DNA from: Fulvia fulva
Taxonomy: Eukaryota > Ascomycota > Dothideomycetes > Mycosphaerellales > Mycosphaerellaceae
Direction: 5' to 3'
Length of the DNA stretch: 64,000 bases
NCBI RefSeq assembly: GCF_020509005.1
Contig: NC_063016.1
Coordinates: forward strand, 5,580,001-5,644,000
The translations under genes were made by a program, and so were the position numbers. This document shows, in pieces, positions 1-64,000 of the stretch. Under the pieces are notes generated by a model. It was not told the DNA's origin. It searched no databases and was given only the letters and a program-made list of their open reading frames with translations. Every line of letters begins with the position of its first letter. Positions within the stretch are counted from its first letter, which is position 1.

Positions 1-1582
1 AAAAAGAAGCCTAATAACCCTGAAATACGCGAGCCGCGGTTTTACTAGGTTAATAATAAGCTTAGGCCCTTCGAGAGATAGGCGATTAATATCGTAGGGC
101 CTTTACCGAAGAGTCTACTAGGAAACGAGTACATTATTACGGCGATAGATTACGCTACGGGTTAGCTAGTCGCTTAGGCCGTTCCGCGTACGGATACTAA
201 AGCGACTATAGTATTCCTATACGAGAGAATCTATTAGGACTAGGGGCTACCCCGCGAGCTCCTCTTAGACAATAGTAAGAACTTCCTAAGTAGAGTTATA
301 AGCTACCTAATAAAGTAGTTTAAGGCTAATTATCGTCTAGTATCCCTATATTATTCTATAAGGAATAGGAAGGTAGAAAACCTAAACGGTATACTAGGAT
401 TAATACTAACGAAGCTATATATCGGTAACAATATTAGGCTATAGGATACCTTCTTACCTAAAGCGATCTACTGTACTAGATACCGCTAGTATATAATAAC
501 CTACCTTAGCCCCTTCTACCTTATATATAGCTAATACCTACGAATCCTAGAAGACGAGAACGAGCTACGAGCTAAGAATGTCTTAGTTAACGACTATAGG
601 AAGCGTATCGTCCGCGTCCGCTATACGTAGTAGCTCGTAAATAAAAGACTACTTTCTCGAGCTTAGACTAGGAGCCTAATAAGTCTAAAGTTACTTCCGC
701 CGGAGGTATAGCTAAGACGTAAAGTCGAAGAATAGGTCTTACTAATAAACCTAGATCTACGTAAGCTAGAACCTAAGTACTTTAGACCCTATAAGATCCG
801 TAAAGCGAGCTTCCTAGGGACGTATACACTTTAGACCCCTACGGCCCTACGGGTAGGATTCTAAGGCATCTCGTCTATAGGAACAGGCTTATATTAGCCG
901 TATATAAGGATCTAGCTAAATTCTAGTATCGGTATCTAGCTAGGAGACTTCTAGATAGGTCCGGTGTTTTAGAAGATAAGCTAGAACTTAAGGAAGTTCT
1001 AGGTACTAGTTAAGACACAAGTCTTAATCTAAAGGACCTTTTAACTATACCGGAGGCTAATTAGTTAAAGAAACAAGTTGAACTCTAGACTACGAAAGAA
1101 CGTAGCTAACCTTACGTAGGAGCGCGAGGGTTCTTAGTAGGGGAGGAAGGTTAAAGAAGAGAAGCTAACTTACTAGAGCAAGTTTAGCGAGACCTAAGAG
1201 TTACGAAGAATACTTAGAGGAAAAGAAGCGAGCAAAAGACTTTAGCTAAAGTACTTAGATCTTAAAGGCGATCTTATTAGATTGAGTTAAGAATAGTAGG
1301 CGAGGAGTAAGATTAGGTATATTCCCTACTACTCGAGAAGGACATATAGGAAGATCGTTAGCCTCTATAATGAGAAAGTCCTTAGGAAGCTACCCCTACT
1401 CTAGCTAAACCCGCTAAGGTCCCGTAGGAGATACCGGTTAGGGAGATTGAAGTATTTAGCTCGACGCTCTATCCCTAGGCCGATGAAAAAGAGTTAGCCC
1501 TACCTTAGGGAACATTACTTAGATTAAGCGTAGCGGACGAAGTTATAGCCGAACCTAAAGCGGCTAATAGCCTTTTAGATAT
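1..1582 (+). pseudogene. Ty3/gypsy (gypsy-2) integrase and C-terminal pol remnant
   Basis: Decayed pol of a Ty3/gypsy retrotransposon, cut off by the window edge on the left. Plus-strand translation, reading RIP stops through, shows integrase: an NEYIITAIDYATGW stretch near 75-165 with the first catalytic Asp, LLDNSKNF near 265-285 with the second, and RKVENLNG near 365-390 with the Glu of the DDE triad. It is followed by LEPKYFRPYKIRKASFLG near 770-820, the usual barrel-like domain after gypsy integrases, and a lysine-rich tail. TAG and TAA codons are frequent and CA/TG nearly absent, so it is dead. The sequence recurs almost unchanged at 24918-26499, where the upstream RT and RNase H are also present. 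LINE-A copy 1 interrupts it at about 1583. Confidence 0.85.
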
Positions 1583-4500
1583 AGATAGATAGATTTGTTA
1601 TTCCTCTATTCTAGGACCCTATCCGGCCTATATAGGTATATATCTATTGTTATATATAAAGGGAAACCTAAATAGGTAAAAACCCTTCCCGCCCCTAACT
1701 TCTCCTTATCTAGATTAGCTTTCCCTCTAAACGTACGTAGTCTATAATACTACTCCGTTAGCCCTCGCTCCTAGCCGGTCTCGTCGCGCTACGTCGTGTC
1801 CTCTCTTCCTATACTACTCCTACTAGGCGGTACTATTCTAGCTAGCCCTTCTCTAGTATCTAGTTTATAATACGTGGTAGGTCCTTAACATTATTAAGAA
1901 GTGCCCTAATCGTCCGGTTCCTCGCCTTTACTATCTACTCCCCCCTTCCTAGCGACTACCTCGGATAGACGAGGAGTGCGTGCCGTACGTTCTAGGAGCG
2001 ATAGCCGTAGGGGCAGCTAGTATTCGTATATCCTAGAACCTTCCTCTATAATAGGTACCCCTAGAGGCCGATATGTTCGCTTCGTAGTTAGGTTGCTATA
2101 CTACTCTATACCCTCGTAAGGCGGTAGTAGATAAGCTTCGGGGGGTACTTAACCGCGGATTTCGTAGCTAACTATTCCTTAGGTTGTCCCGCTAGCTAAG
2201 GGCGTCTACTATACCCTATACCCTAGTTGTTCCACCTCTCTTTCTATAGTTACTCTATAAACGACTTCTTACCTTCCTATCGTATTACTAGCTATTCGTC
2301 CCTTACCCGGTAGTTCAGCTCGTTTCCGGGTCGAATGCCCTTATATACTAGTACTAATTCGCGGGCCCTTACGACTACACTAGCGATGACTTTCTATACT
2401 AGGTACTATGCCGACCTGCCTAAGTAGGAGGTCCGTAGTCCCTAGATATATAGGTCGATCGGCGGTATAGCGGTCTCGTACTTAAGCATCCTTATTAGTA
2501 TCGACTTATATGCCCCGGTGACCTTCCTTAGGCATTAGTTTTGGATCTTCGCTAGCGGCGCGACGAGTCCCTTCGATAGGTAGGCCCTCTCGCCTAAGGA
2601 CTATACTTAGCTACTATAGGTAAGGACTAGCCGTATAATAGCCGTATATAGAAGTCGTAACTACCGGAAGTCCGCCCCCTATATAGACGTAGTAAGCCTC
2701 TAGTATAATGCTATATTCTGTTTAGCTTTCCGTAATATTCCCTATACGTACTTCCTCTACCGTAGCGCCGGGTCTACCTATAGTCCGAGGATCCTAAGCT
2801 GATTTACCGGGTTAGTCGTATACCCCTATATCTAGATAGAAGCTTATATATTATAGAACCGTAGCCGGCGCGTAAAGTGTATTAGATTGTACTTGTCTAG
2901 GGCAAACCGAGCCCGTGCCTCCTAGCCTAGTCCTCGTAGATCTTATGCTTCTCTTCTAGTAGCCTATAGTTCTCCTTAGTCGAGGAAGACTACGCTAGGA
3001 TGTTCGTATCGTCTACGAAGCCGCTCGTAGCGGTGTTCTAGGATTCTAGGGCTAGGAGTAGCGTCGCTATAAAGAAGAGGAATAGAATAGGTAATAGCGT
3101 TAAGCCTTACGGGATTCTAGTATAGACTACTTAAAATAGGCTTCTATACTAGCCGACTAGGATCGACGTACTAGCTAGTAGACGCGCCTTAGCCTCGGGG
3201 TCGCTAACCGGGCTACTAGGCGATTATAGCGCTAGGATAGAGAAGGAGGGGCCCTAGATAGGGTCCTATCGGGCCTATTTCGCTAGCTTCTATATCCTCG
3301 CTAGCTTGCCGGCAATTTCTTCTACTATAGCCCTCTAGCCGACTACTTTCTCCCTCCGTATTATAGCTTTCTTCTATTAGTATACGTCCCTATATACGTT
3401 CTAGGCCTCCTCGCTATAGCTACTCGTCTATACCCGGCGGGCTCTCCTTACTTCTCTTACTACCGTAGTGTACTCCGGCGTCTAGTATAGTTTAGACTAT
3501 ATCGTTAGTTAGATAAGCGGAACGTGAAGTAAGGTCGCTTTTCTTATTTCGTCTATTAACTCCTAGACTACTTCGTCTATCTCGTCTTTACTGTTGTATT
3601 ACTACTACGCGATCTAGACTAGCCTCTCGGAGTTATCGGGGTACGCCTAGATATTAGCCTAGTAGGCCTTTCCCTAGTTTAGCTTAGGGGTTCTCGCTAG
3701 TATACGTTGTATCTATATCGTAATAGAGGTCCTAACTAGTATATAGTCTAACGACGCCTCGAGTTTATGTTCGATCCTATAGTAGGTTACCGTATAGTAG
3801 TAGCTATCTAAGATCTAGGAGAGGTCGATCGTGCCTTAGAGTCCCCCTCTCTTCTAGGTACCTAGGTCCTTCGGGGTATTAAGGGCAATTACGTTGCTCG
3901 CTATCAAGTCGAGTACTTCGTCGGTTATAGGGTACGGCTATATAAGGCTTTCCTAGGAAGGGTAGTATATGTTAAAGTCTCCTACTACGATGTGGCACCC
4001 TTGTCTCTTTAGCGTACTGTCTAGGTGTCTACAGACCCCTAGGTCGCGGCTAGACCTCGAGGCTAGCGGTTGTATATATAGGTCGTGTATCTAGGTACTA
4101 CCTACGTAGAGGGAGGTAATATCGCCCCCGCCTTCTTTGTCTAAGTAGTACACTACCTCCTAGTCGGATTCTAGTATGTCCTTGCTAATATAGAAGCACG
4201 TACGGGGTCTGCCGTCGCCTCGTAGGCATGTCGTATAGCCTAGTAACTTATAGGTCGTTAGTCTCTTATAGTACGAGTTAATCTATAGCTCCTAGATTAT
4301 AAGGACGTAGTAGACGCGCGGGTCCGCCTCGTATAGGAAATGGTTCTAGACTATATCCTTGCTATAGTTGACGTTATACTAGATAATGCTAAGCGTGTCG
4401 AGGCTAGTTATCGGCATCGACAATCATTTCCTCTATATCGTCCTATGTCCTACTGCCCTATACGTCCTAGTCTACGCCTATCGGCTATATACTAAAGGGG

Positions 4501-5880
4501 AGCCGGGCCTAGTTAGATTCCCTCGCCGTAGCTAGTAGAGCACGTGGCCTCCCGTACGCCCTAGGTTACGTATCCTTTATATCGTTCTCGGCCCTAGGGC
4601 GCTTATACCCGACCGCCGCTAGTTAGTTCCGGTATAGGCTAGCCTTACGGTCACTATAGAATCTTAGGGCGACGGTTCTGTTTGTGATTGCCTTGTTTTT
4701 CGCTAGTTTCCGCTATAGGCATTCCGTACTATACGATAGGTAGTGCCCCGGACAGTTCGCGTACCGTCTCGTAGTCGATGTATAGTCCCTAGACATATAG
4801 TCTCCTATACAGTTCGAGCAGGCCTGCTTGTTTGTACACGTGTAGGTTTGGTGTCTATACTATTAGCATTTGAAGTATTAGAGGACACGAAAGGATAAGG
4901 AGTGCTTTTCTACTATCTTAAGGCTATATTGCCAGACCAGGCCTTGTTCTATCGCTAGATCCGCCGCTTTCGCGTCTTGTAGCCATACTATTAGCGCCGA
5001 GGCCTTCTTGCCTTCTGGCCATTTCCTATAGAGCCAAGTCGCCTTCTGGATTGGAGAGTTAAGAGTGACCGGGTTGTCCTCTTAGAGAGCGCGTAGGTGA
5101 CCCTGGTTGGTTGGGTCAAACTCCTTAGGCATGTCGTGGACTAGGATCGTGAATTGTTTCGTTAAGACCTTCGCTGATGCCGCAACCTTAGATGCCCACT
5201 GTGGCTGTGCCTCTAGGTGCCTCCTAGTAGTAGCAGAGCTAGTATAGATCTATAGAGTGCCGTTGGACTATTAGTTCACTACGACCACCCCTAGTTAGTT
5301 GATTCGTTAGGCGAGCTCCTTATTCGATAGCTTCGCAACTTCGGCCTAGTCTTCCTTTGCTACAATACGGATCGTAACTGTATCGTACGTTAGGCGGGGG
5401 CCTAGTATCGATGCCGCGACCGATGCCTAGCTATAGGGGTGTTAATTCCGGGTGGCCTTGCTAATCGCCTAAGACGTCGTCCTCATTTCTTGTTGCCCTC
5501 GGTAATACGACAGTACAAGTGCCGTACGTAGCTAAGTGATCATTACCTATAGAGACCGGTAAGGGAGCTGATCGTTAGTTTCTATACTTTTTGCGTCCTC
5601 TATAAGTTGCTACTAGTTGTCTTAGGGGGGCTTCGCCTATAGGGCCGTAGGCGCCGTTAGTGCCGTAGCCTAGGCTACTATTGCCTAGGAGTTGCCTAAT
5701 GTAGCTAGGCACCTCCGCGGCGTTTAGAGCTGAAGAAACAGGGTGAAGAGAGCTTCAAGCTGTCCAGATTGAATAAGGTAGAACTCCCTTAGTCCTAGGG
5801 GCAGTGGCCTACTTTATATATCGTTAGAATAGCCTTGATAAGAGCTTTCGAATGTGTCTTGTTTTGGCGCAGAGATCGAT
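1583..5880 (-). mobile_element. LINE-A copy 1, RIP-decayed, internally deleted
   Basis: Non-LTR retrotransposon on the minus strand. Its 3' end is at the left, with a GATA/TATC-repeat tail at 1583-1596, and its 5' end is near 5880. The best copy of the same family is at 50942-55681, and matching segments identify RT, endonuclease and ORF1 here. Relative to copy 3 (35436-39108) it lacks 657 bp of RT sequence at the junction 3169/3171. The ORF2 part (1583 to about 4560) is heavily RIP-mutated. The ORF1 part (about 4800-5870) keeps many CA/TG dinucleotides. I could not find a TSD: the flanks at 1570-1582 and 5881-5895 do not match. No usable ORF remains. Confidence 0.9.
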
Positions 5881-6088
5881 AAGCCTAGTTATTAATATAG
5901 TAGAGTATAGAGCGGGTATACTACTTAAGATCTCTAGAGAGGACGTAGAGAGTTACTAGAAGTAGCGCTAGTACGGCGCTAGCGGTACGCTTAGGAGGTA
6001 TAGTAGTACTAAGTAGGTATCTTAGTATTAATCAAAAAAGAATTTATTATAGTAGCCGAAGACGCGCGTACGGTATAAAGGTAGAGCG
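5881..6088. other. Unassigned RIP-mutated sequence
   Basis: A stretch between LINE-A copy 1 and the small LINE-A fragment, poor in CA/TG. It may be the continuation of gypsy-2 on the far side of LINE-A copy 1, but I see no motif that proves it. It contains the left target site of the fragment at 6104-6746. Confidence 0.3.
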
Positions 6089-6761
6089 AAGGGAGTATAA
6101 TAGATAGATAGATTTGTCATTCCCCTGTTCTAGGACCCTATCCGGCCTATACAGGTATATATCTATTGTTATGTACAAAGGGAAACCCGAATAGGTGAAA
6201 ACCCTTCCCGCCCCCGACTACTCCTTGTCTAGTTTAGCTTTCCCTCTGAACGTACGTAGTCTATGTCACTACCCCGTTAGCCCCCGCTCCTAGCCGGTCT
6301 CGTCGCGCTACGTCGTGTCCTCTCTTCCTGCACTGCTCCTACTAGGCGGTACTGTTCTAGCTAGCCCTTCTCTAGTATCCAGTTCGTAATGCGCCGTAGG
6401 TCCTCAGCGTTGTTAAGAAGTACCCCAATCGTCCGGTTCCTCGCCTTTGCTATCCACTCCCCCCTTCCTAGCGACCACCTCGGACAGACGAGGAGTGCGT
6501 GCCGTACGTTCTAGGAGCGATAGCCGTAGGGGCAGCTAGTATTCGTGTATCCTGGAACCTTCCTCTATAATAGGTACCCCTAGAGGCCGATGTGTTCGCT
6601 TTGTAGTTAGGTTACTATACTACTCTATGCCCTCGTAAGGCGGTAGTAGATAAGCTTCGGGGGGTGCTTGACCGCGGATTTTGTAGCTGACCATTCCTTA
6701 GGTTGTCCCGCTGGCTGAGGGCGTCCACTATGCCCTACAACCTAGTAAGGGAGTATAATAG
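6089..6761 (-). mobile_element. LINE-A 3' fragment with 15-bp TSD
   Basis: A 643-bp, strongly 5'-truncated LINE-A insertion (6104-6746) in minus orientation. It begins with the GATA-repeat tail and matches the 3' end of LINE-A as at 1583-2230, but keeps more CA/TG (for example cccctgttctagg rather than cctctattctagg). It is flanked by perfect direct repeats aagggagtataatag at 6089-6103 and 6747-6761. That is the mark of target-primed reverse transcription with premature stopping. It carries only the last codons of ORF2 and the 3' untranslated region. Weaker RIP than copy 1 suggests a later insertion or incomplete mutation of a short copy. Confidence 0.93.
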
Positions 6762-7088
6762 TATAGAGAAAGTATTATACTATAGAAAAGCTAGAAAATA
6801 GAGAAAATTTCCGATACTTATCTAAATATTATAGTTATAGACCGTATATTATTATTGCTACGGAAGACAATATAATACTTAAGGTAACTCTTCTAGAAGC
6901 TACTAGAAGAATAATAACCGTAAATAATAATATAATAAGGTTTATAACGCTTCTAATCTAAGGCTACGTACGCGTAGCGTATCCGAGATACCTAAAAAGA
7001 GTTTCTATATAGAAGCTAGATAACCGCTCGAGTAGAGAGGTATGTACTCGTATACTCTACGTAGCGTATATATATACGTATATATATA
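6762..7088. other. AT-rich RIP-mutated sequence, no gene seen
   Basis: AT-rich decayed sequence ending in an alternating TA run (7065-7090), which is the target of the pogo element. It was contiguous with 5881-6088 before the LINE fragment inserted. No domain could be recognised in translation. Confidence 0.35.
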
Positions 7089-7090
7089 TA

Positions 7091-8240
7091 ACGTGCTTTA
7101 CTACCGAGCGGGCTATACTACCGAGCTGGCTACTTCTACTAAGAACTATACTACTTCTACTTTAATTACGACGGTATCTTAACACGACGACATCCTATAG
7201 AATTGTTACTAGGAGGAAAATTCCTCTTTAGATTCTTCGCTATCTAGTAAGTCTACTTAATAGGTGCGTACGTTATACCCCGACTTGCTATATCGCTTAT
7301 AGCGTCGTAGCCTTAGTACTAGCCGAACACTATCTAGCGACTCTCTACTCACTTCCTACCTTCTAGTATCCTCTAGAGGTATCAATTACGACGCCTTATC
7401 AAAGGTTAAAGACCCTCTAGACTAAATGTACTTGCGCTTTCGTACTTTCCGCTATATAAGGGCCTCGTTAGACTTACGTAGCTTACTAATCTCGCTTCGT
7501 ATAAGAGCTATCTAATACGCTATCTCTCTACTCCCTCTCTATTACCCTATTGAACGACCTTCCTCTTTCTACTACGCCTTTCTGAACCCGTAACGACGCT
7601 CTAAGACGTAATGACACCTATTATAAACCCTATCTCGTCGAAGTTATAGGTGTCCTAGTTAAGGATACTATACTTCTCCTTTATATTACGTATAAGTAAG
7701 AACTACCTCTCGATAACGTCTAGATCTTATATTAGGGCTCGCTAACGATCGTATCTACGTGTTATACGAACCTTTAGCTCACGATACCGCCTAATGAACC
7801 TGTCTGTCTAATCGAGACTAGCGGGCTTAAGACCCTTCTCTTATAGTAATGAATCGGCTATTGCTCGTACACTAGCCTTTAACAGCGGGAAACCTCTAAG
7901 ATCTAGCTCGAGTATGTACTCAAGTATTACCTTCTCTTCTAGCTCTATAAGCTTCTTCGAATTGGGCTCGTAGTCACCCCGAGGAGGTCGTCTATTCAAT
8001 CGATACCCTAGTATAGTTCGAGACGCGTCGTATACCTTTATAGCAAGTCGATTCGTAATTGTCGCGTCGCGTTTCGTGGCCTGGACAGCTAAGGTCAGTT
8101 TGGCCTCGTTTGAAGACAATATACGCTATAATAGTGGTTGTATAGCTATATCTGTAGAAGTGGTACAGTTCTTAGTAAAAGTGGCCCGCTCGGTAGTATA
8201 GCCCGCTCGGTAGTATAGCCCGCTCGGTAGTAAAGCACGT
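7091..8240 (-). mobile_element. Fot1/pogo-type DNA transposon, internally deleted
   Basis: A Tc1/mariner-superfamily element of 1150 bp flanked by TA dinucleotides (7089-7090 and 8241-8242). The terminal inverted repeats are 7091-7160 and 8154-8240. Both start acgtgctttactaccgag and continue almost base for base. They contain tandem 17-bp units (ctaccgagcgggctata), two at the left end and three at the right, so the arms differ by one unit. The interior encodes a minus-strand transposase remnant. The spacing between helix-turn-helix and right end is short, and the catalytic DDE region is missing, so this is a non-autonomous derivative. Confidence 0.93.
7380..8119 (-). pseudogene. Pogo/Fot1 transposase N-terminal remnant
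   Basis: The open part, 7841-8119 (92 codons), is an N-terminal DNA-binding region of Fot1/pogo transposases. It has the psq-type helix-turn-helix, with AIKVYDASRTILGYRLN at about residues 26-42, and then the EE..ILEYILELDLRGFP..KASVRAIADSLL pattern typical of the family. It stops at a TAA where CAA would be expected. Reading on in frame gives the second helix-turn-helix (RFIRRYRELKVRIT) and then NFDEIGF and QGNREW, conserved features just before the catalytic core. Similarity then ends and the DDE core is not seen. The protein is non-functional as transposase. CpA-type stops indicate RIP. Confidence 0.85.
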
Positions 8241-8242
8241 TA

Positions 8243-8626
8243 TTAGTTTTTATAAGATAATTATATCAATAGATAGAATATCTATTTTGAACAAGCTACT
8301 AGGACGACTCCGTAAACTAAGAGATCCTATAGTAGATAGAATAGACAAACTACGGCAATTCTAATTTTGTAAATAAATACTGTAGTAACTAACGAACGTT
8401 CTTCTCTCTCTAATTTCTCCGCGCAATTGGCCACTTCGCTATTCCCGTAGTCGACTTAGTTGAGCCGTTCTTTCGGGCAAGTTTGCTCTCGCCTTAGCGT
8501 GGTTCGCTCGACGAGTACTTCCGTATAATGAATTGACACTTGTTCCGCGACTCGTCCCGTAACATCGAGGGGGGTACGCACGGTACGATGTTAAGCTTGG
8601 ATTCCGATCCAAGCATCTTGGAGATC
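8243..8626. other. Flank and downstream region of the secreted-protein gene
   Basis: RIP-type composition fades out between about 8250 and 8400, and CA/TG become normal afterwards. No gene is supported. Plus-strand reading frames here and across 8540-8863 are antisense to the secreted-protein gene and its 3' side. Confidence 0.4.
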
Positions 8627-9124
8627 CTATTGAGAACCACAGTGAACGTTGTCGTTCGAGATGAATCCCCGAGAGTAGTACCCCACGTATATGTCCTTGT
8701 CCGCCTCAGATTCATCATACCATCTCCTTCCAAGAACTCTCTCGGTATAAGGTTTGACATCGCAATCAAACCATTGTTGCCCATCGAACCACTTCCCATT
8801 TCGAACCCTCCATGCAGTAGCCTGAACGCTACAAATACAAGTCTTGCTCCCGGGACAGTCTGAACAAGGCGCTTCTTGGATCTTTGGAATCGCCGTGGAG
8901 AAACCGTCAGCCCCCTGGCAAGCATCGTTCTTCTTCCACAGATTGAATTGCTGGTAAAGGGAGTCGTAAGAGCAGTAAAAGTTGCAGTTATCGCCCCCAG
9001 GTATTCTGAACTGGTGCACCCACTTCAAAGCTACGGCCTTGCAGTCGAGGGAGTAAGCTGGCTTAGTTGTGTATGCCAACATAGACAAAAGAAGTAGCCA
9101 TAGGGTCTTCGCTGACGACAACAT
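8627..9124 (-). CDS. Small secreted cysteine-rich protein, candidate effector
   Basis: A 165-residue predicted protein of unknown family and the only clean host-like gene in the window. Residues 1-25 are a classical signal peptide: a short polar start, then LWLLLLSMLA, with likely cleavage after AYS. The mature part of about 140 residues has ten cysteines, an even number suited to disulfide bonds, with a cluster CSDCPGSKTCIC at about residues 87-98, plus many Trp and Tyr. No transmembrane segment follows the signal. The ATG at 9124 is the first in frame and has A at -3. A TATA-like element lies about 80 bp upstream. It keeps normal CA/TG, unlike its surroundings. Size, secretion and location among transposons resemble fungal effectors, but the function is inferred and homology was not tested. 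An intron cannot be ruled out. Confidence 0.65.
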   Translation of the reverse strand: MLSSAKTLWLLLLSMLAYTTKPAYSLDCKAVALKWVHQFRIPGGDNCNFYCSYDSLYQQFNLWKKNDACQGADGFSTAIPKIQEAPCSDCPGSKTCICSVQATAWRVRNGKWFDGQQWFDCDVKPYTERVLGRRWYDESEADKDIYVGYYSRGFISNDNVHCGSQ

Positions 9125-9202
9125 CGTAGGATGAGAGTCCTCTCGAGTTAATGTATGTATGATCGATGATAGACGCTGGATTGTCCTACGACGGTAGATA
9201 TC

Positions 9203-9214
9203 ACCTTATATATA
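9203..9214 (-). promoter_or_regulatory. Possible TATA element of the secreted-protein gene
   Basis: An alternating TA run, tatatatata, lies roughly 80-90 bp upstream of the start codon at 9124 on the minus strand, in otherwise mixed sequence. The position suits a core promoter. This is inference from position and composition only. Confidence 0.35.
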
Positions 9215-9315
9215 TAGTAGCTCGACACTTAGTGTATTGACCAACAAAGTCAGAACTGCCGTTATTTGTCTGTCCTGTCTACTACAGGATGCCTTGTCCG
9301 AATGCGGGGTCGCCC

Positions 9316-9606
9316 TACAGTCCTGGGCATAGTTTTTACAACCCCTGTACTTACGCTAAACCCTTCCGGCTATCCATGTCCATCTCAGAAGGTGTTGCTA
9401 CCTTCAATCTCACTATCAAGAATGGGCCAAGCTCACACCTGAGGACATACAACGTATATGCAAGAGTATGCGAGAACGCTGCGAGGCAGTAATAGCCCAC
9501 AATGGAGGACACACCAGGTGGTGAGCTACGCCAAGCAGTGGATCCATCCTTCCTAATGAGGAAAGGTGGAAGAACATGGGCTGTAAAAACTATGCCCAGG
9601 ACTGTA
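9316..9606. mobile_element. MITE, 287 bp, perfect 23-bp inverted repeats
   Basis: Perfect 23-bp terminal inverted repeats lie at 9318-9340 (starting cagtcctgggcatag) and 9582-9604, each flanked outside by TA (9316-9317 and 9605-9606). The 287-bp interior has no convincing ORF. TA duplication and short length fit a non-autonomous Tc1/mariner-like MITE. The CAG ends could also suggest hAT, but no 8-bp duplication is visible. CA/TG content is normal, so it is not RIP-mutated. A 67-codon reading frame over the left end (9289-9492) is probably chance. Confidence 0.85.
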
Positions 9607-9869
9607 CATAGTACCTCATTTAAAATGGAGATATACTAGCGGTAGGAATTCCTCGAGGCTTCAAGCCCTAGCTACCCGCTCCAGCCCTATTATTTGCCGC
9701 TCAATTTGATTAAACTTCAATCTATAAGTTATCGCATCTCGAAGACCCCTTAGTATCTATATATTCTAGATAGAACTGGCTTAAGGGCGTGTCTATAGGG
9801 TAGGCTATAGATTCTAGGAGGTTGCTATAGATATATAGTATAGTTATAGAATATACTACGCGTGTCGGA

Positions 9870-11145
9870 ATGGCGACGACGGCGACGGTAAGAGACAGAG
9901 AACGAGGAGGAGATGAATGGGGCATGCTTTGTAGAAAGGCAGAGGAGATGGTAATGGCAGAAGAGGGACAATTCCCAGAAAAAGCACTAAAAGGGGTAAT
10001 AAGTGAGCTCCTCGGGGGACTGAAAGCACTCAAACAACAAACAGGAACTACGATTAATAGAGCAATCGAAGCGACAAGAAACACCTTCCAGAAAGACCTA
10101 AGGCAGGCCCAAGGCCTAAAGACATATGCTACAGCAGCAACGAGCCCCCCACTAGCCCCTAAAGCACGGTAGTCCGCATACACATCACAGACCAGTAGGA
10201 GAAGGAAGAGGTAGGCAAGATGACAGGAAGGGAGATAGTAGAAAAGCTTGGGATGAAGGAGGTAGTAGGAGCAAAGGCAGACAATAGAGGGGTAAGACTG
10301 TTTATAGCCCACACACAGGACAAGAAGACCTAGAGATGAACAAGGAATGGACACTAAAGATTGGCAAGACAGCAAAGGTCTCCCATCAGCAATACATAGT
10401 CATTGCACATGGAGTCCTAAGATCCTTCAACATACAAGCAGACATGCCAAGCCTTTAGAGACAGAACTAAGCAACAGTCCCAGGACTACAGATCACAAAA
10501 GTGGCATAGGTCAGGAAGAAGATTGAAGAGACTAAGAAGGCCTCATCTCTCATCTTATAGGTAGGAACTGCAGCCCAGGCAAACAAGGTTCTAGACCAAG
10601 GACTATTCTGGGACTACGAGAGATTTGAAGCAGAGATACATCAGAGTAACCACAGAGTCCTCCAATGTTCTAAGTGTCAACAGTATGGCCATATTGCCCC
10701 AAAGTGTAACAGACCTACACCAGTCTGCTCCTACTGTGCTAGTGATCACGTAACCCAGGAGTGCCAGAAGAAGAAGGAAGACACGAGATGTGCAGCTTGC
10801 GGAAGGAAACATCTAGCATGGTCAAACCAATGTCCAGCTAGACTTGCAGCCTAGTGGAAGGCGAGGGAAGCAAGAGTAACAACTCCTGCAAGATTCTTAG
10901 TGGGGGAAAAAGACTAGCCAGCAAGGACCTTTCACCCAAACAAGAGACCAAGGCCGCAAGATGAGCTAATACCTGCAATAGGGAGGCCAACACACCTATT
11001 CAGAGCAGGACAAAGCAATGGACAGATGAAGATACACCAGATAATAGGGAGCCAGCGGGAGGAGTCGGAACAAATAGAGTAACAAGGCCAGGAGAACCAG
11101 CCCTACAACCAACCACATGACCAGCCAGACACACCTATGTCCTAA
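9870..11145 (+). pseudogene. LINE-D ORF1 (gag-like, three zinc knuckles)
   Basis: RNA-binding ORF1 protein of the LINE. The ATG at 9870 opens a 100-codon basic segment (MATTATVRDRERGGDEWG), stopped by TAG at 10170. The coding sense then moves through two further frames, so at least two frameshifts have occurred. At 10666-10833 there are three consecutive zinc knuckles: CSKCQQYGHIAPKC (CX2CX4HX4C), CSYCASDHVTQEC (CX2CX3HX4C) and CAACGRKHLAWSNQC (CX2CX3HX6C), all with metal ligands intact. A glutamine- and proline-rich tail follows, ending at TAA 11143-11145. The stops are mostly TAG, consistent with RIP of CAG or TGG. It is not translatable as one protein now. Confidence 0.85.
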
Positions 11146-14100
11146 TGCCTCACACCAACAAGCTAACCATCATTCAGTACAATGTCAATAAAAGCAAGGA
11201 CAAGGTCCAGAGGAGCTTCCTGTAAGCCCTGGACCCAGAGGTACACCACATTGTGGCAATACAAGAACCATGGATCAGCCCACATACTAGAATCCCCTCA
11301 ACAGTGAAGAGCCCAGAGTTTCACTCAGTGGTCAACAGAACAGAGGGAGTCCCAAGGTCCTGCATCTACATCAGCAAGAAGGTGTCAACTGAGGACTGGC
11401 AAGCCTTGCCAAGGGCTGACAGGGACATTACCATAATACAACTAACGACATCACATGGCCAGATCCTGGTCCATAGTGTGTATAACCCACCCCCAGAGTC
11501 TAGGAGTAGCACACAGCATACACATTGGAAAGACTTCCAGAGGCAATAAGTCAACAAGCCCAGAATATAGTGGTTGGGGACTTCAACCTCTATCACCCAA
11601 CATAGGGATCAGACTTCTCCCCAGCACACCACTTCCTAGCAGGCAGGCTTATTAGCCAGATGGAGACAGCCCAGCTAGGCCTAGTCACACCAAAGGGAAC
11701 AGAAACATGGGCAAGAAACAACAGCTCTAGCACACTAGACCTGTGTTTTATGTCCCATGCCCTGACACAGAACGTGGAGAGTTGCAAAGTAAGCAGCCAC
11801 CTTGAGTCCTCATCGGATCACCTCCCAATCCAGACGGACATCCAGCTCACGGTTGAGGAAGAAAGGGAGCCAGAAGAGAAGCTCAACTGGAAAAAGGCCG
11901 ACTAGTCACTAGTGCAGGAACAGCTAGAGGGTGAACTTGAATGGGTGAACATAGACAACTTGTACACAACAGAGGGGATTGACCAGGCTGCCACACAACT
12001 GGCGCCAGCTATAGAGAGAGCAGCCCAAGCCCACATACCTAAGAAGAGGTGGTCACTATACCAGAAGACATACTGGACACATGAATGCACAACTAAGGTC
12101 AAGGACGCAAGAAGGGCAAGGAGAAGATGGGAGCAACAACGTACCCAGGCCAATTGGGAGACCTATAACAATGCCTGCCAAGCCAAGAAAGCACAGATTA
12201 GCAGGGACAAACAGCAAGAATGGAGGTCTACTATTGGGATGATCACAGAACATCCAGAACAAATCTGGAGGCTAGCTAAGTGGGCAAGGAAGCCCGAAGA
12301 TGAGAAGAACTCCCTACCCCAGTTTCCCCCAATACAAGACCAGAGAGGACAGGTGCAAACCACTCTTAAGGGGAAGGCAGAGGCATTTACAAGCCATTTC
12401 TTTGGGACCTAGGTGGGGGCAGACCTCAGCAACATCCCAGGAGCTCACATCCCACAACCAAGAGAGGCTAGCTGGCATGTAGATGCTAAGGAGATTGAGG
12501 GAGTCATTAAGAAACTCGAGGAAAACAAGGCCCTAGGCCCGGACAAGATCCCCAACTGCTACCTGAAGGCATGTAGAGACCCTATCACCCCAGTACTGGC
12601 ACCAATCTTCACCCAATGTATGGCACAAGGCTATTGCCTAGGGATCTTCAAACAATCTCTCACATATGTCCTAAGGAAACCCCAGAAAGAGGACTACACC
12701 AAACTAAAGTCATATAGGCCAATTGCATTGCTGAACACAATAGGAAAGCTCCTTGAAAAGATCATTGCTCAGAGGCTTATAGAGATTGTGGAGGAACATA
12801 ACCTCCTCCTAGCAACACAGATAGGGGGCAGGAGAAAGAGATCCACCCTTATAGCAGTAGAGCTAATTACAGAACAGATAAGACACATCTAGCACTATGG
12901 CAACAATAGAGTAGCATCACTGCTCTCACTTGACATATCAGGAGCCTTCGACAATGTCTCCTACACTAGGCTCATCCACATCCTAAAACAGAAGGCTATT
13001 CTAACATAGATCGTCACATTTGTGCAATCATTCCTCCAAAACAGAACATCCCAAATCCTCCTTAGAACCTACAAGGCCCCATAGACACTAATAGCACGCA
13101 CAGGGATCCCACAAGGATCCACACTCTCACCAATCCTCTTCCTCCTCTTTGTAGGAGACCTAAGGCCACTCCTGGAGACAACACACACTACAGCATCAGG
13201 ATTTGTAGATGACACAAACATCCTAGCATAGTCAGACTCTATAGAACACAACTGCAACCTCCTCGAGGAAAGACATAAACAGTGCGAGAAATGGGCCAGG
13301 GAACACGGGGCAAAATTTGCACTAGACAAGTACTAGCTTATCCACTTCAGCAGGGCAAAGACAAAACACAATTTGCAGGCAACAGTACAGATCTAGGGCT
13401 TTGAAACTCACCCTACACAGGAACTCAGGGTCCTAGGGATATGGCTGGACCCAAAGCTTAGCTGGGGTCCACAGGTGAAGAAGGCTTAGGCAAGAGCAGA
13501 CACAAACAGACAGTCTATAGAAAGGCTTACAGCCTCCACATAGGGCGCAACCTTCTCTAAGGCAAGGATCATGTACAAGGCTATTGTCAAACCTGCAATG
13601 ATGTATAGAGTAGCAGTCTGGGCAGCAGCAAAGCACACCCTAAAGAGGATTAAGGAACCCCTTAACAGAGCCCAAGCAGCCTGCCTGAAGAGAGTACTTG
13701 GGGCCTACAAGTCAACTCCCTACAAGACATTGGAAATGGAGTCAGGAACTGCTCCTATCAAAGAATACCTCCAAGGCCTAAGGAGCCAATATGCAGGCAG
13801 GACATCTGTATACTAAGTACAGGGAGCCATCTAAGCAGCCACACTGAAGATCAGAACCCAATGTACAAGGAAGAGGAGACCTAACAGGCCACACATGATC
13901 CCACAAAAGGAAAGAGACCTTGCAACATTTCAAGAGATCACGGCAGCCCTTGAACAAGGGGAGGCCCACAGAGGCCAAGCCAGCTCAAGAGACAAAGACA
14001 AGAAGAAACAAAGCCAAGCTGAGCAAATTGCAGGATACCTCTAGGAAAAGAACTGGAGCTAATAGCACGTAAGACTAGGGGCCCCACTAGCAGCACGAAC

Positions 14101-14554
14101 ATTTAGAAGGTACAACTACCACATCTACAAGGACCTGAAGAGGGCAGAAGCAAGTATAGCCATCCAGATCCGTTCTAAGCACATTGGGCTTAGGGCATAC
14201 TTGCATCAAAGAAGAGTCCCAGGACATGAATCCAAGAGCTGCCTATGTGGCTACCTGTCCTAGAACCCGGAGCACATGGTCCTAGTCTACAAGGAGTGGG
14301 TCAGAGGGAGGAGTCTATAGAGAGCAAAGGCAAGAGATAGGCAGTACCAAGCCATTATCAAGAACAAACGAGACATATAAAGGGTAACAAGGTGGATCCT
14401 GTCGGAGAACTACCTTGAATAGTTCTCTCTTACAGTGGAAATAGAGAGATGGATTGAGAAGAGGGAGGAAGAGAGAAAGGAGGAGGAGATAAGGAGGAGG
14501 ATAGAGGAACAGGGAATGAAGAGGAGGACAGAGCTAGGGCCGCGGGCAAGGTAG
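11145..14554 (+). pseudogene. LINE-D ORF2 (endonuclease and reverse transcriptase)
   Basis: About 1136 codons. The APE-type endonuclease at 11160-11860 shows IIQYNVNKSKD, AIQEPWIS, VVGDFNLYHPT and SSDHLPI. The reverse transcriptase spans about 12500-13400 and includes KSYRPIALLNTIGKLLEK, SLDISGAFDNVSY, TGIPQGSTLSPILFLLF and FVDDTNIL at 13202-13225, with both catalytic Asp kept. A C-terminal CLCGYLS...EHMVL.C knuckle follows near 14240-14290. No RNase H domain was recognised. One frameshift lies between about 11505 and 11549, because the sense moves to the third frame there, and several in-frame TAG codons are present (for example in LA*SDSIE near 13230). It is dead but close to its active ancestor. 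Confidence 0.88.
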
Positions 14555-14768
14555 TCATAGGGTAACAACTATGACACTAGCGTACCCTAAAGAGAGGAAA
14601 ACGGGAAGAACAAGAGAAGGACAAATCTAAGGAGAGGAAGAGGAGGTTTTCACCCGTTACTCGGGTTTCCTACCTACATAAAGATACTCTATAGCGAGAG
14701 ACCTGTATAGGCTAAGAGGCACTAAAACAGGCAAATGAATAATCTATCTATATATATATTCTAGATAG

Positions 14769-14937
14769 TTAGATATACCCCTATCAGCTTTCTACATACT
14801 TTAGTAGATTGCTCGAAACATTACTAAATACGGCGCATTCGACGGCGCGTATTAAGAGCAACTTAGGAACGTATAAAGCAACTGTCCGCACCGGATACCT
14901 ATCGAGATACACAGCTCCAAAGCTGGCCTATTATAAC
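14769..14937. other. Right flank of LINE-D, no gene seen
   Basis: Mixed, only partly RIP-like sequence that was contiguous with 9607-9757 before LINE-D inserted. No coding or RNA feature recognised. Confidence 0.3.
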
Positions 14938-15041
14938 GTTCTTATCCGAACATACCGCCGGCTTGGCGCTTAGCTTTATATTTAGAGTTTTCTTAGGTAG
15001 CTTTTCTATATCTTAGATTCACACTCGCTAAGGTTCTTATA
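14938..15041 (+). repeat. 104-bp dispersed repeat, copy 1
   Basis: Starts gttcttatccgaacat and ends aaggttcttata. It matches 41685-41788 along its whole length, in the same orientation, with a few C/T and G/A differences. Flanks differ at both sites. The start contains an inverted pentamer (tgttc/gaaca), complete only in the second copy. It may be a very short LTR or a solo terminal piece; no TSD was found. Confidence 0.75.
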
Positions 15042-15742
15042 TCTAGTAGCTTCCCTTCCTTTTAGCCTTTCTATCAGGTTGAATTAGTCTATAAGTGAAT
15101 CTCCTAAGCTATAAGTCTCTAACTTACGGCTTAGTCGGACCTTAGTACTAAAGCTAAGCGAGGTAACCTTACTAACCTTATCTTAGCTCCTACAAACGGG
15201 GCGGGCTACTTAAACCTTTAGTATAGAGGACACTAACTAACACCCTAATTAAGGCGGTTATTACCTACCGGATTGGTAAGGTTTTGCTACTTATCTAGTC
15301 GGAGAGGGCCTAGCCTATAGTCGCGCCCTAGGCAATAACTACGCGGCTTAGCCTACTAGCCTAAACGACACCTTTAGGGCCACTTAGGCTATACCCCTAG
15401 CTACTCGGTCGTACCGCCGCCCTAACCGCGATAGCGACGCGGAGATAGATAGGGCGGACTACCTAGACGAAGATGACTTCGGCCTATATAACGAGCTAGC
15501 TAGTAGAGGTAAGGCGCCTAGGATAGGGGATCCCCCTGTTCTAAAGTCTAACGCTTAGAACAACGAGTACCTTAACTAGATATCGTCTATTAGAGCCTAG
15601 ATTAGCCTAAATAAGAAATGGATTATTAAACGACGCCTTTCCGACCTAGAGAAACTAGAGCTCGTTAGTAGCTTCGTCGGTAGCGACTTTAACTAGTTAT
15701 AGTTTAAAGCTATCGAAGAAACGCGCCTAAAACCCCCTTATC
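15042..15742 (+). pseudogene. Decayed coding remnant, unclassified
   Basis: RIP-mutated sequence with a readable plus-strand stretch at about 15430-15742 once TAG is read as Q: an acidic patch (DRADYLDEDDFGLYNELASR), then a charged helical region (RRLSDLEKLELVSSFVG). It could be the gag of gypsy-2, whose zinc knuckle and pol start at 22201 beyond gypsy-1 and the LINE-B tail, but no gag motif is decisive. It ends at the gypsy-1 LTR. Confidence 0.4.
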
Positions 15743-16261
15743 TATTAGGGCGAGAGCCTGGCCTATAAGATATAAGAATAAAAGCGAGAATACAGGTGCG
15801 AAGTGCAGATATAAAGGGTATAGTATGATTGCTACACAAAACGAAAGACGAAGAAAGTAAGAGAGGCCTAGGGAAGGCTAGATATTTATACGCGACCCTC
15901 GCGAGTACGTGTCCCCGTATTAATAGGGCTAACCCGTACGAAGCCGCGCTTAGTAGCTTTGCTCAAAACCTTATTCTAACCTGCCCTACGTTCCGAGTCT
16001 TCTACGTGCTTCTTCTAGGGTCTAGCGTAGTCGCGGGTGCTCGCGGGAGTGCCGTGAGTTATATAGTCACGAGCCGAAGTGAATCTGTCAAGGTTTAGTA
16101 GAGGGGTGAATTTGGAGGGCTAGGTCCCGTAGTAAATATTACGGGGTATATGATTCTTAGCGCTTATACACTAAGCTAGACTGTCACTTCTTAACGACTT
16201 CTAAGCACTCTAAGGCTCTTCTGTCCCTACCTTCTGTACACTCTATAGGGAGACTATAACA
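15743..16261 (-). repeat. Gypsy-1 LTR, 3' LTR of the minus-strand element
   Basis: A 519-bp LTR. In element orientation it begins TGTTATAGTCTCCC, and it is preceded by a polypurine tract (aggggggctac, plus-strand 16262-16275 complement). Its other end reads tattaggg on the plus strand, as expected if TG was changed to TA by RIP. It pairs with 21527-22045 at the same length, with about 25 differences, nearly all transitions. An 89-codon frame (15829-16098) runs antisense inside it. Confidence 0.9.
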
Positions 16262-19200
16262 GTAGCCCCCCTAAACAAAGCTAAGTTCCTACGAAGCCGT
16301 AGTAGTTCTACATATCGAGGATGTTCAGCTTTAGTACTAGGCCTAGGCCTAATGTTATAGTCGATATACTATTAGTAAGCCCCGTCGAAGAGCTTAGATT
16401 CGAAGAGCCTACCGATGTTGACTTCTAGGCCGTCTACGCGGGCGTAGTATTCTTCGATTTCTTAACGATTAAAGATGATATGTTAGGTACGTTCCTATAA
16501 GGTATCCTACTTAGGGCAACCTTGCTATTCGACTTTACACTTGATCGGCGGTAGTCCTTTAACGTCGTTAGGCTCTACGCGGATTCCCCGGATCTTACGG
16601 ACGGTATAGTCGTCAGAAGGTAGGTTAATAGGCTCGTCGACTTCTACTTGATCGGGAGGACCTAGTATGTCTTGGTTTTGGTTCGGGAATAGGTCCTTAG
16701 CCGACGGCCGAAGGCGTACGGGATAGAAGACGTCGTAGATCTTTATATTCGTAGGAAGAGCTAGACGGTAGGCGTATAAACTAATACGCTCGGTGATCTC
16801 AAAAGGACCTAGGTTCTTCTAGCTCAGCTTCTTAGAGGGGCGGTCCGTCTTAATGTTCTTAGAGTTAAGGTAGACTATATCGCCTACTTAGTAGTCGGAA
16901 GCTAGCTAGCGACGACGATTAGCTTAATCCTCGTAGATTGCTTATACGTACATTATCTCGTCGTGGACTTCTTTATAGATCTATAAGAGTATAGTAGCGA
17001 ACTCGTCTACTGTTTGCTCGTTTACGTCTTCGGTAGGCGGGAGAGGCTCTTCTAGTTCTATACCTATACGAGGGTAGTAACCTCTCGTAGTATAGAAGGG
17101 AGAGTAGCTAGTAGTCTCCGAGTCCTAGTTACGAGTAGCGAACTCTACCGTAGGGATATACTAAGGCCAATCCTTTTAGTAGTAGTCGACGAAGTAACGA
17201 AGGACCTACTCGAGGATAGCGTTCGTAATTTCGGTCTAGCCGTCGGTCTGTAGCTAAAAACTAGTCGAGAGGTTATGCTTGATACCTAGGATAGTATATA
17301 GACGTTTCTAGAAGTACGAGATAAACTAGGTGCCCCTATTAGAGGTGATACTATCCGGGAGGCCTTAAAAGCGCTAGACGAATTCGTAGAATAAGCGAGT
17401 AGTCTCCTTTACGGTTATACTCTAGTACGGGATTATATACCGGTCCTTAGAGTGCCGGTCTACGATTACTAGAAGGGCCTTTACTTTTACGCCGCTAAAG
17501 GTCTTACCGTAAGGAAGATCGGTGATAAAGTCTATCGTAATGTGCTTCTACGGACGATTAGGAGCCGGGAGAGGGTACAAGAGACCGTAGGGGCGGTAGC
17601 GGTTAGCTTTAGCTCTTCGGTAAGTAGCGTAGTTTAGTACGTAGCGGCGGACGTCCTTCTAGGAATACGGCCACTAGTAATACCTAGCGAGGAGCTTATA
17701 GGTCTTAGCTACGCCTAGGTGACCCCTAGAGGCGGAGTCGTAGACGATTTAAAGAATCTTAGCTCGGATATTAGAGCCTTCGGGCTACGGTACGTAAAGC
17801 TTCTTACGGAAGTAGACGACACCTTCCTAGAGCTCGTACTCGGACAGCGAGAAGCCCGGGAATGTCCTCGCGCCAGATTTAAGGGCCTGAACTAACTCTT
17901 AGGCGTCTAGGTCGGTATCGTACGCTATTCGTACTCGTGCTATAATGCCTTCGGGCTGCTCCTTATTATTAAACCCCTTAAAGTCTAATTCGGATAAGCC
18001 GTCGGTCGTTACTAAGCCCTCTTTATCGTCGTTCAAGTCCTTAGCGTCCGAGGCGTATTCTTCAGGCTCGGATTCATCGTCACTCTCGTTAAGGTAGGTA
18101 GGAGCGAGCACGAGAGTAGTAAAGGAAGCGGCGAGCGTAGGCTAGCCGTTCGATAGGTACTCTTAAAGCTCGGAAGAGAGGTTATACTCTTTAATGACTT
18201 GTTGCTCTACGATTTGCCGGCCCCCTCTTCGATCAACTAGAGAGTCACTAGGGCGGCGGGTAAGGGCGTCGGCTATCGAGTTGGCCTTACCGGGCGTATA
18301 CGAGATTATAAAGTTGAACCGGGAGAGGAACTCGCTCTAGCGGGCCTAGCGACGATTAAGCAGCTTGCTCTTTATAAAGTAGACGAGGTTCTTATGGTCG
18401 GAGCTTACTTAGACGGGCATAGCAGAGCCTTCGAGCTCGGGGCGCTACTCTTTAAAAGCTTTGACGATAGCGAGAAGCTCCTTATCGTAGATCTCGTAGT
18501 TATACTCCGTGGCGGTCATCTTCTTAGAGAGGAAGGCGATAGGTAACTAGGGGGATTCAGGCGAGCGGCGTTATAGCAGGACACCGCCTACTACGCCGTC
18601 GGATACGTCGGTCTGTATACGGGTCTCTAGTTCGAAATCGAAGTGCTATAGAAGCGGGTTCTTAATAAACTTCGCTTTAAGTAAGTTAAAAGCCTCCTAG
18701 TATTCGTCGGTCTAGGCAAACTTCTCACCTCTACGCGTAAGCTTCGTTAAAGGGCGTACTACGCCCGAGAATACGTAGATAAAGCGGCGGTAGAAGTTAG
18801 TAAAGCCTAGGAAACCCTAGACCTCCTTAACGTTCGTAGGAGTATCCTATTCGACGATAGCGTTAATCTTCTCGTAGTCTATCTTAATGCCGTCTACGGT
18901 GATAATTAAACTAAGGAACTTGACTTCGGTCTTCTCAAACTCGTACTTGTCGATGTCGAGCTACAAGCCGGCGTCTACGAGCTTCTAAAGGACCTTATAG
19001 ACGTGCTCGCGGTGCTCCTCCTTAGTCTCGCTATAGACTAGGATGTCGTCGATATAGGCAGTATAGAACTGATCGAGGAACTCTTAAAGGATGTCGTTAA
19101 TAAAGTTCTAGAAGGTACTAGGCCCGTTACAAACGCCGAAGGGTATAACGAGCGACTTGAATAGCCCGTAGCGAGTACGGAAGGCTATAAGATACTCGTA

Positions 19201-20300
19201 TCCTTCTACTATTCGTAACTTGTTAAACGTAGCGATAACATCGAGCTTAGTAAAGTACTTGGCCTTAGAGAGGCGCTCGAGCGTCTCCTAAATCAACGGT
19301 ATTAGGTAGCGGTTCTTCTTTATAATAGCGTTTAAGCCTCGGTAGTCTACGTAGAAGCGTAGGCTACCGCCGGGCTACTTAATAAACATGACGGGACTAC
19401 TAGCGCTAGAACGGCTCGCTCGAATAAACCCCTTCTTTAGGTTCTCTTCGAGGTATCTCTTAAGGACGATAAGCTCTTCTCGGGACATAGAATATAGCGG
19501 TCCGAATGGTGTCTCTACACCTTCTTCTAGCTTAATCTTGTGGTCGTAAGGGCGATAAGGAGGCAGCTCGTCTACGGCTTTAGTATCGAATACGTAGAGG
19601 ATATAGTATACTTAAGGAGGGACCTTCGTAGCAGGGTCGGTAGGTATACGCTTCTTATCGAGCTTCTCGAGGGCGATGTCGATATCGCGGAGAGAGGCGG
19701 CGAAGACTTGAGCTTTAGGATGCTTAGTAGTAGTAGTGAAGGTAGCGGCGTTCACCTAGAAGACCTTAGTATACTTAGGACCGCGCTAAGGCGGCGGAGA
19801 AGGCGGAGGTGCCGGAGGAACTTCTAGAGGGAAGCTAATAGTAAGGGAAGTCTAGTCGATAATAGGTCGGTGTCGTCTAAACTAGGGGAGGCCGAGGATA
19901 AACTTTTGATACGGTAGGGACGTAAGGAAGCTAGTGATCGACATACGCTTGCCTCCGAGGGTGATTGACGTGTATATAACATAAGTAATCTTACTAGTAG
20001 TAGTCTCCGTGTCGTTAAAGAGTTCAAGGGTACGAGGGTACTTTAGTTCCTAGGGTTCGAGGTTAAGAGAGGTCGCGAGTTTATAGTCTATAAAAGACTC
20101 GCCTAGTGCGCCAGTGTCTATAAGAGTGAGATTGGAAGAAGAGAGTTTCTTTAAGCCGATATTTATATTCGTAACGAACGGTTTATAAGCGTAGTCCTTG
20201 CCCGTCTTGTCGTATAGGTCTAGCGATACTATATTGATCCTTAACTTCTTTCCTCTCTTTACTTTCGGTAAATATTATTCTTAGTCTTTATCGCGTCGAT
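16262..20300 (-). pseudogene. Gypsy-1 pol (protease, RT, RNase H, integrase)
   Basis: Ty3/gypsy polyprotein remnant on the minus strand, in the order PR, RT, RNase H, INT. A protease LIDTGALGESFIDY motif lies near 20070-20125. RT lies at about 18850-19450, with the YIDD box at 19045-19056 and the YAIVEFQ-like neighbourhood intact enough to recognise. RNase H lies at about 18300-18700. A Glu/Asp-rich linker (ESDDESEPEEYASD) at 17899-18111 leads into integrase at about 16700-17850. Stops are almost all TAG/TAA where Q or W is expected, from RIP. The first small ORF blocks in this strand (17899-18111, 19824-20027) are surviving open pieces, not genes. The domain order places integrase last, as in Metaviridae-type elements. 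Confidence 0.85.
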
Positions 20301-21526
20301 TTCATCGCGTCGATAAGGAAGACCTAGGCTTTTTCCTACTTAGCGGGAGTAGTAGGAGTAGGCTCGATAGCGCCGATAGCGCCGCGAACCGGGTTATAGG
20401 CGTTACGGGTAGCGAGCTACGGACAGTTAACTACGATATAGCCTAGACCGCCGTAGTAGGTATAGAGTCCGGCCTAGCGACGGCGAAGCTTCTCTTCGGG
20501 AGTAAGCTTACCGTTAACGAGGCCCTAGACTCGAGGGACGGCGGTACTAGCGCTAAGATCTATAGCGTTACCTATAGAGACGGGAGGGAGAGCCGTAGGA
20601 GCGGCGGCGCCTAGTAGAGTAGCGAAGTGGCTTCCGGGACTACGAGGCTAACGACCTTAAGAACGGGAAGCGAGGAGAGAGGCGGTGTGTTTTATGTTAG
20701 AGTCGAGGCGCTAGTAGGTCTCGACGAGCTTACGGAAGCTTATAGTACTAACGTCCTTGTCCTCGAGGGCTCGAAGAAGCTCTACTAACAAACCACGGCG
20801 GAGAGTGCTCTTCTTAGTCTCTTCGTTATAGCCGGTAAACCCGATGTCGCGGTTAAAGGCCGCGAGGTACTCGGTGAAGCTCTTGTTCTTCTAGAGGAGG
20901 TTGTAGATAGCGTTCTAGGCGGTAGCTCTACGGTCTAGATTACTAAAGGCAGTACGGAGGTCCTATATTAAGGTAAGGACGTCTAGGCAGCCGATAGTCT
21001 ACGTAGCGTTATCGATGTAGTGTTATACCTAAGCCGCGGCGTCTCCCCGAAGGAGAGAGAAGACGTACGTGACTTTGTCCTTCTCTTACGGAAAGTGGTC
21101 GGTATTAGCTAATAGCTTAATAGTGAGCTGTGTCTTAAATGCCTTAAACTTACTCTTATTGCCGTCGAACTCGTCTAGGTCGTTGACCTTCTTAGAGAAG
21201 TACTAGCGGCGGTTATCGTCGGCGTACGGGGCGAGGTTCTAGAAGGTGTTTATAATACCTTAAAGGTATGTTACTTAGTTGTTCGCTTGCTCGACCTACT
21301 AGGCGGTCTCGCGGAAAGAGGAGACGGTGCGGTTAATAAGAGCGTAGGCGGTGTCGGGGTTAGCGTTTGCCTAGGCACCGAAGGTAGCGGCGTTCGAGAA
21401 GGGGATATTAGTCTACTCGCTAAAGTAGAATAGAGTGTCCTAGTTGTCGAGGTTGACACCTCAATCGGTGGCGTGGTCACCTATAAGGATGACTCGAGTA
21501 GTTGACAGTTTGTTAGTCTTTCGTAA
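20301..21526 (-). pseudogene. Gypsy-1 gag remnant
   Basis: Capsid/nucleocapsid region between the 5' LTR (21527-22045) and the protease. Open pieces remain (for example 21271-21480). Translation shows the retrotransposon gag pattern FDGNKSKFKAFKTQL near 21130-21170, followed by FSLLRGDAA and FTEYLAAFNRDIGFTGYNEE near 20830-20890. The zinc knuckle near 20430-20490 is destroyed, with at least one Cys changed to Tyr by G-to-A. It was probably fused to pol or read in the same frame; this cannot be resolved because of the stops. Confidence 0.75.
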
Positions 21527-22045
21527 TATTAGGGCGAGAGCCTAGCCTATAAGATATAAGGGTGAAAGCAAGAATATAGGTACGAAGTGTAGATATAAAG
21601 GGTGTAGTATAATTGCTACACAAAACGAAAGACGAAGAAAGCAAGAGAGGCCTAGGGAAGGCCAGATATTTATACGCGACCCTCGCGAGTGCGTATCCCC
21701 GCATTAATAGGGCTAACCCGTACGAAGCCGCGCTTAGTAGCTTTGCTCAAAACCTTATTCTAACCTACCCTACGTTCCGAGTCTTCTACGTGCTTCTTCT
21801 AGGGTCCAGCGTAGTCGCGGGTGCTCGCGGGAGTGCCGTGAGTCACATAGTTACGAGCCGAAGTGAATCTGTCAAGGTTTAGTAGAGGGGTGAATTTGGA
21901 GGGCTAGGTCCCGTAGTAAATGTTACGGGGTATATAATTCTTAGCGCTTATACACTAAGCTAGACTTTTACTTCTTAACGACTTCTAAGTACTCTAAGGC
22001 TCTTCTGTCCCTACCTTCTATACACTCTATAGGGAGACTATGACG
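21527..22045 (-). repeat. Gypsy-1 LTR, 5' LTR of the minus-strand element
   Basis: A 519-bp partner of 15743-16261. It starts tattaggg on the plus strand and ends actatgacg, where the other LTR ends actataaca. Its final base differs and it abuts the LINE-B tail at 22046 directly. Flanking pentamers (ttatc left of the first LTR, cctaa right of this one) do not match, so no TSD is preserved. The antisense 89-codon frame is repeated at 21613-21882. Confidence 0.88.
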
Positions 22046-22200
22046 CCTAACAAGGGAAATTTAAGACGACAACTAGGAGGAAAAGATAGGCAGGAAGGAG
22101 GAGGGATTTTTACTAATAAGGTTTCCCCTCTATATATACAAAAACAATATAGCTATATAGGCCAAAGGGCACTATAACAGCTTAATGAAATATCTATCTA
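22046..22200 (+). mobile_element. LINE-B 3' tail, extremely 5'-truncated
   Basis: About 155 bp matching the last part of LINE-B at 46316-46470 (starting cctaacaagggaaattt, ending gcttaatgaaatatctat), with RIP differences. Only the 3' untranslated region is present. It lies exactly between the gypsy-1 LTR and the gypsy-2 zinc-knuckle region. A TSD could not be identified because the left flank is the LTR end. Confidence 0.85.
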
Positions 22201-25200
22201 TATTAAGACAGGCCACTTCGCGCGCGACTGCTCTAAGCTAAAAAAATAGAGCCTAAGACGTCTTAATCGAGGTAGACGTACTTAGGAATATTAGACGCCT
22301 CTATACCCCTACCTAGAGAATCCTACTAGGATAGGACGACCCTAGCTACTAAGGGTAAGGCTTAGTAGACATAAGTAGAAGAGGATAAAGTATTATCTTT
22401 ATCTAAAGAACCCGAGTCGGAGACTAAAGAGGAGGTCGACTATACGATAGAGAGGCTAATAGCGATAGGCGGAGGGCTCTTTACTATCGATGCCCGCCTA
22501 GGACCTAATTAGGTTCGGGCTAAGGTTACCCTAGACTACGTAGCCTCTAAAGTGTACCTTATAGCCCGAAAATCGAAGCAACTCCCCCGATCGCTTTTTA
22601 GGGACTTACCGCTATTAAGGATCGTCCTCCTAAACGGTAAGGAGATCATTTCTACTTAGGGTGTCCTTCTACTATATTAGATTAGTACCTAGTAGGACAT
22701 AGTCCCCGCTAGAGTTATTAATATAGAAGGATTTAACCTTATCCTAGGCCTTAAGTAGTTCTAGGAAGTCAGCCCTAACGTAAACTAGTAGTCTAGCTCT
22801 ACTAGACTACGGGACCGGCGTAGCCAGTACTATACGATTAGGTCGTACTCTAAGGTGTTCGACCTAAAGGATGACGAAGGCGAGCTAGAAATGTTTAACT
22901 CTATATATTTAGTAGACTTTGCTATACGATACGTAGGACCCTAGCTCTTCTACTCGCTTAGGCGACTCCCCGACGATACCCTAGTTAATATCGACTTCGA
23001 GGAACACGGCTTAGATAAGGTATACAAACGCCTTATAGCTATAGTAGGGGACCTAGACAACGAGTCTTAGCTACCGTAGGTAGGTAACTAGGTCTTCTAG
23101 ACGTTAGTTAATCTCTTCCTAGAGATCTAGAGAGCTTAGCTCCCGGCTAGACTCCTACGGAAGAGAGCTTTCGACTATACTATCCCTACTAGTAACGCTC
23201 GACCTATTAACTAGCCCGTATACCGTCTAAACCCGGGTTAGCTTCGAGAACAGGCTCGCTAGATCTAGATGCTCCTTAATCGCGGACTAATTAAGGTCTC
23301 GTCCTTACCCTAGGGATCCCTAGTCCTCTTTATCCCTAAGCTAGACGGCTAGTAGCGTATATATATCGACTATCGCGCCCTAAACGCCGTAACTACTAAA
23401 AACGGCTTCCCCCTCCTACGTATCTAGGAGTACCTAGACACGGTCGCGAAGGCTAAATACTTTAGTAAACTAGACCTAGTCTTAGGGTACTAGTAGCTAC
23501 TAATCGACTTAGCCGACACGTATAAGACTACGTTTAATACTAGGGACAGGAAGTACGAGTTCCTCGTTATACCCTTTAGGCTAACAAACGCCCTAGCCTC
23601 GTTTTAGTCTATAATAAACAAGATCCTAAGAGATCTACTTTAGAAGAAGGTCGTCGTATACCTCGACGACATCCTAGTCTTCTTAGACTCTAAGGAACAG
23701 TACGAAAAAGACCTAAAGGAGGTCTTCGACCGCCTAAAGAAAGCTAAACTATTCTACTCCCCTAAGAAGTACGATATTAGAGTTAAGTTAGTCACCTTCT
23801 ACGGGTATTAGATCGAGAAGAATTCGATTAGGCTACTATAAGACAAGATCGACGCGATTAATAGTTGGCCTACGCCTACTAATATATAGTAGATTAGGCA
23901 GTTCCTTAGCCTCGTAGGCTACTACCGCTACTTTAGTAAGGGCTTCGCGAAACTCGTAGTACTCCTCTTAGATCTTCTTAAGGAAAGCGACGAGTCCCTT
24001 AGGCGGAAAAAGCGTCGCCTAGTACGATAGAACGCCTAGTACGTATACGCTTTTAAGAGCCTAAAGCTCGCGCTAACCTTAGTGCCTATACTAATCCCGC
24101 CTAACCCTAAGAAGCCCTTTATAATTAAGACTAATATATCTAAATAGGCTATAGGCGCTACTCTCTATCAAATAGGAGCTAATAACTAGCTACACCCTAT
24201 AGCCTTCTCTAGAAGGAAGCTTTAGGGAGCCGAGCTGAATTACCTAGTTCACAAAAAGGAGGGCCTAGTAATTAAGGAAGCCCTCTAAACCTAGGACAAC
24301 TACGTAGAAAATGGCTATACGGTCACGATCCTAACCGATTACTAGTCGCTTAGGTACCTTAATAGTACTAAGGGCTAGAGTAAGAGGATCGTATAATAGG
24401 CTAAAGAGCTTTAGTAATATAACTTAGACATTAGATATCGTAAGGGAGAAGAGGCGATCGTTCCCGATACGCTTTCCGTCGGCCTAACTTTATCGGAGAA
24501 GGACCTACTAACCTAGCTTAGCCGGTTAAGTAACTCGTAGCTATAAGATTTAAAGCTAACGAGACCGACTTGTTCCCTAAACTAATAAGGCAGTTCAAGT
24601 TAACGGGATAGATACTAACTTACGGTCCCTACCTCGAGAGCTTAATTAAGGTACGAGAAGAGGAATTCGAGCTACTCCTACCGATCGACGAGTCTAAGAA
24701 ACCTAGATTAGGCTTTATTCTTCTAGACGATAAGGGAATAGCGCCTTTCCTCGTACTAACCTAGCGTCTTGATCTAGTGAACTACGTATACTAGCGATAC
24801 GGACACTTTACGGCGCCCGGGCTAATAGGTCAGCTCGAGATAAGAGCCTAGTAGCCTAGTATAAGAAAGGACGTACGAAAGTTTATCGAATCCTGCCCTA
24901 GATACTAGCTAACGTAGAAAAAGAAGCCTAATAACCCTGAAATACGCGAGCCGCGGTTTTACTAGGTTAATAATAAGCTTAGGCCCTTCGAGAGATAGGC
25001 GATTAATATCGTAGGGCCTTTACCGAAGAGTCTACTAGGAAACGAGTACATTATTACGGCGATAGATTACGCTACGGGTTAGCTAGTCGCTTAGGCCGTT
25101 CCGCGTACGGATACTAAAGCGACTATAGTATTCCTATACGAGAGAATCTATTAGGACTAGGGGCTACCCCGCGAGCTCCTCTTAGACAATAGTAAGAACT

Positions 25201-26500
25201 TCCTAAGTAGAGTTATAAGCTACCTAATAAAGTAGTTTAAGGCTAATTATCGTCTAGTATCCCTATATTATTCTATAAGGAATAGGAAGGTAGAAAACCT
25301 AAACGGTATACTAGGATTAATACTAACGAAGCTATATATCGGTAACAATATTAGGCTATAGGATACCTTCTTACCTAAAGCGATCTACTGTACTAGATAC
25401 CGCTAGTATATAATAACCTACCTTAGCCCCTTCTACCTTATATATAGCTAATACCTACGAATCCTAGAAGACGAGAACGAGCTACGAGCTAAGAATGTCT
25501 TAGTTAACGACTATAGGAAGCGTATCGTCCGCGTCCGCTATACGTAGTAGCTCGTAAATAAAAGACTACTTTCTCGAGCTTAGACTAGGAGCCTAATAAG
25601 TCTAAAGTTACTTCCGCCGGAGGTATAGCTAAGACGTAAAGTCGAAGAATAGGTCTTACTAATAAACCTAGATCTACGTAAGCTAGAACCTAAGTACTTT
25701 AGACCCTATAAGATCCGTAAAGCGAGCTTCCTAGGGACGTATACACTTTAGACCCCTACGGCCCTACGGGTAGGATTCTAAGGCATCTCGTCTATAGGAA
25801 CAGGCTTATATTAGCCGTATATAAGGATCTAGCTAAATTCTAGTATCGGTATCTAGCTAGGAGACTTCTAGATAGGTCCGGTGTTTTAGAAGATAAGCTA
25901 GAACTTAAGGAAGTTCTAGGTACTAGTTAAGACACAAGTCTTAATCTAAAGGACCTTTTAACTATACCGGAGGCTAATTAGTTAAAGAAACAAGTTGAAC
26001 TCTAGACTACGAAAGAACGTAGCTAACCTTACGTAGGAGCGCGAGGGTTCTTAGTAGGGGAGGAAGGTTAAAGAAGAGAAGCTAACTTACTAGAGCAAGT
26101 TTAGCGAGACCTAAGAGTTACGAAGAATACTTAGAGGAAAAGAAGCGAGCAAAAGACTTTAGCTAAAGTACTTAGATCTTAAAGGCGATCTTATTAGATT
26201 GAGTTAAGAATAGTAGGCGAGGAGTAAGATTAGGTATATTCCCTACTACTCGAGAAGGACATATAGGAAGATCGTTAGCCTCTATAATGAGAAAGTCCTT
26301 AGGAAGCTACCCCTACTCTAGCTAAACCCGCTAAGGTCCCGTAGGAGATACCGGTTAGGGAGATTGAAGTATTTAGCTCGACGCTCTATCCCTAGGCCGA
26401 TGAAAAAGAGTTAGCCCTACCTTAGGGAACATTACTTAGATTAAGCGTAGCGGACGAAGTTATAGCCGAACCTAAAGCGGCTAATAGCCTTTTAGATATA
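22201..26500 (+). pseudogene. Gypsy-2 gag end and pol, RIP-decayed
   Basis: A Ty3/gypsy element in plus orientation. A nucleocapsid knuckle remnant KTGHFARDCSK lies at about 22203-22240. A protease-like region follows near 22470-22700. RT spans about 23120-23860 with the YLDD box at 23659-23670 (VVVYLDDILVF). RNase H lies at about 24100-24480. Integrase lies at about 24750-25500, with a tail to about 26490. The last 1.58 kb duplicates 1-1582. TAG/TAA codons are numerous and CA/TG nearly missing. The 5' LTR and start of gag are not contiguous: gypsy-1 and the LINE-B tail lie upstream, and 15042-15742 may be the missing part. LINE-A copy 2 interrupts the 3' end. Confidence 0.85.
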
Positions 26501-29500
26501 GATAGATAGATTTGTTATTCCTCTATTCTAGGACCCTATCCGGCCTATATAGGTATATATCTATTGTTATATATAAAGGGAAACCTAAATAGGTAAAAAC
26601 CCTTCCCGCCCCTAACTTCTCCTTATCTAGATTAGCTTTCCCTCTAAACGTACGTAGTCTATAATACTACTCCGTTAGCCCTCGCTCCTAGCCGGTCTCG
26701 TCGCGCTACGTCGTGTCCTCTCTTCCTATACTACTCCTACTAGGCGGTACTATTCTAGCTAGCCCTTCTCTAGTATCTAGTTTATAATACGTGGTAGGTC
26801 CTTAACATTATTAAGAAGTGCCCTAATCGTCCGGTTCCTCGCCTTTACTATCTACTCCCCCCTTCCTAGCGACTACCTCGGATAGACGAGGAGTGCGTGC
26901 CGTACGTTCTAGGAGCGATAGCCGTAGGGGCAGCTAGTATTCGTATATCCTAGAACCTTCCTCTATAATAGGTACCCCTAGAGGCCGATATGTTCGCTTC
27001 GTAGTTAGGTTGCTATACTACTCTATACCCTCGTAAGGCGGTAGTAGATAAGCTTCGGGGGGTACTTAACCGCGGATTTCGTAGCTAACTATTCCTTAGG
27101 TTGTCCCGCTAGCTAAGGGCGTCTACTATACCCTATACCCTAGTTGTTCCACCTCTCTTTCTATAGTTACTCTATAAACGACTTCTTACCTTCCTATCGT
27201 ATTACTAGCTATTCGTCCCTTACCCGGTAGTTCAGCTCGTTTCCGGGTCGAATGCCCTTATATACTAGTACTAATTCGCGGGCCCTTACGACTACACTAG
27301 CGATGACTTTCTATACTAGGTACTATGCCGACCTGCCTAAGTAGGAGGTCCGTAGTCCCTAGATATATAGGTCGATCGGCGGTATAGCGGTCTCGTACTT
27401 AAGCATCCTTATTAGTATCGACTTATATGCCCCGGTGACCTTCCTTAGGCATTAGTTTTGGATCTTCGCTAGCGGCGCGACGAGTCCCTTCGATAGGTAG
27501 GCCCTCTCGCCTAAGGACTATACTTAGCTACTATAGGTAAGGACTAGCCGTATAATAGCCGTATATAGAAGTCGTAACTACCGGAAGTCCGCCCCCTATA
27601 TAGACGTAGTAAGCCTCTAGTATAATGCTATATTCTGTTTAGCTTTCCGTAATATTCCCTATACGTACTTCCTCTACCGTAGCGCCGGGTCTACCTATAG
27701 TCCGAGGATCCTAAGCTAATTTACCGGGTTAGTCGTATACCCCTATATCTAGATAGAAGCTTATATATTATAGAACCGTAGCCGGCGCGTAAAGTGTATT
27801 AGATTGTACTTGTCTAGGGCAAACCGAGCCCGTGCCTCCTAGCCTAGTCCTCGTAGATCTTATGCTTCTCTTCTAGTAGCCTATAGTTCTCCTTAGTCGA
27901 GGAAGACTACGCTAGGATGTTCGTATCGTCTACGAAGCCGCTCGTAGCGGTGTTCTAGGATTCTAGGGCTAGGAGTAGCGTCGCTATAAAGAAGAGGAAT
28001 AGAATAGGTAATAGCGTTAAGCCTTACGGGATTCTAGTATAGACTACTTAAAATAGGCTTCTATACTAGCCGACTAGGATCGACGTACTAGCTAGTAGAC
28101 GCGCCTTAGCCTCGGGGTCGCTAACCGGGCTACTAGGCGATTATAGCGCTAGGATAGAGAAGGAGGGGCCCTAGATAGGGTCCTATCGGGCCTATTTCGC
28201 TAGCTTCTATATCCTCGCTAGCTTGCCGGCAATTTCTTCTACTATAGCCCTCTAGCCGACTACTTTCTCCCTCCGTATTATAGCTTTCTTCTATTAGTAT
28301 ACGTCCCTATATACGTTCTAGGCCTCCTCGCTATAGCTACTCGTCTATACCCGGCGGGCTCTCCTTACTTCTCTTACTACCGTAGTGTACTCCGGCGTCT
28401 AGTATAGTTTAGACTATATCGTTAGTTAGATAAGCGGAACGTGAAGTAAGGTCGCTTTTCTTATTTCGTCTATTAACTCCTAGACTACTTCGTCTATCTC
28501 GTCTTTACTGTTGTATTACTACTACGCGATCTAGACTAGCCTCTCGGAGTTATCGGGGTACGCCTAGATATTAGCCTAGTAGGCCTTTCCCTAGTTTAGC
28601 TTAGGGGTTCTCGCTAGTATACGTTGTATCTATATCGTAATAGAGGTCCTAACTAGTATATAGTCTAACGACGCCTCGAGTTTATATTCGATCCTATAGT
28701 AGGTTACCGTATAGTAGTAGCTATCTAAGATCTAGGAGAGGTCGATCGTGCCTTAGAGTCCCCCTCTCTTCTAGGTACCTAGGTCCTTCGGGGTATTAAG
28801 GGCAATTACGTTGCTCGCTATCAAGTCGAGTACTTCGTCGGTTATAGGGTACGGCTATATAAGGCTTTCCTAGGAAGGGTAGTATATGTTGAAGTCTCCT
28901 ACTACGATGTAGCACCCTTGTCTCTTTAGCGTACTGTCTAGGTGTCTACAGACCCCTAGGTCGCGGCTAGACCTCGAGGCTAGCGGTTATATATATAGGT
29001 CGTGTATCTAGGTACTACCTACGTAGAGGGAGGTAATATCGCCCCCGCCTTCTTTGTCTAAGTAGTACACTACCTCCTAGTCGGATTCTAGTATGTCCTT
29101 GCTAATATAGAAGCACGTACGGGGTCTGCCGTCGCCTCGTAGGCATGTCGTATAGCCTAGTAACTTATAGGTCGTTAGTCTCTTATAGTACGAGTTAATC
29201 TATAGCTCCTAGATTATAAGGACGTAGTAGACGCGCGGGTCCGCCTCGTATAGGAAATGGTTCTAGACTATATCCTTGCTATAGTTGACGTTATACTAGA
29301 TGATGCTAAGCGTGTCGAGGCTAGTTATCGGCATCGACAATCATTTCCTCTATATCGTCCTATGTCCTACTGCCCTATACGTCCTAGTCTACGCCTATCG
29401 GCTATATACTAAAGGGGAGCCGGGCCTAGTTAGATTCCCTCGCCGTAGCTAGTAGAGCACGTGGCCTCCCGTACGCCCTAGGCTACGTATCCTTTATATC

Positions 29501-29735
29501 GTTCTCGGCCCTAGGGCGCTTATGCCCGACCGCCGCTAGTTAGTTCCGGTATAGGCTAGCCTTACGGTCGCCGTAGAATCTTAGGGCGACGGTTCTATTT
29601 ATGATTGCCTTGTTTTTCGCTAGTTTCCGCTATAGGCATTCCGTACTATACGATAGGTAGTACCCCGGACAGTTCGCGTACCGTCTCGTAGTCGATGTAT
29701 AGTCCCTAGACATATAGTCTCCTATATAGTTCGAG
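24918..29735. repeat. Segmental repeat of 1-4818
   Basis: Base-for-base collinear with the start of the window at a constant offset of 24917. It covers the gypsy-2 integrase end and most of LINE-A. Differences are few and mostly G/A or C/T up to about position 4560 (29477), then become more frequent. Both copies share the 657-bp deletion in LINE-A RT. The left end of the repeat may lie outside the window. Confidence 0.9.
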
Positions 29736-32732
29736 CCCGCCTAATTGCGCTCCTTAATACTCTTAGGAAGGCGCTTAAGAAGCTAGTTATAACGAGACTC
29801 TCCGAGGCGGTAGAGGAACACTCCCTACTCCCGGATACCTAGATAGGTACGCGCCTATAGCGATCGACGCTATCCGCGATAGAACTTATCACCTCTTAGG
29901 TAAAGGCTATCTAGTATAAGAATAGGGACAAGGTGGCTTCCTTACTTAGCCTAGACATATCGGGAGCCTTTGACTACGTGTTACACCCGCGGCTACTCTA
30001 TATCCTAAGGTCGAAAGGACTCCCTAAGTGGCTTGTTAACTTCGTACGGTCCTACCTCTAAAACCGTAGTACGTCGATCCTAGTCGGCTAGTACAGAAGC
30101 CCATTTCAAGTAGTCTATACTAGAATCCCGTAAGGCTTAACGCTAGTACCTATTCTGTTCCTCTTCTTTATAGCGACGCTGCTCCTAGCCCTAGAATCCT
30201 AGAATACCGCTACGAGCGGCTTCGTAGACGACATAAACATCCTAGCGTAGTCTTCCTCGACTAAGGAGAACTGTAGGCTACTAGAAGAGAAGCACAAGAT
30301 CTGCGAGGACTAGGCTAGGAGGCACGGGGCTCAGTTTGCCCTAGAAAAGTACAATCTGATACACTTTACGCGCCGGCCACGGTTCTACAATATGTAAGCT
30401 TCTATCTAGATATAGGGGCATACGACTAACCCGGCAAATCAGCTCAGGATCCTCGGACTATAGGTGGACCCGGCGCTACGGTAGAGGAAGTACGTATAGG
30501 CAATATTACGGAAAGCTAAATAGAATATAGCATTATACTAGAGGCTTACTACGTCTATATAGGGGGCGGACTTCCGGTAGTTACGACTTCTATATACGGC
30601 TATTATACGGCCAGTCCTTACCTATAGTAGCCAAGTGTAGTCCTTAGGCGAGAGGGCCTACCTATCGAAGGGACTCGTCGCGCCGCTAGCGAAGATCTAA
30701 AACTAATGCCTAAGGAAGGTCACCGGGGTATATAAGTCGACACTAACGAGGATACTTAAGCACGAGACCGCTATACCGCCGATCGACCTATACATCTAGG
30801 GACTACGGACCTCCTACTTAGGCAAGTCGGTATAGTACCTAGTATAGAAGGTCATCGCTAGTATAGTCGTAAGGGCTTACGAATCAGTACTAGCGTATAG
30901 GGGCATTCGACCCGGAAACGAGCCGAACTACCGGGCAAGGGACGAATAGCTAGTAATATAATAGGAAGGTGAGAAATCGTTTATAGAGCAACTATAGAAA
31001 GAGAGGTAGAACAACCAGGTTGTAGGGCATAGTGGACGCCCTTAGCTAGCGGGACAACCTAAGGAATAGTTAGCTATAAAATCCGCGGTCAAGCACCCCC
31101 CGAAGCTTATCTACTACCGCCTTACGAGGGCATAGAGTAGTATAGCAACCTAACTACGAAGCGAACACATCGGCCTCTAGGGGTACCTATTATAGAGGAA
31201 GGTTCTAGGATACACGAATACTAGCTACCCCTACGGCTATCGCTCCTAGAACGTACGGTACGTACTCCTCGTCTATCCGAGGTAGTCGCTAGGAAGGGGG
31301 GAGTAGATAGTAAAGGCGAGGAACCGGACGATTAGGGCACTTCTTAACAACGCTAAGGACCTACGGCGTATTACGAACTAGATACTAGAGAAGGGCTGGC
31401 TAGAACAGTACCGCCTAGTAGGAGTAGTATAGGAAGAGAGGATACGACGTAGCGCGACGAGACCGGCTAGGAGCGGGGGCTAACGGGGTAGTGATATAGA
31501 CTACGTACGTTTAGAGGGAAAGCTAAACTAGATAAGGAGTAGTCGGCGGCGGGAAGGGTTTTCACCTATTCGGGTTTCCCTTTATACATAACAATAGATA
31601 TATACCTATTTAGGCCGGATAGGGTCCTAGAACAGGGGAATAACAAATCTATCTATCTATATAGTTCGAGTAGGCCTACTTGTTTATGCTCGTATAGGTT
31701 TGGTGTCTATACTGCTAGTATTTAAAGCATTAGAGGACACGAAAGGATAAGGAGTGCTTTTCTACTGTCTTAAGGCTATACTACTAGACTAGGCCTTGTT
31801 CTATTGCTAGATCCGCCGCTTTTACGTCTTATAGCTATACTATTAGCGCCGAGGCCTTCTTGCCTTCTAGCCATTTCCTATAGAGCCAAGTCGCCTTCTA
31901 GATTAGAGAGTTAAAAGTGACCGGGTTGTCCTCGTAGAGAGCGCGTAGGTGACCCTAGTTAGTTAGGTCAAACTCCTTAGGCATATCGTAGACTAGGATC
32001 GTAAATTGTTTCATTAAGACCTTCGCTAATGCCGTAACCTTAGATGCCTACTATAGCTATGCCTCTAGGTGCCTCCTAGTAGTAGCAGAGCTAGTATAGA
32101 TCTATAGAGTACCGTTAGACTATTAGTTCACTACGACTACCCCTAGTTAGTTAATTTGTTAGGCGAGCTCCTTATTCGATAGCTTCGTAACTTCGGCCTA
32201 GTCTTCCTTTACTATAATACGGATCGTAACTATATCGTACGTTAGGCAGGGGCCTAGTATCGATACCGCGACCGATACCTAGCTATAGGGGTGTTGATTC
32301 CGGGTGGCCTTGCTAGTCGCCTAGGACGTCGTCCTTATTTCTTATTGCCCTCGGTAATACGATAGTATAAGCGCCGTGCGTAGCTAAGTGATCATTACCT
32401 ATAGAGACCGGTAAGGGAGCTGATCGTTAGTTTCTATACTTTTTGCGTCCTCTATAAGTTGCTACTAGTTGTCTTAGGGGGGCTTCGCCTATAGGGCCGT
32501 AGGCGCCGTTAGTGCCGTAGCCTAGGCTGCTATTGCCTAGGAGTTGCCTAATGTAGCTAGGCACCTCCGCGGCGTTTAGAGCTAAAGAAATAGGGTGAAG
32601 AGAGCTTTAAGCTATCTAGATTAAATGAGGTAGAACTCCCTTAGTCCTAGGGGTAGTGGCCTACTTTATATATCGTTAAAATGGCCTTAATAAGAGCTTT
32701 CGAATGTGTCGTGTTTTGGCGTAGAGATTGAT
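26501..32732 (-). mobile_element. LINE-A copy 2, interrupted by another LINE-A
   Basis: Minus-strand LINE-A, 3' tail at 26501 and 5' end near 32732, with the same internal deletion as copy 1. It is split by an oppositely oriented LINE-A fragment at 29736-31656. Removing that fragment and one TSD restores collinearity with copies 1 and 3. ORF2 (26501-29735) is heavily RIP-mutated and nearly identical to copy 1. ORF1 (31671-32732) is more strongly RIP-mutated than the copy 1 equivalent. Its 5' flank (copia) differs from that of copy 1. Confidence 0.9.
29722..31670 (+). mobile_element. Nested LINE-A 3' fragment with 14-bp TSD
   Basis: A 1921-bp 5'-truncated LINE-A (29736-31656) in plus orientation. 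It begins inside the RT domain (corresponding to about 53766 of the best copy) and ends with the tail aacaaatctatctat. The target repeat ctatatagttcgag occurs at 29722-29735 and 31657-31670. RT motifs can be read: SLDISGAFDYV near 29947-29980 and FVDDINIL near 30220. RIP stops are present but some CA/TG remain. It lies head-on within LINE-A copy 2, so the pair forms an inverted repeat. Confidence 0.93.
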
Positions 32733-35204
32733 ATCCCTTCCAGATCCTCCGATTATCAATAGTATTGCTCTTTTACTAGAAGAAGCCTTTACTAGCTAAG
32801 TACCGTTAGTCGACTATTTCCGCGTCTAGGGATATAAAGCTAGAGTCTACATAGACCTAAGAGCCTAACCTTAAGGCTTAAGGAGAGATAAGTTAATAAA
32901 CTAAGGGAAAGAAGCCGTGTTTATAGGCTACTTAGAAAACACTACAAAATAATAGCTGTTCTAGGATCCCGACATAAAAGCTATAAAAGCGTATAGTCAC
33001 GTCGACTAGTTTAAGAATAAGAAGGGGGGAGATATAGATCTTAGTATCACCTTTACTAACTAGCCGAGTCGAGCGCTATAGCGTAATCCTATTAGGAGGA
33101 AGCCCTTTAGGGCGAAATTTTTCGATAGGGGATTATTAGAAACAACGTTACGAAGGCTAGGAGAAAATATTGAAACACTATCGAAGGCCGATAACGGTAG
33201 ATCTATACAGAACCTACCCGAGTTATTAACACTATAGCAACCGCTATCTATATAACTTCCCCCTCCCCTAAAGGACATTAGGGAATACTAGAAGTTTAGA
33301 GATTAGGGTACTCTAATAAAAGAAAAAGAAGATGTCGTTCAGTTCGACCTATCCGAATACCTAGCGCTACCTCAGGTTGTAGGTAATAAGAGGTTAAGGG
33401 GGGACGGAGATAATAACTCTAAAGAGTATAAGGCTAAATACTATAAGGCTCTTATCGCCTAGATATTCTATCTAGACCCTATAATAAGCTAGGTAGAGGA
33501 GATTCTAAACGACGTAGAAGAATATATATTTGCTACTATTAGGCAGGCTATAGCCTATTAGTAGGAAGTACTAATCCTAAAGTCCTATAAGGTAGCCGTA
33601 GGAGACCCCGAATAGGGATATATATAGAGAGAGGTAATCGAGAACGAACTTATTGCCTTAGTAAGTAATAACACCTAGGAAGCAGTTATACCGCTAAAGG
33701 GTGCAAATCTAATTACTTCTAGGTAGGTCTTCAATATAAAAAGAATGATTAGTAGAGCTATTAAGAAGTTCAAGGCAAGACTAGTTATAAGAGGGTTTTT
33801 ATAGAAATATAGGGTTGACTTTAAAGAGACCTTTATACCTACTATTAGACATAATACTCTCCGAGTATTTATAGTAGTAGTGTATAAGAGAGATCTCGAG
33901 ATACACCTAGTAGATATGAATAATGCTTTTACCTAAAGTAGCCTCCTTAAAGACATCTATATAATCCTGCCCCTAGGAGTTGAAGCACCTCTAAATATAG
34001 TGTTCAAGGTCCTACGAAGCCTTTATAGGCTTAAGTAAGCAGCTAGAGACTAGAACAAGCTCTATATTACGAAGCTAGAGAAGATTAGATTTACCTAGTC
34101 CTAGGTAGATCTATGCCTACTTATCTATACGGATAGAGACCTTATAGTCCTTACCTATATAGATGACATACCTATTATAGCTCCGAAGCTATTAGATATT
34201 TAGTGGTTTAAGGCTAAGCTTAGAAAAGTGTTTAAGATTAAAGATCTTAGTAAACCTACGAAGATCCTTAGAATAAGGATTATAAGAGACAGGTCCTAAG
34301 GCACTTTAAAGCTTAATCAAGGACACTATGTCTACGCTAACTTAGCTAAGATAAACATGGCTAGAGAGAAGGCTACGCTAACCTACTTACCTATAGAGAG
34401 CTACGAGCATTTAGTGCCTACGGTACCTATAGATAAGAGGTGTAACAAACAGGATTACTAGAGCTATAATAGTACCTAGATGTAGCTAATAACAATAACA
34501 AGGCCAGACTTAGCATTCCCCCTTAGAAGAATTAGCTTATATGTTACTAATACCTCGTAGTAGTATATAAAGGCTTTAAAGAAGCTCTCCCGATACCTAC
34601 GGTCGTACCTAGACCTAGGTCTTATATATAGAAAGGGAGGGGGCAATCTCTAGGGATACTCGGACTCTAACTACGCTATAGACAAAGTAGATAGAGTCTT
34701 AATTCTAGGATACGTATAGTTCCTTTATAGATCACCTATATCCTAGATAAGTAGGAAGTAGAAGTCTGTTACAACATTAACAATAGAAGCTAAGTTTATA
34801 GCTATAAACGTAGCCGTAAAGTAGTCACAATTTCTTGCTACTGTCCTTAGGGAAATGGGGTGCCTAGAACTAGTAGGAAAGAGCTCTTTCTAGCCGAGTA
34901 TAAGGGCAAGCAAGGGCACTATTAACGAGCTAAGGCTAGTTAAGCTTATAGGTAACAACTAAGCCGCTTTAACACTTGTTAAAGATGCCTATATATATAA
35001 AAGGTCAAAGTATATTGATGTTATATATAACTATGTCAGACATCTCTAGTAGTAGAAGAAGATTATAGTAGACTACTGCTATAAAAAGGACATAGCTACT
35101 AATAGGTTAATAAAGCCCCTTAATAGCTAGTAGTTCTAAAACTTTATAAGGCAGCTCTAGCTTACGTAAAGGGATTATAGGAGACTATATAGCCTAAGTA
35201 GGAG
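32733..35204 (+). pseudogene. Ty1/copia pol remnant, 5'-truncated
   Basis: RIP-decayed copia element. The RT begins near 33600 with the EAVIPLKGANLI region, then FKARLVIRGF, FKETFIPTIRHNTLRVF, IHLVDMNNAF and TYIDDIPII, with the YIDD box at 34156-34167. RNase H follows, with YSDSNYA near 34660, IEAKFIAI near 34785 and the terminal KYIDVIYNYVR near 35010-35040. Upstream gag, protease and integrase are absent or unrecognisable: 32733-33300 gives only a weak charged frame. A purine tract (aagtaggag) ends at the 3' LTR. Dense TAG/TAA make it non-functional. Confidence 0.85.
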
Positions 35205-35435
35205 TGTTAAGAACATATAGGCCGTAGGACAAGTATATAGGTATAGGTATACTATATAACTAGATCACGTGACAAGGGTTTACTAGCCTATAGGCTAGTA
35301 AACATACGGATACCTAGTATCTACCTATACTAATACCGGCGATACTATATATAGATATACGCTATCCTATTAGGTCCTTCTTTGTCTTTCGTATAATCCG
35401 CCGTCTTCTACTACTACGTAACTCGTACCTATTGA
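35205..35435 (+). repeat. Probable copia 3' LTR
   Basis: Starts tgttaagaacata directly after a purine-rich tract, the expected position and TG start of a copia 3' LTR. The right end is not defined because no second LTR is in the window. The sequence runs into LINE-A copy 3 at about 35436. Confidence 0.55.
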
Positions 35436-38400
35436 ATAGAACCGTAGCTAGCGCGTAAAGTGTATTAGATTATACTTTTCTAGGGTAAACCGAGCCCCGT
35501 ACCTCCTAGCCTAGTCCTCGTAGATCTTGTACTTCTCTTCTAGTAGCCTATAGTTCTCCTTAGTCGAGGAAGACTACGCTAGGATGTTCGTATCGTCTAC
35601 GAAGCCGCTCGTAGCGGTGTTCTAGGATTCTAGGGCTAGGAGTAGCGTCGCTATAAAGAAGAGGAATAGAATAGGTACTAGCGTTAAGCCTTACGGGATT
35701 CTAGTATAGACTACTTAAAATAGGCTTTTATACTAGCCGACTAGGATCGACGTGCTACGGTTTTAGAGGTAGGACCGTACGAAGTTAACAAGCCACTTAG
35801 GGAGTCCTTTCGACCTTAGGATATAGAGTAGCCGCGGGTGTGACACGTAGTCAAAGGCTCCCGATATGTCTAGGCTAAGTAAGGAAGCTACCTTGTCCCT
35901 ATTCTTATACTAGTTAGCCTTTACCTAAGAGGTAATAAGTTCTATCGCGGATAGCGTCGATCGCTATAGGCGCGTACCTATCTAGGTGTCCGGGAGTAGG
36001 GAGTATTCCTCTACCGCCTCGGAGAATCTCGTTATAACTAGCTTCTTAAGCGCCTTCCTAAGAGTGTTAAGGAGCGTAATTAGGCGGTACGACTTCACCT
36101 ACGTATAGTCTTTCTTCTACGGCTTACGTAGGACTACTGTCGTCGATTGTTTAAATACTATCGGGTAGTATCCGGTCTATAGGTAGGCGTTAAAGATCGC
36201 TACGACTACTAGGGCTAGTTGATCTCTATACTTCTTTAGTAGCTCGTTTAGGATCCTATTAGGCCCCGGGGCTTTCTTCGCCGGTAATTTCCTAAGTATA
36301 GCGGTAACTTCTCCCTCGGACACCTCCTATTAGACCGCGATACTAGGAGCTAGGGGAGTAGAGCTATTTATGTCGCTTAGATTAGCCTCGACTAGGGGCG
36401 GGAAGAACTTACTAGCTAGTAGACGCGCCTTAGCCTCGGGGTCGCTAACCGGGCTACTAGGCGATTATAGCGCTAGGATAGAGAAGGAGGGGCCCTAGAT
36501 AGGGTCCTATCGGGCCTATTTCGCTAGCTTCTATATCCTCGCTAGCTTGCCGGCAATTTCTTCTACTATAGCCCTCTAGCCGACTACTTTCTCCCTCCGT
36601 ATTATAGCTTTCTTCTATTAGTATACGTCCCTATATACGTTCTAGGCCTCCTCGCTATAGCTACTCGTCTATACCCGGCGGGCTCTCCTTACTTCTCTTA
36701 CTACCGTAGTGTACTCCGGCGTCTAGTATAGTTTAGACTATATCGTTAGTTAGATAAGCGGAACGTGAAGTAAGGTCGCTTTTCTTATTTCGTCTATCAA
36801 CCCCTAGACTGCTTCGTCTATCTCGTCTTTACTATTATATTACTACTACGCGATCTAGACTAGCCTCTCGGAGTTATCGAGGTACGCCTAGATATTGGCC
36901 TAGTAGGCCTTTCCCTCGTTTAGCTTAGGGGTTCTCGCTAGTATACGTTATATCTATATCGTAATAGAGGTCCTGACTAGTATATAGTCTAACGACGCCT
37001 CGAGTTTATGTTCGATCCTATAGTAGGTTACTATATAGTAGTAGCTATCTAAGATCTAGGAGAGGTCGATCGTGCCTTAGAGTCCCCCTCTCTTCTAGGT
37101 GCCTAGGTCCTTCGGGGTATTAAGGGTAATTACGTTACTCGCTATTAAGTCGAGTACTTCGTCGGCTATAGGGTACGGCTATATAAGGCTTTCCTAGGAA
37201 GGGTAGTATATATTAAAGTCTCCTACTACGATTTAGCACCCTTGTCTCTTAAGCGTACTGTCTAGGTGTCTATAGACCCTAAGGTCGCGGCTAGACCTCG
37301 AGGCTAGCGGTTGTATATATAGGTTATATATCTAGGTACTACCTACGTAGAGGGAGGTAATATCGCCCCCGCCTTCTTTGTCTACGTAGTATACTACCTC
37401 CTAGTCGGATTCTAGTATGTCCTTACTAATATAGAAGCACGTACGGGGTCTACCGTCGCCTCGTAGGTATATCGTATAGCCTAGTACTTTATAGGTCGTT
37501 AGTCTCTTATAGTACGGGTTAATCTATAGCTCCTAGATTACTAGGACGTAGTAGAAGTACGGGTCCGCCTCGTATAGGAAATAGTTCTAGACTATATCCT
37601 TCCTATAGTTAACGTTATACTAGATAATACTAAGTATATCGAGGCTACTTATCGGTATCGATAATTATCTCCTCTATAATATCCTATATCCTACTACCTT
37701 ATACGTCCTAGTCTACGCCTATCGGCTATATACTAAAGGGGAGCCGGGCCTAGTTAGATTCCCTCGCCGTAGCTAGTAGAGTACGTAGCCTCCCGTACGC
37801 CCTAGGTTACGTATCCTTTATATTATTCTCGGCCCTAGGGCGCTTATACCCGACCGCTACTAGCTAGTTCCGGTATAGACTAGCCTTACGGTCGCCGTAG
37901 AATCTTAGGGCGACAGTTCTGTTTATAATTGCCTTGTTTTTTGCTAGTTTCCGCTATAGGCATTCCGCGCTATACGATAGGTAGTACCCCGGACAGTTTA
38001 CGTACCGTCTCGTAGCCGATATATAGTCCCTAGATATATAGTCTCCTATATAGTTCGAGTAGGCCTACATGTTTATATACGTATAGGTTTGGTGTCTAGA
38101 CTATTAGTATTTAAAGTATTAGAGGACACGAAAGGATAAGGAGTGCTTCTCTACTATCTTAAGGCTATATTACTAGATTAGGTCTTGTTCTATTGCTAGA
38201 TCCGCCGCTTTTACGTCTTATAGCTATACTATTAGCGCCGAGGCCTTCTTGCCTTCTAGCCATTTCCTATAGAGCCAAGTCGCCTTCTAGATTAGAGAGT
38301 TAAAAGTGACCGGGTTGTCCTCGTAGAGAGCGCGTAGGTGACCCTAGTTAGTTAGGTCAAACTCCTTAGGCATATCGTAGACTAGGATCGTAAATTGTTT

Positions 38401-39108
38401 CATTAAGACCTTCGCTAATGCCGTAACCTTAGATGCCTACTATAGCTATACCTCTAGGTGCCTCCTAGTAGTAGTAGAGCTAGTATAGATCTATAGAGTA
38501 CCGTTAGACTATTAGTTCACTACGACCACCCCTAGTTAGTTAATTCGTTAGGCGAGCTCCTTATTCAATAGCTTCGTAACTTCGGCCTAGTCTTCCTTTA
38601 CTATAATACGGATCGTAACTATATTGTACGTTAGGCGGGGGCCTAGTATCAATATTGCGACCGATGCCTAGCTATAGGGGTGTTAATTCCGGGTGGCCTT
38701 GCTAATCGCCTAGGACGTCGTCCTCATTTCTTGTTGCCCTCGGTAATACGACAGTACAAGCGCCGTACGTAGCTAAGTGATCATTACCTATAGAGACCGG
38801 TAAGGGAGCTAATCGTTAGTTTCTATACTTTTTACGTCCTCTATAAGTTGCTACTAGTTGTCTGAGGGGAGCTTCGCCTATAGAGCCGTAGGCGCCGTTA
38901 GTACCGTAGCCTAGGCTACTATTACCTAGGAGTTACCTAATATAGCTAGGCACCTCCACGGCGTTTAGAGCTAAAGAAATAGGGTGAAGAGAACTTTAAG
39001 CTATCTAGATTAAATGAGGTAGAACTCCCTCAATTCTAGGGGTAGTGGCCTGCTTTATATATCGTTAGAATAGCCTTGATAAGAGCTTTCGAATATGTCG
39101 TGTTTTAG
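35436..39108 (-). mobile_element. LINE-A copy 3, lacking its 3' end
   Basis: Minus-strand LINE-A whose left boundary cuts into ORF2 (matching from about 2862 of copy 1), so the 3' end and tail are missing. This is unusual, because LINE truncation normally removes the 5' end. It retains 35754-36410, the RT segment deleted from copies 1 and 2: KSYRPI-type fingers, KAPGPNRIL and SLDISGAFDYV are readable on the minus strand. Endonuclease and ORF1 follow to the 5' end near 39108. RIP is heavy. Loss of the 3' end by deletion or recombination with the neighbouring copia LTR is likely. Confidence 0.88.
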
Positions 39109-39109
39109 G

Positions 39110-39380
39110 GCCTAGGCCGCGCGATAGTCCTTACGTATTGTAAGTATTAAATACCGGTCGGTGCCTTTTAGATATAGATATACCGGACTTAGTAGACCCG
39201 GAGGTTAGATAAGCTAACCTATTATAGTAGCTGCTTTAAGAAGCCGAGGTAGTAGCTAAGACCGCTCGCCTAAAGGGACTAAGGTAGCGGATAACGAAGA
39301 AGAAACTATAGGAGTAAGCCTAGTTACTAAAGCGGCGCTAAGGGAGTTAGGTCGTAGGAATCATTAATTAGGGTTATTAG
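39110..39380 (+). pseudogene. Short helical coding remnant, possibly transposase C-terminus
   Basis: Near 39190-39350 a plus-strand frame, with TAG read as Q, gives a charged helical stretch (EAEVVAKTARLKGLRQRIT). Its basic, helical character resembles the C-terminal tail of pogo/Fot1-type transposases, but no catalytic region accompanies it. The assignment is weak. RIP signature is strong. Confidence 0.3.
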
Positions 39381-41150
39381 TCCATAGTACTCTTATATTA
39401 GGCTACTCGGCTACCTATCGCTCGTATAAAACAAGAAAGTAGTACTTAATTATAAAGTAGCCTCGGGCTTATTATTATCTAGGCTCTTAGAGCCTTACTT
39501 CTAACCTAGGAACCGGAAATTACTACGTACTACCTCTAGATCCTCTCTATTATCATCCTCTATTATCGGTATAGGCGAACGAGCTAAGGAGCTAGATAGA
39601 ACTATAGCCCCTCTCGGCCTCTCGGCAATCGAGCCGAATCGTAAAATAAGTCTAGTCGCGATTAACTACCTAAACCGCTTAGCTACTAGAAGAACGGGAG
39701 GACTAGCTATACGACCGTAGACCGTAGGCGAGGTTACTTCCGCCTCGCCCTTACCCTTAGAGTCTTCTAGGAGAGGCGTCTATACCGGAATCTCGCGGAG
39801 CTATCTAACGTAGTCGGAGGTATCGCTTAGACCCTCCTATAGCTCGTTACGGTCTAGGGTATAGCGCGGCGATATCTACCGAGGGCTACGCCGAGTCCTA
39901 GGAGCCGACTTCTTCTTAGCTAAGGCCGCGGGCTTCTTACTAGCTAAAGACACGGGCTTCTTACTAGGAGGCTTCCTAGGCACCTTAGGTATACTAGCGG
40001 ACTTACTAGGCTTAGTTAGTAATACGAATAAGCCGTCGTCCTCCTTATCTAAGGTGTTCTCCTCCTAGCTAGGTCTATTCGTATTAGTCTCGGCGTTCTC
40101 GCGAATAAAGGCGCGGACGTAAGCTAAGTTAGCCTTTAACGGGGCCTTTAGGTAGCTAGCGGCGTCGCGGGTAGTATAAGGCTTACGACTGACCTAGAAG
40201 ACTAGACTATATATAGCTAAGGTCGGGGCGTTAATCTAAGCTAGATTACGATACTTAAACTTAGTGTTCTAGAACTAACTAGACTCCGTGACCTAAGTAA
40301 TATCGTAGGCCTAGGGAAGATTAGAGAAGTTAGCTACCTTACTAGGGGTAACTAGGCGCTTAGAGTCCTTTAACCGGGAAGACCGCTTAGTATAGCTAAA
40401 CCTAGTACGAGACTAGGTACGGTCGTAGGTAGAGTACTTACTAGTCTAGAAATAATTAGTATAGCCGCCGCGCTCGATAAAGGTGAAGTCGTCTATAGTA
40501 TTAGGCTTAGGATCCTCCTAGTCGTATTTCTCTAGCTTACTACTCGGTAGGCTAGGTTACTAGTACTTAGTAAAGGTTCCTAGCGGACGCTCGGTATCGC
40601 CCTTAGAACGGTAGCTTTATACGTATCGCGTAGATCTAGAGCGGTCGCTATAGTAGCTAAAGACAATTGCCGCTAGCCTAGTTTATACGGTATACGGTCT
40701 AAAAGCGATAGGCTGCCTTAGAATACCGCCCTTAGGGACCTCTTCGAAGACGTCGAAGTCGGAGTCTAACGCGGCTACTAGCTTTAGAACGCCGCTAAAC
40801 TAGAAGCGGCTATAGCGCGAAGGGAGTATATAAATTATCTTAAAGAATCTAGATCCTCCGTCGATCCTTAGATACTAGCGCGCGATACGGGCTAACTATA
40901 GCGCGATCTAATCGTCTAGCTTAATAACGTCGCGAGAGAACTAGACTTTAAACTAGTAGGCGTAGAGCCGAGTCTACTAACCGGCTAACTATCCGGTAGG
41001 TATATCCGGAAGGCGCGTCTTAGTACGAACGGGGAGCCGCGGGAAGTTATTAGACACGGCCGAAGTATAGGTAACGGTAAGGGCGTCTATCTAAGCTATT
41101 AACTCCTCGCCTTAAGGAGAGCGCGGGACAGGAGCTATAGTACGCTATAA
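39381..41150 (-). pseudogene. Large decayed ORF of unknown family
   Basis: On the minus strand, reading TAG/TAA as Q, a largely continuous frame of several hundred residues runs from about 41150 to about 39400. The N-terminal part has mixed hydrophobic and charged segments (GEELIAWIDALTVTYTS, then VFEEVPKGGILRQPIAFRP). The middle includes RSKGDTERPLGTFTKY. A basic low-complexity stretch of Lys, Pro, Ser and Ala (PSKKPVSLASKKPAALAKK) lies near 39900-39990. I recognise no RT, integrase, protease, transposase or zinc-finger motif. It might be an accessory protein of a transposon or a captured gene killed by RIP. It lies between LINE-A copy 3 and the 104-bp repeat. Confidence 0.5.
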
Positions 41151-41684
41151 GGAAGAAAGGAGTCTAAAACAAGTTAGTATTACTACGTTAACGCCAATAC
41201 CGCGGCGCGGCTTATATACCTTAATCTAATTAAGAATAAGTTAGCTAAGGCTAAAGAAGGTTAAGAAAGAAGCTACCGAAGGGCGAAGAGGTTGTTAAAG
41301 ACTTAGTAAGCTTAAAGGTTAATGTTCGTAGTCAGATTGATTTAGAATAAGAGCGTACTTTTATACTTACGTTCTATACGAGCTACCTAATACTACGAGC
41401 TTCTAACGATATAGGAAGGCGCGAACACGCGTAAGAAGCTTACGGCGAGGTCATCTAACGGGGTTAGTGAGCTCGTAGTAAGCTTAGGTAGTAGAGTTAA
41501 GCCGCGTAAGGCAGTTATATATACGGAGTAAAGTAAGCTAAAGGGTCGTAGGCTAGGAAGCTACGACGAAGGAAGCTAAAGCTTTAGGATCTCTTTTGTT
41601 ATCGATTTAAGTATATAGACGATCAGGCTGGCCGCCTTAGGCTAACATAGGTATATTAGGGTCTAGTAGAGGAGGATATAAAAT
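41151..41684. other. RIP-mutated sequence, no gene seen
   Basis: Upstream side of the unknown minus-strand ORF. Low CA/TG, no domain or RNA recognised. It ends with a purine-rich run (tagaggaggatataaaa) just before the 104-bp repeat, which would suit a polypurine tract if that repeat is an LTR. Confidence 0.3.
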
Positions 41685-41788
41685 GTTCTTATCCGAACAT
41701 ACCGCCGGCTTAGCGCTTAGCTTTATATTTAGAGTTTTCTTAGGTAGCTTTTCTATATCTTAGATTTATACTCGCTAAGGTTCTTATA
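41685..41788 (+). repeat. 104-bp dispersed repeat, copy 2
   Basis: Same orientation and length as 14938-15041. Preceded by a purine-rich run and by T, giving a TG start (tgttcttatccgaaca) that is absent in copy 1. Possible short LTR. Confidence 0.75.
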
Positions 41789-42292
41789 CTGTTTCGAGGT
41801 TCTAGTCAACCTATTTCTATAGCTTAGCTACGGCCCTAAGCCCCCTTCTAGACTAGCCGAAACTTAGCTAGAACATTACCTAACTTAGATTATAAGCTAT
41901 ACTAGTAATTCACTATAGACCTACTACGTACCCTTAACGTATACAGCTCGCGTAATATATAGAACACTTATAAGACCTTACGCTACAACCTAAACGGCCG
42001 CCCGCTAGTCCTCTCGAAAAGGAGAAGGCGAACTAGAGACATAGACTCTAGACTAGAAGCCTAGCTAGCGAGTATTAAGCAACTTATAAGGGAAACCTAC
42101 GCCTACTAAAAACAGACATAAAGTACACTACTACTAAGCTAGTAATAGTATAGCTAGCAATAATAGCTAAACTAGTAATAGCTATAGTAACCGCGACTAT
42201 AAATATAGAGTAAGCTACCCCTCCTAGTTAACTTAACCTCTATATAGAAGGACCTCTATAAAGAGGCTTAAGAGATACTCGACGTAGATAAG
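41789..42292 (+). pseudogene. LINE-C, segment 1: ORF1 N-terminal part
   Basis: First of three pieces of a plus-strand LINE split by insertions. In the frame ending at 42292 the translation reads KDLYKEAQEILDVDK (one stop read as Q), and it continues after the insertion at 55779 as RLARAYKNTIAQLLEAL. Upstream is a Ser/Asn-rich low-complexity stretch from repeated ctagtaatag-like units (about 42140-42190). The true 5' end of the element could not be fixed; it may begin near 41789. RIP is heavy. Confidence 0.7.
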
Positions 42293-42487
42293 TAATACGG
42301 ACAAGGCGTAAGATAGGGCGCAAACGTATTAATACCTTAGAATCGAATAAGTTCTACGAAGAAGAGAAGATAAGAAAGTCGCGAAGCCGTAATAAAGTAA
42401 ACGTCGAGGTTAGGGTCTAGGGTCCGGGCGCGCTAGCGTACTAGGTTACGTAACACTAAGTATAGCCTTACGAGGTAAACCGTAACA
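42288..42487 (-). repeat. LTR 1 of a small LTR element (with 5-bp TSD)
   Basis: The LTR is 42293-42487 (195 bp), starting taatacggac and ending cgtaaca on the plus strand. In minus orientation it begins TGTTACGGTTTACC, preceded by a purine tract (gaggggggg, complement of 42488-42500). The TSD pentamer ataag is 42288-42292, and its partner is 55774-55778. It pairs with the split LTR 2 at 43355-43476 plus 55693-55773. Confidence 0.9.
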
Positions 42488-43354
42488 CTACCCCCCCTCT
42501 TAAACCGCCGTACGCCCTCGTACGCGGAAATATATCGCCGTAGGGTATATCCGTAAGGAAGAACCGTACTATTAGGAAGCGCTAGCTTACGTCGGGTTAA
42601 CCGTAGAGAGACTATATATCTTGCCGTAGTAAGCCTTAAGTCGTATCTATATTACGTAGGCGTCGTAGGGTCGACTATCGATAACAATGTCTAGGTCGTC
42701 TAATATCTAACCTTTAGGCTTCTAGGTTCTTAGTAACCGAGCGAGAAAGCTCCTCGGCTATAGCGATCTAGAACTCGGTAGGGTTGTACCGTGGCTTATA
42801 TTCTACCTCTTTGCCCTTCTAGGTAAAGTTAATCGGTATCGTATAGCGGTAGCTAGATGTTCCTCCTTCCGCGTACGTATGCCCTATTATAAGGTCTTAT
42901 CCTCTCTACCTATACGGAGTCGAGTTTCCTTCTTAGACTAACGTCGGTTATACTTATTACGTAGTAGCTCTTAGTACTTCTAGCGCCGACGTTCTTCCTC
43001 TTACTAACGAGCCTACTTAGTGTCTCCGCGACCCTAAGTCTCGTTCTATGTCTCTTACGCTATATTACGTAGTCGTTCTATACCTACGGTATCGTCGAAA
43101 TCCGGATCCTACTACGACTCGTCTTCTACCTCTTACTACGCTACGCTAAGTACGCCGTTCCGCTTTTATCGGGCTTGTCGGAGGAACGCCTTCGTAAGAG
43201 GGTTTAGGTTAAGTCTTAGGATAAAGGATGATTCGTCTAGTCCGATAGTCGTATTAGTACCTACGGCTATTCGAGTCTCGGTCGTACGCGGTCGTAGTAG
43301 CGATACGTAGTCTATAATCGTACGGCTCGGCGATCTAAGGGCGGTAGAACTTAA
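42488..43354 (-). mobile_element. Interior of a non-autonomous LTR element
   Basis: Only 867 bp lie between the two LTRs, too short for gag-pol. The minus strand keeps a 66-codon open piece (43166-43366) and other fragments (for example DPDFDDTVGIERLRNIA) that I cannot assign. A polypurine tract adjoins LTR 1. Size and layout resemble a TRIM/SMART-type element, or one that captured a gene fragment. Confidence 0.75.
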
Positions 43355-43476
43355 TAATACGGACAAGGCGTAAGATAGGGCGTAAACGTATTAGTACCTT
43401 AGAATCGAATAAGTTCTACGAAGAAGAGAAGATAAGAAAGTCGCGAAGCCGCGAAGCCGCGATAATATAAACGTCG
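43355..43476 (-). repeat. LTR 2, left piece, ending in target repeat
   Basis: Matches 42293 to about 42412 of LTR 1, with a short cgaagccg duplication (43441-43460). It ends at tataaacgtcg (43466-43476), where the 12.2-kb block begins. The rest of the LTR is 55693-55773. Confidence 0.9.
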
Positions 43477-44557
43477 GTCGACGACGAGAATCACCTGTAC
43501 GTGGTGTCGGCTACGAACCTCTCGTCTAGCTACGAGAGAGCCAAGTATTCTCACGCTGGAGCGTCGTGGGCGCGACGGGCGCGCAACGTAGGCGAAGCCG
43601 CGGCGAACAGAGGACTACTAGCAAAACGGGTATGAAAACTATCCGACGAGCGTGTACTCGTGTCGGGAGCGAGTCCCTCTTCTTTCTACGTGTAAGAAGG
43701 GCGCGGAACCGTGGCCTATACGCTCGACAGGACACCTCTAGTATGAGTGCAGAATTTTCACCTCCGGAGACCGCAAACCGAGCGGGCTGAGCGACGAACA
43801 TTGGACGAGCGGACTACAGAACAACAACTGAGCGGACTATGCAACGGCGTCGAGCGGACTACGAAACAATCTGGTGTTTGCCAGCGGGCAATGCGGTGGG
43901 TAGGTGGACACGCGACGAAGCCTGTAAGGGCCTGTTGAACACCCGGTATGGGAACGAGGGTTTTGCCTAAGGCACTGCCTGTCCCGCTACACAACGCACC
44001 TAGTCTGACATGGTAGATTGCGACGAGGAAAAGACGATAGCCTAAGCAAGGAAAAGACGGCTGTTAGGACGGGGAAAAGACGTACAATGCAAGTGGATTA
44101 GTTCTGTGATCGGGGAGGATCGAGGGCAGGGTGATAAGGAACTTCATATTGGTTAGTAGGTGGAAACGTAAGGAGTACGCTGCCCGGCGTGGTGTGTGCC
44201 CCGAGCAAACCTGCGAGGCATGGACGGCCGCTTTCTAGAGATAGGCTGCGGTAACGCGAAGGGCGTCAAAACCTGGGGCGTGGTGTACACTAGCAGCGAC
44301 GGCTGACACTGTCTGTACAGCCCGAGAGGACGGATGCGCATGTCGGTCAATAGAGAGCACTAAAGGGCTTAGGCCTATGGAGGTGGATATTGGCTTAAGG
44401 AGCAAACAGGGAGGGAGGGCGTAGAGGGAAGCTTTTGCTCCGGGCTAACCTCTCGAAACGAGGCTATACGGTGGTGCTAGATGAGTGGGAAAGCGCGGTT
44501 AAGACTTGTCACCTTATCTCGTAGCTAGCTTGCTAAATACGATTCCTTCCTTGCTAG
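43477..44557 (+). mobile_element. WEIRD-like non-coding module, copy a (little RIP)
   Basis: A 1081-bp module starting gtcgacgacgagaatc and ending ccttccttgctag, nearly free of RIP. It recurs at 49911-50941 and, inverted, at 60532-61612. No ORF is conserved: the frames at 43526-43801 and 44153-44350 on minus and 43566-43790 on plus are broken by ordinary substitutions elsewhere. It carries a perfect 7-bp hairpin (ctctcgt/acgagag, 43519-43538) and three gagcggacta units spaced 23 and 22 bp (43807, 43830, 43852). Its 3' end is fused directly to a truncated LINE-B. By layout it corresponds to WEIRD of the Magnaporthe composite retrotransposon MINE; sequence homology to WEIRD was not tested. Confidence 0.8.
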
Positions 44558-46282
44558 AGACTTACGCAGCTTGCCGAGGACAACCACGTACTCCCAGCAA
44601 CACAGATGGGGGGAAGAAGCTAGCGATCGACACTAACAGCAATGGAGCTAATTACGGAGCAAATTCAGACCCTCTGGCACTACGGCAGGAACCGAGCGGC
44701 GTCCTTACTATCCCTCGACATCGCAGGGGCCTTCGACAACGTCTCACACCAAAGGCTAATACATATCCTACAGCAGAAAGGCATCCCCTAGTGGGCAACG
44801 TCGTTCGTCTTCTCCTTTCTCCAGGAACGGACGACATACCTAGTCCTGAGAAGGTACACGTCCGACCCGGTGAAGGCAGAGACTGGAATACCTCAGGGAT
44901 CTACTCTCTCCCCTATCCTGTTTCTGATATTTATGTCGGATCTAATCCCCCTACTCACCTCTCCGCAAACCTCAGCATCGGGGTTCGTAGACGATACAAA
45001 CATCCTAGCCTGGTCAGACTCGACAGAAGAGAACTGTCGCCTCCTTGAAGATAGGCACAAGAAATGCGAGGAGTGGGCAAAGAAGCATAGTGCCCGGTTC
45101 GCCCCTGAAAAGTACCAACTTATACACTTCAGTAAAGCGAGAACACACCATAATATAAAGGCGGCGGTAAGAATCCAAGGCTACGAGACCAAGCCATCAG
45201 CGGAGCTACGAGTACTAGGGATCTGGCTCGACCCGAAGCTAAGCTGGAATGTACAGATTAAGAAAGCCCAGAGTCGAGCGCAAGTCAATGAAGCCTCGAT
45301 AAAGAGGCTTACGGCATCTACATAGGGAGCAACATTCGACAAGGCAAGAGTAATGTATAAGGCGATCGTCAGACCAGCTATGTTGTACGGGGCACAGATT
45401 TGGGGAACAGGAGGCGCAGGCAAGCCGATCCCGAAACGGATAGAGCAACCCCTAAACAGGACACAGGCAGGCAACCTACGTAGGGTACTAGGCGCATACA
45501 AGACAACGTCAACAAGCACGGTAGAAATGGAGACAGGAATACCACCAATCGGCCAGTACATCCGGGGAATGAGAATTCAATACGCGGCAAAGACGACAGG
45601 TTACCTAGCACAAACCACGATCCAGGAGGCAAAGAATAAGATAGAAAGCCGCTACCGGAGAGGGGCAGGATATAGGACAAGCCAAAAAGAGGATGACCTT
45701 ACTACCTTTACGGCCGTACAGACAAGCACCGAATGGCTAGCACGAAAGGAGGAGGAGCGTAGGACTCGCCAGGCCGGCGGGAGCAAGGCTAAGACCCAAA
45801 ACCTAGCGGAACAGATAGCGAGCTGCCTATGGGAGCAGGACTGGAAAAGGAAGCCCCCTAAGACAACAGGCCCGATAGCGCTCCGAGCCTTCTAGAGACA
45901 CAATTACCAGCTATATAGGGACCTGACAAGGGCCGAAGCAAGCATAGCGATCCAAATCAGGTCCGAACACATTGGATTAAGGGCCTACCTGTTCAGGAGA
46001 CGCGCACTAGACATCTATAGCCCAGCCTGCCAGTGTGGCTACCCATCGCAAAACCCAGAACATATGCTACTACGATGCCCGCAGTGGGCGAGAGGCAGGG
46101 GAAATTGGAGGCACCAAGCGGGAAGGAGAGACTACAAGTCAATTATTAGGGACAAAGGCAACATTCGCCGAATCTCTCGGTGGATACTACAGCAGGGATA
46201 CCTCCAGCAGTTTAGCCTCGCGAGCGAGACGGAGGAGTGGATAGACAAGAGGCGGAAGCGAGGGGGGTTGCAGATAGGGTAG
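44558..46282 (+). pseudogene. LINE-B ORF2, C-terminal half (reverse transcriptase)
   Basis: A single frame of 574 codons, without initiator because of truncation. It begins in RT (RLTQLAEDNHVLPATQMGG) and shows SLLSLDIAGAFDNVSHQR near 44710-44760, TGIPQGSTLSPILFLIF near 44880-44935 and FVDDTNILAWS at 44984-45016 with both catalytic Asp. Thumb and connection regions follow, then the C-terminal CQCGYPSQNPEHMLLRC knuckle near 46028-46080, ending at TAG 46280-46282. Four in-frame TAG codons (44621, 44789, 45323, 45893) and no frameshift mark light RIP. No RNase H domain is recognised. It could not work alone, as it lacks endonuclease and ORF1. Confidence 0.9.
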
Positions 46283-46472
46283 TCATCAGGGCAGGCCCAT
46301 GACACTAGCGTACCCCTAACAAGGGAAATTTAAGACGACAACGAGGAGGAAAAGACAGGCGGGAAGGAGGAGGGGTTTTCACCAACACGGTTTCCCCTCT
46401 ATATATACAAAAACAAGATAGCATAGCTGCATAGGCCAAAGGGCACTACAACAGCTTAATGAAATATCTATA
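44558..46472 (+). mobile_element. LINE-B 3' part fused to module a
   Basis: A 5'-truncated LINE-B starting in the RT domain directly after the module's ctag. The same LINE reads gcctag|agacttacg in copy 3 (complement near 59040), so the junction shares ctag. The 3' end has the aacagcttaatgaaatatctata tail typical of this family, here at 46451-46472. RIP is light. Downstream begins another, heavily RIP-mutated LINE-B. Confidence 0.9.
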
Positions 46473-49400
46473 TAGTTATTACGGGCGAACGGGGAGTAAC
46501 GCTTAGAATATATATCTACGTTAATAAGACGAAAGACCTCGATATATAGGAGACTATACTATAACTATAGTAAGGAAGACGAGGCGACTTAATATTAATC
46601 TAGATCTCTATATCCTAAGGACCTATCTAGATCTATAGCGTCTATAACCTACTACCGTAGAGCCGTACGAGTAAGGAAATAGGGACCCTTACCTACCTAG
46701 AGAAGGCCCTATACTAAGGAGTATAATACGTACTCTTAGGCGACCTTAACCTCTACTACCCCTAATAGGGGCTCGACTTCACTCCCCTATATATATTCCT
46801 AGGAGGATAGCTACTCGACATAACTATACGATACGGAATAGCTCTAGTAACCCTAAAGGGAATAGAGACGTAGAAGGTATATTATATATAAGTACGAGTA
46901 TAATCGACCTATACTTCCTATTATAGGAACTTAAGGAAAGACTAGTTAACTACCGGCTAAACTACGTACTAGAAGTATCTTCTAACTACATCTCTTTATA
47001 GATAACGCTCGACGTAAAAGCTATAGAGGAGCCTATAAGAGAATCCCGCCGTAATTAGAAGAAAGCTCGATAGGACGAAATACGGTAATACCTTATAGTA
47101 AACCTACCGTAGAACTAGACCCTCGAGGCGATAACCTAGTTAGACTATATAGTAGAACAAGTCACTACTATAATCTAGTAAGTAGTAGAACGATATATAC
47201 CGCTACTCGAACTCTCGACCTACTAGAAGCCTTACTAGACCTAGGAATATACTACGAAGGTAAAGGAAGTAAGGAAGGTAAGGAGACAATAGATAGAAGA
47301 ATATACTTAAGAAGTATAGGATCGATACTACCGCGTAGTATAGGATAAGAAGGTATAAATACGGCGCGACAAACTATAAGAATAGAGAGCGATAGTAGGG
47401 ATAGTTATAGAGTACCTAGAGCAAATATAGAGACTCGCTAAATAGGTAAGATCACCTAGAGAAGAAAGGGCTCCCTACTTCCCCCCGATCGTAAACCGCA
47501 AAGGGTTACTTAGACTACGCCTAGAGATAAAGCTAGAGTCTTAGCCGATCACTTCTTCTCGATATACGTAGAGGCGGACCTTACTAATATAGACTCGATA
47601 ACGTACCCAGAGCTACTAGAAATAGACTAGGCGGTTACCCTAGAGATAGTAGAGGGAGTTATAGGCAAGCTTAAGAGACGAAAAGCCCCGGGGCTAGATA
47701 AGATACCTAACCTCCTACTAAAAGAGTATACGAAGGAAATCGCCCCGAGCCTAGTAGCCCTTTTTACCGTATACCTACGATAAGGATACTACCCGAAGCC
47801 GTATAGAGAATCGATAATAGTAGTACTTAGGAAGCTATAGAAGGAGGACTATACTCGACTTAAGTTATACCGACCGATTACGCCCCTTAATACGATAGGT
47901 AAGGTCCTCGAGAAGATAGGAGCCTAGAGGATTACGCGAATAGTTAAGGATAACTACCTACTCCTAGTAATATAGATAGGCAAACGGAGCTAACGGTTAA
48001 CGCTAACGGCGAAAGAACTAATTACGGAATAGATCTAAACCCTCTAGTACTATAGTAGGAACCGGGTAGCGTTACTACTCTCTCTCGACATCTTAGGAGC
48101 GTTCGATAATGTCTTATACAAAAGGTATATCTATATCCTACGATAGAAAGGTATCCCCCTCTAGGCTATAGAATTTGTCTACTCCTTCCTCTAAGACCGG
48201 ACGACAAATATCCTTCTCGGAAGGTATAGATCCGATCCGGTAAAAGTAATAACTAGGATTCCTTAAGGATCTACTCTCTCTCCTATCCTATTCCTTACCT
48301 TTATAGCGGACCTTATCCTACTACTAACCTCCCCGTAGACCTTAGTATCGGGGTTCGTTAACGATACTTATATCCTCGCCTAGTCTAACTCTATAGAGGA
48401 GAACTACCGCCTACTCGAGGAGAGACACTAATAGTACGAGTAGTAGGTAAGGAAAAATAGCGCCCGTTTCGCTCTAGAGAAATATAAGCTTATATACTTT
48501 AGTAAGGCAAAGACGTACTATAATATAGAGGTAGTAGTAGATATCTAGGGATACGAGACGAAACCTTCTAGCGAGCTTAGGGTTCTAGGGTTCTAGATCG
48601 ACCCGAAGCTAAGCTAGAACCTATAGATTAAGAAGGCCCTAGACCGGACCCGGACTAACGAGGCTTCGGTAAAGAGACTAATAGTATCTACCTAGGGGGC
48701 GACGTTCGAGAAGGCGAAGGTAATATATAAGGTAATAGTAAAACCGATAATACTTTACGGGGCGTAGATATAGGCTACGGGCGGAGCGGACAAACTAATC
48801 CCGAGGCGGATAGAGTAATCCCTTAAACGCGCGTAGGCGGGTAACCTACGACGGATACTAGGGGCCTATAGAAAAATACCGACGGATACGATAGAGATAG
48901 AGACCGGAACACCCCCGATCGCCTAATATATAAGGGGAATAAGAACCTAGTACGCCGCGAAGACAAGTAACTATCTAGTATAGACTACTATCTAAGAGGT
49001 AAAGAGGACGATCGCGAACCGCTACTAGAGAGGACCCGGATATAAGATAAGCTCAAAGGAGGACGACCTTAAAACCTTTGTAGCCGTATAGGTAAGTACT
49101 AAATAGTAGGAGCGGAAAGTAGAGGAGTAGAGCGTCCGCTAGGCCTATAGAAGTAAGGTAAAGACCTAGAGCCTCGTAGAATAAGTAGCGAGCTACCTAT
49201 AGGAGTAGGAATAGAAAAAGAGACCCCCTAAGACAATAGGCCTAATAGTACTTCAAACCTTCTAGAGACATAACTACTAACTATATAAGGACCTTACTAG
49301 GACTAAAGTAAGTATAGCAATCCAAATCAGGTCCGAATATATCGGGTTAAGGGCCTACCTATTTAGAAGACACGTACTAGATATCGAGAGCTTAGCTTAC

Positions 49401-49840
49401 TAATATAGCTATCTATCGTAAAACCCGGAGTATATACTACTATAATGCCCGTAGTAGGTAAGCGGTAGGGATACGTAGAGACATTAAGTAGAGAGAAGGG
49501 ACTATAACTACCTTATTAAAGACAAAGGTAATATGCGCCGGATTATACGGTAGATACTACGATAAGGTTTCTTCTAACAATTTAGCCTAGTAAAGGAGAC
49601 GGAAGGGTAGATAGATAAGAGGCGGAAGCTAGAGGGGCTATAGATAGGGTAGTTATTAGGGCAGGTCTATAATACTAGCGTACCCTTAATAAGGAAAGCG
49701 TAAGGTATAGAGACGAGAGATAGGACCTATAGGAGAGAGGAGGGGTTTTTACTAATATAGTTTCCCCTTTATATATAGTAAACAAGATAGTATAGCTATA
49801 TAGGCTTTAGGGCACTATAATAGCTTAATGAAATATCTAT
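46473..49840 (+). pseudogene. LINE-B copy 2, heavily RIP-mutated
   Basis: Plus-strand LINE-B remnant starting within the endonuclease domain (near 46480, with LYVNKT- and LDLYIL-like pieces) and running to a tail gcttaatgaaatatctatctata at 49824-49846. RT lies at about 47660-48500. The catalytic box FVDD has become FVND at 48354-48365, because a TG-to-TA change turned the first Asp into Asn. The C-terminal knuckle has also lost its cysteines. CA/TG are almost absent, in contrast with the LINE-B just upstream. A clear TSD was not found, since the flanks are tail-like ATCTATA repeats. Confidence 0.85.
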
Positions 49841-49910
49841 CTATATATACGCTAAGATCGTAATAGGATGTAGCGCTTAGCTAGTATACTATCTATATTA
49901 TTATAGACGG
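49841..49910. other. Short spacer before module b
   Basis: About 70 bp of RIP-mutated sequence between the LINE-B copy 2 tail and the start of module b at 49911. No feature recognised. It is the left flank of module b and differs from those of modules a and c. Confidence 0.4.
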
Positions 49911-50941
49911 GTCGACGACGAGAATTACCTATACGTAGTATCGGCTACGAACCTCTCGTCTTACTACGAGAGAGCTAAGTATTCTTACGCTAGAGCGTCG
50001 TAGGCGCGACGGGCGCGTAACGTAGGCAAAGCCGCGGCGAATAGAGGACTACTAGTAAAACGGGTACAAAAACTATCCGACGAGCGTATACTCGTATCGG
50101 GAGCGAATCCCTCTTCTTTCTACGTATAAGAAGGGCGCGGAACCGTGGCCTATACGCTCGATAGGACACCTCTAGTATAAGTATAGAATTTTCACCTCTA
50201 GAGACCGTAAACCGAGCGGACTATAGAACAATAACTAAGCGGACTATACGACGGCGTCGAGCGGACTACGAAACAATCTAGTGTTTACTAGCGGGCAATA
50301 CGGTAGGTAGGTAGATATACGACGAAGCCTATAAGAGCCTATTAAGTACCCGGTATAGGAACGAGGGTTTTACTTAACGCTCTACCTATCCCGCTATATA
50401 ACGCACCTAGTCTGATATAGTAGATTACGACGAGGAAAAGACGATAGCCTAAGTAAGGAAAAGACGTATAATATAAGTAGATTAGTTCTATAATCGGGGA
50501 GGATCGAGGGTAGGGTAATAAGGAACTTTATATTAGTTAGTAGGTAGAAACGTAAGGAGTACGCTATCCGGCGTAGTGTGTGCCCCGAGTAAACCTACGA
50601 GGTATAGACGGCCGCTTTCTAGAGATAGGCTACGGTAATATAAAGGGCGTTAAAACCTAGGGCGTAGTAGATACTAGTAGCGACGGCTGATACTATCTAT
50701 ATAGCCTAAGAGGACGGATATATATGTCGGTCAATAGAGAGTACTAAAGGGCTTAGGCCTATAGAGGTAGATATTGGCTTAAGGAGCAAACAGGGAGGGA
50801 GGGCGTAGAGGGAAGCTTTTGCTCCGGGCTAACCTCTCGAAACGAGGCTACACGGTGGTGCTAGATGAGTAGGAAAGCGCGGTTAAGACTTGTCACCTTA
50901 TCTCGTAGCTAGCTTGCTAAATACGATTCCTTCCTTGCTAG
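49911..50941 (+). mobile_element. WEIRD-like module, copy b (RIP mosaic)
   Basis: 1031 bp. It aligns end to end with module a but lacks about 23 bp around 50455-50470, where module a has two ggaaaagacg repeats, plus a few smaller gaps. From 49911 to about 50755 it is strongly RIP-mutated: cacctgtacgtggtgtcgg of copy a reads tacctatacgtagtatcgg here. From about 50760 to 50941 it is nearly identical to copy a. Its ctag 3' end is fused to an almost complete LINE-A. Confidence 0.85.
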
Positions 50942-52207
50942 GCTACGGCACTAACGGCGCCTACGGCCCTACAGGCGAAGCCCCCCTAAGACAACTGGCA
51001 GCAACTTATAGAGGACGCAAAAAGCATAGAAACTAACGATCAGCTCCCTTACCGGTCTCTACAGGTAATGATCACTCAGCTACGCACGGCGCTTGTACTG
51101 TCGTATCACCGAGGGCAACAAGAAATGAGGACGACGTCCTAGGCGATTAGCAAGGCCACCCGGAATCAACACCCCCATAGCTGGGCATCGGTCGCGGCAT
51201 CGATACTAGGCCCCCGCCTAACGCACGATGCAGTTACGATCCGCATTGCAGCAAAGGAAGACCAGGCCGAAGTTGCGAAGCTATCGAACAAGGAGCTCGC
51301 CTAACGAATCAACCAACCAGGGGTGGTCGCAGTGAACCAACAGTCTAACGGCACTCTACAGATCTATACTAGCTCTGCTACTACTAGGAGGCACCTAGAG
51401 GCACAGCCACAGTGGGCATCTAAGGTTGCGGCATCAGCGAAGGTCTTAACGAAACAATTCACGATCCTAGTCCACGACATGCCTAAGGAGTTTGACCCAA
51501 CCAACCAGGGTCACCTACGCGCTCTCCAAGAGGACAACCCGGTCACTCTTAACTCTCCAATCCAGAAGGCGACTTGGCTCCATAGGAAATGGCCAGAAGG
51601 CAAGAAGGCCTCGGCGCTAATAGTATGGCTACAAGACGCGAAAGCGGCGGATCTAGCGATAGAACAAGGCCTGGTCTGGCAATACAGCCTCAAGACAGTA
51701 TAAAAGCACTCCTCATCCTTTCGTGTCCTCCAATGCTTCAAATGCCAACAGTATGGACACCAAACCTACACGTGCACAAACAAGCAGGCCTGCTCGAACT
51801 GTGCAGGAGACCATATGTCTAGGGACTGTACATCGACTACGAGACGGTGCGCGAACTGTCCGGGGCACCACCCATCGTATAGTGCGGAATGCCCACAGCG
51901 GAAACTAGCGAAAAACAAGGCAATCACAAACAGAACCGTCGCCCCAAGATTCTACGGCGACCGTGAGGCTAGCCCACACCGGAACCAACTAGCGGCGGTC
52001 GGGCACAAGCGCCCTAGGGCCGAGAACGATGTAAAGGATGCGCAGCCTAGGGCGTACGGGAGGCCACGTGCTCTGCTAGCTGCGGCGAGGGAATCTAACC
52101 AGGCCCGGCTCCCCTTTAGTACACAGCCGATAGGCGTAGACCAGGACGCACAGGGCAGTAGGACACAGGACGATACAGAGGAAATGATTGTCGATGCCGA
52201 TGACTAG
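50942..52207 (+). pseudogene. LINE-A ORF1 (gag-like, three zinc knuckles)
   Basis: An ORF1 protein of about 420 codons, N-terminally truncated at the module junction, in one frame to TAG 52205-52207. The N-terminal part is helical and the middle is an esterase-unrelated basic region (FTILVHDMPKEFDPTNQGHL). At 51734-51895 lie three zinc knuckles: CFKCQQYGHQTYTC, CSNCAGDHMSRDC and CANCPGHHPSYSAEC. An acidic tail EEMIVDADD ends it. In-frame stops are TAA 50990, TAG near 51139, TAA 51302 and TAA 51701. The last stands where the other copies have GAA or GAG, so it is a transversion and not RIP. ORF1 overlaps the ORF2 start by 14 bp. Confidence 0.88.
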
Positions 52208-55200
52208 CCTCGACACGCTTAGCATCATCCAGTATAACGTCAACCATAGCAAGGATATAGTCCAGAACCATTTCCTACACGAGGCGGACCCGCGCGTCCA
52301 CCACGTCCTTGCAATCCAGGAGCCATGGATTAACCCGCACCATAAGAGACCAACGACCTGCAAGTCACCAGGCTACACGACATGCCTACGAGGCGACGGC
52401 AGACCCCGCACGTGCTTCTATGTCAGCAAGGACATACTAGAATCCGACTGGGAGGTAGTGTACTACGCAGACGAAGAAGGCGGGGGCGATATTACCTCCC
52501 TCCACGTGGGTAGCACCTGGATACACAACCTATACATGCAACCGCCAGCCTCGAGGTCTAGCCGCGACCTAGGGGTCTGCAGACACCTAGACAGTGCGCT
52601 CAAGAGACAAGGGTGCCACATCGTAGTAGGAGACTTCAACATACACCACCCTTCCTGGGAAAGCCTTATGCAGCCGCACCCTATAGCCGACGAAGTACTC
52701 GACTTGATGGCGAGCAACGCAATTGCCCTCAATACCCCGAAGGACCTGGGCACCTGGAAGAGAGGGGGACTCCAAGGCACGATCGACCTCTCCTGGATCT
52801 CAGATAGCCACTACCACACGGTAACCTACTGTGGGATCGAACATGAACTCGAGGCGTCGTCAGACCACATGCCAGTCAGGACCTCTATTGCGACACAGAT
52901 ACAACGCACACCAGCGAGAACCCCTAAGCCAAACTGGGGAAAGGCCCACTGGGCCAACATCCAGGCGTACCTCGATGACTCCAAGAGGCTAGTCCAGATC
53001 GCGCAGCAGCAATACAACAGTAAAGACGAGATAGACGAAGCAGTCCAGGGGTTGACAGACGAAATAAGAAAAGCGACCTCACTTCACGTTCCGCTTGCCC
53101 AACCAACGACATGGTCCAAACCATACTGGACGCCGGAGTGCACTGCGGTAGTAAGAGAAGCAAGGAGAGCCCGCCGGGTGTGGACGAGCAGCCATAGCGA
53201 GGAGGCCTGGAACGTATATAGGGAGGCATGCTAACAGAAGAAAGCCATAATACGGAGGGAGAAAGCAGTCGGCTGGAGGGCCACAGTGGAAGAAATCGCC
53301 GGCAAGCCAGAGAGGATGTGGAAGCTAGCGAAATGGGCCCGACAGGACCCTACACAGGGCCCCTCCTTCTCTATCCCAGCGCTACAATCGCCTAGTGGCC
53401 CGGTTAGCGACCCCGAGGCTAAGGCGCGTCTACTGGCTAGCAAGTTCTTCCCACCCCCAGTCGAGGCTGATCTAAGCGACATAAACAGCTCTACTCCCCT
53501 AGCCCCTAGCATCGCGGTCCAACAGGAGGTGTCCGAGGGAGAAGTTACCGCTGTGCTAAGGAAGTTGCCGGCGAAGAAAGCCCCGGGGCCGGATGGGATC
53601 CCAAACGAGCTACTAAAGAAGTGTAGAGATCAACTAGCCCCAGCAGTTGCAGCGATCTTCAACGCCTGCCTACAGACCGGATACCACCCGATAGCTTTTA
53701 AACAATCGACGACAGTGGTCCTACGCAAGCCGCAGAAGGAAGACTATACGCAGGTGAAGTCGTACCGCCCAATTGCGCTCCTTAACACTCTTGGGAAGGC
53801 GCTTGAGAAGCTGGTTGCAACGAGACTCTCCGAGGCGGCAGAGGAACACTCCCTACTCCCGGACACCCAGATGGGTGCGCGCCCACAGCGATCGACGCTA
53901 TCCGCGATGGAACTTATTACCTCTCAGGTAAAGGCCATCTGGTATAAGAATAGGGACAAGGTGGCTTCCTTACTTAGCCTAGACATATCGGGAGCCTTCG
54001 ACTACGTGTCACACCCGCGGCTTCTCTACATCCTAAGGTCGAAAGGACTCCCTGAGTGGCTTGTCAACTTCGTACGGTCCTACCTCCAAAACCGCAGTAC
54101 GTCGATCCTGGTCGGCCAGTACAGAAGCCCATTTCAAGCAGTCTACACTAGAATCCCGCAAGGCTTAACGCTAGCACCTATTCTGTTCCTCTTCTTTATG
54201 GCGACGCTGCTCCCAGCCCTAGAATCCCAGAACACCGCTGCGAGCGGCTTCGTAGACGACACAAACATCCTAGCGTGGTCTTCCTCGACTGAGGAGAACT
54301 GTAGGCTACTAGAAGAGAAGCACAAGATCTGCGAGGACTGGGCTAGGAGGCACGGGGCTCGGTTTGCCCCAGAAAAGTACAATCTGATACACTTTACGCG
54401 CCGGCCACGGTTCCACAATATGCAAGCTTCTATCTAGATACAGGGGCACACGACTAACCCGGCAAATCAGCTCAGGATCCTCGGACTATGGGTGGACCCG
54501 GCGCTACGGTGGAGGAAGCACGTACAGGCAATATTACGGAAAGCTGAACAGAATATGGCATCATGCCAGAGGCTCACTGCGTCCATATAGGGGGCGGACT
54601 TCCGGCAGTCACGACTTCTATATACGGCTATTGTACGGCCAGTCCTTACCTATGGCATCCAAGTGTGGTCCTTAGGCGAGAGGGCCTGCCCATCGAAGGG
54701 ACTCGTCGCGCCGCTAGCGAAGATCCAAAACCAATGCCTAAGGAAGGTCACCGGGGCATATAAGTCGACACTAACGAGGATGCTTAAGCACGAGACCGCT
54801 ATACCGCCGATCGACCTATACATCCAGGGACTACGGACCTCCTACTTAGGCAAGTCGGCACAGTACCTAGTATAGAAGGTCATCGCCAGTGCAGTCGCAA
54901 GGGTCCGCGAATCAGTACTAGCGTATAAGGGCATTCGACCCGGAAACGAGCCGAACTACCGGGTAAGGGACGAACAGCTAGCAACACAATGGGAAGGTGA
55001 GAAATCGTTTGTAGAGCAACTATAGAAAGAGAGGTGGAACAACCAGGTTGTAGGGCATAGTGGACGCCCTCAGCCAGCGGGACAACCTAAGGAATGGTCA
55101 GCTACAAAATCCGCGGTCAAGCACCCCCCGAAGCTCATCCACTACCGCCTTACGAGGGCACAGAGTAGCATAGCAACCCAACTGCGAAGCGAACACATCG

Positions 55201-55511
55201 GCCTCCAGGGGTACCTATTATGGAGGAAGGTTCCAGGATACACGAATACTAGCTGCCCCTACGGCTATCGCTCCCAGAACGTACGGCACGCACTCCTCGT
55301 CTGTCCGAGGTGGTCGCTAGGAAGGGGGGAGTGGATGGCAAAGGCGAGGAACCGGACGATCGGGGCACTTCTTAACAACGCTGAAGACCTACGGCGCATT
55401 ACGAACTGGATACTAGAGAAGGGCTGGCTAGAACAGTACCGCCTAGTAGGAGCAGTGCAGGAAGAGAGGACACGACGCAGCGCGACGAGACCGGCTAGGA
55501 GCGGGGGCTAA
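52194..55511 (+). pseudogene. LINE-A ORF2 (APE endonuclease and reverse transcriptase)
   Basis: 1105 codons in one frame from ATG 52194 to TAA 55509-55511. The endonuclease at 52210-52900 shows IIQYNVNHSKD, AIQEPWIN, VVGDFNIHHPSW and SSDHMPV. RT at about 53500-54420 shows KSYRPIALLNTLGKALEK, SLLSLDISGAFDYVSH, IPQGLTLAPILFLFF and FVDDTNILAWS (FVDD at 54249-54260). A C-terminal segment HIGLQGYLL...CPYGYRSQN..HALLVCP lies near 55190-55310, with one Cys of the usual knuckle changed. No RNase H domain is recognised. Five nonsense codons are present (TAA 53232; TAG 54435, 54588, 54873, 55023), all of the CpA-to-TpA type, with no frameshift. It was probably active very recently in evolutionary terms. 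Confidence 0.92.
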
Positions 55512-55681
55512 CGGGGTAGTGACATGGACTACGTACGTTCAGAGGGAAAGCTAATCTAGACAAGGAGTAGTCGGGGGCGGGAAGGGTTTTCACCTATTCG
55601 GGTTTCCCTTTGTACATAACAATAGATATATACCTGCATAGGCCGGATAGGGTCCTAGAACAGGGGAATGACAAATCTATC

Positions 55682-55778
55682 TATAAACGTCGAGGTTAGG
55701 GTCTAGGGTCCGGGCGCGCTAGCGTACTAGGTTACGTAATACTAAGTATAGCCTTACGAGGTAAACCGTAATAATAAG
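55682..55778 (-). repeat. LTR 2, right piece, plus 5-bp TSD
   Basis: Begins with the duplicated tataaacgtcg (55682-55692) and continues as LTR 1 does from aggttagggtctaggg to cgtaata (55773). It is followed by ataag (55774-55778), identical to the pentamer at 42288-42292. It completes the LTR element split by 12.2 kb. Confidence 0.9.
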
Positions 55779-57142
55779 CGCCTAGCTAGAGCGTATAAGA
55801 ACACGATCGCCTAACTCCTCGAAGCCCTTAAGGTACTCGAACATTAGATCCCGAGAGTAATTTAGTAGATAATATAGAAAGCTACTACCTAGTACACTCC
55901 TATATAGGCAAACGTAGTAGCTAACTCCCCTAACCTATAGACCTAAGGACAAACAACGCTATTAGGGTATACGTTACGGACCCGGAGGAGAAGCGAGAGC
56001 TAGAGGGCCTAATAAGTAAGGAGCTAGTAGATAGGATTAGCTAGAAGGAGATAGTAGGAGCTAAAATCGAGCCTAGAGGAGTAATACGCCTTATTATAGT
56101 ATAGGAGATAGACCGACAAAAGCTCGAGACCCTTAAGGACTAGATAGTCAAGGTAGCGAGGTCGGTAAAGGTCTCTTACTAGTAGTTTATAGTAATAGCC
56201 TATAGGGTACTAAGGACCTTTAGGGTAGAGAACGACCTCGCCCTACTCTAGATATAGAACTAGAACACCCTACCGGGAGTACGCTTTACTAAAGTAGCGT
56301 AGCTAAATAAGAACGTTAAAGCTACTAAGACGTACTACTCTCTAATCGTCTAGCTAGCTACCGCGGAATAAGCGAACTAGGTCCTAGAAGGAGGACTATT
56401 CTAGTAATACGAACGCCTCGATACGGAGATATATAAGAGTAGCTATAGAGTGCTCTAATGCTTTAACTACTAACAATACGGCTATCTCGCGCTAAAGTAT
56501 ACTAAGAAGACCCCTAAGTACCTATACTACGTAGGACCGTATTAGGGGAAATAATACCTACGGGAGGAATCGAGGTACGCGTACTACGGCCGTAAATACC
56601 CGGCATACTCGAACTAATGCCCTATAAGGATAGTAGCGTAAAAAAAGGTCCGCTAGGCTAGGGTAATAACCCCGGCGAGGTACTCTATACTAACGCTCGG
56701 CAATTCCTAGTATAGAGGATTCGAGGCCGTAAAGAGGAAAAGGATAGACGAAGCGACACAGAATATATAGTAGAGTACTCGCCCGCCGCCGGGACGCCTA
56801 AGGGGGCTATAGAGGGCGGTAAATAAAGCTAGATAGATACGAGTCTTTAGGTACCCCCTAACGACCGAACGCTAACTAACCTAATAGGATAGCGCGATAA
56901 AGTAAGGAGCTATATAGCTAACGAGCACCCTAATAGACCTTATCCTAACTAGTCCGTAATACTAATATAAGCCAATCTTACTATTATATAGTATAACGTT
57001 AAGAAAAGTAAGGACAAGGTTTAGCTCTACTTCCTCTAGGAACTCGACGACTAAAGGCATTATATCGTAGCGATATAAGAGCTATAGATAAACCTATATA
57101 CTCGAAGACCTACTACCTATACCGACCTACGGTACTATATAG
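55779..57142 (+). pseudogene. LINE-C, segment 2: ORF1 and start of ORF2
   Basis: Continuation of segment 1. It opens RLARAYKNTIAQLLEAL, giving an ORF1 with predicted helices. Zinc-knuckle remnants follow at about 56455-56620 (CFNYQQYGYLALKY for CFKCQQYGH..KC and YAYYGRKYPAYSNQC for CX2C...), in which several Cys and His are changed to Tyr by RIP. ORF2 begins near 56985 with the endonuclease start (LTILQYNVKKSKDKVQ, then YIVAIQEL). The sequence stops at the target site ctacggtactatatag (57127-57142) of the composite insertion. Confidence 0.82.
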
Positions 57143-60100
57143 ATAGATATTTCATTAAGCTGTTGTAGTGCCCTTTGGCCTATATAGCTATGCTATCTTG
57201 TTTTTATATATATAGAGGGGAAACCGTATTAGTGAAAACCTCTCCTCCTTCCCGCCTGTCTTTTCCTCCTTATTATCGTCTTAAATTTCCCTTGTTAGGG
57301 GTACGCTAGTGTTATAGGCCTGCCCTAATAACTACCCTATCTACAACCCCCCTCGCTTCCGCCTCTTATCTATCTACTCCTCCGTCTCGCTCGCGAGGCT
57401 AAACTACTAGAGGTATCCCTACTATAGTATCTACTAAGAGATTCGGCGAATGTTGCCTTTGTCCCTAATGATTGACTTATAGTCTCTCCTTCCCGCTTAG
57501 TGCCTCTAATTTCCCCTACCTCTCGCCTACTACGGGCATCTTAGTAGTATATGTTCTAGGTTTTTCGATAGGTAGCCACACTAGTAGGCTGGGCTATAGA
57601 TGTCTAGTACGCGTCTCCTAAATAGGTAGGCCCTTAATCTAATGTATTCGGACCTAATTTGGATCGCTATGCTTGCTTCGGCCCTTGTTAGGTCCCTATA
57701 TAGCTAGTAATTATGTCTCTAGAAGGCTCGAAGCGCTATCGGGCCTGTTGTCTTAGGGGGCTTCCTTTTCTAGTCCTGCTCCTATAGGTAGCTCGCTATC
57801 TGTTCCGCTAGGCTTTAGGTCTTAGCCTTGCTCCCGCCGGCCTAGCGAGTGCTACGCTCCTCCTCCTTTCGTGCTAGCCATTCGGTGCTTGTCTATACGG
57901 CCGTAAAGGTAGTAAGGTCATCCTCTTTTTAGCTTGTCCTATGTCCTGCCCCTCTCCGGTAGCGGCTTTCTATCTTATTCTTTGCCTCCTAGATCGTGGT
58001 TTGTGCTAGGTAACCTGTCGTCTTTGCCGCGTATTGAATTCTTATTCCCCGGATATACTAGCCGATTAGTAGTATTCCCGTCTCTATTTCTACCGTACTT
58101 ATTAACGTTGTCTTATATACGCCTAGTATCCTACGTAGGTTACCTACCTATATCCTATTTAGGGGTTACTCTATCCGTTTCGGGATCGGCTTACCTACGC
58201 CTCCTGTTCCCTAAATCTGTGCCCCGTATAACATAGCTAGTCTAACGATCGCCTTATATATTACTCTTACCTTATCGAATGTTATTCCCTATATAGATAC
58301 CGTAAGCCTCTTTATCGAGGCTTTATTAACTTGCGCTCGACTCTAGGCTTTCTTAATCTGTACATTCTAGCTTAGCTTCGGGTCGAGCTAGATCCCTAGT
58401 ACTCGTAGCTCCGCTAATAGCTTGGTCTCGTAGCCTTAGATTCTTACCGCCGCCTTTATATTATAGTGTGTTCTCGCTTTACTAAAGTGTATAAGTTAGT
58501 ACTTTTCAGGGGCGAACCGGGCACTATACTTCTTTACCCACTCCTCGCATTTCTTGTGCCTATCTTTAAGGAGGCGACAGTTCTCTTCTGTCGAGTCTGA
58601 CTAAGCTAGGATGTTTGTATCGTCTACGAACCCCGATACTAAGGTTTACGGAGAGGTAAGTAGGGGGATTAGGTCCGACATAAATATTAGAAATAGGATA
58701 GGGGAGAGAGTAGATCCCTAAGATATTCTAGTCTCTACCTTCACCGGGTCGGACGTGTACCTCCCTAGGACTAGGTATGTCGTCCGTTCCTAGAGAAAGG
58801 AGTAGACGAACGACGTTACCTACTAGGGGATGCCTTTCTGCTATAGGATATATATTAGCCTTTAGTATAAGACGTTATCGAAGGCCCCTACGATGTCGAG
58901 GGATAGTAAGGACGCCGCTCGGTTCCTACCGTAGTGCTAGAGGGTCTGAATTTGCTCCGTAATTAGCTCTATTACTATTAGTGTCGATCGCTAGCTTCTT
59001 CCCCCTATCTGTGTTACTAGGAGTACGTAGTTGTCCTCGGCTAGCTACGTAAGTCTCTAGGCTACTATCTTTTCTAGGACCTTCCCTATCGTATTTAGAA
59101 GTGCTATTAGTCTATACGACTTGGGCTAAGTATAGTCTTCCTTCTATAGCTTACGTAGTACTACTATTATAGACTCTCTATACGGCTTCGGGTAATACCC
59201 TAGCCGTAGGCACGCGGTAAATAGGTTTATAAGGCTCGGCGCGATCTCTTCTCTATACTCTTTTAGTAGTACGTTTAGTATCCTGTCTAGGCCTAGGGCT
59301 TTTCGTCCTTTTAGCTTACTTATAACTCCTGTTACTATGTTAGAGCTAACCGCCTAATCTATATCTAGGGGTTCCGGGTATATACTCGGGTCGATGTCCG
59401 TAAGGTCTGCCTCTACTTACGTCGAAAAGAAATGGTCGGCTAACGCTTTTGCCTTGCCCCGGGGTGTAGCCTAGGCAATCCCTTCGCGGTCTACGATTAG
59501 GGGCAAGTAAGGGACTTATTGCTCTTTAGGTAGTCGTGCCTATCTAGCAAGTCTCTATATCTGTTCCGGGTTTTCTATAACGAGCCCGATCGTCGCTCTC
59601 TAGTCCTATAGCTTATCGCGTCTTATCTATGCCTTCTTCTCTTATGTCGCGTAGCAGTATTGCTCCTACGTCTCTTAGGTATGCTCCTTCGTCTACTATC
59701 GCCTTGCCCTTCTAGCCTCCCTTACCTTCGTAGAGCATTTAGGGGTCTAGAAGGCCTTCTACTACGTTAAGGGCCGGAGTAACGGCGTGTATTGTTCCGC
59801 TACTTGCTATATAACCGAGGTAATCTGTTCCGCTACTTGATCTAGCTAAGCTATCGTCTTACGTTCTCTATACTGTAGTAGGTTTACTATTAGGAAGCCT
59901 CTTATATCGTCCTAGCGTGCCTTCTTCTAGTTACGGCGTAGTTCGTTTACTAGCTCCTCTATTACCTTCACCCCTAGCGTCGTTTAGATAGAGATATAGT
60001 CTAAGGAGGCTTCTAGCGCGTAGTTCGGTCGGTATTAGACTAGTCTCTCTTCAAGTTCTCGTAATAGAAAGTATAGGTCGATCGTGCTTATACTAGTACG

Positions 60101-60531
60101 GGCCTTCTACGTCTCTATTCCCTTTAGTATTACTAAGGCCATTCCGTAGCGTACGGTTATGTCTAGTAGCTTCCCCCCTAGAAACGCGTATAGGGGAGTG
60201 AATTCGAGTCCCTACTATAGGTAGTAGAGGTTAAAGTCGCCGAGGAGTACTTGCTTCGTGTCTTAGCTTAGGGTCCGCTCTAGGTAGGCGAGGGTTCCTA
60301 GTTCCCTACTCGTCCGACCCCGTAGTAGCGGGTTATAAACGTTATAGATCTAGATAGGGCCTTATGTCGTATCGATCTAGATTAATATTATGTCTCCTAG
60401 GTTGCCCTACTACGGTAGTATAACCTTCTACGACTTAAGGTCTATAGTCTTGCTTACGTATATATATGTCCTCGGGATGACGCCTCGTTAGCCCGCGATT
60501 ACGGTATAGTATCTCCGGTCATTACAAGTAG
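57143..60531 (-). mobile_element. LINE-B copy 3 (minus), 3' part of composite c
   Basis: Minus-strand LINE-B with tail at the left (atagatatttcattaagc, 57143-57160), extending from the 3' end back into the endonuclease domain, where it is joined to module c at 60531/60532. ORF2 C-terminus, RT and endonuclease are RIP-mutated but align with 44558-46472 over their shared length. Plus-strand frames at 57934-58236 and 58777-58962 are antisense shadows. Together with module c it forms one insertion bounded by a 16-bp TSD. Confidence 0.9.
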
Positions 60532-61612
60532 CTAGTAAGGAAGGAATCGTATTTAGTAAGCTAGCTACGAGATAAGGTAACAAGTCTTAACCGCGCTTTC
60601 CTACTTATCTAGTACTACCGTATAGCCTCGTTTCGAGAGGTTAGCCCGGAGCAAAAGCTTCCCTCTATACCCTCCCTCCCTGTTTACTCCTTAAGCCAAT
60701 ATCTACCTCTATAGGCCTAAGCCCTTTAGTGCTCTCTATTGACCGACATACGTATCCGTCCTCTCGGGCTATATAGATAGTGTTAGCCGTCGCTACTAGT
60801 ATATACTACGCCCTAGGTTTTGACGCCCTTCGCGTTACCGTAGCCTATCTCTAGAAAGCGGCCGTCTATACCTCGTAGGTTTGCTCGGGGCATACACTAC
60901 GCCGGGCAGCGTACTCCTTACGTTTCTACCTACTAACTAATATAAAGTTCCTTATTACCCTGCCCTCGATCCTCCCCGATTATAGAACTAATCCACTTGT
61001 ATTATACGTCTTTTCCCCGTCCTAATAGCCGTCTTTTCCTTGCTTAGGCTATCGTCTTTTCCTCGTCGCAATCTACTATATTAGACTAGGTACGTTATGT
61101 AGCGGGATAGGTAGTGCCTTAGGCAAAACCCTCGTTCCTATACCGGGTGTTTAATAGGCCCTTATAGGCTTCGTCGCGTATCTACCTACCTACCGTATTG
61201 CCCGCTAGTAAACACTAGATTGTTTCGTACTCCGCTCGACGCCGTTATATAGTCCGCTCAGTTATTGTTCTATAGTCCGCTCGTCTAATATTCGTCGCTT
61301 AGCCCGCTCGGTTTACGGTCTCCGGAGGTAAGAATTCTATACTTATACTAGAGGTGTCCTATCGAGCGTATAGGCTACGGTTCCGCGCCCTTCTTATACG
61401 TAGAAAGAAGAGGGACTCGCTCCCGACACGAGTATACGCTCGTCGGATAGTTTTCATACCCGTTTTACTAGTAGTCCTCTATTCGCCGCGGCTTCGCCTA
61501 CGTTACGCGCCCGTCGCGCCTACGACGCTCTAGCGTAAGAATACTTAGCTCTCTCGTAGCTAGACGAGAGGTTCGTAGCCGACACTACGTATAGGTGATT
61601 CTCGTCGTCGAC
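60532..61612 (-). mobile_element. WEIRD-like module, copy c (5' part of composite c)
   Basis: A 1081-bp inverted copy of the module, exactly the length of copy a. It ends at the right with the complement of gtcgacgacgag (61601-61612) and at the left with the complement of ttactag. RIP is moderate to strong. It is followed immediately by the TSD ctacggtactatatag (61613-61628). The hairpin ctctcgt/acgagag is preserved near 61550-61570 with a different loop, and the gagcggact-like units are recognisable. Confidence 0.85.
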
Positions 61613-61628
61613 CTACGGTACTATATAG

Positions 61629-64000
61629 CTATCGAGGGAGGTATAGGCTATACCCTAAGGACATATATATACGTTAGTAAAGTATTACGTACGGACGCCT
61701 AGAAGGTTCTCTCGTATACGGAAGGGAGTTAAGGAGACATTACGACTATCTAAATTACTACGAGTCAAGGATCTATCTAGATATATAACGTCTATAACCC
61801 TCCTCCTTAGGGAAGAACGAGTAGAGACCTCGGTACGCTAGTACGACTTGACTAGGTACTCGACTAAGGGGATATAAAGTATATCCTCCTAGGCGACTTT
61901 AATCTCTACTACCTAACGTAGGGTCTAGAATTCACCCCCCCCTTACGTATATCTAGGTAGTAAGCTCCTAGAGATTACGGAAAGTAGGGATATAGAGCTC
62001 GTAACCCTAAAGGGTATAGAGACGTAGAAGGTAAGAATAAGCGCGAGTACTATCGACCTATACTTCTTATCGAGGGACGTAGTAATAAGGCTAGTAGAGT
62101 ATAGACCTAACCTTACCCTAGAGGTAGGGTTAGACTACATCTCTATTTAGATAACGAAAGCGACGGGGATAGAAGAGGAGCTTCGGGGTAAAAAGTGCCT
62201 TAACTAGAAAAAAGCTCCCTAGGAGGTGATCCGGAATCTACTTAAATAGTACCTAAATAACACTAGTATCGGGGAGACGGAAGCCGAGTTAATAGTACGG
62301 TAGAACAGATAATAACGACAATATAGTAGGCGGCCGAGGAATATATACTAGAACTAAGGCCCTCGAAGTACTAGAAGCCCTTCTAGACCCTAGAGTACTT
62401 AGCTAAAGTTAAGAACGTAAGGAGGGTAAGGCGAAAATAGACGAAAGAGCAAAGCTAAGAAGCGTAGGACGAGTACTAGGAAGCAAGATAGGCAAAGAAG
62501 GCCTAAATACGACGAGATAAGCGATAAGACTAGAGGGTAACTATAGGTCTCGCAATAGAGAAGCCGGAGTAGATATAGCGGCTTATAAAGTAGGTAAGGG
62601 CCGGAGACGGGGACAGGACACTATACTTCCCCCTAATCTAGGATACGATAGGTATAATATAGATGACGCCGGAAGGGAAGGCGAAGGCGTTCGCCGACTA
62701 CTTCTTTACGATATAGTTAACGGCCGACCTAACGGATATAGAGGGAACGATCTACCCGGAGCTACTCGATATATACTAGATAGTAGGCGAGGAGGAGAAA
62801 AAGGAGATTATAGGAAAGTTAAAAGGCCGTAAGGCCCCGGGACCCGACGGTATCCCAAACCTCCTCCTTAAAGAATATAAAGAAGAAGTCGCCCTATACC
62901 TCGCCGAACTATTTACGGCTTACCTACGTAAGGGGTACTACCTACGGTTATTTAGGCGGTCCCTTATAGTCGTCCTAAAGAAGCTATAGAAGGAAGACTA
63001 TATAAAGCTAAAGTCCTATAGGCCGATCGTACTCCTAAATATAATCGGAAAGATACTAGAGAAGGTCGTAGTAAGAAGAATTATGTAGCTCGTTAAGGAT
63101 AACAACCTACTCCTAGAGATATAGATAGGTAGTAGGAGTAAACGATCTACCCTAACGGCTATAGAGCTTATTACCGAACAGATTTATACTCTCTAGTACT
63201 ATAGACGGAATAGGGTTACATTACTATTGTCTCTTAATATCTTAGGGGTATTCGATAACGTCTCCTATAAGCGACCCCTCTATATCCTACGGTGAAAAGG
63301 AATCCCGTAGTAGGTAATAAGTTTCGTAAACTCCTTCCTTAAGGAGAGAATAATGTAGATTGTCCTTAGAAAGTATAAGGAGGGTAACCTTATATAGATA
63401 TAATAGGGGATCCCCTAGGGCTTAATACTATCCCCGATTCTCTTCTTAATCTTTATAGCGGACCTAATCCTACTACTTACCTTACTATAGACGTCGGCCT
63501 TAGGGTTCGTCGACAATACGAATATCCTAGCCTAGTTAACGACGACCGAAGAAAACTACTAGCTACTTATAGAAAGATACGAGGTATACGAGGAATAGGT
63601 ACGTCGATACGGCGCCCGTTTTACCCCGGAAAATTACTAGCTTATCTACTTTAGTAAGGTAAGAACCTACTATAATAGATAAGTAATAGTAACTATCTAG
63701 GGTTACGTTACGAAGCCCTCTCCCGAATTACGAGTCCTAGGAATCTAGCTAGACCCTAAGCTTAGCTAGAACCCCTAGATTAGGAAAGCCTAGAATAGAG
63801 TCTAGGTCAATAAGGCTATAATAACTAGACTTACAACGTTAATATAGAGAGCTACGTTTACTAAGGTAGGGATTATATATAAGACGATCGTAAAACTAGT
63901 AATACTCTATAGAGCCTAGATATAGGGGACAGGAGGAGTAGGCAAACCGATCTCGAAGCGGATAGAGGGACCTCTAAACCGGACGTAGGCCGCGAACCTT
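61629..64000 (+). pseudogene. LINE-C, segment 3: ORF2 endonuclease and RT
   Basis: Continuation of LINE-C ORF2 after composite c, running past the window end. Endonuclease remnants are readable (IYVSK near 61665; YILLGDFNLYYLT near 61880-61925). RT follows: GRKAPGPDGIPNLLLKEY near 62830-62880, KLKSYRPIVLLNIIGKILEK near 63005-63065 and TGSRSKRSTLTAIELITEQI-like residues near 63120-63185. The catalytic box reads FVDN at 63506-63517, the second Asp being lost. RIP stops are dense. The 3' end is outside the window. Confidence 0.85.

Follow-up and report, generated by a model that had tools for sequence, protein, structure and literature searches.

A 1.08-kb non-coding sequence, probably copied from a separate RNA, joined to LINEs of several families in a fungal genome

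The best overall explanation for the non-coding module that recurs in the 64,000-nucleotide stretch of DNA analysed here (the window), and throughout the genome, is a separate non-coding RNA that would have been joined to LINE RNA at R-Y|C sites and then inserted in one target-primed event, a reading to which we give a probability of roughly 0.86 on the evidence of the sequences. The copies establish that the module is independent of any one LINE and has fixed ends, that each chimera carries one target-site duplication (TSD), that the joins are many and independent, that join sites recur, and that these sites follow an R-Y|C rule. A discrete RNA with fixed ends, joined in trans to LINEs, is well supported by these features.

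Across the genome the module spans nt 0-1077 (1.08 kb), begins GGTCGACGACGAG and finishes ...TTCCTTG(C); its longest ATG frame is 91 aa, in antisense. The three copies in the window named in the initial annotation (a, b and c) were all found, a and c ungapped across nt 0-1077 and b lacking 50 nt internally. Their common ends were likewise recovered, while the exact limits had to be shifted at both sides. The first base, G0, lies at 43476 (a), 49910 (b) and 61613 (c), one base before the earlier call, and the last is G1077, followed by one C that is attributable to module or LINE (44553/44554 in a, 50937/50938 in b, 60536/60535 in c). The ‘ctag’ previously taken as the common module end is LINE sequence, CCAG altered by RIP, and is shared by coincidence. 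A base other than G occupies the G0 position in 72 places and is A in all of them, preceded by T in the 12 of 12 places fetched, as expected if RIP changed TG to TA.

The features of the window are as follows.

43466..43475, no strand: 5' TSD TATAAACGTC of the older module-LINE-A insertion, with G0 next
43476..44553, plus: module a, nt 0-1077; C1078 at 44554 is module or LINE
44554..46467, plus: LINE-B 3' part joined to module a; site ..TAGC[CCAGAGAC], CTAG after RIP
46468..46483, no strand: CTATATAGTTATTACG, the target sequence found upstream of the module at L002
46490..50800, plus: segment matching C5:5548131-5552441, 100% (as printed)
49910..50937, plus: module b, G0 at 49910
50938..55681, plus: LINE-A joined to module b
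55682..55691, no strand: 3' TSD TATAAACGTC, partner of 43466-43475
57127..57142, no strand: TSD of chimera c, CTATATAGTACCGTAG on the minus strand
57143..60535, minus: LINE-B 3' part joined to module c; site ..CTC[CCAGCCAC]
60536..61613, minus: module c, nt 0-1077
61613..61628, no strand: 5'-side TSD of chimera c; its last G overlaps G0

Copy c is a single insertion with the 16-bp TSD CTATATAGTACCGTAG; copies a and b are not a simple pair of insertions. The repeat TATAAACGTC on the outer sides of a and b, the matching segment, and CTATATAGTTATTACG together with the offset of L002 (78,359 bp from the window copy) indicate that a and b together represent a single older module-LINE-A insertion whose module was interrupted by the copy of a segment lying 78 kb away. 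This segment comprises a RIPped LINE-B relative and the 5' part of module b. With 104 C>T/G>A changes, of which just 3 lie beyond nt 900, module b can be interpreted as a mosaic in which the copied part is RIPped and the end, left from the original insertion, is not. Module a differs from the commonest young module by 8 such changes, and the RIPped module c by 89 along its entire length. The joins of a and b are both real, since that of a is also present at L002, with the same LINE-B, and that of b belongs to the original insertion. Colinearity with LINE-A supports the previous placement of the LINE-B junctions, in the RT region for a and in the endonuclease region for c, and the LINE-A junction of b lies upstream of the endonuclease (52188-53231) and RT (53286-54434) frames.

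A pattern search of the whole genome found 551 module 5' ends, 595 middles and 607 3' ends, near-equal counts which imply that 5' truncation of the module is rare. Chance matches do not account for these numbers, as the 3' pattern (27 bases, at most 3 mismatches) occurs in 607 places and the same pattern written backward in none. Each of L001-L040 contains a module copy that begins at nt 1; a second copy in L031 lacks nt 1-406, so 5'-incomplete copies do exist.

All 114 module 3' ends examined continue into a LINE or, twice, into a second module. The suggested search for a LINE-free locus thus returned no stand-alone source or solo module among 114 flanks of about 607, a sample that favours un-RIPped 3' ends. 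The exact pattern ...CCTTG plus purine, used for solo ends, occurs in one place (L094, where LINE-A follows after a 36 nt filler), and ...CCTTGC plus purine in 16, all 16 of which read into LINE or module; LINEs also follow two copies that match exactly at the 5' end and in the middle but inexactly at the 3' end.

In every chimera read the module is 5' of the LINE and in sense orientation, and the LINE component is 5'-truncated. Repeated joining to LINEs, proposed earlier for two families, extends to at least five (A-E), plus diverged relatives. Ten modules identical over nt 1-1077 are distributed on families A, B, C and D, and conversely the module haplotype differs between copies that have a junction in common (L008/L034, L015/L032 and L003/L006). 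A TSD of 12-16 bp surrounds module and LINE together in 27 of the 31 copies with both ends in hand, as compared to 17 of 870 pairs reaching 12 bp when flanks were swapped; it is absent in L033, L035 and window copies a and b, the latter two explained by recombination. Single TSDs, identical modules on four families and different haplotypes at one junction bear out the proposal of a discrete unit joined to LINEs in trans, repeatedly and independently. Neither counter-indication named in the initial annotation was seen: the TSDs enclose module and LINE rather than separating them, and the module is not the ordinary 5' end of LINE-A, which occurs in 113 places with varying preceding bases and is module-free in two of the three cases in hand.

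The junctions obey a strict rule. The 93 rows of the junction set represent 92 places (window a and L001 are one place) and 61 distinct sites, all of which are Y|Y and 57 Y|C, at a background YC frequency of 0.116. At base 0, 57 sites have C and 4 have T (one T of the reference being a RIPped C); all 61 have a pyrimidine at base -1, and 54 a purine at base -2. Two module-into-module fusions follow the same rule. Accessibility is weakly higher at junction sites (P 0.05), and in 9 tests of guide-like pairing between the module and these sites the best P was 0.011, which is not convincing.

These observations suggest a process in which LINE RNA is cleaved and then ligated, or copied by an end-to-end RT jump. 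The module would have been copied into DNA from a separate non-coding RNA, about 1,078 nt long, whose ends are fixed, GGUCGACG... at the 5' side and ...CCUUG or CCUUGC at the 3' side. LINE RNAs of at least five families would be broken, or RT stalled on them, at R-Y|C sites, to which the 3' end of the module RNA would become attached, in nearly all copies with no bases added or lost. The joined molecule would then be copied from the LINE 3' tail into the target, in one target-primed event that reaches the extreme 5' terminus of the module. The RNA intermediate, the cleavage of LINE RNA and the nature of the joining step are what we infer.

For the joining step, ligation before reverse transcription has close to an even chance: after an endoribonuclease cut at RY|Y in the LINE RNA, the module RNA would be attached by an RNA ligase (e.g. 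the tRNA-splicing ligase) and the chimeric RNA reverse-transcribed, a route also argued for U6/L1. Cleavage of RNA as the first step is what the RY|C donor rule points to, and the blunt, exact joins and the strict donor-site sequence, seen in several LINE families as well as within the module, argue in the same direction, as does GAC within +1 to +9 at 29 of 61 sites versus 14% of other RYC sites, a pattern found after several had been tried. Against ligation, we know of no nuclease with RY|Y specificity, and a module RNA that always ends at G1077 is an assumption. Ligation is given as an alternative for U6/L1 chimeras in PMC13174262, citing Moldovan 2019.

Template jumping, a switch of the LINE RT from a stop within LINE RNA onto the module RNA 3' end, is a serious candidate at somewhat below even odds. 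It is the published model for MINE (PMC2104539). If the module RNA ended in C, its cDNA would end in G, providing one-base complementarity at 57 of the 61 sites, and the module-into-module fusions resemble double jumps. However, jumping leaves unexplained the pyrimidine as uncopied LINE base at all 61 sites and the purine that precedes it at 54. Moreover, only one of four module-less truncated LINE-A copies with TSDs has the site, which in this very small, RIPped sample speaks weakly against a general RT stop signal.

A bolder version of the separate-RNA reading, which we regard as speculative and unlikely, is a self-sustaining RNA parasite of LINE RNA, as opposed to a captured host RNA, with no stand-alone gene, freed from its own chimeras (or from an unassembled array, rDNA for example) and attached through its 3' terminus to RNAs with a break at RY|C. 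If true, several LINE families would simultaneously share one RNA as their 5' adapter. Patterns for the 18S and 28S ends, with one mismatch allowed, had 0 matches in the assembly, so rDNA was not found there.

It is quite improbable that the chimeras copy themselves, being transcribed as units, such that a common junction reflects one multiplied event. Fourteen of the 61 sites are met more than once (one in six copies, one in seven), and L021 and L037 are alike in both junction and module haplotype. Two of the 14, however, include locally duplicated copies (L001/L002 and L046-L048), 47 sites are met only once, and the different module haplotypes at three recurrent sites contradict self-copying there; the LINE parts of L021 and L037 are each nearer to L030 than to one another. 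Hardly credible is a module that is simply a LINE 5' untranslated region, as its constant position 5' of the LINE and in sense would allow, because there are 61 distinct join positions in several families and LINE-A has its own 5' end, which contradicts this for LINE-A. Of the three LINE-A 5' ends in hand, those in L023 and L040 are module-free for 400 nt upstream and L009 has a module after a filler (a filler of 30-36 nt separates module from LINE-A in L009 and L094); the LINE-B 5' region in L025 is also module-free.

As to its own nature, the module has no Rfam match at gathering scores (one chance-level match, E 2.5), the 64-kb window contains no tRNA genes, and viral contigs have no exact match to the module 5' end. 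A structured RNA or ribozyme is not supported, the predicted fold being less stable than 40 shuffled sequences (z +2.1). A perfect 12-nt inverted repeat pairs nt 50-61 with nt 1041-1052, but older copies have T at nt 52 with no compensating partner change among the differences listed, which does not support terminal pairing. SINEs and SVA-like composites are non-autonomous sequences moved by LINE machinery, as the module appears to be; it differs from them in that no constant LINE-derived 3' tail, the mark of a SINE, follows it, the LINE part varying by site over 61 distinct positions.

The closest parallel is with MINE, the WEIRD-MGL chimeras of Magnaporthe grisea/oryzae that were reportedly described by Fudal in 2005. 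According to Gogvadze 2007 (PMC2104539), MINE consists of WEIRD fused to the LINE MGL and shares with our chimeras a full-length non-coding 5' part of about 1.1 kb, a 5'-truncated LINE 3' part in the same sense, one TSD, recurrent junction sites, the failure to find a solo copy and an occasional double join. Our recount of 18 representative rows of its Table 3 gives C (16) or T (2) before the switch, a pyrimidine as second base in 17 of 18 and a purine as third in all 18, suggesting that the R-Y|C donor rule across LINE families, while new, has a grammar that can already be read in the published M. grisea junctions. The RYC part of the MINE donor motif GCC*A/U is common to both, whereas its A/U is not kept here, the next base being C in 37, T in 11, A in 11 and G in 2 of 61 sites. 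From MINE as described in PMC2104539, our system also differs in scale (about 600 module ends versus 33 bipartite chimeras, 31 of them MINEs), in its partners (at least five families versus mainly MGL) and in its module-into-module fusions. A single MINE primer, which may not belong to WEIRD, differs from the module at 7 of 20 positions in its best match. The mammalian U6/LINE-1 and related chimeras are similar in that an RNA copy is fused in sense to a 5'-truncated LINE and flanked by TSDs, with ligation and template switch both proposed; as described in PMC13174262 they differ from our case, where the module is 1.08 kb and not assigned to a gene, the RY|C rule is strict, and one RNA dominates several LINE families.

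Among the matches listed, the open-licence literature contained no fungal chimeras of this kind outside Magnaporthe, and the present ones extend the MINE phenomenon to a second fungus and to a larger scale, with hundreds of junctions instead of dozens and one RNA apparently used by at least five LINE families in the same genome. The strict rule at the 61 sites read makes the choice between an RT template jump and RNA cutting and ligation testable. Module copies, in addition, serve as recombination sites.

The module, a non-coding sequence of 1.08 kb (nt 0–1077), is independent of any single LINE; it has fixed ends, is inserted together with its LINE part as one unit and has been joined to LINEs many times. 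Its three copies in the window match each other along their length:

43476–44553: module a, joined to LINE-B
49910–50937: module b, joined to LINE-A
60536–61613, minus strand: module c, joined to LINE-B

Many repeats in the genome (67.2 Mb in 14 contigs, the window lying within contig C5) bear the C>T/G>A signature of RIP. Every one of the loci L001–L040 contains a copy beginning at nt 1, even though 20 of these (L021–L040) had been picked solely by the module 3' end. The start extends by one further base, G0; in 72 places position 0 is not G but A (72/72), preceded by T in all 12 places fetched, as expected if RIP turned TG into TA. The module ends at G1077, and the C that follows in most copies could come from either partner, module or LINE; the “ctag” taken as a shared module end in the initial annotation belongs to LINE sequence instead. 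The longest ATG frame has 91 aa and is antisense. Genome-wide, 27-base patterns (up to 3 mismatches) gave 551 matches to the module 5' end, 595 to its middle and 607 to its 3' end, small differences that carry little meaning as RIP may affect the three patterns unequally; the corresponding backward controls gave no matches. Truncated modules are rare. Module-into-module fusions aside, the sole 5'-incomplete module seen with its 3' flank is a RIPped second copy in L031 (473–1142), which lacks nt 1–406 and is joined to LINE-E.

Of 114 module 3' ends inspected, every one is followed by LINE sequence or by another module, and no module copy standing without either was found among them. This set comprises L001–L040, second copies in L031, L035 and L039, window copies b and c, L041–L060, seven of L064–L073, L074, L075, L077–L094 and L095–L116; L063, L066 and L070, broken ahead of the 3' end, were not counted. 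Where two partner families had been proposed, there are families A to E and diverged relatives (the partners of the second copy in L035 and of L064, L077 and L105). Families A–D share an (ATCT)n tail, while LINE-E has an (ATTT)n tail and matches A–D in translated search. LINE-A reading frames have Pfam matches to endonuclease and reverse transcriptase (RT), and among the 120 relatives listed, most named RT relatives come from powdery mildews.

Among 100 listed un-RIPped LINE-A, -C and -D 3' ends (drawn from 1,179, lists compared by eye), a same-strand exact module end lies no more than 6 kb upstream of 9. The LINE-A 5' end pattern was matched 113 times, and the bases preceding it vary; of the three matches in fetched loci, those in L023 and L040 lack a module in the 400 nt upstream, and the one in L009 is preceded by a module across 30 nt of filler. 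In both L009 and L094, LINE-A has almost its entire 5' end and the module is attached via 30–36 nt of unplaced filler.

An exact repeat of 12–16 bp encloses module plus LINE in 27 of the 31 copies with both ends fetched; none was found at L033 or L035. Swapping flanks between copies yields 12 bp or more in 17/870 pairs (this control is without L061, leaving 26/30). Chimera c is a plain module-LINE insertion, with a 16-bp repeat around it. At L061 (C2:1627200–1632600) the LINE partner is of a fifth family, whose tail is (ATTT)n, and the chimera sits in a P4-ATPase-like gene within a 14-bp repeat; its LINE part has many in-frame TAG codons and a RIP index above that of the module. The host gene struck by one insertion has named relatives across several Pezizomycotina groups (59–65% identity), and the best match without a name reaches 67% over most of the query; taken with the RT relatives, this makes it very likely that the genome is that of a filamentous ascomycete. 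L046–L048 (C1:8825825, 8830490 and 8835160) show one LINE-D junction three times at a spacing of about 4.67 kb, probably a tandem duplication.

Among 31 little-mutated copies, ten modules identical over nt 1–1077 sit on LINE families A, B, C and D, and different module haplotypes occur at three recurrent junctions (L008/L034, L015/L032, L003/L006). At least three haplotype groups coexist, which suggests activity of two or more source copies, or of a single one that changed over time.

The junctions follow a strict rule, RY|C, where C is the LINE base after G1077 and RY are the uncopied LINE bases before it. The 93 rows with a longer LINE reference (92 places, window a and L001 being identical) give 61 distinct sites, 14 of them recurrent. 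Omitted were window b (its own reference), L009, L017, L022, L061, L077 and L105 (lacking a longer reference), and second copies in L035 and L039 and window c, whose RIPped ends escaped the search string; window c fits the rule by eye. The base after G1077 is C at 57 sites and T at 4 (one reference T being a RIPped C), the base just before the junction C at 45 and T at 16, and the base before that A at 38, G at 16, T at 6 and C at 1; the background YC frequency is 0.116. GAC lies within +1 to +9 at 29/61 sites against 14% of other RYC sites, a pattern found by inspection after several were tried. Predicted accessibility of the junction sites and their pairing with the module showed little difference. 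Module-less truncated LINE-A copies with repeats agree with the rule in one case of four. On the minus strand of L022, near 6316, lies a LINE-A with no module, a TSD and two extra bases; its truncation point coincides to the nucleotide with the module junctions of L014 and L111.

We favour a process through an RNA intermediate, in which LINE RNA would be cut, or RT would stop, at RY|C, with a joining reaction between module and LINE. If LINE RNA is cut at RY|C, this would account for the pyrimidine at the uncopied base in 61/61 sites. The cut RNA may then be ligated to module RNA, ligation before retrotransposition having been argued for U6/L1 (PMC13174262), or RT may make a run-off jump; we regard the two as about equal. 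A general RT stop would leave the invariant pyrimidine unexplained.

Chimeras of this kind are already known from Magnaporthe, where MINE combines non-coding WEIRD with the 5'-truncated LINE MGL (PMC2104539, PMC3978060). Recounting 18 representative rows of Table 3 of PMC2104539, we find R-Y-Y before the switch in 17 and R-Y-C in 15; the authors' consensus is GCC*A/U, and they report no microhomology. What is new in this genome, compared with MINE, is its scale, how many LINE families take part, the strict junction rule and module-into-module joins. The latter occur at an AC|C site in L074/L075 (C3:1272020–1273250) and L106 (C11:2169490), which are double joins; a possible third is a pair of module middles spaced 911 bp at C9:1263747.

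No tRNA genes and no Rfam families at gathering score were found in the window. Patterns for the 18S 5' end and the 28S end (up to 1 mismatch) gave no match in the whole genome, so rDNA is apparently missing from the assembly.

Modules a and b lack their own enclosing repeats because of a rearrangement in the window. The repeat ahead of module a, TATAAACGTC, recurs after LINE-A of b. Window positions 46490–50800 match C5:5548131–5552441 (100% identity as printed), an offset of 78,359 bp; L002, which matches module a together with its LINE-B, is offset equally. Module a and L002 have some variants in common and differ in those at nt 108, 110 and 313, which would fit an exchange point beyond these; module b has 3 of 104 RIP changes past nt 900. 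On these alignments, the simplest reading would be one module-LINE-A insertion split by a segment copied in via recombination between modules. A further recent duplication is seen in two 4.8-kb segments of the window, 1–4825 and 24918–29742, which are 99.6% identical.
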